IMG/VR virus record: IMGVR_UViG_3300020165_000119 | Location: 1 to 28,089 of that record | Length of the DNA: 28,089 nucleotides | DNA from: a virus | Strand: one strand, 5' to 3' | Shown: positions 1 through 28,089 of the stretch, piece by piece | Position numbering within the stretch: the stretch's first letter is position 1 | How the letters are laid out: each line of letters begins with the position of its first letter | Program-made: the position numbers and the translations under genes | Notes under the pieces: model-generated | Database searches by the model: none | What the model was told of the DNA's origin: nothing | What the model saw: only the letters and a program-made list of their open reading frames with translations

Positions 1-862
1 AAGTACCTGATGAACCTGAAGTACCTGATGATCCTGAAGATCCTGAAGAACCTGATGATCCTGATGTACCTGATGATCCTGAAGTACCGCTTGATCCTGA
101 AGTACCACTTGAACCTGAGCTTCCTGAAGAACCTGATGATCCTGATGTACCTGATGATCCTGAAGTACCGCTTGATCCTGAAGTACCTGATGATCCTGAA
201 GATCCTGAAGAACCTGATGATCCTGATGTACCTGATGATCCTGATGTACCGCTTGAACCTGAAGTACCACTTGATCCTGATGATCCTGAAGAACCTGATG
301 ATCCTGATGTACCTGATGATCCTGAAGTACCGCTTGATCCTGAAGTACCTGATGATCCTGAAGATCCTGAAGAACCTGATGAACCTGATGTACCTGAAGA
401 ACCTGACGTACCTGATGAACCTGAAGAACCTGATGATCCTGAAGATCCTGAAGAACCTGATGAACCTGATGTACCTGAAGAACCTGACGTACCTGATGAA
501 CCTGAAGAACCTGAAGAACCTGATGTTCCTGAGCTTCCTGATGTACCGCTTGAACCTGAAGTACCACTTGATCCTGATGAACCTGATGAACCTGACGATC
601 CTGAAGTACCACTTGAACCTGATGTACCTGAAGAACCTGAAGTACCACTTGATCCTGAAGAACCTGATGAACCTGACGATCCTGAAGTACCACTTGAACC
701 TGAAGTACCGCTTGATCCTGAAGTACCACTTGAACCTGAGCTTCCTGAGCTACCTGATGAACCTGATGTACCTGAAGAACCTGAAGTACCTGATGATCCT
801 GAAGTACCACTTGAACCTGAGCTTCCTGAGCTACCTGATGAACCTGACGATCCTGATGAACC
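1..862 (-). repeat. Gly-X-Y coding array 4 (at least 95 triplets, runs off the window)
   Basis: 861 nt in frame (862 down to 2), 95 triplets plus a partial one, still repeating at the window edge. It begins directly after the sequence A-G-D-A that closes module 3. Positions 36-521 hold a six-copy, 81-bp higher-order repeat. Confidence 0.92.
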
Positions 863-3800
863 TGCATCTCCTGCTATTGCAAAATGAACAGACATTACTT
901 CAGTATTAGCAAATGCTACACCTGTTGGATTAGTAACACTTACTCTATACCAATCATTATCAGCACCTGCACCTGCATTAAATTGTATTGCTGTTATTTC
1001 AGCTACAAATATAGATGCATCGTCATTTTGTGCAGATTGCATATAAATTATACCCTTAGGAGTATTTGTTGAATCATCCCAAGTTGATATCCATGTACTT
1101 AAATCTGCAGGTCCAGTTGATATTACAGATATTGCAAATTGGGTTACTGATGATGGAGAAGCATCATTAAATCTAATTGTACTATCCCCAGGTTGAGCCA
1201 TTGTGGTGGTATTATTAAATCTATAATTTACACCACCTCTATAACCACTAGATCCTGAAGTACCACTTGAACCTGATGTGCCTGATGATCCACTTGATCC
1301 TGATGTACCTGATGAACCTGAAGTACCTGAGCTTCCTGAAGTACCGCTTGAACCTGATGAACCTGAAGTACCACTTGAACCTGATGAACCTGAAGTACCA
1401 CTTGAACCTGAAGTACCACTTGAACCTGAAGAACCACTAGTACCTGATGAACCTGAAGTACCTGATGAACCTGATGTACCGCTTGAACCTGATGACCCTG
1501 AAGTACCTGATGAACCACTTGAACCTGATGTACCACTTGAACCTGATGTACCACTTGAACCTGATGTACCGCTTGATCCTGAAGTACCTGATGAACCTGA
1601 AGAACCGCTTGAACCTGATGAACCTGATGAACCTGAGCTTCCTGAAGAACCACTTGAACCTGAAGATCCCGAAGAACCTGAATTACCTGTTGCTGAGAAG
1701 CTTACTACAACATCATCATTGGTAGAAAAAGTTGGAGTATATACTATTGAGGTAAGAGCAAATTGGTAATAATTTGTTAAAGTTGTTTTTGAAGTAACAG
1801 TCGCAACTAATATGTCTCCACCACTATCTCTCATTTGTACAGTGACTGTACCGTGTCCCGTTGTAGAATTTCCTGTACTATCCCAGTTATTTAACCAATT
1901 AACTTGGCTTACATTATTTTGATCAAATTTATTAATTTGAAGTGTAGTTGGAGATGAAGTAATGCCCAAAAATCCATTTGAATTAATTCCTGATGAATTA
2001 AATCTGTATTCCACTCCTCCTCTATCACCGGATGTACCTGATGATCCACTTGATCCTGAAGTACCTGATGAACCTGAAGTACCGCTTGAACCTGATGTAC
2101 CACTTGAACCTGATGATCCTGAAGTACCTGATGAACCTGAAGAACCTGAAGTACCTGAGCTTCCTGAAGTACCTGAGCTTCCTGAAGTACCGCTTGAACC
2201 TGATGAACCTGAAGTACCTGATGAACCTGATGTACCTGAAGAACCTGAAGTACCTGATGAACCTGAAGATCCTGAAGTACCGCTTGAACCTGATGAACCT
2301 GAAGTACCTGATGAACCTGATGTACCTGAAGAACCTGAAGTACCTGATGAACCTGAAGATCCTGAAGTACCGCTTGATCCTGAAGTACCTGATGATCCTG
2401 AAGATCCTGAAGTACCACTTGAACCTGAAGTGCCACTTGAACCTGACGATCCTGATGTACCTGAAGAACCACTAGTACCTGAAGAACCTGATGTACCTGA
2501 TGATCCACTTGATCCTGAAGTGCCACTTGAACCTGAGCTTCCTGAAGAACCTGATGATCCTGATGTACCTGAAGAACCACTAGTACCTGAAGAACCTGAA
2601 GTACCTGATGAACCTGATGATCCTGAAGTACCGCTTGAACCTGAAGTACCGCTTGAACCTGAAGTACCTGATGATCCTGAAGATCCCGAAGTACCGCTTG
2701 ATCCTGAAGTACCTGATGAACCTGAGCTTCCTGATGTACCACTTGAACCTGAAGAACCTGATGTACCACTTGAACCTGATGATCCTGAGCTACCTGATGA
2801 GCCTGCATCTGGTAAAAATGTTACTGATACTTTTTCGTTAGTTGAAAAATCAGTTGCACCACCCCCACCTGTAGTACCTTGTGGTGATGTTACTGTAAAT
2901 GTTAAATTATTAGCTCCTCCTGCCCATGAAAATGAAGTTACTTCTGCTTGAAATGATTTATCTCCTCCTGCATTTAATATTTGTAATAAACCTTTTCCTG
3001 GGCCATCATTTATGTAATTAAAGAATGGTACTACACTACCTCCTTGATTATTTAAATTATCTAATTCTACTTCAGTAACTGATGCTACTATACCATTATC
3101 AAAATTTAATTTACCTGCTGTTACTGAAGTTGCAGGGTTAACATAATCAAAAGGAATACCACCAACTATACCTGAAGATCCTGATGAGCCACTTGAACCA
3201 CTTGAACCTGATGTACCTGATGAACCTGAAGTACCTGATGAACCACTTGATCCTGATGTACCACTTGATCCTGATGTACCACTTGATCCTGAAGAACCAC
3301 TAGTACCTGAGCTTCCTGAAGTACCGCTTGAACCTGAAGTACCGCTTGAACCTGAAGAACCTGAAGTACCTGATGAACCTGAAGAACCACTAGTACCTGA
3401 GCTTCCTGATGTACCGCTTGAACCTGAAGTACCACTTGATCCTGATGAACCTGATGTACCTGAAGAACCACTTGATCCTGAAGAACCACTAGTACCTGAG
3501 CTTCCTGAAGTACCGCTTGATCCTGAAGTACCGCTTGAACCTGAAGAACCTGAAGTACCTGAAGAACCTGAAGAACCACTAGTACCTGAGCTTCCTGATG
3601 TACCGCTTGATCCTGAAGTACCACTTGATCCTGATGAACCTGAAGTACCTGAAGAACCACTTGATCCTGAAGAACCACTAGTACCTGAGCTTCCTGAAGT
3701 ACCGCTTGATCCTGAAGTACCACTTGATCCTGATGAACCTGATGTACCTGAAGAACCACTTGATCCTGAAGTACCACTTGATCCTGAAGAACCACTAGTA

Positions 3801-5416
3801 CCTGAGCTTCCTGAAGTACCACTTGATCCTGAAGTACCACTTGAACCTGAGGATCCTGAAGTACCTGATGAACCACTTGATCCTGATGTACCACTTGAAC
3901 CTGATGTACCTGAAGAACCTGAAGTACCACTTGAACCTGATGAACCTGAAGTACCTGATGAACCTGATGTACCACTTGAACCTGATGTACCACTTGAACC
4001 TGATGATCCTGAAGTACCTGATGAACCTGAAGAACCTGAAGTACCTGAGCTTCCTGAAGTACCTGAGCTTCCTGAAGTACCGCTTGAACCTGATGATCCT
4101 GAAGTACCTGATGAACCTGATGACCCTGAAGTACCTGAGCTTCCTGAAGTACCTGAGCTTCCTGAAGTACCGCTTGAACCTGATGATCCTGAAGTACCTG
4201 ATGAACCTGAAGAACCACTAGTACCTGATGAACCTGATGACCCTGAAGTACCTGAGCTTCCTGAAGTACCACTTGAACCTGAAGTACCACTTGAACCTGA
4301 TGTACCACTTGAACCTGATGATCCTGAAGTACCTGATGAACCTGAAGAACCTGAAGTACCTGAGCTTCCTGAAGTACCACTTGAACCTGAAGTACCACTT
4401 GAACCTGATGACCCTGAAGTACCTGATGAACCTGATGAACCTGAAGTACCTGATGAACCTGAAGTACCACTTGAACCTGAAGTACCACTTGAACCTGATG
4501 ACCCTGAAGTACCTGATGAACCTGATGATCCTGAAGTACCGCTTGAACCTGATGACCCTGAAGAACCTGAAGTACCTGAGCTTCCTGAAGTACCACTTGA
4601 ACCTGAAGTACCACTTGAACCTGATGATCCTGAAGTACCACTTGAACCTGATGACCCTGAAGTACCTGATGAACCTGAAGAACCTGAAGTACCTGAGCTT
4701 CCTGATGTACCACTTGAACCTGAAGTACCACTTGAACCTGATGATCCTGAAGTACCTGATGAACCTGATGACCCTGAAGTACCTGATGAACCTGATGAAC
4801 CTGAAGTACCTGATGAACCTGATGTACCTGAGCTTCCTGAAGTACCGCTTGAACCTGATGAACCTGAAGTACCTGATGAACCTGAAGTACCACTTGAACC
4901 TGACGATCCTGATGTACCTGAAGAACCTGATGTTCCTGAGCTTCCTGAAGTACCGCTTGAACCTGATGATCCTGAAGTACCTGAAGAACCACTAGTACCT
5001 GATGAACCTGACGATCCTGAAGTACCTGATGAACCTGATGTACCGCTTGAACCTGAAGTACCTGATGAACCTGAAGAACCACTAGTACCTGATGAACCTG
5101 AAGAACCACTAGTACCTGATGAACCTGAGCTTCCTGATGAACCTGCAGATGAAGAACCTACAAATAACCAATTATTAATATCAGTAACGTCGGTTGCATC
5201 TGTTAAAACATAAATACCATTATTTGCTGCTGTTGTATCTTGAGCAACAGTAACAGTCATACCATTGTAGACATAAGAATTCCCATCTAAAGCAGTCCAG
5301 TTAGATGCTATAGTTAAGTCTGCTTTTGTAGGTATATTTGCCCTAGCATCAAACGCCGCTGCTGCTTCAGGTTCAAAATTTCCTGCTAATACAAATTGTC
5401 CTTGAGTTCTTCCCAT
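1..5416 (-). CDS. Giant collagen-like tail fibre/virion protein, 3' end beyond window
   Basis: One frame stays open from an ATG at 5416 to the window edge (1805 codons seen, no stop), so the C-terminus is missing. It starts 1 nt after the stop of the fibre-like gene upstream. Residues 1-91 are a unique N-terminal domain opening MGRTQGQFVLAG and containing YVYNGMTVTVAQ and NNGIYVLTD; I recall similar N-terminal modules on phage tail proteins. Then come four Gly-X-Y runs: residues 92-748 (219 triplets), 872-1129 (86), 1247-1390 (48) and 1519-1805+ (95 or more). Between them sit three related globular modules (749-871, 1130-1246, 1391-1518). X is Ser or Thr and Y is Ser in the stretches I read; the runs contain no proline or lysine. 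Gly-X-Y periodicity implies a collagen-like triple helix, hence a trimeric fibre. Its place after neck, tail completion and fibre-like genes supports a distal tail or fibre role. Receptor binding is inference. Confidence 0.88.
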   Translation of the reverse strand, partial: MGRTQGQFVLAGNFEPEAAAAFDARANIPTKADLTIASNWTALDGNSYVYNGMTVTVAQDTTAANNGIYVLTDATDVTDINNWLFVGSSSAGSSGSSGSSGTSGSSGSSGTSGSSGSSGTSGSSGTSGSSGTSGSSGSSGTSGSSGTSGSSGSSGTSGSSGTSGSSGTSGSSGSSGTSGSSGTSGSSGSSGTSGSSGTSGSSGTSGSSGSSGTSGSSGSSGTSGSSGSSGTSGSSGTSGSSGTSGSSGSSGTSGSSGSSGTSGSSGSSGTSGSSGTSGSSGTSGSSGSSGSSGTSGSSGSSGTSGSSGSSGTSGSSGTSGSSGTSGSSGSSGTSGSSGSSGTSGSSGTSGSSGTSGSSGSSGTSGSSGSSGTSGSSGTSGSSGTSGSSGTSGSSGSSGTSGSSGSSGTSGSSGSSGTSGSSGTSGSSGTSGSSGSSGTSGSSGSSGTSGSSGTSGSSGTSGSSGSSGTSGSSGSSGTSGSSGTSGSSGTSGSSGSSGTSGSSGTSGSSGTSGSSGSSGTSGSSGSSGTSGSSGTSGSSGTSGSSGSSGTSGSSGSSGTSGSSGSSGTSGSSGTSGSSGTSGSSGSSGSSGTSGSSGSSGTSGSSGTSGSSGTSGSSGSSGTSGSSGSSGTSGSSGTSGSSGTSGSSGSSGSSGTSGSSGSSGTSGSSGTSGSSGTSGSSGSSGTSGSSGSSGTSGSSGTSGSSGTSGSSGSSGTSGSSGTSGSSGSSGTSGSSGTSGSSGSSGSSGSSGIVGGIPFDYVNPATSVTAGKLNFDNGIVASVTEVELDNLNNQGGSVVPFFNYINDGPGKGLLQILNAGGDKSFQAEVTSFSWAGGANNLTFTVTSPQGTTGGGGATDFSTNEKVSVTFLPDAGSSGSSGSSGSSGTSGSSGSSGTSGSSGSSGTSGSSGTSGSSGSSGTSGSSGTSGSSGTSGSSGSSGTSGSSGTSGSSGTSGSSGSSGSSGSSGTSGSSGSSGTSGSSGTSGSSGTSGSSGSSGTSGSSGTSGSSGSSGTSGSSGTSGSSGSSGTSGSSGTSGSSGTSGSSGSSGTSGSSGSSGTSGSSGTSGSSGTSGSSGSSGTSGSSGTSGSSGTSGSSGSSGTSGSSGSSGTSGSSGTSGSSGTSGSSGSSGTSGDRGGVEYRFNSSGINSNGFLGITSSPTTLQINKFDQNNVSQVNWLNNWDSTGNSTTGHGTVTVQMRDSGGDILVATVTSKTTLTNYYQFALTSIVYTPTFSTNDDVVVSFSATGNSGSSGSSGSSGSSGSSGSSGSSGSSGSSGSSGTSGSSGTSGSSGTSGSSGTSGSSGSSGTSGSSGSSGTSGSSGTSGSSGTSGSSGSSGTSGSSGTSGSSGSSGTSGSSGSSGTSGSSGTSGSSGTSGSSGSSGTSGSSGTSGSSGYRGGVNYRFNNTTTMAQPGDSTIRFNDASPSSVTQFAISVISTGPADLSTWISTWDDSTNTPKGIIYMQSAQNDDASIFVAEITAIQFNAGAGADNDWYRVSVTNPTGVAFANTEVMSVHFAIAGDAGSSGSSGSSGSSGSSGSSGTSGSSGTSGSSGTSGSSGSSGSSGSSGTSGSSGTSGSSGTSGSSGSSGSSGSSGTSGSSGTSGSSGTSGSSGSSGSSGSSGTSGSSGTSGSSGTSGSSGSSGSSGTSGSSGTSGSSGSSGSSGSSGSSGSSGTSGSSGTSGSSGSSGSSGSSGTSGSSGTSGSSGTSGSSGSSGSSGSSGTSGSSGTSGSSGTSGSSGSSGSSGSSGTSGSSGTSGSSGTSGSSGSSGSSGSSGTSGSSGTSGSSGTSGSSGSSGSSGSSGTSGSSGT
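36..521 (-). repeat. Six tandem copies of an 81-bp (27-residue) higher-order unit
   Basis: Copies begin at 36, 117, 198, 279, 360 and 441, each of nine 9-bp units. Copies at 117 and 279 are identical over units 2-9 (72 bp). Copies at 360 and 441 are identical over their first 74 bp and for 13 bp before that. The copy at 36 matches the copy at 117 over units 2-7. This is beyond simple 9-bp degeneracy and indicates duplication of 81-bp blocks. Confidence 0.88.
863..1246 (-). other. Globular module 3 of the collagen-like protein
   Basis: 128 residues (1391-1518). It opens GYRGGVNYRFN, continues with T-M-A-Q-P-G-D-S-T-I-R-F-N, and has TWISTWDDSTNTPKG centrally. I recall M-A-x-P-G-x-G-x-x-R-x-N plus TWDDST as features of a module recurring in phage tail fibres, often next to Gly-X-Y repeats. 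It ends AIAGDAG and returns to repeats. Confidence 0.7.
1247..1678 (-). repeat. Gly-X-Y coding array 3 (48 triplets)
   Basis: 432 nt, exactly 48 triplets, between modules 2 and 3. It is preceded by a G-N-S triplet (1687-1679) and followed by a G-Y-R triplet, so the array edges carry the only non-Ser/Thr residues I saw in X or Y. Confidence 0.92.
1679..2029 (-). other. Globular module 2 of the collagen-like protein
   Basis: 117 residues (1130-1246). It opens GDRGGVEYRFN like module 3, has WLNNWDSTGNSTTGHG centrally and a TFSTNDDVVVSFSATG end. Same layout as modules 1 and 3 but diverged, so not a recent duplication. Confidence 0.7.
2030..2803 (-). repeat. Gly-X-Y coding array 2 (86 triplets)
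   Basis: 774 nt of the same 9-bp-periodic sequence, exactly 86 triplets, linking globular modules 1 and 2. It ends GTS-GDR before the second module, so the helix signature runs slightly into it. It contains a perfect 90-bp tandem duplication at 2191-2370. Confidence 0.93.
2191..2370 (-). repeat. Perfect 90-bp tandem duplication inside array 2
   Basis: Bases 2191-2280 and 2281-2370 are identical at all 90 positions by direct comparison, including synonymous sites. The duplicated unit encodes ten Gly-X-Y triplets, so reading frame and triplet register are kept. Confidence 0.93.
2804..3172 (-). other. Globular module 1 of the collagen-like protein
   Basis: 123 residues (749-871). It opens GIVGGIPFDYVN, has KLNFDNGIVASVTEVELD and a DFSTNEKVSVTFLPDAG end. 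It is the most diverged of the three: it lacks the W-D-S-T segment but keeps the same start, spacing and terminal strand. Confidence 0.65.
3173..5143 (-). repeat. Gly-X-Y coding array 1 (219 triplets)
   Basis: 1971 nt of degenerate 9-bp repeats encode G-S-S and G-T-S triplets with no net frame interruption: both ends are in the same frame and the length is exactly 219 x 9. Synonymous choices vary (GGT/GGA/GGC for Gly; TCA, TCT, TCG, AGT, AGC for Ser; ACT, ACA for Thr). Longer duplications are nested inside; for example, the block beginning at 4041 recurs 90 bp later at 4131. Confidence 0.93.
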
Positions 5417-5417
5417 A

Positions 5418-6614
5418 TTATACTGTAAATCTTAATTGTCTTGCACCTGTTGTAACTCCATTATGTGTATACCTATTATAAGCAACTGAGTTACCTTGAA
5501 TTATATTAGATACTGATGATATTGTAAATTGAGATAAATTAATGCTATCCCATTCACCACTAAATGTGTTAAATTGTTGTAAGCCTGTTATTGTTGACCA
5601 TGCTACTGGTATGTCTATTGTTTGTTTGTTTCCTCCTGTTTCTGCTACCATTGATACTTCTTCATATACAGTCATTGACTGTAAATCTTGTTTAGTTAAT
5701 GTACTAATACTTACTGTGGTTGCAAAGGTTGGAAAAACTCCTTTTAATGTTCTTGTTATAGTATTTGTTGTTCCAGCAGGTAAAGGATTATCAAAATCTC
5801 CTCCCACACTATTTAAAGGTTGTTGACCGGCATCATAAGAAACTGCTGATGTCCAATTATTATCACCTTGTACTATAGTATATGAAACTGTAGTATTTGT
5901 ACTATTTGATGTAGATGTACTACTCTGTGGAGATGGAACTGAACCAGGTCCTGAATAATTATATGCGTTAGGTAAACCACTTCTAAATCCATTAGTTGAA
6001 TATGCTGGGTTAATTGATCCTCTATTAAATGATGAATTTAAATTAATAGTAGATCCTGCTAATGTTGTATATACTGTTCCAACTTCTCTAAAAGTATTAG
6101 GTAAACTTGGAGTTGTAGATAATGTAAAACCGTGTGAAGGAGAAGTTAATGTGGGGTATAAAGTTGGATATAACATCAAATTCATCATTTCAGTAAATGT
6201 TTTATTTGAAAATGTTGTGTTTGTTGCTATATTATCAAATGGGGAATTGCCCGGAAAGTTTTGTGGAGTCGGAGTTGCATTTGTAAAAGTATCAGAACCT
6301 CCACCACCTCCAGTTATTTCAACATTAGCAGTATTTCCAGTAGATGTAACTGTAACTCCTGTACCTGTAAAATTTATTATATTAGCTGCTGGTAAAATTT
6401 CACTACCATCATCTTGTATTCCAATTCCACTAAAACCTGGTAGAGTTGATAAATCAAATGTTTGAGAGTTACTATTTCCTCCTTGCCCATCAGAATAATA
6501 AAAAGTTAAATCAGTACCAATTAAAGAGCCAGAATAAAATAATGACTTAAAATTGTCATCTACTTCCGTATAGGTAAGCTCAGACCCTTTTATTAATCTT
6601 AATGTTATTGACAT
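5418..6614 (-). CDS. Tail fibre-like virion protein
   Basis: 398 residues. Residues 13-26 (LTYTEVDDNFKSLF) match a motif I know from the N-termini of many phage tail-fibre and structural proteins (E-V-D-x-N-F). The rest is rich in Ser, Thr, Asn and Gly with alternating hydrophobics typical of beta-structured fibres, a Gly-rich linker near residue 101-105, and no signal peptide or membrane segment. It lies between the tail-completion-like gene and the giant collagen-like gene, 1 nt before the latter, so the two are probably co-translated and may form one appendage. The exact role (fibre, adaptor or baseplate-associated) cannot be read from sequence. A candidate promoter-like element lies 13 nt before the ATG. 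Confidence 0.75.
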   Translation of the reverse strand: MSITLRLIKGSELTYTEVDDNFKSLFYSGSLIGTDLTFYYSDGQGGNSNSQTFDLSTLPGFSGIGIQDDGSEILPAANIINFTGTGVTVTSTGNTANVEITGGGGGSDTFTNATPTPQNFPGNSPFDNIATNTTFSNKTFTEMMNLMLYPTLYPTLTSPSHGFTLSTTPSLPNTFREVGTVYTTLAGSTINLNSSFNRGSINPAYSTNGFRSGLPNAYNYSGPGSVPSPQSSTSTSNSTNTTVSYTIVQGDNNWTSAVSYDAGQQPLNSVGGDFDNPLPAGTTNTITRTLKGVFPTFATTVSISTLTKQDLQSMTVYEEVSMVAETGGNKQTIDIPVAWSTITGLQQFNTFSGEWDSINLSQFTISSVSNIIQGNSVAYNRYTHNGVTTGARQLRFTV

Positions 6615-6627
6615 ATCCTGGTTTATT

Positions 6628-6636
6628 TATAAATAT
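6628..6636 (-). promoter_or_regulatory. ATATTTATA element, 13 nt before the fibre-like gene
   Basis: The minus-strand context AATATTTATAAATAAACC also contains TATAAATA, the T4 late promoter core, in the direction of transcription. Confidence 0.45.
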
Positions 6637-6653
6637 TAAAAATAATTTCTTAT

Positions 6654-7604
6654 TTAAATACTGTCATTAAAACTTGCAGGATTATTACTTGAGTGTATAG
6701 ATGTTCTAGGATTAGTTGTATTTTCATTTTCAGGTATTCTTTTAACTGTTTCTAAATCAAATATAATTTGAGTTACATTACTTATTTTTTTAATTGATGA
6801 TAATTCTTTTTGTATAGTATCAGGAACTAAATAACCATGTAATTTTAAAGAAAAATTTGTTTTTACAACTCTATTTCCTGCATCTTCTATTTCAACAGAA
6901 GTAGCATAATTATCAATACGAGCTCTAAATTTAAATCTTTCAGGATTACCCCAATATGAGTCTGATGCATAATTCATAGCTTCTACTATTTTATTCATTT
7001 GTTCTACATAATAAGTAGATATAATAAAATCATAAGTTAAAGCTACATAATCTGGTACTACTACAGCATATGATTCTTTTTTTGGAATTCTATTATTTAA
7101 TATATTAAAATTATCATATGCATTTTTTTGGCTGTAAGGTTTTTGAAATAATTGAACATTATTAGGATAATTAGCATCTAATTTATTAGCAATATTTCTT
7201 ATTTTTTCAACATTATTACGTTTAAAGGTAATAACAGGCATCATAATTTTACCTTTTAAATCTCTATAATACCCTTGTTTTTGTACTTGGGCCCAACGTT
7301 CAGGTGAACCATAATAAACAGGTACTTTAGTTACTACACCATTTTGTAAAACTGTAGGTTTAATTATATTTTCTAAATAATAAAATATAGCTTCATCATT
7401 TTCTTTTAACCCTAATTCAAAAGGTTTTGTAGTATCTCCTCTAAAAGATACTTGATTACCTCTATTAGTTTTATCAGGGAAAGCTAAATTTGGATTTCCC
7501 GTTGAATCCCCAGTTTCAGGATTTACATAAGGTTGCTGCCCTGGAGTATTTAACAATATCTCTTTTTGTGTTTTTGGGGTTGGATTTTTTCTATTACCTG
7601 CCAT
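6654..7604 (-). CDS. Putative tail completion/sheath stabiliser protein, T4 gp15-like
   Basis: 316 residues. The N-terminus is polar and low in hydrophobics. Residues around 180-215 (YDFIISTYYVEQMNKIVEAM) followed by a beta-rich stretch ending in LKLHGYLVPD resemble the neck/tail-terminator proteins of T4-like phages, where gp15 caps the sheath and tube at the neck. The assignment rests on remembered family character and on position directly after the gp14-like gene (1 nt gap), the order 13-14-15 seen in T4. No active site is expected. It might instead be another tail-tube or neck component. Confidence 0.55.
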   Translation of the reverse strand: MAGNRKNPTPKTQKEILLNTPGQQPYVNPETGDSTGNPNLAFPDKTNRGNQVSFRGDTTKPFELGLKENDEAIFYYLENIIKPTVLQNGVVTKVPVYYGSPERWAQVQKQGYYRDLKGKIMMPVITFKRNNVEKIRNIANKLDANYPNNVQLFQKPYSQKNAYDNFNILNNRIPKKESYAVVVPDYVALTYDFIISTYYVEQMNKIVEAMNYASDSYWGNPERFKFRARIDNYATSVEIEDAGNRVVKTNFSLKLHGYLVPDTIQKELSSIKKISNVTQIIFDLETVKRIPENENTTNPRTSIHSSNNPASFNDSI

Positions 7605-7605
7605 A

Positions 7606-8190
7606 TTATATAAATCTTGCTTGTGTTAGACCTAATTTATCTGCTTGTACATAATGAGACTTACAAATAATTGAAATATTAGAACCATAATTACTTAAAT
7701 CTCCATTTAATGGAGCATTAATTGGATTAGGATTATTTGGATAATCTGGATTTTTACCTACAAAATATTGATTAGCTATTACTTCATGTACTTCATAATA
7801 TCCTTCATTATACATAATAATATCTCCTACTTGTGGAACTAAATCAGCACCATATTCAGCTGTAGTATCTGTATATGACATACCTTCTCCATTAAAATCT
7901 TCATTTTTACCTAATAAATCATCTCTTAAAAAGCTAAATTGAATTTCTTTATTAAAATCTGTTCCTAAATCACTTTCAGGATAAATTTCATCTGTTCTTT
8001 CTACTAAAGTATTAAGTAAAACTGGACCCATATAATACTTTTCGTGGGCTGCTTCACCATATAAATTAATTTTAGTTTCCTCTAATTTGTATTTATAAAA
8101 AGCACACTGTTCGGTGATTATATCCCCCATCAGTTCTCTACTCATATGTCTAAATAGACTTACATCTCGTTGTGTGCCAAATAATGCCAT
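7606..8190 (-). CDS. Putative neck protein, T4 gp14-like
   Basis: 194 residues. The N-terminus (SLFRHMSRELMGDIITEQCAF, about residues 11-31) and the following Y-K-L-E-E-T-K-I-N-L-Y-G-E-A segment resemble the head-tail connector (neck) protein gp14 of marine T4-like phages. A Q-V-G-D-I-I-M-Y-N-E-G-Y-Y-E-V beta segment follows near residues 120-134. It starts 1 nt after the upstream gp13-like stop and ends 1 nt before the next start, consistent with a co-translated neck module. The call is from memory of the family plus order. Confidence 0.6.
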   Translation of the reverse strand: MALFGTQRDVSLFRHMSRELMGDIITEQCAFYKYKLEETKINLYGEAAHEKYYMGPVLLNTLVERTDEIYPESDLGTDFNKEIQFSFLRDDLLGKNEDFNGEGMSYTDTTAEYGADLVPQVGDIIMYNEGYYEVHEVIANQYFVGKNPDYPNNPNPINAPLNGDLSNYGSNISIICKSHYVQADKLGLTQARFI

Positions 8191-8191
8191 A

Positions 8192-9391
8192 TTATCCTAT
8201 ATAAATTACTCTTGGAACTCTATCTAATTCTTTCATTACAAAATCAGATTCTGCTGTTCTTCTTTCTAATAACTTTTCTCTAGAAGTTTCATCAAAATAT
8301 GCTCTTAATTGTTCTAGTAATGCTGTTTTTTCATCTCTTGCTGCTTGTAATAAATCAGCCTGATTAAGTGTTATTTCCGCATTAGGTATAGGAACTGTTT
8401 CATATTTTCCTCTTACATATCCTAACATTTCTTTACATATAGCTAAAGTCATTTCAAAAATCCAACTTCTACCTATAGAATTTATTTTTTCATATGTAGG
8501 ATTTTCATAAGGTACTTCTGCTACTGTTTTTATTTTTTCATCATATTCATCTAATACTAAAGATGCTGATGATCTTTGTGATTTTAACATAAATTCTACC
8601 CATAAATTTCCACACCCTGTTGAATTTGATCCTGATGTATAATTTAAACTAGAAGGTATTGGAAATACTCTTAATACATTATTATGCATTTCAAATGAAT
8701 AGTTTGATATTCTTATCATATCATTTAGTTCAATTTGTTGGATTAATTGCATATCATAATTTAAGGGCATCATTAAATATCCTCCCATACCATAACCACC
8801 ATCTAATCCTCCTAAACCATCAATTCCAGCTACTGTTCCTCCTAAACCAAAACCATAACCCCCATAAGAATCTGCCCAATAAGCTGATGCAGGAGGACCT
8901 TCAAAGAATACTCTCATGATTTCAATATCATTTTTTTCTTTAAAACCATTTTGTTCAGCTATAACATTTAAATCATAATCCTGAACTCCTACAGTTAAAG
9001 GAACAGCCATTTTATGCCATGGGATATTACCTCCAGTTCCTGCTTCTGAACCATATTGTTCTGAATAGTCTATAACTCTTCCTAAATTAGGTGTTACTAT
9101 AGTTTTATTAATATTTACTGTATTTTTAGCTCCTTCTAATGTTAGATAATTTTCTCTAATTTTATAAGCATATAATTCATTTCCATATATAGTTACTGCT
9201 TCTTCAAATGCAGCATAAAAGTTTTTTGCTTGTAGTTCAATCTCTACTAAAGGATAACCCAATCTTAAAGCACAAAAATTTGCTACTTTATCTGCATCTT
9301 TTTCAAATTCTATATCATGATCGTAAAATCCAAAAGGTGTATCTCCTGGGTGAAATGAACTTGAACCGGGCCAAATTGGTATGTTTGCCAT
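8192..9391 (-). CDS. Putative neck/head-completion protein, T4 gp13-like
   Basis: 399 residues, soluble. The N-terminal half contains R-L-G-Y-P-L-V-E-I-E-L then an aromatic-rich helical segment (FYAAFEEAVTIYGNELYAY). This is the pattern I associate with head-tail connector/neck proteins of marine T4-like phages. Residues about 170-210 form a striking Gly/Tyr-rich loop (repeated GGYG and GLGG). The C-terminus is charged and helical with L-L-E-R-R-T-A-E-S-D-F near the end. It sits upstream of the gp14- and gp15-like genes with minimal gaps. T4 gp13 is smaller, so length alone does not support the match. Confidence 0.5.
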   Translation of the reverse strand: MANIPIWPGSSSFHPGDTPFGFYDHDIEFEKDADKVANFCALRLGYPLVEIELQAKNFYAAFEEAVTIYGNELYAYKIRENYLTLEGAKNTVNINKTIVTPNLGRVIDYSEQYGSEAGTGGNIPWHKMAVPLTVGVQDYDLNVIAEQNGFKEKNDIEIMRVFFEGPPASAYWADSYGGYGFGLGGTVAGIDGLGGLDGGYGMGGYLMMPLNYDMQLIQQIELNDMIRISNYSFEMHNNVLRVFPIPSSLNYTSGSNSTGCGNLWVEFMLKSQRSSASLVLDEYDEKIKTVAEVPYENPTYEKINSIGRSWIFEMTLAICKEMLGYVRGKYETVPIPNAEITLNQADLLQAARDEKTALLEQLRAYFDETSREKLLERRTAESDFVMKELDRVPRVIYIG

Positions 9392-9401
9392 AATTTATTT
9401 T

Positions 9402-10736
9402 TTAATTTGTTGCTACTGGAGCGTTAACTATTACATATTCTACATCTACACTTCCGGATATAGCATACACAGAAATAAATTCTATATCCTGTTCAAAATT
9501 ACCATTAAATTTACTTCCTGAACAATTTGGAGAAGAAAATACTATTGATGATGTAGGTAAACATTCCATTGTCCAATAACTTTTAGTTCCTGTTAAAGAA
9601 AAGTCATCCATAGATAATATATAAGATAAATCATTTGTTGGATTTCCTATATTAGCTTTAGCTACAGTTATTGAATCCCCTACATTATATAAATTTCCTC
9701 CTGTTTGAATTGTAACATTAGTTGGTCTTACTGTAAGATTAGCTGCTGTTAATGCTGGTAGGGTATTTGCTACAGATGTTGCCATATTAGTTGATGATAA
9801 ATTACCTACATAATCCCCACTTACAGCCCCAAATCCTAAAGTTTCTAATAATGATTCTTTAATTACTATATCTTGATTTACTGCATAACCTAATCCAACT
9901 GCTTCTATAGTTGCTCCAATAATAACTCCTCCTGCTGATACAACTCGAATTGTTGCGCCCTGTCCTGTAGAAGTTGTTATTGGTATATCTCCTATTGTAG
10001 TATTATTAGTTACTGTAGGTGCTATTATATTTGTTAAATCGGTTGCTTTTACTAAATTACCATTAGATAAAGCACCTGCTGGTATTACTAATTGATCTCC
10101 AACAGCATAATCTGATCCAGATGTTACAAATGATAACGATGTATAAGTTGGGATAGAAGCATCATTTCCAGCTCCTGCTGTTACAGTAACAGAACCTGTT
10201 GCTCCAGTTCCAACACCCCCAATTAAAGGTACAATATATGTTCCTATAGCTGCGTTTGTAGTAGTAGCAGGAGTTAATGTGACAGCTGGGGTTGAATTTA
10301 AAGTTTCAGCAGTTATTACACGAAGTGTCATTCCTGTACCATTACCTGTTGTTGTTGTTGGGATATTTGAATAAGTTCCTCTTGTTCCATTTATACCACC
10401 ACTACTATAAGAACCACTTAAATCTGATCCTACATTTCCTGATTCTGATTCTCCATTTGATGAAGTAAAAGAAATAGCTAAACGATTAGAATCATCCATA
10501 TTCGTAATTCTTCCATAAGCTATACTATATGAAGGGAATAAAGCAGGACCAGGAGTTAAACCATTTGTATTAATTAAATCTACATTAGTTTCAGATGGAA
10601 CTGTTACAATTCTTCTATCGTAATTAGTTACATTAGGAATTCTATAAAAATTTTCATGTACAGTTCTTTGACCGCCAACAATATGTTCTTCTTTTATATT
10701 TACACGAAAAGTATTTGGATTTACAGTTGATGCCAT
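9402..10736 (-). CDS. Virion structural protein with repeated G-x-x-Y-x-x-G-D motifs
   Basis: 444 residues, no recognised enzyme motif. Residues 1-90 and about 370-444 look like two halves of one domain (TNMDDSNRLAISF early; SYWTMECLPTSSIVF and DVEYVIVNAP late). Between them is a Thr/Gly/Ala-rich insert with three copies of a short motif: GSDYAVGDQLVI (207-218), GLGYAVNQDIVI (281-292) and NLYNVGDSITV (348-358). The same motif occurs once in the capsid insertion (GRGYAAGDVLTW, 377-388). Position between PhoH and the neck genes and the beta-rich composition point to a virion or decoration protein. I do not recognise a T4 counterpart. An ATATTTATA element lies 11 nt before the ATG. Confidence 0.65.
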   Translation of the reverse strand: MASTVNPNTFRVNIKEEHIVGGQRTVHENFYRIPNVTNYDRRIVTVPSETNVDLINTNGLTPGPALFPSYSIAYGRITNMDDSNRLAISFTSSNGESESGNVGSDLSGSYSSGGINGTRGTYSNIPTTTTGNGTGMTLRVITAETLNSTPAVTLTPATTTNAAIGTYIVPLIGGVGTGATGSVTVTAGAGNDASIPTYTSLSFVTSGSDYAVGDQLVIPAGALSNGNLVKATDLTNIIAPTVTNNTTIGDIPITTSTGQGATIRVVSAGGVIIGATIEAVGLGYAVNQDIVIKESLLETLGFGAVSGDYVGNLSSTNMATSVANTLPALTAANLTVRPTNVTIQTGGNLYNVGDSITVAKANIGNPTNDLSYILSMDDFSLTGTKSYWTMECLPTSSIVFSSPNCSGSKFNGNFEQDIEFISVYAISGSVDVEYVIVNAPVATN

Positions 10737-10747
10737 TTTATTTTTGT

Positions 10748-10756
10748 TATAAATAT
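10748..10756 (-). promoter_or_regulatory. ATATTTATA element, 11 nt before the 444-residue virion gene
   Basis: Lies in the 49-nt gap after phoH; identical over 17 bp to the site at 25023-25039. Confidence 0.4.
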
Positions 10757-10785
10757 CACAAAAACAAACGAAATAAATGTATTAT

Positions 10786-11520
10786 TTATTTTTTTCGGCT
10801 TTTTCCACTACTTCCAGAAGTACTTAATATTCCTCTTTCTTCTGCTTCTTCATATATTTCAATTAAATCATCAACTATAGGATCTCTATGGTTTTGCATT
10901 AAAGTAACACCCCCCATTTTTTTAACTTTTCTTGAAGCAGCATATAAAAATCTAAATCCAGAATCTGCTTTACTTCTTAAATCTACTTGATGGTCATCCC
11001 CACAAACTATCATTTTAGATCTTAAACCAATTCTAGTTGATATCATTTCCATTTGTTCATGAGTAACATTTTGTGCTTCATCTACAATAATACATGAATC
11101 TAAAAAAGTTCTACCCCTCATAAAGGCTAAAGGAACTATTTCAATTGCTCCATCTTCAATTAATTTTTCTATTTTTACTTTATCATAAAGGGTATACATA
11201 TTTTGATAAATAGGTTGAATCCAGGGATCCATTTTTTCTCTTAAATCTCCTGGGAGAAAACCTATTTCTTCTTTTGATACTGTAGGTCTGGTGATTATAA
11301 TTTTAGAATAATGTCTTCTTAATAAACCATCTAGAGCTACATTACAAGCTAATAAAGTTTTACCAGATCCAGCTTTACCAGCTAATATAGTTAAAGTGTT
11401 TTCTAATATTTTAGCTTTTGCTTCTTTTTGTTCTTTATTTAATTGTATTTTAAACTTTATAGGATTTTTCACTATTCGTTTTTTTCTAAAAACTTCGTCA
11501 CTATGATGGTTTGAGGTCAT
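10786..11520 (-). CDS. phoH: PhoH-like P-loop ATPase
   Basis: 244 residues. Walker A is GKAGSGKT (48-55), Walker B CIIVDEAQN (143-151), and a sensor-like GDDHQVDLR follows (174-182). IIITRPTV, GFLPGDL and FMRGRTFLD are hallmarks of PhoH. The family is common in marine phages, often annotated as phosphate-starvation related. Cellular PhoH2 forms have been linked to RNA helicase/RNase activity, but the phage role is not established. The protein is short and lacks a PIN domain, as is usual for phage copies. Its start overlaps the end of the decarboxylase gene by 20 nt, suggesting translational coupling within the pentein-PSD-PhoH trio. The C-terminus is basic (GKSRKK). Confidence 0.93.
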   Translation of the reverse strand: MTSNHHSDEVFRKKRIVKNPIKFKIQLNKEQKEAKAKILENTLTILAGKAGSGKTLLACNVALDGLLRRHYSKIIITRPTVSKEEIGFLPGDLREKMDPWIQPIYQNMYTLYDKVKIEKLIEDGAIEIVPLAFMRGRTFLDSCIIVDEAQNVTHEQMEMISTRIGLRSKMIVCGDDHQVDLRSKADSGFRFLYAASRKVKKMGGVTLMQNHRDPIVDDLIEIYEEAEERGILSTSGSSGKSRKK

Positions 11521-12229
11521 TATTATGGATTTTAATTAGTTTATCTAAACCTGCATTTATATGCATTGTTTCTTGTAATAAAATTTCAAATGTAAATCTA
11601 TTATCTAAAGGTAAAACTAAGTCTACTTGAGAACCCCATCTAATTAAGCTAAATCTTTCATTTTGGGTGCAAAAATCTTGTTGTTTTTTAAATGGAGCAA
11701 TTACATTTACATCTTCATCAGCAATTTGTATTATATGGTATGTATAGTCTAAAGAAGGCACATATATTTGATTAGACATTCTTTCATTAAATTTTAAGTA
11801 ATCCATATTATTAGGATTAATTACTTTATTTAAAATATCTTTTTCTACAGCTAACATAGGTTTATTTGTGGATTCTATAGGTTCTAAACTTTTATATTTT
11901 AAAACTCCCCCATATGGGATTCTATTAATATGTACGTCATAAAAAGACATAAATATTCCTATAACCAAAGAAGGTTTATTATAATTTTTATCTCCCATTA
12001 CATCTTGAATAGTGTAATCTATACCTTTAATTTCAAGTACTTGTTCCTCAGGTTGTACTATTTTTTGATAAAGAATAGTTCCATCAGCTGGGCTGTAAAA
12101 ATGCTTATAGTCAATGTGGGTAGGTCTTATTGGGTCTCTAAAGAAAAAGGTATTACTTAATTCACCTATTGGTAATTTAGATAATTCAGCAACTTCTCCA
12201 TTTAGCCAATCTTCTAATTTTTCAGCCAT
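11501..12229 (-). CDS. psd: Phosphatidylserine decarboxylase-like pyruvoyl enzyme
   Basis: 242 residues. It carries the signature set of the short soluble PSD branch: FFFRDPIRP (28-36), SPADG with catalytic Asp49 (46-50), FMSFYDVHINRIP with His100, NER (148-150), and ERFSLIRWGSQVDLVLP (191-207). In this family, self-cleavage between Gly and Ser converts Ser200 into the pyruvoyl cofactor; here the cleavage tetrapeptide is WGSQ rather than the common LGST or FGSx, but the Gly-Ser pair, Asp and His are all kept. The reaction would convert phosphatidylserine (or an archaetidylserine-like lipid) to the ethanolamine form. No membrane segment is obvious. Its ATG overlaps the previous stop by 1 nt (TAATG) and its end overlaps phoH. 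Activity is inferred from intact residues. Confidence 0.85.
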   Translation of the reverse strand: MAEKLEDWLNGEVAELSKLPIGELSNTFFFRDPIRPTHIDYKHFYSPADGTILYQKIVQPEEQVLEIKGIDYTIQDVMGDKNYNKPSLVIGIFMSFYDVHINRIPYGGVLKYKSLEPIESTNKPMLAVEKDILNKVINPNNMDYLKFNERMSNQIYVPSLDYTYHIIQIADEDVNVIAPFKKQQDFCTQNERFSLIRWGSQVDLVLPLDNRFTFEILLQETMHINAGLDKLIKIHNNDLKPS

Positions 12230-13143
12230 TAAAGAAGTGATTTAAAATGATCTACTCTATTTAAATGCATTACCATACAACTTAACATAGCACCTGATTT
12301 CATATATTCGGATAAGTTAAAAATTACTGGTTCCATTCCTTCATCAGAACATATTTTTTCTAATGAAGATATTTTATGTTTTTCACCTTCATAAAATTCA
12401 TCTCCTCGTTTCATTTCTGATATATTAGAAGCACATAAAATCATATTACCTAACCTAACAGAATTAGCCATTCCATACATTGAGTCTTCAGCATCTATGT
12501 CTATTATATTAGTATATTTGTTAATTTGCGCTAACTCGGTTTTATCATATAACTCAGTACAAACCATAGTTGACCGCGTATTTAACGGAAAAATACTACA
12601 ATCTAAATGATACATATACTCATCAACCATTTTAACTTTAATAACTTTCATATTAAAATTTTCTTCCATCCAGTGATATGTTTTTATATCTGAACGGATA
12701 TCATATCCTCCTATATAAACATTATCTTTTAAATATTTTATATCTGCTTCACCTTCCCATTTATGAGGAGATATATGGGTATTATAACCCATTTGATTAA
12801 AGAATTTTTCTCCTACATATTCTTCACCTTGTCTAGGAGGTGAAGTATAATTAGATAATAAAATATGATTTTTTTCTTTAATATGAGGTAATTGTAAACC
12901 TAAATTAGCAACATATATTAAATCCTGAAAATTGCCTTCAGCAGGTAATAAATGTACTAATGACTGACCTGCCATAAAATTATAGAGATCCATAAATTGT
13001 TTATAAGCTTTAGGTCTATTAATTGATAATTCTTTTTCGGACATTTCTTTCATCCAAACATTATTTGGATCATTAGTAGAAAAAGTATGTGGGAAATTCA
13101 TTACATAACTTTGAATTGGTAACTGTGAGGGTGTCTCTTTCAT
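12229..13143 (-). CDS. Pentein-fold hydrolase/amidinotransferase (DDAH-like)
   Basis: 304 residues. Residues 72-85 (FQDLIYVANLGLQL) match the substrate-loop strand of dimethylargininase/amidinotransferase enzymes. EGEAD (130-134) corresponds to the family's E-G-(E/G)-D motif. YHLDCS gives the catalytic His179, and SGAMLSCMVMHL near the C-terminus gives the nucleophile Cys289. The catalytic set of a guanidine-modifying pentein is therefore present. Candidate reactions are hydrolysis of methylarginine, arginine or a related guanidine; sequence alone cannot choose. It is the first gene after the capsid terminator, with its own roughly 75-nt leader holding palindromic elements, and its stop overlaps the decarboxylase start (TAATG). 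Confidence 0.8.
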   Translation of the reverse strand: MKETPSQLPIQSYVMNFPHTFSTNDPNNVWMKEMSEKELSINRPKAYKQFMDLYNFMAGQSLVHLLPAEGNFQDLIYVANLGLQLPHIKEKNHILLSNYTSPPRQGEEYVGEKFFNQMGYNTHISPHKWEGEADIKYLKDNVYIGGYDIRSDIKTYHWMEENFNMKVIKVKMVDEYMYHLDCSIFPLNTRSTMVCTELYDKTELAQINKYTNIIDIDAEDSMYGMANSVRLGNMILCASNISEMKRGDEFYEGEKHKISSLEKICSDEGMEPVIFNLSEYMKSGAMLSCMVMHLNRVDHFKSLL

Positions 13144-13167
13144 TTTAAAACTTTTTATTTAATAATT

Positions 13168-13187
13168 TATTATCATGTATACATATA
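13168..13187 (-). promoter_or_regulatory. Candidate promoter/operator element before the pentein gene
   Basis: On the minus strand TATATGTATA (13187-13178), then 4 nt, then ATAATA (13173-13168). Nearly the same pair (TATACGTATA, 3 nt, ATAATA) occurs before the scaffold gene, and each lies just past a terminator. The + strand also shows a perfect 10-bp palindrome ATGTATACAT at 13175-13184. Confidence 0.4.
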
Positions 13188-13192
13188 CTAAT

Positions 13193-13205
13193 TACCTAGT
13201 AGGTA
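13193..13205. repeat. 13-bp inverted repeat TACCTA-G-TAGGTA
   Basis: Perfect 6-bp arms around one base, in the gap between the capsid terminator and the pentein gene. The short centre makes an RNA hairpin unlikely, so a dimeric protein-binding site is the likelier reading. Confidence 0.35.
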
Positions 13206-13213
13206 TATTATTT

Positions 13214-13247
13214 AAGTAAAAAAAAGCCCCGCTTTCGCGAGGCTTTT
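13214..13247 (-). terminator. Rho-independent terminator after the major capsid gene
   Basis: In minus-strand transcripts AAAAGCCTCGC pairs with GCGGGGCTTTT around a GAAA tetraloop (one G-U pair), followed by a run of eight T (complement of 13218-13225). It begins 23 nt past the capsid stop. The + strand version has one C-A mismatch, so it works best for minus-strand transcription. Confidence 0.9.
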
Positions 13248-13269
13248 CTTAAATATACTAAATATACTA

Positions 13270-15489
13270 TTAAATAGTATTCAAGTTTGAAACGAAGATT
13301 CTTCCGTAGAATTCCGGTCTTAACATCTTCTTAGCATAACGAGTTAATAAACCTTTTCTTGGAGTAAAGGTTGTTGGATCGTATACTAATGGAGTCATGA
13401 TAAGTGGAATGTATGGAGAGAATACAGCACCTGCTTCTAAGAACTGACCACCTCTGTATCCTAATAGGATAGTGTTGTCTGTCATATAAGGGTTTTTGTA
13501 AACTTGGTATCTACCATTCATTGATCCAGCTTTCTGAACACCAAATGCATAGCTCATTTTAGCAGCATCACCATCTGAGTTACTAGCAAATCCTGGAATA
13601 GATTCAATAATAGTAGCTACACTTGGAGAACATACCATAAAATTAGCTCCACCTCTAAGAGTTCTTTGGTGAATAACATTACTTAACTTCTGAACTTTAG
13701 TTCCTAAAGTTTGGAACCATTGTCCTTGAGAGTTAAAGAAATTCAAGTTACCATTCACAACACCACCAGCACCAATTGCTAAGTTGTTTTGTGCACTCCA
13801 ATATTCATCTCCAGCACCTGCTGATTCGATTAACATTGAAAGGATTTCTTGATCAATTTCTAATGAAATATACTCACTCATGATTGAAGTTAATTCAGCT
13901 TCTGCATCTAGAGAATGGTAAGCATTTAGATCTTGAGCAAACTCAGGAGTCCAAACAGCTTTTAATTTTCTAGTTTTAGCAACTATAGCTTCACTTCTCA
14001 TTGCAACATTGATTTCTGGAATAGCAATTGGAGTATTGAAACCAGAACCACCAGCAGCAGGATTACCTAAAGCAGCATTTCCATCTTCAAAATCACCTCT
14101 GTTATTATCAGAAGGTTGTAGAGTTTGTTGAACGTTAAATCCAGTTACTGTTGAATTAACACCAGCACCTAAATCTACTACCCATCCTGCAGTTGCACCT
14201 GCAGCTGAAATAGTACCTAATCCGAAGAAAGATATTACACCAGCAGCTGGAATACTTGCAGCATCTAAAGTAATTGAAATTGCAGTACCTGCAACAGCAG
14301 CTAAAGTGTTAGGAATTGCAGCACCAGACCATGTTAAAACATCACCTGCAGCATATCCTCTACCTGGGTTGTTAATAGCTACAACAGAAGCTAAACCAGC
14401 ACCAGCATTACCTAATACGTCAATTGTAAGTCCAACACCATTTGCAGAAGTTGAAGTTGTACATTTTACGTTTAAGTCATCTACACCAGCACCAGCGTTA
14501 GTACCATTAGTTAATGTTAAAGCACCAGCAGGTACAGTTGAAAGTGTACATCCAACTTTACTACCTGTTGCTAATGCATTTTGTGCAGGAGCAGGTAAGT
14601 AAGCACCTTGATCAATTTTCGTGAATGCCGGTAATTGAGTAGCTAATAAAGCATTACCTGCAGCATTTGAAGTTAAATAAAAACCTTCAATAGCTTCTAA
14701 ATCAGCAAATGTTTGCAATAATGAAAGTGCAGGAACAGCAACTGATCCAGCAATACTTAATGTAGCAGGAGCTGAACATTTAGTTACTGTAGTAGCAACT
14801 GAAGTTTGTAAACCATCAAATGCTTGAGCAGCAACACCTGTTAAAGCAAATGGGAATGTTGAATCTGCATCTAAATCTAGATAAAAATCAGCATTACCAA
14901 CAACAGCACAGTCAGTTAATTGACCACCTACAACAGTGTTGAAATTTTGAGTTGAGTATCCAAATCTACCAGCACCATAAAGACCACCTGCAGCAGCGTT
15001 ACCAAAACCACTAGTGTTAGTAGCTGGGTTAACTGGTGAAGGAGTACCATATAATGAAGTACCGTTAGCGAATGGTAATTTTGCAGCATTTCCTGCGGTA
15101 GCTGGAGATGCAACTTGAGTACCACCATATTGGAAGTCTAAGTAAAATACTAGACCTGAAGGAAGGTTCATTGGTTGAACCGAAACGAATTCTTTCGCTG
15201 CGATTTGTCCAAATACCTTTCTTACTAATGGTAAAGCAACTCCAGCCCATTGACCAGCAGCTCCCGTACCAGGGTTAAAAGTACCAGTACCTCCACCCGT
15301 CTGAGTGTTCTCTGTTACTAATTGTTTAGCTTGGTTTTCTAAGATCATAGACATATTGTTTTTGTCTTGCTCAGTAGCCATGCCTTCAAGTAATCCTGTT
15401 TTGGACCACTTGTCAGCTAATCTTGCAGCATCACTCTGTAGTGATTTGTAAGAATTAGCGCTTTCTAATAAAGAATTTAATTGTGACAT
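13270..15489 (-). CDS. 23: Major capsid protein, T4 gp23-like, with large insertion
   Basis: 739 residues against about 520 in T4. Residues 84-117 (VALPLVRKVFG, VQPMNLPSGLVFYLDF) and 504-540 (AKTRKLKAVWTPEFAQDL, then HSLDAEAELTSIMS) match the gp23 core, as do VCSPSVATIIE and the C-terminal SPYIPLIMTPLVYDP. The N-terminus has QLVTE at 56-60, aligning with the T4 prohead cleavage site (after Glu65), so a propeptide of about 60 residues is predicted to be removed by the prohead protease. About 390 residues separate the two core blocks, versus roughly 140 in T4. The extra part is Ala/Gly/Thr/Ser-rich and includes GRGYAAGDVLTW. It follows the scaffold gene by 34 nt and is closed by a terminator. 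Confidence 0.95.
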   Translation of the reverse strand: MSQLNSLLESANSYKSLQSDAARLADKWSKTGLLEGMATEQDKNNMSMILENQAKQLVTENTQTGGGTGTFNPGTGAAGQWAGVALPLVRKVFGQIAAKEFVSVQPMNLPSGLVFYLDFQYGGTQVASPATAGNAAKLPFANGTSLYGTPSPVNPATNTSGFGNAAAGGLYGAGRFGYSTQNFNTVVGGQLTDCAVVGNADFYLDLDADSTFPFALTGVAAQAFDGLQTSVATTVTKCSAPATLSIAGSVAVPALSLLQTFADLEAIEGFYLTSNAAGNALLATQLPAFTKIDQGAYLPAPAQNALATGSKVGCTLSTVPAGALTLTNGTNAGAGVDDLNVKCTTSTSANGVGLTIDVLGNAGAGLASVVAINNPGRGYAAGDVLTWSGAAIPNTLAAVAGTAISITLDAASIPAAGVISFFGLGTISAAGATAGWVVDLGAGVNSTVTGFNVQQTLQPSDNNRGDFEDGNAALGNPAAGGSGFNTPIAIPEINVAMRSEAIVAKTRKLKAVWTPEFAQDLNAYHSLDAEAELTSIMSEYISLEIDQEILSMLIESAGAGDEYWSAQNNLAIGAGGVVNGNLNFFNSQGQWFQTLGTKVQKLSNVIHQRTLRGGANFMVCSPSVATIIESIPGFASNSDGDAAKMSYAFGVQKAGSMNGRYQVYKNPYMTDNTILLGYRGGQFLEAGAVFSPYIPLIMTPLVYDPTTFTPRKGLLTRYAKKMLRPEFYGRIFVSNLNTI

Positions 15490-15523
15490 ATTTTTTTAAA
15501 TTTTAGTCGTTAATAATTAATTG

Positions 15524-16780
15524 TTATGATTTGATAATGCCAGCTAATTTCTGGAACCTCATTATCATTTCATTTGATTCTACAATTGGTTTTTTAGTTG
15601 TAGAAGTTGATGGTGCTGTCATTGATTTAGAAGCTCTACCTAAATTTTCATTTACATAGTTTTTCTTAGCTTTGAAAGATGTACCTACAGTTTCAAATAC
15701 TAATTTTGCTTCTTTTACAGTGCTAGCTTTATCAAAAGCTTCTAATACTTTAACCTTTTGAGTTTCAGTTAAGTTTTTAGATTTAAAGATTTTGTTAGTG
15801 TAAAGTAATTTAGCATTTAATAAATTGATTTCATTTAACTCAGATCTTAAAGTTTCAACAGTAGCATAAGCTTCTCTTAATTCTTCTTTCATCTTAGAAT
15901 CACCAGCAAATTTTCTTCCACCTAAGGCTTTTTCCATGTTTTCAGAATCAGCTCTACGTTGTTTCATGTCTTGCTTTTTCTTACCATGTTTAGCGCCTTC
16001 AGCATCGTCTAATCGTGCATCGTACCCTTGTTTTTTCTTTTCATCAATTTTTTCTTCTGCTTCATCTAACTCTACGTCAACCGCAGTTACCGCATCGTCT
16101 TCTACTTCTAACTCACCTTCTTCATCTACGTCTACATCAACATCATCTTCGAATGATTCACCAGCTTCTAATTCACCAGCTCCAACCATATCTTCGATTA
16201 CGTCTTCAATAAACTTTTTGAGGTCATCTTCAGACATATCTTCAAGATCGATATCTTCGTCCTCGTCTTCATCTTCTTTCTCGTCTTTTTCACCATCTAA
16301 GTAGCCTTCCTCTTCAGCATCAGTACGTTCGTCCTCTTTCAAGTCCTCTTTTTCGTCCTTAATACCGTCCTTGTAGCCTTCTTCTTCAGCGTCTGTACGA
16401 GCATCCTCATTTAGTTCATTTTCTAATTCTGCTAAAATTTCGTCTAGATCAGATACATCTTCCTCTTTGATTTTACGCATTTTTTCAGTTTCAGTCTCAG
16501 CCTTGTTATCAGACTTACGATCGTCACCTTCGCGCTTTTCCTTTTTGGTCATGTATTCTTTTCTTTCCTCCATTTTATCATCATCTTTTTTTGCTTCGTC
16601 TACTTTATCATCTGCTTCTTCTTTCACGTCCTCTTTTTCCATTTCTTCTAACTTTGCAGCTAACATGGATTTGATTTGTGGTTGAAAAGCTTCTTCTAAA
16701 GCAAGCTTAGCATTTGCAATGGCTGATTCTTTAACAGTCTTTGCATCGGCAATAGCCTCTTTTAAAAAGTCTCTGTTCAT
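15524..16780 (-). CDS. 22: Prohead scaffold/core protein, T4 gp22-like
   Basis: 418 residues. It starts with a helical segment (MNRDFLKEAIADAKTVKESA), followed by a long acidic, Lys/Glu/Asp-rich region to about residue 270. Within that region an E-D-x-R-T-D-A-E-E-E-G-Y motif is duplicated (about 143-170). A basic stretch (KKKQDMKQRRADSE) and a coiled-coil C-terminal part follow. Charge pattern, helical character and position between the prohead protease and capsid genes fit the T4-type internal scaffold, which is degraded by the protease during maturation. AAGGA a few bases before the ATG is one of the few SD-like sites here. The gene opens a transcription unit with the capsid gene, set off by a terminator upstream. 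Confidence 0.85.
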   Translation of the reverse strand: MNRDFLKEAIADAKTVKESAIANAKLALEEAFQPQIKSMLAAKLEEMEKEDVKEEADDKVDEAKKDDDKMEERKEYMTKKEKREGDDRKSDNKAETETEKMRKIKEEDVSDLDEILAELENELNEDARTDAEEEGYKDGIKDEKEDLKEDERTDAEEEGYLDGEKDEKEDEDEDEDIDLEDMSEDDLKKFIEDVIEDMVGAGELEAGESFEDDVDVDVDEEGELEVEDDAVTAVDVELDEAEEKIDEKKKQGYDARLDDAEGAKHGKKKQDMKQRRADSENMEKALGGRKFAGDSKMKEELREAYATVETLRSELNEINLLNAKLLYTNKIFKSKNLTETQKVKVLEAFDKASTVKEAKLVFETVGTSFKAKKNYVNENLGRASKSMTAPSTSTTKKPIVESNEMIMRFQKLAGIIKS

Positions 16781-16804
16781 TTTTCCTTAATTTTTTTTGG
16801 AAGT

Positions 16805-16822
16805 ACGATTATTTGGAATCGT
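16805..16822. repeat. Short inverted repeat in the scaffold leader
   Basis: ACGATT-6 nt-AATCGT, 24 nt before the scaffold ATG. It could form a 6-bp stem with a 6-nt loop in the mRNA leader. No T tract follows, so it is not a terminator. Confidence 0.35.
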
Positions 16823-16844
16823 AATAAGAATTATTATTATTCAA

Positions 16845-16865
16845 ATGTCATATCAGAAATGACAT
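16845..16865. repeat. Inverted repeat ATGTCAT-7 nt-ATGACAT in the scaffold leader
   Basis: Perfect 7-bp arms spaced by 7 nt, lying between the candidate promoter element and the scaffold gene. It may be an operator or an mRNA hairpin; it is too AT-rich and T-tract-poor for a terminator. Confidence 0.4.
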
Positions 16866-16883
16866 ATTATGCTTATACGTATA
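16865..16883 (-). promoter_or_regulatory. Candidate promoter/operator element before the scaffold gene
   Basis: On the minus strand TATACGTATA (16883-16874, a perfect palindrome), 3 nt, then ATAATA (16870-16865). It lies just past the protease terminator and matches the element before the pentein gene in sequence and context. The scaffold ATG is 84 nt further on, the longest leader in the window. Confidence 0.4.
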
Positions 16884-16898
16884 TGTAAATATTTAAAA

Positions 16899-16937
16899 AT
16901 TAAAAAAGAAAAAGCGCTTCTTCGAAAAGAAAGCGCT
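16899..16937 (-). terminator. Rho-independent terminator after the prohead protease gene
   Basis: In minus-strand transcripts AGCGCTT(T)CTT pairs with AAGAAGCGCT around a TTCG loop, with one bulged base, and is followed by TTTTTCTTTTTT (complement of 16901-16912). It starts 26 nt past the protease stop. No T tract follows in the + direction. Confidence 0.88.
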
Positions 16938-16963
16938 AATTCCGGTTCACAGGAACAAAAATC

Positions 16964-17572
16964 TTAAAATATTGGGCACGAACCATTCGCACATAATATT
17001 TCTGTAATTATATTATTTACTTTTTTATATGGTGATGGGGTAGGAATAGTTAATCCTTCTTTTACTAAATGCATAAATGAATCTGGGTTTGATGGAGTTG
17101 AGACAAAATCCCAACATAGTAATTCAAAATCATCTTGAACTTCTTGTACTTCCCCCATTGGTTTTAAACTTCCCATTCCACGTGAAGAAACACCAACAGT
17201 AATTCCACTTTCTACTAATGCTTTTAATATATTTCCTGCTGGAGTAGGTAAAATTTCTATTTTACCCATTACATTATCGCCATCCCACCAAACATCTTTT
17301 ATATTATGTGATACATTTTTTAAATTAATAATAGTATCATCAGGATGATCTAATTCACCCATTGCTCTATTTTCTTCTACTAGTACTTTGTATTTGTCTA
17401 TTTCTCTATCCCATAATTCTTTAGAGTAATATCTACCATTACCATTTTTAACTTCGGCTGTTGCTAATATTCCTTCAACTAATGGATTACCTGCTTCTGA
17501 AGTAAGTTTTTCAGATAAGGACTTAGGCATGGCTGTAAAAAGCCTTGTTTCAACAAGTACTTGCTTATTCAT
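16964..17572 (-). CDS. 21: Prohead core protease, T4 gp21-like (peptidase family S78 type)
   Basis: 202 residues. GELDHPDD gives the catalytic His76 and ITVGVSSRGMGSLKP (124-138) the catalytic Ser region, both hallmarks of T4-type prohead proteases. LVEGILATAEVKNGNGRYY (31-49) is the family's N-terminal strand, where the peptide leaves its usual start. The enzyme would sit inside the prohead, cleaving scaffold and the capsid N-terminus after (I/L)-x-E type sites. It is the last gene before a strong terminator and starts 4 nt after the previous stop. The length is close to T4 gp21 (about 212). Confidence 0.93.
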   Translation of the reverse strand: MNKQVLVETRLFTAMPKSLSEKLTSEAGNPLVEGILATAEVKNGNGRYYSKELWDREIDKYKVLVEENRAMGELDHPDDTIINLKNVSHNIKDVWWDGDNVMGKIEILPTPAGNILKALVESGITVGVSSRGMGSLKPMGEVQEVQDDFELLCWDFVSTPSNPDSFMHLVKEGLTIPTPSPYKKVNNIITEILCANGSCPIF

Positions 17573-17576
17573 ATTT

Positions 17577-18740
17577 TTAGTTTTCTCTAAATTTCTTTAA
17601 TCCAGAGTATGATTCAGGATTATCATTTGAATTATAATTTGATTCATCATTAGAATTTTCATTAGAACCAGCATTACTTTCTTCTGCTATTTCTTCATTA
17701 CTATTATTTCTAAATGCTCTTTCTGATGTATCACTACCTGTTGCTCCAGCATAGTTTGAAGATCCTAAATCTTCATCTACAACTTCTGTTTTTTTATAAG
17801 CTTTACCACACATTTTTTCATAAAGTTTTTCCATCTTCATTTTTCTTTTTTCAAGATCTTTAACTTCACGTTGCATTAGTTTAATTTTATTTTTATCGGC
17901 TAACTCAGATAAATTTTCATCTTCAGTAACCATAGAAAGTCTTGCATTTTTCTTTTCTACAAGTTCATCAATATGAGCAATTTTAGCTTCTAAAGCAACT
18001 ATTTGAGATTGTTTGTCAATTTCAGCTAATTTACTATCTAATGTTTCTTTTTTTACTTTCTTTTTAGCAACTGGTTTTTCACCTAATGGGCCACTTTCCA
18101 TTAAATCTATTAATGATATCATTTTATTTTCTTTTAATTTTACTTTTTCCATTTGATCTGATTTACTTGCTGTTAAACCAGGAGCTTCTTCTGTATATCC
18201 TATTCCCTCAACTCCAAAAGCAGCATTTTTAATATAATGTAGAGGATCTTTTGCTAAATTTTTAGCAACTAATTTTTGTGCTTTTTCTATAGCTTCCCCT
18301 AAATTAGCATCAGATATTGTTTCTCTAACTTTATCCATTTCAAATTTAACCCCTAATCTAAATTCTTCGCCGTTTAAATTATCAATATTTTTGTCATCCT
18401 TATAATCAAATCCTTTTGTTTCCAATTCAACAACATCTTTGTTAGGTTCTTTTACTTCTGCTTTAATAGCTTCATCTTTTTTTGCAGCTGCTGTTTCTTC
18501 TTTAATAATATTCATATTATCATTAAATATTGCAAACCAATCTGGGGATTTAGTTGGGTTAACAACTCCTGCTAAATTTTCTGTTATTACAGATCTATTT
18601 AATAATATTTCTTCTGCTTGTTTAAAGGTAGCCGAATTGACTATCATATGAGGATAGTTTCTTTTAACTTCTTTAAGGAAAATCTCTTTACTACCTTTTC
18701 CTTTTTTTATTTGGTTATATTGTTCTTGTAATGTTTTCAT
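17577..18740 (-). CDS. Unassigned prohead-region protein, coiled-coil rich
   Basis: 387 residues, not recognised with confidence. The N-terminus (MKTLQEQYNQIKKGKGSKEIFLKEVKRNYPHMI) is charged and helical, and I have the impression of similar starts in other aquatic T4-like phages. About 225-310 is a strong coiled-coil candidate (Lys/Glu-rich heptads, e.g. LMQREVKDLEKRKMKMEKLY). The C-terminus is a low-complexity Asn/Ser/Glu stretch (SNAGSNENSNDESNYNSND). It lies between portal and protease, where T4 carries small core proteins 67 and 68, so an internal core/scaffold role is a reasonable guess. It abuts the previous stop directly (TAA-ATG). Confidence 0.6.
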   Translation of the reverse strand: MKTLQEQYNQIKKGKGSKEIFLKEVKRNYPHMIVNSATFKQAEEILLNRSVITENLAGVVNPTKSPDWFAIFNDNMNIIKEETAAAKKDEAIKAEVKEPNKDVVELETKGFDYKDDKNIDNLNGEEFRLGVKFEMDKVRETISDANLGEAIEKAQKLVAKNLAKDPLHYIKNAAFGVEGIGYTEEAPGLTASKSDQMEKVKLKENKMISLIDLMESGPLGEKPVAKKKVKKETLDSKLAEIDKQSQIVALEAKIAHIDELVEKKNARLSMVTEDENLSELADKNKIKLMQREVKDLEKRKMKMEKLYEKMCGKAYKKTEVVDEDLGSSNYAGATGSDTSERAFRNNSNEEIAEESNAGSNENSNDESNYNSNDNPESYSGLKKFREN

Positions 18741-19568
18741 TTATTTTCCTTTTAATAAGTCTTTAATATCTTTTATATAGTCTAAAATTAAATCTGTTGG
18801 TTTAATTACTGAATATGATGAAGGATTATCATTATAATAATCACTTGTTTCATTTTTAGCATTGCTTAACATTTTATAAATATCATTCATTTCCTGTTCA
18901 ATCACATCAAATGCTGCTATTCTTTTATTTTGATATTCTTTTTGATCTTCAAATAAATCAACAACATCTAATTTTGAACCTTTTTGTACATAATTTCCTG
19001 ATTTGTTTTTAGGAACTAATTTATACCCATATGCATCTAAATTAATATTTTCATTTAAACTTTCCGGTATAGGTTTTTGTTTCTTTTTAGGTACTCTAAA
19101 AGCATATGGGGTTAAAAATGCACCAGCTGCCCCAGATGTAGATACCTCATCAATTTCTTCTTCAGTTAATTGTCCTTTTAGTTGAGCATAAAATGCTGGG
19201 TATTCTTTCCTTATATGAGTTCTAAATTTATTAAATTCTAATCTTAACTCATCTGCTATACTTCTTAATACCTCATCATCTCTTACAGATTCACCTTTAA
19301 CCAAATCATTAGCTGCATCTTTAGTTGCTTTAAGTTGTTTAATAAGTTCACTGAATGAAGGTAGTCTAATTATTTTGTGAGAAATACCCCCACCTTCGGA
19401 TTCATAATCAGCATCTGTTTTAAAATAAGTATCACCATCGTCTGATAAGAAATCTCTATCATCCCAAGGACCGTATCTTTTTTCAATCCATGCTTTTAAT
19501 TTTGGATCAATATCTTTTCCTTTAGCTTCTTTAATTAAGCTAACTATTTTATTGATAATTTTATCCAT
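18741..19568 (-). CDS. Unassigned prohead-region protein
   Basis: 275 residues, function unknown. Mostly charged and helical: it opens MDKIINKIVSLIKEAKGKDI, has an aspartate-rich stretch (YGPWDDRDFLSDDGDTYF, 31-48), a central Ala/Gly patch (STSGAAGAFLTPYAFRVPKKKQ), and a C-terminal helical part. No signal peptide or membrane segment. Its ATG overlaps the preceding stop by 8 nt and its own stop is adjacent to the next ATG, so it is probably made together with its neighbours. A minor core protein is possible from position only. Confidence 0.6.
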   Translation of the reverse strand: MDKIINKIVSLIKEAKGKDIDPKLKAWIEKRYGPWDDRDFLSDDGDTYFKTDADYESEGGGISHKIIRLPSFSELIKQLKATKDAANDLVKGESVRDDEVLRSIADELRLEFNKFRTHIRKEYPAFYAQLKGQLTEEEIDEVSTSGAAGAFLTPYAFRVPKKKQKPIPESLNENINLDAYGYKLVPKNKSGNYVQKGSKLDVVDLFEDQKEYQNKRIAAFDVIEQEMNDIYKMLSNAKNETSDYYNDNPSSYSVIKPTDLILDYIKDIKDLLKGK

Positions 19569-20421
19569 TAGCTACTGTTAATTCTTCTAATAATGTATGA
19601 TATTGTAACAAATCAACTAAATGAGAATTTTTAACTTTTGTCCTTTTATTTAACTCAATAATTAATTTATCTATTTCTTGAAGTTTAATTTTAGTTACTT
19701 TATCTTTAACTTTTTTAGTCTCTGATTTTATCTTATTTTTAATATCTAAAATTTCTTTATTATAAAATTCTTTTAATAAAGGACCATTATCTACAGAATT
19801 AATAAATTCTTTTAAAATTAATTTTTGTTTTGAATTTAAATTATTATATTTTTGATTGAAATTTTCAAGCAAAACATGATATGTTAGTGTACGTAAATCC
19901 TTATCATATGATTTAAATTCTTCTAAAACTACGTCTTTTATTTTTACTGAGTCTATTTGGGTATTTGTAATATGTTCTAATACATTTATTTTATTTTCTA
20001 CTATTTGATTAGGATTTATAGTTTTTTGGGTATTATAAATTTCTAATAAAGTATATAAAGAAGCTTGTGCTTTATAATCTACAAGTTTTGTTTTAAATAA
20101 ATCTTCTACATCATAGTAAGATTTTAGTTCTTTAATTAAATTATATTTTTCATTTTTTAATTTAGTTCTATTTAACTTTTTAGATTGTTCTAAAATTGTA
20201 TTAAGTACTAAAGTTGCTTTAGACTCTGTAAGTTTTTTATCTTGGAATAAAGTTTCATATAATTTATACTCTTTTCCTAACTCAGTATTTACAAAATATT
20301 CTTTAATTATTTTAATTGCTGGTGAAGTTATCCCAGACAATGTATCCCCGGTAATCTTTTTTACTAGAATTTCGAATAAAATGCCGGTGTTTTTAAATTT
20401 TGAGTGTTTTATATACATCAA
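19561..20421 (-). CDS. Unassigned protein following portal, conserved-looking
   Basis: 286 residues, very Lys/Leu/Ile/Asn-rich and predicted all-helical. The N-terminus (MMYIKHSKFKNTGILFEILV, then KKITGDTLSG) is a distinctive pattern I associate with an uncharacterised protein in the head region of marine T4-like phages, but I cannot name its function. The C-terminal half has heptad-like charge patterns (KNKIKSETKKVKDKVTKIKL). It is separated from the portal gene by 28 nt that include an ATATTTATA element 12 nt before its ATG. Confidence 0.6.
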   Translation of the reverse strand: MMYIKHSKFKNTGILFEILVKKITGDTLSGITSPAIKIIKEYFVNTELGKEYKLYETLFQDKKLTESKATLVLNTILEQSKKLNRTKLKNEKYNLIKELKSYYDVEDLFKTKLVDYKAQASLYTLLEIYNTQKTINPNQIVENKINVLEHITNTQIDSVKIKDVVLEEFKSYDKDLRTLTYHVLLENFNQKYNNLNSKQKLILKEFINSVDNGPLLKEFYNKEILDIKNKIKSETKKVKDKVTKIKLQEIDKLIIELNKRTKVKNSHLVDLLQYHTLLEELTVANG

Positions 20422-20433
20422 TATTTATTTTAG

Positions 20434-20442
20434 TATAAATAT
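20434..20442 (-). promoter_or_regulatory. ATATTTATA element, 12 nt before the 286-residue gene
   Basis: On the minus strand the context is CTATATATTTATACT, which also approximates the Bacteroidota -7 box TAnnTTTG. Confidence 0.4.
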
Positions 20443-20449
20443 ATAGGAA

Positions 20450-22360
20450 TTATTGTTCCTTTATATTTGATTCATCAAGAAGCGAACTTTTCGCATCATT
20501 TTGCTCAAACACTAACTTTTTTTCACTAGACATTGAATCTAATAAATTTTGGTGTTGTAAAATGTTAATATTACCTTCTAAAGCTAATGGAGATTTATTA
20601 GTATCTGTTGCATCTTTTTTCATACCAGCTGCCCCTAATCTATCTTTACCAAAGTTATCATCCTGAGTGTTTCTTTTAGATACTTTTTTAGAAGGTCTTC
20701 CTAAAGGAGTTTTATCTTTTGTTCCATCTTTATAACCATCAGGCACATTTCCGGGATCAGAAAACATTCTTCCACTTCCATATAGTGAAGCTAAATCATG
20801 GGGTGTACCATACGATTTTCCTGTTTCAATAGGATCATTACCTTCTGCTTCAATTTGTGATATTCTAAATCCACGTTTGGCATCTTCTCTAATTAAATCT
20901 CTATATTCTTCAAATTGATCTTCACTTAAATGGAATATATGTTCATAGATCCAATCTGTTGGTAAAAGATTTGTATCTTTCATTTGAGCAGCTAAATCAA
21001 CTTTTTCTTTCATTAATGCTATTCTTTCTTGATCATATATAATAGAAGGATTAGTTAATGATAATTCAAAATTACCTAATTGTTCATCTCTATAACCTTG
21101 AGTATATAAATGGACTAATGCAATTTTATATAATTCAGATACAATAATTCTTTGTATACGTTCTATAGTACGAGCAAATCTAATATCTTGTGCTGCTAGT
21201 GTAGCTTTACCTTCTACATTTTCATCATACCCCATAAATGCTTTTGGAACTTTTAATGCCGCAAATAATTTATCTCTTAAATACTCAACATCTTCAATAC
21301 CATTCCATTGTAAACCATTTAAATTTTCTATTTTTGTTGCTTGATCATTTCCTCTAACTGGTATGTAATAATCTTCTAATATATTTTGCATGTTATATTT
21401 AAGATTATACTCGCCTGTTTTTTCATCAATAAATGGAGTACGCTTTAATTTACTTAAAGTTTTTTCCATAAATGCATCTACTTCATTAGGTGGAATTGAA
21501 CCCACATTCATATAAAAAATACGTTTTTCTGGTGCACGTACAATTCTATGAATTAACATAGCATCTTCCATTAAAACATATTGTTTAAATATTTTTCTAG
21601 CTGGTTCTATATAAGATCTACCATAAGGTAAAAAATTCATATCAGATAATAATCTAAAATGGGCCATTTCATAATTATCAAATATTATTCCTCCAGCTTG
21701 ATCCCCTGAATTAGGGACATTGTAATAACCATAACTTGAAGTTGATACACCATCGGGCTCAAATCTATATTTTACTTCTGCAGGGTTTGTTTTCTTTCCA
21801 TCTTCTCCATATCCTACTCCTCCTTCAAGTCTTTCAATATGAAATGCTGTATAAGGAATCACGTTATATACCCCAAATTTTTCTGCAATTTCTAATTTTA
21901 AAAAGAAATCACCATATTTACACATATTTCTAATCCATGGCCAAAGATTAAATTCTACATTTAATACATCATAAAATAAGTTATATAATATTTTTTGAAT
22001 ATCTTCATCTGCTGATTTTATTTGTAATACTTCACCCATATCATTTTTTAAAGTAGCTTCATCTGCTATAATATCTAAAGCTGATGCTATGATAGCGTCT
22101 TGGTCCATTGCATCATAATCTGAGTACAATAAAGGCCTCATGGCTTGATAATTAAATGATAATTGTTGTCCGTATATGGAGGTGCCTGCGTTTGAGTAAA
22201 TCCTATTAAATCTATCTACCAATGAATTTGTTTCAAGATTTCCGGTTTGTTGGGCTTTATTAACATCAAAAACTTTAAGCTCGTTACCCCCAACATTACG
22301 AATAATTACGTCTGTTGAAAATAATCTTTGAAGTCTTGAAAATAAACTTGTATCTGCCAT
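20450..22360 (-). CDS. 20: Portal vertex protein, T4 gp20-like
   Basis: 636 residues (T4 gp20 is about 524). Diagnostic stretches: YDAMDQDAIIASALDIIADEA (82-102), LWPWIRNMCKYGDFFLKLEI, the portal core RIVRAPEKRIFYMNVGSIPPNEVDAFM, and the downstream ILEDYYIPVRGNDQATKIENL and LFAALKVPKAFMGYD. The protein forms the dodecameric ring at one capsid vertex, docks the terminase and initiates prohead assembly. The C-terminal roughly 110 residues are polar and Gly/Lys/Asp-rich and look disordered, accounting for much of the extra length. It directly follows terL with a 21-nt gap. Confidence 0.95.
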   Translation of the reverse strand: MADTSLFSRLQRLFSTDVIIRNVGGNELKVFDVNKAQQTGNLETNSLVDRFNRIYSNAGTSIYGQQLSFNYQAMRPLLYSDYDAMDQDAIIASALDIIADEATLKNDMGEVLQIKSADEDIQKILYNLFYDVLNVEFNLWPWIRNMCKYGDFFLKLEIAEKFGVYNVIPYTAFHIERLEGGVGYGEDGKKTNPAEVKYRFEPDGVSTSSYGYYNVPNSGDQAGGIIFDNYEMAHFRLLSDMNFLPYGRSYIEPARKIFKQYVLMEDAMLIHRIVRAPEKRIFYMNVGSIPPNEVDAFMEKTLSKLKRTPFIDEKTGEYNLKYNMQNILEDYYIPVRGNDQATKIENLNGLQWNGIEDVEYLRDKLFAALKVPKAFMGYDENVEGKATLAAQDIRFARTIERIQRIIVSELYKIALVHLYTQGYRDEQLGNFELSLTNPSIIYDQERIALMKEKVDLAAQMKDTNLLPTDWIYEHIFHLSEDQFEEYRDLIREDAKRGFRISQIEAEGNDPIETGKSYGTPHDLASLYGSGRMFSDPGNVPDGYKDGTKDKTPLGRPSKKVSKRNTQDDNFGKDRLGAAGMKKDATDTNKSPLALEGNINILQHQNLLDSMSSEKKLVFEQNDAKSSLLDESNIKEQ

Positions 22361-22373
22361 TATTTTATTTTTT

Positions 22374-22382
22374 TATAAATAT
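22374..22382 (-). promoter_or_regulatory. ATATTTATA element, 13 nt before the portal gene
   Basis: Lies in the terL-portal gap, touching the terL stop, and is followed by an A-rich run to the ATG. Same 9-mer and spacing as four other sites. Confidence 0.4.
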
Positions 22383-23950
22383 TATAGTAACCATCCTATA
22401 TTATGGTCTTTACCATCTATTTTAACACTATATGGATTTTTAGCATTATTTGATGAATATCCACCAGCATATTGAACTTTATTACTTTTTACACTATTTA
22501 AAGAAGCTCTTGTCATATCTAAACTTTGTTGTTGGAACTTCAATGAAGTATCTCGTAGAAACATACCAATCCCAAATGACATAACCAAGTCATCGTTGTA
22601 GCCTGTTTGAGCTTCTGGTCTTCCATTTTTCCAAATAAATACTTTCATTTCTTCTAATAAACGTTTTGAATGAATTGTTACTGATCTATCTCCTACAAAT
22701 TCTCTAAATTTATTAATACAAAGAGGTCTAGTTCTCATAGACATAGTAAAACCTGGGACCATTTCAGAATTACCTTCAAATACTCTTAAATAAGATTCTG
22801 CTGTTAATTGATCAGATTTTGGAGATTGGTATAAATTTTTATATCCTCTTTCAATAATTGCATCTAGAGTTGCCCATCCTATGTTAGCATTTTCTACTAC
22901 TAACATAGCATTATTATATTCTGTGGCTAAACCCGTTAGAAAATAACCAAATTCTTTAGGGGGCATTTGACCTCTATACTCTGCTACTTGTGTGTTTGTT
23001 TGAATGTCCATTACATGACAAGCAGAATAATCTTTTCCATCCCCTCTTGCAACGTCAGCTACTACCATATATTCTCTAGAATAATCTGCTGCCTCCCAAA
23101 TCCATAAATTTTGATCTACTCCTCTTCTTTCCATTGGATCTTTTATAGTAGTACTACCTACAAAATCAATCCATTCTGAGTGAAATACTATATCACCAGA
23201 TGTACTAAAGTCACAATCACATTCTTGAGATGCTAATCTAGGATCTCCTAATAATTCATCTTGTCTATCTCTCCATGATTGATCTCTTTCAGGATGAACA
23301 CTCCACGGTAATCTTATGGGTAAAAAATCATTTTCTTTATTTTCTGCTGATACCCAAGTTTTATGAAACCAATTACCTGTACCGTAAGGTGTACTTAATA
23401 CTATAGCCCCACCTCCAGTAGCTAATGTTTGTTGTGCTGATGCCCATATTTCTCCAATTTGGTCAATAAAAGCCGCCTCATCAATTAGTAGTAAGGATAC
23501 TGCTTCTGATCTACCAGCATCACTTGATGCTGATGTTGCTTTAATGATAGATCCATTACTAAGTCTTAAGGATAATTTATTATTTTCTTCTGCGTTAATT
23601 TTTAACCATGAAGGTAAATTATCATACATAAATTTTACCTTAGTAACCATGTTACGTGCTGTTTCTTGCTTAGTTGCAATACATAACACATTTTTATCTT
23701 TATGAAACAACATTAACCATAATGAATAACCAGCTGATAGTGTTGATATTCCTAATTGTCTTGATTTTAGAATAATTGAATAAGGATTTTCTTGCATTAA
23801 ATGCAATACTTTTTCTTGAAATGGGTATAAATTAAATAATATTCTTCCTCTTTGAGGATGTTGAATATTACAGTATTTTTTCATAAAATGGGCAGGATCT
23901 TTTGCACATTTTATATATTCTTGTCTTATTACTTGTTTTAAATCTGACAT
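22382..23950 (-). CDS. 17: Terminase large subunit, T4 gp17-like
   Basis: 522 residues. ATPase domain: Walker A-like KSRQLGIST (62-70), Walker B LLLIDEAA (153-160, Asp157/Glu158), and motif III STPYGTGNWF (186-195). Nuclease domain: VVADVARGDGKDYS (Asp299), VVENANIGWATLD (Glu353) and YNDDLVMSFG (Asp453/454), the three acidic positions of T4-type packaging nucleases. The usual Walker A lysine (S-R-Q-x-G-K-T/S) is replaced by Ile68; a lysine is instead present at the start (Lys62), as in phage lambda gpA. The enzyme pumps DNA into the prohead and cuts concatemers. Its ATG overlaps the previous stop by 1 nt (TAATG). Confidence 0.96.
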   Translation of the reverse strand: MSDLKQVIRQEYIKCAKDPAHFMKKYCNIQHPQRGRILFNLYPFQEKVLHLMQENPYSIILKSRQLGISTLSAGYSLWLMLFHKDKNVLCIATKQETARNMVTKVKFMYDNLPSWLKINAEENNKLSLRLSNGSIIKATSASSDAGRSEAVSLLLIDEAAFIDQIGEIWASAQQTLATGGGAIVLSTPYGTGNWFHKTWVSAENKENDFLPIRLPWSVHPERDQSWRDRQDELLGDPRLASQECDCDFSTSGDIVFHSEWIDFVGSTTIKDPMERRGVDQNLWIWEAADYSREYMVVADVARGDGKDYSACHVMDIQTNTQVAEYRGQMPPKEFGYFLTGLATEYNNAMLVVENANIGWATLDAIIERGYKNLYQSPKSDQLTAESYLRVFEGNSEMVPGFTMSMRTRPLCINKFREFVGDRSVTIHSKRLLEEMKVFIWKNGRPEAQTGYNDDLVMSFGIGMFLRDTSLKFQQQSLDMTRASLNSVKSNKVQYAGGYSSNNAKNPYSVKIDGKDHNIGWLL

Positions 23951-24546
23951 TATTTATTTCCAAATTTCCAATATAATCTACCTGATATAACAGGTTTAAA
24001 ATCTTGATTAACTCCTATTCCTAAACCATATATTTGCTTTTTTTTATCTTTATAAAGTAATTCTCCTCCTATATAGTTAATTTGATCGCTTCTTCCTTGT
24101 AAACCTAAACCATAATAAAATTCTCTATTATTAAGATAAATTTCTTCTGTTATCTTTGTTGTAGGAATTAATATATCTGATTTTACTTGTCTTGAAAATA
24201 TACTATTTTTTGATATAGTATCTGTTATTATTATTATACCTAAAGAATCTAAAACAATTTCATCTATATAAACATTTTTAGCGTAATAATCTTTTAAAAC
24301 TTCTAAAGTATCAATAGGAGTATTTATTAATATAGAATCAATTTTGTATTTAGTAACAACTTTTGTCTTCCATTTAGGAACATAAACAGGTTTATCAATA
24401 GTAACAGTATCCCATTTAGTTTCAACTTTTGTTATAACTTTAGGTTCTATTTCTATTGGGGATTTATTGCAGCTTCTTTGAAAAAGTAAAACTATAATTA
24501 AAGCTACAATTAGTAGAGTTTGTATATTCTTAAAGAAGTCCTTCAA
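23950..24546 (-). CDS. Membrane-anchored periplasmic protein, possible spanin
   Basis: 198 residues from a TTG start (24546); no ATG is available near this N-terminus. Residues 9-24 are one hydrophobic segment (TLLIVALIIVLLFQ), followed by R-S-C-N-K. The segment 33-80 is a Thr/Lys/Val-rich extended region with a proline-containing motif (DKPVYVPKWKTKVVTKY). The C-terminal 55 residues look beta-rich with alternating aromatic/Gly residues (YYGLGLQG, YIGGELLY, IYGLGIGV, GRLYWKFGN). N-in anchoring with a periplasmic, outer-membrane-like end fits an Rz/spanin-type protein of Bacteroidota phages, but this is inference. It overlaps the preceding gene by 17 nt and is coupled to terL by TAATG. Confidence 0.6.
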   Translation of the reverse strand: MKDFFKNIQTLLIVALIIVLLFQRSCNKSPIEIEPKVITKVETKWDTVTIDKPVYVPKWKTKVVTKYKIDSILINTPIDTLEVLKDYYAKNVYIDEIVLDSLGIIIITDTISKNSIFSRQVKSDILIPTTKITEEIYLNNREFYYGLGLQGRSDQINYIGGELLYKDKKKQIYGLGIGVNQDFKPVISGRLYWKFGNK

Positions 24547-25012
24547 GTTCTTTTTTTATTTTAGTTAATTCTCTTAAACGATCTGTTAGCTTTTGTTTTT
24601 CTCCACCTTCAGCATTTTTCCACTTTTTTACTACTTGTTTCATTTCTTTAGCAGTTTGTTGTAGTTTAGAAGCTATTTTAGATATAGAATCTCCTTTTTT
24701 AGCAGCTTTACTTGCTTGTTTATCCATATCATCTTCATCCTCTTCATTAACAGATTCAAAAGCCATGTCTTCTCCACCACTATGAACATACAAATCTGTA
24801 GTATCATCTACATCTTTTTTATCTACATATCCATCATCTTGAAATTTATCTGAATCATTTCCTTCTGATATTCCTAAATCTGCACTTAATTTAGCTGTTT
24901 TTTCTAATTCAGCGTTATAATCTTGCTGATTTTTAACATCATCTAAAGATGCTGCCTCTAAAATATCAATGATTTCTTCTTTTATGGCATTTTTTAATTC
25001 TGATCTTTTCAT
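24530..25012 (-). CDS. Small acidic/coiled-coil protein upstream of TerL; terminase small subunit possible
   Basis: 160 residues. The N-terminus is helical (MKRSELKNAIKEEIIDILEA), the middle is acidic and probably disordered (DKFQDDGYVDKKDVDDTT, ESVNEEDEDD), and the C-terminal 60 residues form a Lys/Glu heptad helix (KIASKLQQTAKEMKQVVKKW). Size (T4 gp16 is about 164 residues), coiled-coil content and place two genes before terL would suit a terminase small subunit, but no specific motif proves it; it could also be a minor core protein. An ATATTTATA element sits 16 nt before the ATG, overlapping the stop of the kinase gene. Confidence 0.6.
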   Translation of the reverse strand: MKRSELKNAIKEEIIDILEAASLDDVKNQQDYNAELEKTAKLSADLGISEGNDSDKFQDDGYVDKKDVDDTTDLYVHSGGEDMAFESVNEEDEDDMDKQASKAAKKGDSISKIASKLQQTAKEMKQVVKKWKNAEGGEKQKLTDRLRELTKIKKELEGLL

Positions 25013-25028
25013 TTTAAGAGTATTTTGT

Positions 25029-25037
25029 TATAAATAT
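25029..25037 (-). promoter_or_regulatory. ATATTTATA element, 16 nt before the 160-residue gene
   Basis: Part of a 17-bp stretch (+ strand TTTTGTTATAAATATCA, 25023-25039) also found exactly at 10742-10758. On the minus strand the stretch begins with the stop codon of the upstream gene. Confidence 0.4.
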
Positions 25038-25567
25038 CATAAAGAAACTGCTTGTTTAATCAATTTTATACGTTCTTCTGTTGATCCTTCAATTTCTACC
25101 AAATTTTTAATTTTATGTCTATATTTAGTAATTAAAAGCTGAATATTTTGATCAATTAGTTTTCTATATTCTATATTGGTTTCTCTTACTCCATTATTTT
25201 CAATTTCTACACCTTCAGGTGAAACATAAAATATATAATCATACTCATCTAACATATGAGATGCAAAATTACAAAAATCATCTGCTTCAAAATAATACAT
25301 TGATTCAGAACATTTAGCAAATGCCATTACATCAATAATAGTTCTATCTGTTATAATATTATCTTGCATTAATTCACTAGCTCTTTCAGCTAAAAACACA
25401 GCTTGACCCTTAACAGTTGAATCTGTATTTAATGGAATACCCATTTCCATAAGATATTTAGAACGTTCTGTTCTAAATTTATATTCTTTAAACTCTGGTA
25501 GTTCAGCTAAAGCATTAACTAAAGTTGTTTTACCTACACTCATTGTACCACAAAAACCTATTTTCAT
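25037..25567 (-). CDS. P-loop kinase/ATPase, NadR-like (AAA_28 type)
   Basis: 176 residues from the ATG at 25567, chosen over an ATG nine codons upstream because it gives MKIGFCG, leaves a 1-nt gap after the previous stop, and puts the P-loop in its normal place. Walker A is GTMSVGKTT (7-15). TDRTIIDVMAFA follows mid-protein, then YDYIFYVSPEGVEIENNGVR with Arg and EYRKLIDQNI, a pattern of NadR-type/AAA_28 nucleotide kinases. The substrate cannot be inferred; ribosylnicotinamide or nucleoside phosphorylation are family possibilities. It belongs to the accessory cassette with the cupin and dehydrogenase. Confidence 0.75.
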   Translation of the reverse strand: MKIGFCGTMSVGKTTLVNALAELPEFKEYKFRTERSKYLMEMGIPLNTDSTVKGQAVFLAERASELMQDNIITDRTIIDVMAFAKCSESMYYFEADDFCNFASHMLDEYDYIFYVSPEGVEIENNGVRETNIEYRKLIDQNIQLLITKYRHKIKNLVEIEGSTEERIKLIKQAVSL

Positions 25568-25568
25568 A

Positions 25569-25853
25569 TTATATATTATATCGCTCGTTACCAAGCATTA
25601 TTTTTAAAACATTCTCTGGAATAGCCGAATTTACAAATGGGTCTAATTTAGCTATAGCTTGAGTAACATCATGTGCTATAATAGGAACAACCTTAATAGT
25701 TCCATTATCTATATATTTACACTCATATAATAAATTATCTTTAATCTTAGATAAACCTAGTAGTTTAATTTCTAAGATTACTGTATTCCTATTTATTTCT
25801 ATCAAAGATGCTGCTAATTCTTGATCTTCTTGTTTATATTTTTTTCTAATCAT
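25569..25853 (-). CDS. Small unknown protein
   Basis: 94 residues, no recognised motif. It is soluble, with a basic N-terminus (MIRKKYKQEDQE) and alternating hydrophobic strands (NTVILEIKLLGL, GTIKVVPIIAHD). It starts 2 nt after the cupin stop and ends 1 nt before the kinase ATG, so it is co-transcribed with both. I cannot assign a function. Confidence 0.6.
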   Translation of the reverse strand: MIRKKYKQEDQELAASLIEINRNTVILEIKLLGLSKIKDNLLYECKYIDNGTIKVVPIIAHDVTQAIAKLDPFVNSAIPENVLKIMLGNERYNI

Positions 25854-25855
25854 AA

Positions 25856-26263
25856 TTAAAATGGTAAATCTAATGGATCTAATTGTGAAGATCCCATTCC
25901 TACTCTATAACTGTCACTATCAAAATGTTGTGTCGATACCTCAAATATACAACTTCCCTCTTTAAGAGCCAACATTTGGTGAGGTTGTCCTGGCATTAAG
26001 TGAATACAATCTCCTTCTCTTACTATTACTTTATGGTGTTCAGCTGTTTCAGTATCAATGTAAGTATATTGAAACTCACCTTTAGAAATATACCATGCTT
26101 CATCTTTTAGTAAATGATAATGCATCGAAAATGATTTTTGATTTTTAAATACTAATAGTTTACCACAATAATATTCATTATTAATAATCCACAACTCATA
26201 ACCCCATGCTTTTTCATGCCTTTCTCCTTGATAAGGCATAGCTTGTAATGTATGTTCTCTCAT
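25856..26263 (-). CDS. Single-domain cupin
   Basis: 135 residues. KAWGYELWIINNEYYCGK opens a fold like the C-terminal part of mannose-6-phosphate isomerase/sugar cupins. Cupin motif 1 is SMHYHLLKDEAWYISKGEF (His48, His50, Glu55) and motif 2 is PGQPHQML (His95), giving the standard 3-His-1-Glu metal site. It would bind a divalent metal; an isomerase, epimerase or dioxygenase role is possible but not determined. The last 25 residues (HFDSDSYRVGMGSSQLDPL) lie beyond the cupin barrel. It starts 1 nt after the upstream stop. Confidence 0.82.
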   Translation of the reverse strand: MREHTLQAMPYQGERHEKAWGYELWIINNEYYCGKLLVFKNQKSFSMHYHLLKDEAWYISKGEFQYTYIDTETAEHHKVIVREGDCIHLMPGQPHQMLALKEGSCIFEVSTQHFDSDSYRVGMGSSQLDPLDLPF

Positions 26264-26264
26264 A

Positions 26265-26534
26265 TTAATTTCTATAAGTTTGACCTTTGGGAGCTGATTG
26301 TTTATACCAAGGTAATCCTTCTCTTTCTTTCATTATTTCTCTAAAATCTTCTTCTGAATATTCTATTCCTGATAGAAAATAACCTTTTTTAAATTCACTT
26401 TTTTTAGATATTGGAACAATAGCTGGTAAATCCCATCTATGATGTTTGAAATGATCTTCACCCTCCATTTTAATTAAATAATGTCTTGCACCTTTAACTT
26501 TAATAACTTTTTCTTCATATAATTTTTCACTCAT
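26265..26534 (-). CDS. Small unknown protein
   Basis: 89 residues, charged and soluble, not recognised. Notable residues are aromatic/His clusters (DHFKHHRWDLPAI) and a C-terminal LPWYKQSAPKGQTYRN. It lies 11 nt after the dehydrogenase stop and 1 nt before the cupin start, so it is part of the same cassette. The His-rich stretch might bind metal, but nothing else supports that. Confidence 0.6.
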   Translation of the reverse strand: MSEKLYEEKVIKVKGARHYLIKMEGEDHFKHHRWDLPAIVPISKKSEFKKGYFLSGIEYSEEDFREIMKEREGLPWYKQSAPKGQTYRN

Positions 26535-26545
26535 AACTTTATTTT

Positions 26546-28033
26546 TTATTTTAATTTATTTTGAAATTTCATAAAATCTTTATTTTTATCATTAGTTAAA
26601 CCTCCTACAGTATGGATTTTATCATCTTCTTCTGACCATGGTCCTGGTTTATCAGCCCATTCTAAAAAATCATTAATTTCTTTTTGATTATTTAAAATTT
26701 GTTCTGCTACTAATGTACCTTGTGCTCCTGATACTGTAATACCTCTAGCACTTAAAGCATCACCTACAAAATGTATATTAGGGTATGTGGTTAAACTTAA
26801 ATCATTATAATTTACTAATGGTTCAGGTGACAAATACTTTACTTCAGGTACATAAATACCCCAATCATCTTTAAGTGTTGGGAATACTTTTTTCATATCT
26901 TCAATAAAATCTTCTATATAACTATAATAACCTTGAAATGCATCTTTAACTCGGTCTAATGATTCAATAGGCATAGCATCAACTTTAATACCTTCACTAG
27001 TCATCCCAGCTTCACGAGTAGGAGAGTAATATAAACCTGTATGAGTTTTTCTTCTAAATCTACCTTGACCTTTAGAGTTATCAAACCAGGTTTCATTTAC
27101 AGCTTTAACTAACTCTCTTGACCAAGTAAAGGGTTCATCAATACCCTGAATTTCCATTAAAATGCCAAAATTAGTCATATTGTTCCTATGCTCTTCTCCT
27201 TTTTTAGCATGTCCATTGTAACTAACATCTCCATACGTTTTTTCAACGGCAACATATGCTGCATTGTTGTTTGTACAGAAAGAGCGTAGTGATACTCCTT
27301 TGTCTTCGAATTTACGATATAATTTAAAATCATAAGATACATCAATTAATTTTTGAAAGTGTTTTTGTGGTGCTTCAAATCGAACACCTATTTGTACCGG
27401 TTTTGATTCAGTTGGTAATTTATATTTTTCAGCTAATTGTTTACCAAAGTCAATACCTGATTTACCTACACCAAAAATAAGTGTATCGTATTCAAATGAA
27501 TGTTCTAAATCAGATTCAAGTACTACTACTTTACCTGTATTATTTTCAAAATCAATATCTGTAACTTTAGCTTCCCATTCAAATTGAACACCACCATCAA
27601 CTAAAAAGTCATACCAATTTTTACCTATTTCATGTAAATAATCTGTACCAACATGCCATACTGGGAATAAACGTAATCCAAAATATGGTTTAATAAATTC
27701 TGGTTCTGCAATAGGGTTTGAACATTGTACTTCTTCGGGTTTAGGGTGGAAACGTTTAAAATTATCAATCACCTGATCAAATAATTCCATTGCTTTTTCT
27801 TCACCACAATATTTAGATAATTGCCCTCCAATTGAAGTATGATAAGTTAATTTACCATCAGACCAACCTCCTGCTCCTAGGAAACCTGTCATTACCTCTT
27901 CATATGGTCTTAAATATGGATCTTTACCCATATCAATTATGGTAATTTTACCATCAAAACCATTATCAATTAGCTTAGTAGCAGCATTTACATTTGCTAC
28001 ACCTGCTCCAATCATTACTACGTTTTTACTCAT
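26546..28033 (-). CDS. FAD-dependent dehydrogenase (COG2509-like)
   Basis: 495 residues from the ATG at 28033; a GTG seven codons upstream (28054) is possible but gives an extension without family character. The N-terminal Rossmann motif is VVMIGAGVANVNAATKL (5-21). GAGGWSDGKLTYHTSIGGQL follows, typical of uncharacterised FAD-dependent dehydrogenases (G-x-x-SDGKL). VQIGVRFEAP and SLRSFCTNNNAAYVAVEK mid-protein match the same family. The C-terminus has the FAD-contact motif HFVGDALSARGITVSGAQG. The substrate is unknown. Such a full-length oxidoreductase is unusual beside a phage packaging module. The dense A-rich leader resembles other starts here. It is the first gene in the window; its promoter may lie outside. 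Confidence 0.85.
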   Translation of the reverse strand: MSKNVVMIGAGVANVNAATKLIDNGFDGKITIIDMGKDPYLRPYEEVMTGFLGAGGWSDGKLTYHTSIGGQLSKYCGEEKAMELFDQVIDNFKRFHPKPEEVQCSNPIAEPEFIKPYFGLRLFPVWHVGTDYLHEIGKNWYDFLVDGGVQFEWEAKVTDIDFENNTGKVVVLESDLEHSFEYDTLIFGVGKSGIDFGKQLAEKYKLPTESKPVQIGVRFEAPQKHFQKLIDVSYDFKLYRKFEDKGVSLRSFCTNNNAAYVAVEKTYGDVSYNGHAKKGEEHRNNMTNFGILMEIQGIDEPFTWSRELVKAVNETWFDNSKGQGRFRRKTHTGLYYSPTREAGMTSEGIKVDAMPIESLDRVKDAFQGYYSYIEDFIEDMKKVFPTLKDDWGIYVPEVKYLSPEPLVNYNDLSLTTYPNIHFVGDALSARGITVSGAQGTLVAEQILNNQKEINDFLEWADKPGPWSEEDDKIHTVGGLTNDKNKDFMKFQNKLK

Positions 28034-28089
28034 ATTGTCATTTATTTTTAACACATTAATATACGAACTAAGAATGGCGTCTCCTAGGG

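Follow-up and report, generated by a model that had tools for sequence, protein, structure and literature searches.

Proline normally stiffens collagen, and in the collagens of the Riftia cuticle and of Bacillus BclA, sugars on Thr/Ser of the Gly-X-Y repeat are taken as support for the helix; these glycosylated collagens are animal or bacterial and involve other enzymes than those considered here. A phage-encoded collagen shaft between globular domains, as in the protein described below, is found in EPclA and EPclB of an Escherichia coli O157:H7 prophage, which are described as trimeric and thought to be side-tail proteins (PMC3368898). Unlike the present fibre, they are proline-rich and far shorter (47 kDa chain), and the recombinant protein is described as unglycosylated in the same account. 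In mycobacteriophages, phage enzymes glycosylate virion proteins (Freeman et al. 2023, via PMC12363180 and PMC12619734), the targets named there being capsid and tail tube, not collagen.

The bacterial autotransporter heptosyltransferases TibC and Aah act on TibA and AIDA-I (PMC4358343). With them, enzymes encoded by the phages studied here share the family model TIGR04414, the iron-finger Cys residues and the catalytic Asp. Bacterial TibC/Aah genes are described as often lying beside the gene of their substrate (PMC4358343), and the phage genes likewise lie near a Ser-rich repeat protein; the bacterial neighbour is an autotransporter, whereas the phage neighbour is a collagen-like fibre. This neighbourhood, a TibC/Aah-type Ser O-glycosyltransferase beside Ser-rich collagen in relatives of one viral locus, is the new element of the present study; no paper linking TibC-type enzymes to phage collagen was found in searches of the open-access PMC literature.

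The collagen-like gene

The window, i.e. the whole stretch of DNA analysed, is the complete record IMGVR_UViG_3300020165_000119 (28,089 bases). The fibre gene (2..5416, minus strand) starts with ATG and contains no stop codon over 1805 codons; the record edge falls within the gene, which is thus open at this end and lacks its C-terminus. Four unbroken runs of GSS and GTS triplets, all on the minus strand, were delimited in this frame: run 1 (3173..5143; 219 triplets, 135 GSS and 84 GTS), run 2 (2030..2803; 86 triplets), run 3 (1247..1678; 48 triplets) and run 4 (8..862; 95 triplets, continuing beyond the record end). They add up to 448 triplets with Ser (286) or Thr (162) at position X, Ser throughout at position Y, and neither Pro nor charged residues; an in-register listing yields 453, of which five are boundary triplets (GIV, GDR, GNS, GYR, GDA) and were not counted. 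A sequence-only reading of the window had given an edge-open frame of at least 1805 residues and about 448 triplets of this composition, and both figures were reproduced exactly; its estimate that the 219-triplet run alone would measure about 190 nm is correct provided that the run is a collagen helix.

The protein scores 589.6 bits with the Pfam Collagen model (PF01391; cut-off 27.2), a value that reflects composition and register rather than ancestry because low complexity inflates the score of so repetitive a sequence. Gly occupies every third residue through all 448 triplets, as in PF01391; the frequent Pro or hydroxyproline of classical collagen at X and Y is missing altogether. The codons vary within the runs (TCN and AGY for Ser; GGT, GGA, GGG and GGC for Gly) while the residues stay constant, and GTS never adjoins GTS, which has a chance of about 10^-41.7 under random order within the runs; the pattern therefore exceeds chance. 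The number of repeats could be off through assembly, since the record ends within the repeat.

The N-terminal domain (residues 1-91; 5144..5416, minus strand) has an identity of 58-74% in seven aligned relatives and of 38% in crAss-like phages, and is probably the virion-attached end. A search of IMG/VR with this domain alone gave zero confirmed relatives. An AlphaFold2 model of the domain was discarded (mean pLDDT 43.8), and a weak head-decoration match (E 5.5e-4) was set aside.

Three beta modules are interspersed between the runs (2804..3172, 1688..2029 and 872..1246, all minus strand). The predicted fold of the third (AlphaFold2 mean pLDDT 84.4) resembles modelled folds of collagen-repeat proteins in other viruses, with TM-scores of up to 0.82 against BFVD models from uncultured Caudovirales and giant viruses. 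The same module occurs in the tail fibre of Pelagibacter phage HTVC010P (30.5% identity), which differs in being a protein of 448 residues with tandem modules and little Gly-X-Y. No PDB match to the module was obtained at E <= 0.001 (best 0.014). Foldseek matches re-examined by VIA-align had Z <= 5.2 to mixed beta barrels and led to no assignment; the barrels include tail-tube/Hcp-like and galactosidase domains. An antibody chain (E 0.025), the single match in a PDB-sequence profile search, was taken as chance.

The locus and its relatives

Next to the fibre gene, and likewise on the minus strand, lie a gene for a 398-aa Ser/Thr/Gly-rich protein without a family match (5418..6614), whose first 25 residues resemble genes on two other phage contigs (72%), a conserved 316-aa gene used as syntenic anchor (6654..7604; 460 relatives in IMG/VR), a conserved 194-aa gene (7606..8190; found at 17 loci) and a head-tail adaptor gene (8192..9391; PHROG 211). 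The terminase, portal, prohead protease and major capsid protein follow a T4-like order (PHROG 2, 213, 207, 138), and the nearest named terminase is that of Flavobacterium phage immuto (58.7%). Tail families account for 14 of the 25 PHROG matches listed.

Relatives were collected via the 316-aa gene. From the 460, 80 were kept, of which 50 have at least 2 kb downstream and 15 can be read as far as the tail sheath gene, eight of these intervals with collagen and seven without. In eight relatives the sheath gene, confirmed by PHROG 23, lies on the other side of the fibre gene. The same fibre architecture recurs in relatives from other contigs, and ten complete proteins at this locus (2291-4977 aa) exceed the 1805 codons of the window, which supports the description of a giant collagen-like phage protein. 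Their C-termini carry an S74 chaperone in two cases and a different shared motif in eight; a profile scan of four complete relatives for S74 (PF13884, cut-off 22) gave 66 bits for L342 and 67.6 bits for L254 and did not find the domain in L337 and L344. The gene product is probably a giant, trimeric virion fibre, judging by the Gly-X-Y register, the modules, the tail PHROG matches, S74 in two relatives and the position between adaptor and sheath.

Ser/Thr collagen runs without proline occur commonly in IMG/VR: at least 120 stretches have 22 or more Ser/Thr-type Gly-X-Y triplets, and among the matches listed one (L039) carries a run of 235. The window protein is not unique, and the earlier view of its composition as extreme is not supported in the sense of a singular case. 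The absence of Pro is general in the 12 relatives that were followed (0-0.3% of X/Y positions); the absence of charge, pointed out alongside it for the window protein, is not, as Asp, Glu, Lys and Arg make up 0.6-18%. The closest relative in the 316-aa gene apart from L002 is L323 (87% identity), which carries the TibC-type enzyme. L002 is a short contig that is near-identical to the window.

TibC/Aah-type enzymes beside collagen runs

A TibC-type gene lies between the collagen and the tail sheath gene in five of the eight complete collagen intervals and in none of the seven collagen-free intervals; it is missing from G002, G003 and G004, the first of which is 63% identical across the N-terminal domain. 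In family scans of the window proteins no glycosyltransferase was found, and the enzyme is not visible for the window phage because the record ends ahead of its usual place. The suggestion that the shaft is stabilised by Ser/Thr O-glycosylation gains indirect support, in that several relatives encode a putative TibC/Aah-family enzyme between fibre and sheath.

The linkage was also read from the enzyme outwards. At the 34 of 80 loci of enzyme set 1 with at least 6 kb upstream, runs of at least 8 Gly-X-Y triplets lie upstream in 32 (19/20 after 90% clustering), and no such run lies downstream in the 46 loci with at least 6 kb on that side. At L360 and L361, the two exceptions, interrupted Gly-X-Y is visible by eye. 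Enzyme set 2 has runs of at least 8 triplets in the flanks of 29 of the 43 loci (of 80) with at least 7 kb on both sides, the collagen gene lying on either flank and in either orientation, and of at least 30 triplets in 23/35 clusters; at the other 14 of the 43 loci, and likewise in the 636-kb phage LR756504, the enzyme has no such runs in its vicinity. By a strict count, Ser/Thr-rich and proline-poor runs occur at 29/34 loci of set 1 and 25/43 of set 2, and the runs are proline-richer or Ser/Thr-poorer at 3/32 and 4/29 of the positive loci, respectively. In a same-genome control with 20 chosen (not all) enzyme-bearing contigs of at least 84 kb, runs of at least 30 triplets were present in 15/20 enzyme windows vs 2/39 random windows placed at least 12 kb from the enzyme, one genome contributing a single random window (Fisher p 4e-8); two of the 15 positive windows (L481, L395) have proline-richer or Ser/Thr-poorer runs. 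From the collagen side, a TibC gene is present in 8 of the 120 listed viral stretches, which have a mean length of 8.6 kb. A small Ser/Thr collagen gene directly adjoins a TIGR04414 gene in two bacterial chromosomes, and in Microcystis phage Mel-JY01 (PP395634) a collagen frame at 2-3052 and a gene containing the TibC-type sequence at 4750-8430 lie within a few kilobases. Structural genes cluster in phages, so the linkage could be partly passive.

In the same pattern search, the ratio of Ser to Thr at position Y is 0.83:0.04 in viral and 0.49:0.46 in bacterial runs (111/120 viral and 74/118 bacterial listed stretches, duplicates and stretches below 30 triplets being left out). TibC is reported to modify Ser, not Thr (PMC4358343).

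In phmmer searches against the PDB, the enzymes of the relatives match TibC (4rap, 4rb4; best E = 3e-63 and 3e-52), as does that of Mel-JY01 (E = 1e-68), and all nine TibC-like proteins scanned score 262-336 bits with TIGR04414 (cut-off 200). The catalytic Asp110, the donor-site residues Lys230 and Trp305 and the four iron-finger Cys, with roles as described for TibC (PMC4358343), are invariant in 9/9 aligned phage sequences and in 4/4 of a smaller alignment. These invariant columns are the sound evidence; in the residue survey 18 of 160 enzyme loci lacked a full match, and its tally of four-Cys proteins partly reflects the selection itself, because the proteins were picked by part of that motif. 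Arg286, which in TibC reads the adenine of the donor ADP-heptose (PMC4358343), is kept in 58 of the 60 set 1 proteins that could be read but in only 2/76 of set 2, and unlike in TibC, position 300 carries Gly, Ser or in one case Ala instead of Pro; the sugar transferred therefore need not be heptose. In two of the TibC alignments, judged by eye, the thumb stretch aligns without the hydrophobic pair Phe265/Val266, and some of the phage enzymes differ from TibC by fusion to GT4 or methyltransferase domains. The one Mel-JY01 gene examined for the ADP-heptose pathway matched only a weak cytidylyltransferase model. A weak GT25 match of a 903-aa GT4 protein (21.6 bits, cut-off 24) was set aside, and PF00534 alone, which found 5/33 records, was uninformative on TibC.

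A proposed glycosylated giant fibre and alternative readings

The account that we favour, with a probability of roughly 0.58, is that of a giant fibre of a T4-like phage with a Ser-rich shaft O-glycosylated by a phage TibC/Aah-type enzyme. The window gene would encode the N-terminal part of this fibre, three chains of which would join via the C-terminal domain. The Gly-X-Y runs would form thin collagen-type shafts with the beta modules as spacers, the 448 triplets corresponding to about 385 nm, and the N-terminal domain would be anchored to the neck or tail, from where the fibre would extend far out to hold cells or particles. The shaft serines would be glycosylated in the infected cell by the phage-encoded enzyme, probably with participation of GT4 enzymes of the same cassette, and the sugars would render the shaft soluble, stiff and shielded. 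On comparative grounds we consider O-glycosylation of the Ser-rich shaft probable, with moderate confidence.

The linkage supplies a testable partner for two problems, the stability of proline-free collagen and the substrates of environmental phage glycosyltransferases; a structure has been solved for the enzyme family, a preference for Ser is reported, and Mel-JY01 is a named phage with both genes. If the account is true, glycosylation of fibre serines joins the means by which phages shape host contact and shield themselves, and it points to a proline-free glyco-collagen material. More tentatively, and with the odds somewhat against it, a glycosylated, serine-based collagen free of proline may be made by many phages of aquatic habitats and by a few bacteria, its helix being supported not by proline but by sugars from a dedicated TibC-type enzyme, repeat and enzyme having co-evolved as one system for fibres hundreds of nanometres long.

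The fibre could instead be an ordinary, unglycosylated collagen-like tail fibre whose helix is held, in water of low temperature, by the modules and trimerisation domains. The TibC-like enzyme would then modify the host surface or another virion protein, such as the product of the fibre-like gene between it and the sheath, and would lie nearby through module clustering. The three collagen intervals without a TibC gene and the low frequency of the enzyme among the 120 listed collagen stretches fit this explanation, as does a pelagiphage paper that reads phage glycosyltransferases as altering the host O-chain (PMC7029224). EPclA is likewise described as stable without glycosylation, but its authors suggest that this stability stems from many prolines (PMC3368898), which are absent here. 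The linkage, moreover, lies well over the same-genome control and persists across gene orders, strands and two bacterial chromosomes, and we regard an unglycosylated fibre as unlikely, though deserving of serious attention.

It is improbable that the runs adopt no collagen triple helix and instead take up a different arrangement of the polyproline-II type (a polyglycine-II bundle) or serve as a spacer that is disordered and hydrophilic. A triple helix of a sequence without Pro is a prediction, which leaves room for such arrangements; the period of three, kept strictly through 219 triplets with no break and no GTS-GTS, and the trimerising chaperone domain in two relatives speak against them, and a disordered spacer is disfavoured because it would have no need of a fixed Gly register. 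That misassembly inflated the repeat, or that the gene is decaying, is hardly credible: although a record end within the repeat is typical of repeat assemblies, there are 1805 stop-free codons, the codons vary under fixed residues, and the ten complete relatives come from other contigs.

The giant fibre gene and its genome

The minus-strand reading frame at positions 5416-2 starts with an ATG and remains open over 1805 codons up to the edge of the record; because the window is the entire IMG/VR virus record (28,089 bases), the end of the contig truncates the gene. The sequence-only reading of this frame, with 448 GSS or GTS triplets in which X is Ser or Thr and Y is always Ser, was borne out by four Gly-X-Y runs of 219, 86, 48 and 95 triplets (at X, 286 Ser and 162 Thr). 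These residues are constant in the runs despite varying Gly and Ser codons, with both Ser codon classes in use, and the succession GTS-GTS never occurs (chance under random within-run order, about 10^-41.7). The runs are accompanied by an N-terminal domain (residues 1-91), which has distant relatives in crAss-like phages, and by three spacer modules of about 115-125 residues each. The modules have a beta fold in the predicted model (pLDDT 84) and have counterparts in the HTVC010P tail fibre and in proteins with collagen repeats from cyanophages, giant viruses and uncultured Caudovirales; a comparison with solved structures gave no clear match. The gene almost certainly encodes a giant virion fibre.

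Four genes match PHROGs 2, 213, 207 and 138 in this order (terminase, portal, prohead protease, major capsid protein); PhoH and a head-tail adaptor come next. The closest named terminases are those of Flavobacterium phage immuto (58.7%) and Microcystis phage Mel-JY01 (51.9%). The major capsid protein (13270-15489; 739 aa) has its best match to PHROG 138 at residues 473-721, so that a large Ala/Gly/Thr-rich insertion may precede it. Adjoining the late genes are a cupin gene (25856-26263; weak resemblance to WbuC and lyxose isomerase) and an FAD oxidoreductase-like gene (26546-28087).

Complete relatives and spread of the composition

The 316-aa gene (6654-7604) had 460 relatives in IMG/VR, of which 80 were kept; a Gly-X-Y gene with at least 30 triplets lies downstream in 37 of the 50 having at least 2 kb there. 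Twelve relatives of the giant gene were followed, and the ten complete ones encode 2291-4977 residues with 448-1502 Gly-X-Y triplets, which supports the giant size proposed for the window's protein (at least 1805 residues); the other two are truncated by their contig ends. In each of the twelve, the X and Y positions are 0-0.3% proline, and charged residues range from 0.6% to 18%; lack of proline is thus the rule in this group, lack of charge is not. Two complete relatives (L342 and L254) end in an S74 intramolecular chaperone, and in the other eight the C-terminal stretch closes with an IYFDPDKTW-like motif (by eye); both proteins of this type that were scanned match PHROG 12121, of unknown function.

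The Ser/Thr composition, called extreme in the initial view, is not singular: a DNA pattern of 22 consecutive triplets of Gly and two Ser/Thr-type codons was found in at least 120 stretches of IMG/VR and at least 118 of bacterial genome contigs. Among the matches listed, one viral run (locus L039, 235 triplets) exceeds the 219 of the window, X is mixed Ser/Thr in both groups, and the Ser:Thr ratio at Y is 0.83:0.04 in viral versus 0.49:0.46 in bacterial runs.

TibC-type enzymes near the fibre gene

In several relatives, the stretch from the giant gene to the tail sheath gene (PHROG 23) contains glycosyltransferases and methyltransferases. A 578-aa protein of relative L344 is clearly related to TibC (E = 3e-63, residues 221-565), as is a 700-aa GT4-fused protein of L342 (E = 3e-52). 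According to passages of PMC4358343, TibC is dodecameric, transfers heptose onto Ser, not Thr, of autotransporters, and belongs to a family whose genes often adjoin an autotransporter gene. All nine TibC-like proteins scanned score 262-336 bits with TIGR04414 (cut-off 200), and a nine-row alignment shows no variation at the catalytic Asp, at the Lys and Trp of the donor site or at any of the four iron-finger Cys. The adenine-binding Arg is retained in one phage enzyme set and largely absent from the other, and the position of Pro300 holds Gly, Ser or once Ala; the donor sugar therefore need not be heptose.

A methyltransferase of 169-189 aa (motif, by eye) follows the collagen gene directly or one gene further on in seven of eight complete intervals (L337, L342, L344, L345, L346, L347 and L348), and the L344 copy has a PDB match to guanidinoacetate N-methyltransferase (E 6e-15). 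In L343, a 903-aa cassette protein (10028-12739) combines a GT4 domain at its N-terminus with a GT25 match, below the cut-off, at its C-terminus; animal collagen galactosyltransferases also belong to family GT25.

Linkage of enzyme and collagen

Among 15 relatives readable as far as the sheath gene, a TibC gene is present in 5/8 with a collagen gene versus 0/7 without (56/3003 = 0.019, by hand). A first set of enzyme loci was taken from 374 pattern matches in IMG/VR, 299 of which encode an enzyme relative. In the best 80 of these 299, Gly-X-Y runs of at least eight triplets occur upstream in 32 of 34 loci having at least 6 kb there and downstream in none of 46 with the same span; in 29 of the 32 the runs are rich in Ser/Thr and poor in proline, and clustering at 90% identity left 19/20 with upstream runs. 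A second set, drawn with the Mel-JY01 enzyme (46-60% identity) and counted where 7 kb lay on each side, has such runs at 29/43 loci (by cluster, 23/35 at 30 or more triplets), of which 27 reach at least 30 triplets and 25 are Ser/Thr-rich and proline-poor; here the collagen gene lies upstream, downstream or on the opposite strand. In Mel-JY01 itself, a 176-triplet collagen frame stops 1.7 kb ahead of a GT4-methyltransferase-TibC fusion gene, separated from it by one structural and one short gene. The Microcystis phage record PP395634 begins within a collagen frame (2-3052), of which the last 534 bases alone are annotated as a gene. In a same-genome control, runs of at least 30 triplets were found in 15/20 enzyme windows, two of them proline-rich (L481 and L395), versus 2/39 random 20-kb windows (Fisher p = 4e-8).

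Clustering of structural genes could be the source of part of this linkage; an enzyme match is present in 1 of the 39 control windows. Other counts speak against the linkage. Counted from the collagen side, the enzyme is within reach in just 8 of the 120 viral stretches listed, many of them short, and the TibC gene is absent from the interval in three of eight collagen loci of the window's clade. LR756504 has the enzyme, and a search there with a five-triplet Ser/Thr pattern found no match. The 735-kb phage LR756501 has both, with the enzyme near 580 kb and a small collagen segment at 586-588 kb, versus a main collagen region whose listed places start near 103.5 kb. Alongside its TibC cassette, LR756501 contains 1273 overlapping reverse-strand matches to the five-triplet pattern, probably a very large collagen gene.

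Given the linkage and the known chemistry of the enzyme, the best reading is that Ser-rich collagen shafts are substrates of the phages' TibC-type enzymes. A putative modification of this type is likely in the window's own phage, and the boldest step would be that sugar replaces proline as putative support of the helix. Taken singly, collagen-like fibres of phages, glycosylation of virions and enzymes of the TibC type are already known; an open-access literature search found no joint occurrence of the three, and what is new is the joint occurrence of phage collagen fibre and TibC-type enzyme.

In two bacterial chromosomes (2 of the 118 stretches listed), a small Ser/Thr collagen-like gene lies less than 200 bases from an adjoining TibC-family (TIGR04414) gene: Methylococcaceae P-RSF-IL-24 (L164, 5859-8000) and Gammaproteobacterium Ww423 (L240, 1812-3689). 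A second collagen flavour, with GTN-rich repeats (X is Thr, Y is Asn), occurs near the TibC genes of loci L449, L453, L468, L488 and L498.

Follow-up and report, generated by a model that had tools for sequence, protein, structure and literature searches.

A phage gene pair of a pentein and a phosphatidylserine decarboxylase-like protein, predicted to form an arginine-to-amine route

Viral polyamine enzymes are well studied, among them pyruvoyl-dependent ornithine and arginine decarboxylases derived from SpeD, and a viral arginase acting with ornithine decarboxylase (ODC); the main texts of this work are silent on both phosphatidylserine decarboxylase (PSD) and arginine dihydrolase, and report no homologue of arginase from phages (PMC9992855, PMC10407285). 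Within the PSD family, the E. coli enzyme cannot bind the membrane without its amphipathic helices at the N-terminus (PMC7952604), PsiD is a tryptophan decarboxylase (PMC12603985), and viral psd has been classed as a lipid gene in a global ocean survey (PMC11360552). Arginine dihydrolases are represented by ArgZ/AgrE of the cyanobacterial ornithine-ammonia cycle. Here we describe a phage locus in which a gene for a protein of the PSD family is paired with one for a pentein resembling ArgZ. The open-access literature, to which our search was confined, yielded no description of this pair.

The DNA analysed, referred to below as the window, is the whole stretch of 28,089 nucleotides from IMG/VR virus record IMGVR_UViG_3300020165_000119 and belongs to a marine phage. 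Its minus strand carries overlapping genes for a pentein, a PSD-family protein (hereafter PSD-like protein) and a PhoH-family ATPase (Table 1). The arrangement is as given in the initial annotation, including both overlaps: base 12229 is common to the pentein stop and the PSD-like start in a TAATG junction (1-nt overlap), and the PSD-like and PhoH genes share 20 nt (11501-11520). The trio also lies between capsid and virion genes as claimed, with gp23 upstream and a gp18-domain-like protein downstream, and the proposed leader of its own was borne out by a terminator hairpin between gp23 and pentein, followed by the motif ATATGTATA. The arrangement is not a product of chance, because the pentein/PSD-like pair and its 1-nt overlap were found again in almost every relative. 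The neighbouring gp23 is 66% identical to that of Flavobacterium phage immuto over the aligned parts (55% of the protein); it is unusually long (739 aa), and about 40% of it, apparently a large insertion, did not align to related capsid proteins. The window further encodes a thymidylate-kinase-like and a dehydrogenase-like protein, both located past the head gene block on its terminase side.

Table 1. Features of the window on which the analysis draws.
Feature	Position	Strand	Remarks
gp18-domain-like virion protein	9402-10736		downstream neighbour of trio
PhoH-family ATPase	10786-11520	minus	244 aa; PF02562, 1.3e-62
PSD-family (PSD-like) protein	11501-12229	minus	242 aa
PSD-like G199-S200 (cleavage site)	11630-11635	minus	further residues: D49, D98, H100, D173
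PSD-like D171	11717-11719	minus	
PSD-like E129	11843-11845	minus	
Pentein	12229-13143	minus	304 aa
Pentein C289	12277-12279	minus	further residues: R104, R150
Pentein H179	12607-12609	minus	
Pentein E130	12754-12756	minus	
Pentein N80	12904-12906	minus	
ATATGTATA, late-promoter-like motif	13178-13186	minus	34 nt ahead of pentein ATG
Intrinsic terminator closing gp23 transcript	13218-13247	minus	upstream of pentein; -21.9 kcal/mol, z -6.0 (folding)
gp23	13270-15489	minus	upstream neighbour of pentein
ATATTTATA motif	6628-6636, 10748-10756, 20434-20442, 22374-22382, 25029-25037	minus	
Thymidylate-kinase-like protein	25037-25594	minus	
Dehydrogenase-like protein	26546-28054	minus	phrog_12409

Among 50,697 annotated phage records, pentein and PSD-like matches occurred in the same 45 (Fletchervirus and Bacteroides phages), with a partial match in one additional, pentein-only record. 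Of the 152 loci from IMG/VR and phages that were compared first, 146 had both genes, overlapping by 1 nt in 141 of these; the remaining six, without both genes together, comprised the two from Fletchervirus and four truncated at the end of a contig. Overall, hundreds of phage relatives and some bacteria have the pair. The genes adjoin in Bacteroides phages and lie approximately 42 kb apart in Campylobacter Fletchervirus. Such separation in relatives had been named as a finding that would speak against joint function, but both genes were always kept in Fletchervirus, indicating that linkage is not what holds the pair together. A GIY-YIG-like homing endonuclease frame lies inside the pair in one locus (L161:1907-2665) and probably also in a second (L154:10910-11437), and the PSD-like gene of Fletchervirus likewise has a homing endonuclease overlapping it. 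In Flavobacterium phage immuto, PhoH is encoded downstream of or near gp23 and the pair is absent, which rules out the trio as one unit; PhoH is thus probably a resident overlapping neighbour outside the functional pair. The joint function originally suggested for all three proteins is strongly supported for the pentein and the PSD-like protein, which co-occur even when unlinked and are paired in bacteria too, but it does not extend to PhoH. The functional unit is the pair.

The terminator closing the gp23 transcript was detected by folding and missed by a generic terminator scan; a GC-hairpin with a T-run was seen again upstream of the pentein in many relatives. Motifs of the class ATAT[TG]TATA are present in the window in eight minus-strand and no plus-strand copies. 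Six of the eight are intergenic, in a window with 1.9% intergenic DNA (binomial P ~1e-9), and all intergenic copies precede genes, e.g. those for the portal and the gp18-like protein. At the equivalent spot upstream of the pentein, relatives carry a TATAT[T/G]TATA-type element. The ATATTTATA motif, absent from the plus strand, lies 11-16 nt ahead of virion and packaging genes and probably serves this group of phages as a late promoter. We read the motif ahead of the pentein as a late-type promoter, which would make expression of the pair late. A search of the pentein leader for RNA elements gave no Rfam match, and sigma-70 promoters were discarded as candidates, their count being no higher than in shuffled sequences.

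A scan of GTDB genomes gave 11 pentein loci. One of these (L289, NZWA01000018.1) is a phage contig that carries gp23 together with the pair and was binned in a Flavobacteriales genome, which points to a Bacteroidota host for this phage group; L337, a locus in a Verrucomicrobia bin, also resembles a phage contig. The pair was found in at least seven bacteria of several phyla. The PSD-like gene precedes the pentein gene in six loci (Caulobacteraceae, another proteobacterium, Verrucomicrobia, Gemmatimonadetes, Streptomyces and Actinobacteria) and follows it in Saprospiraceae; genome surveys added two more examples. A MATE exporter is encoded downstream in six loci (L294, L296, L298, L299, L338, L339) and an ABC exporter in two (L290, L291); for L292 and L293, no exporter gene comes immediately downstream in the same orientation. 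Wider genome samples showed the PSD-like gene to be rare among bacteria (2/338, 2/249 and, with a loose cut-off, 3/296). Of the eight genomes that matched PF02666, six encode a canonical PSD in addition, with a higher score. The search for plasmid-borne copies returned only PSD-type matches, which covered three quarters of the query at approximately 30% identity.

Cyanobacterial pentein matches were nearly all long ArgZ/AgrE-type frames, apart from that of Dulcicalothrix. Here the pentein gene (48% identity) is followed by one for a PLP decarboxylase rather than by a PSD-like gene; the best solved relatives of this enzyme are lysine/ornithine decarboxylases (8e-40), and the genome gave no PF02666 match. 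In this one genome, one amino-acid decarboxylase looks to have been exchanged for another. The next gene encodes an agmatine-deiminase-like protein, so the Dulcicalothrix decarboxylase might act on arginine. In this region (L295:2-9230, 11017-13244), the three genes lie beside very large frames of 1,263 and 1,815 aa, which look like an assembly-line cluster.

The pentein of the window matched no Pfam family at E<=0.1. It matched NCBIfam arginine dihydrolase/dimethylargininase models at 4e-24, its 85.2 bits lying below the curated arginine dihydrolase cut-off of 450 bits, and it also matched ArgZ/AgrE structures in a PDB sequence search. Foldseek comparison of the structural model (pLDDT 94) gave E-values of about 1e-20 for ArgZ/AgrE (ArgZ 2.5e-20) versus about 1e-12 for DDAH. 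The Cys-His-Glu triad of penteins (C289, H179, E130) is present and was conserved in 136/136 relatives, as were R104 and R150, which align with ArgZ arginines. N80, conserved in 135/136, aligns with ArgZ N71, the column occupied by Ser in the N71S structure 6juz. The protein is predicted to be an ArgZ/DDAH-like arginine dihydrolase, closest to ArgZ; counting against an arginine substrate is that substrate choice changes easily among pentein subfamilies. Together with its partner, we consider it moderately probable that the pentein serves a route from arginine via ornithine to putrescine, with an amino-acid decarboxylase of the PSD family at the second step. Other substrates or another order of steps appear unlikely to us: with citrulline as pentein product, the decarboxylase step could yield N-carbamoylputrescine, or agmatine could be formed first, by the PSD-like protein, and the pentein could then act on it. 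DDAH- and ADI-type penteins do yield citrulline (PMC11659421), and an agmatine-deiminase-like gene is part of the Dulcicalothrix cluster, but the conserved N71 equivalent favours a dihydrolase over a deiminase. The invariant R104 and R150 argue against agmatine as pentein substrate: such arginines hold the substrate carboxylate in DDAH, and would do so here.

The PSD-like protein matched PF02666 at 8.7e-26, its best score for an NCBIfam PSD equivalog (75.7 bits) being below the cut-off of 183. The self-cleaving Gly-Ser and the catalytic His/Asp of PSDs are retained, with G199, S200, H100, D49 and E129 conserved in 134/134 sequences, D171 in 133/134 and D98 in 132/134. Its AF2 model (pLDDT 85) superposed loosely on solved PSDs (TM 0.4-0.5); in Foldseek, E. 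coli PSD was the top match by E-value and PsiD the second, with a higher TM-score. The Pfam match, the conserved autocleavage residues and the top structural match would all suit a true phosphatidylserine decarboxylase in a cassette for late remodelling of the host membrane, as first proposed; the pentein would then act on a separate amino-acid pool. MATE and MsbA-type ABC proteins are also able to move lipids, and the ocean survey counts viral psd among lipid genes (PMC11360552). We nevertheless regard such a role as quite improbable. In a phylogenetic tree, the PSD-like clade was separate from canonical PSDs with support of 100/100. None of 133 PSD-like sequences, with an N-terminus of approximately 28 residues, had a hydrophobic N-terminal segment (maximum 19-residue hydropathy 0.28, a test that leaves amphipathic helices possible), versus N-terminal values of 1.9-2.6 in all but one of the five short canonical PSDs, in a comparison of seven canonical PSDs whose N-termini were taken from open frames and may in part be overlong. 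This differs from E. coli PSD with its membrane-binding helices (PMC7952604). Moreover, the canonical motif AG..A(R/K)R is replaced by AD..D, acidic for basic, and an insertion carries an invariant MLxxE of which the Glu is E129. The canonical PSD already encoded elsewhere in most pair-bearing genomes, the constant partnership with an arginine-type pentein and the ODC-like swap in Dulcicalothrix likewise speak against a lipid substrate. The lipid interpretation of the trio is thus probably wrong, and the PSD-like protein is predicted to be a soluble pyruvoyl-dependent amino-acid (ornithine) decarboxylase.

It is highly improbable that the pair makes an exported amine or natural-product building block (signal, toxin or metal binder) with which phages would compete or take over the host, and which would not serve as a polyamine supply. 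In favour of this, an exporter adjoins the pair or the pentein in eight bacterial loci, the Dulcicalothrix copy adjoins the two large frames, and the PSD-like protein is noted in a Fletchervirus record as similar to AF210249_12, which we take to be a bleomycin-cluster entry. Against it, phage units have neither an exporter nor other tailoring enzymes beside the pair.

In the arginine-to-putrescine route, the pentein, by homology to ArgZ, would strip both guanidine nitrogens from L-arginine by Cys chemistry to yield L-ornithine. The PSD-like protein would self-cleave at Gly199-Ser200 to form a pyruvoyl group, and would then decarboxylate ornithine to putrescine; a free amino acid is suggested as substrate because the protein appears soluble and is acidic where PSDs are basic. 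In bacteria the amine product would leave the cell via the MATE or ABC transporter, whereas phages would have dropped the exporter, so that the amine stays in the infected cell. Polyamines act as polycations in phage translation and DNA packaging, and the late-type promoter beside capsid genes suggests that the amine would most likely serve as a polycation, both in the synthesis of late proteins and in neutralising the DNA being packaged. Modification of DNA bases with an amine side chain was also considered. A spermidine pathway was rejected, as AdoMet decarboxylase (PF02675) and spermidine synthase (PF01564) were detected in 0/15 phage records; neither is needed for putrescine, and the end point would be putrescine itself or use by host enzymes. 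The sequences themselves show the pair and its co-occurrence, the conserved catalytic residues, the missing hydrophobic N-terminal segment, the exporters and the ODC-like swap; we infer the substrates, products, timing and purpose of the pair. A broader proposal, which in our judgement stands evenly balanced, is that the PSD family holds an undescribed pyruvoyl-dependent ornithine decarboxylase which, with a stand-alone dihydrolase, would form an ATP- and PLP-free module for making putrescine from arginine. In scattered bacteria this module would be coupled to an exporter; tailed phages of Bacteroidota and Campylobacter, whose psd genes bear lipid annotations, would have captured it without one.

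If true, viral psd annotation, treated as lipid-related in the ocean survey, would need correction, phages of very different hosts would have acquired the same arginine-to-amine route, and amino-acid decarboxylation in the PSD family would extend beyond fungal PsiD. Two small proteins and a standard amine assay would suffice to test this reading.

Compared with known systems, the pentein shares with ArgZ/AgrE the fold, the Cys/His/Glu residues, the N71 equivalent and two aligned arginines. It differs in its low identity (approximately 21% in the structural match), in scoring below the NCBIfam cut-off, and in standing alone with a decarboxylase partner where ArgZ/AgrE is fused to ornithine cyclodeaminase. 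The PSD-like protein resembles PSDs (PF02666) in fold family, Gly-Ser self-cleavage site and Asp and His positions, but forms a separate clade without the hydrophobic N-terminus and with the acidic motif and MLxxE insertion. PsiD, the Psilocybe L-tryptophan decarboxylase, was the second structural match; it belongs to the PSD family and uses a free amino acid, as predicted for the PSD-like protein, but it is fungal, takes an aromatic substrate and is only 10% identical to the PSD-like protein. Finally, the described viral polyamine enzymes share with the predicted route the arginine-to-putrescine logic and the pyruvoyl chemistry (PMC9992855, PMC10407285), whereas here a pentein would take the place of arginase, and a PSD-family protein that of the SpeD-type decarboxylase.
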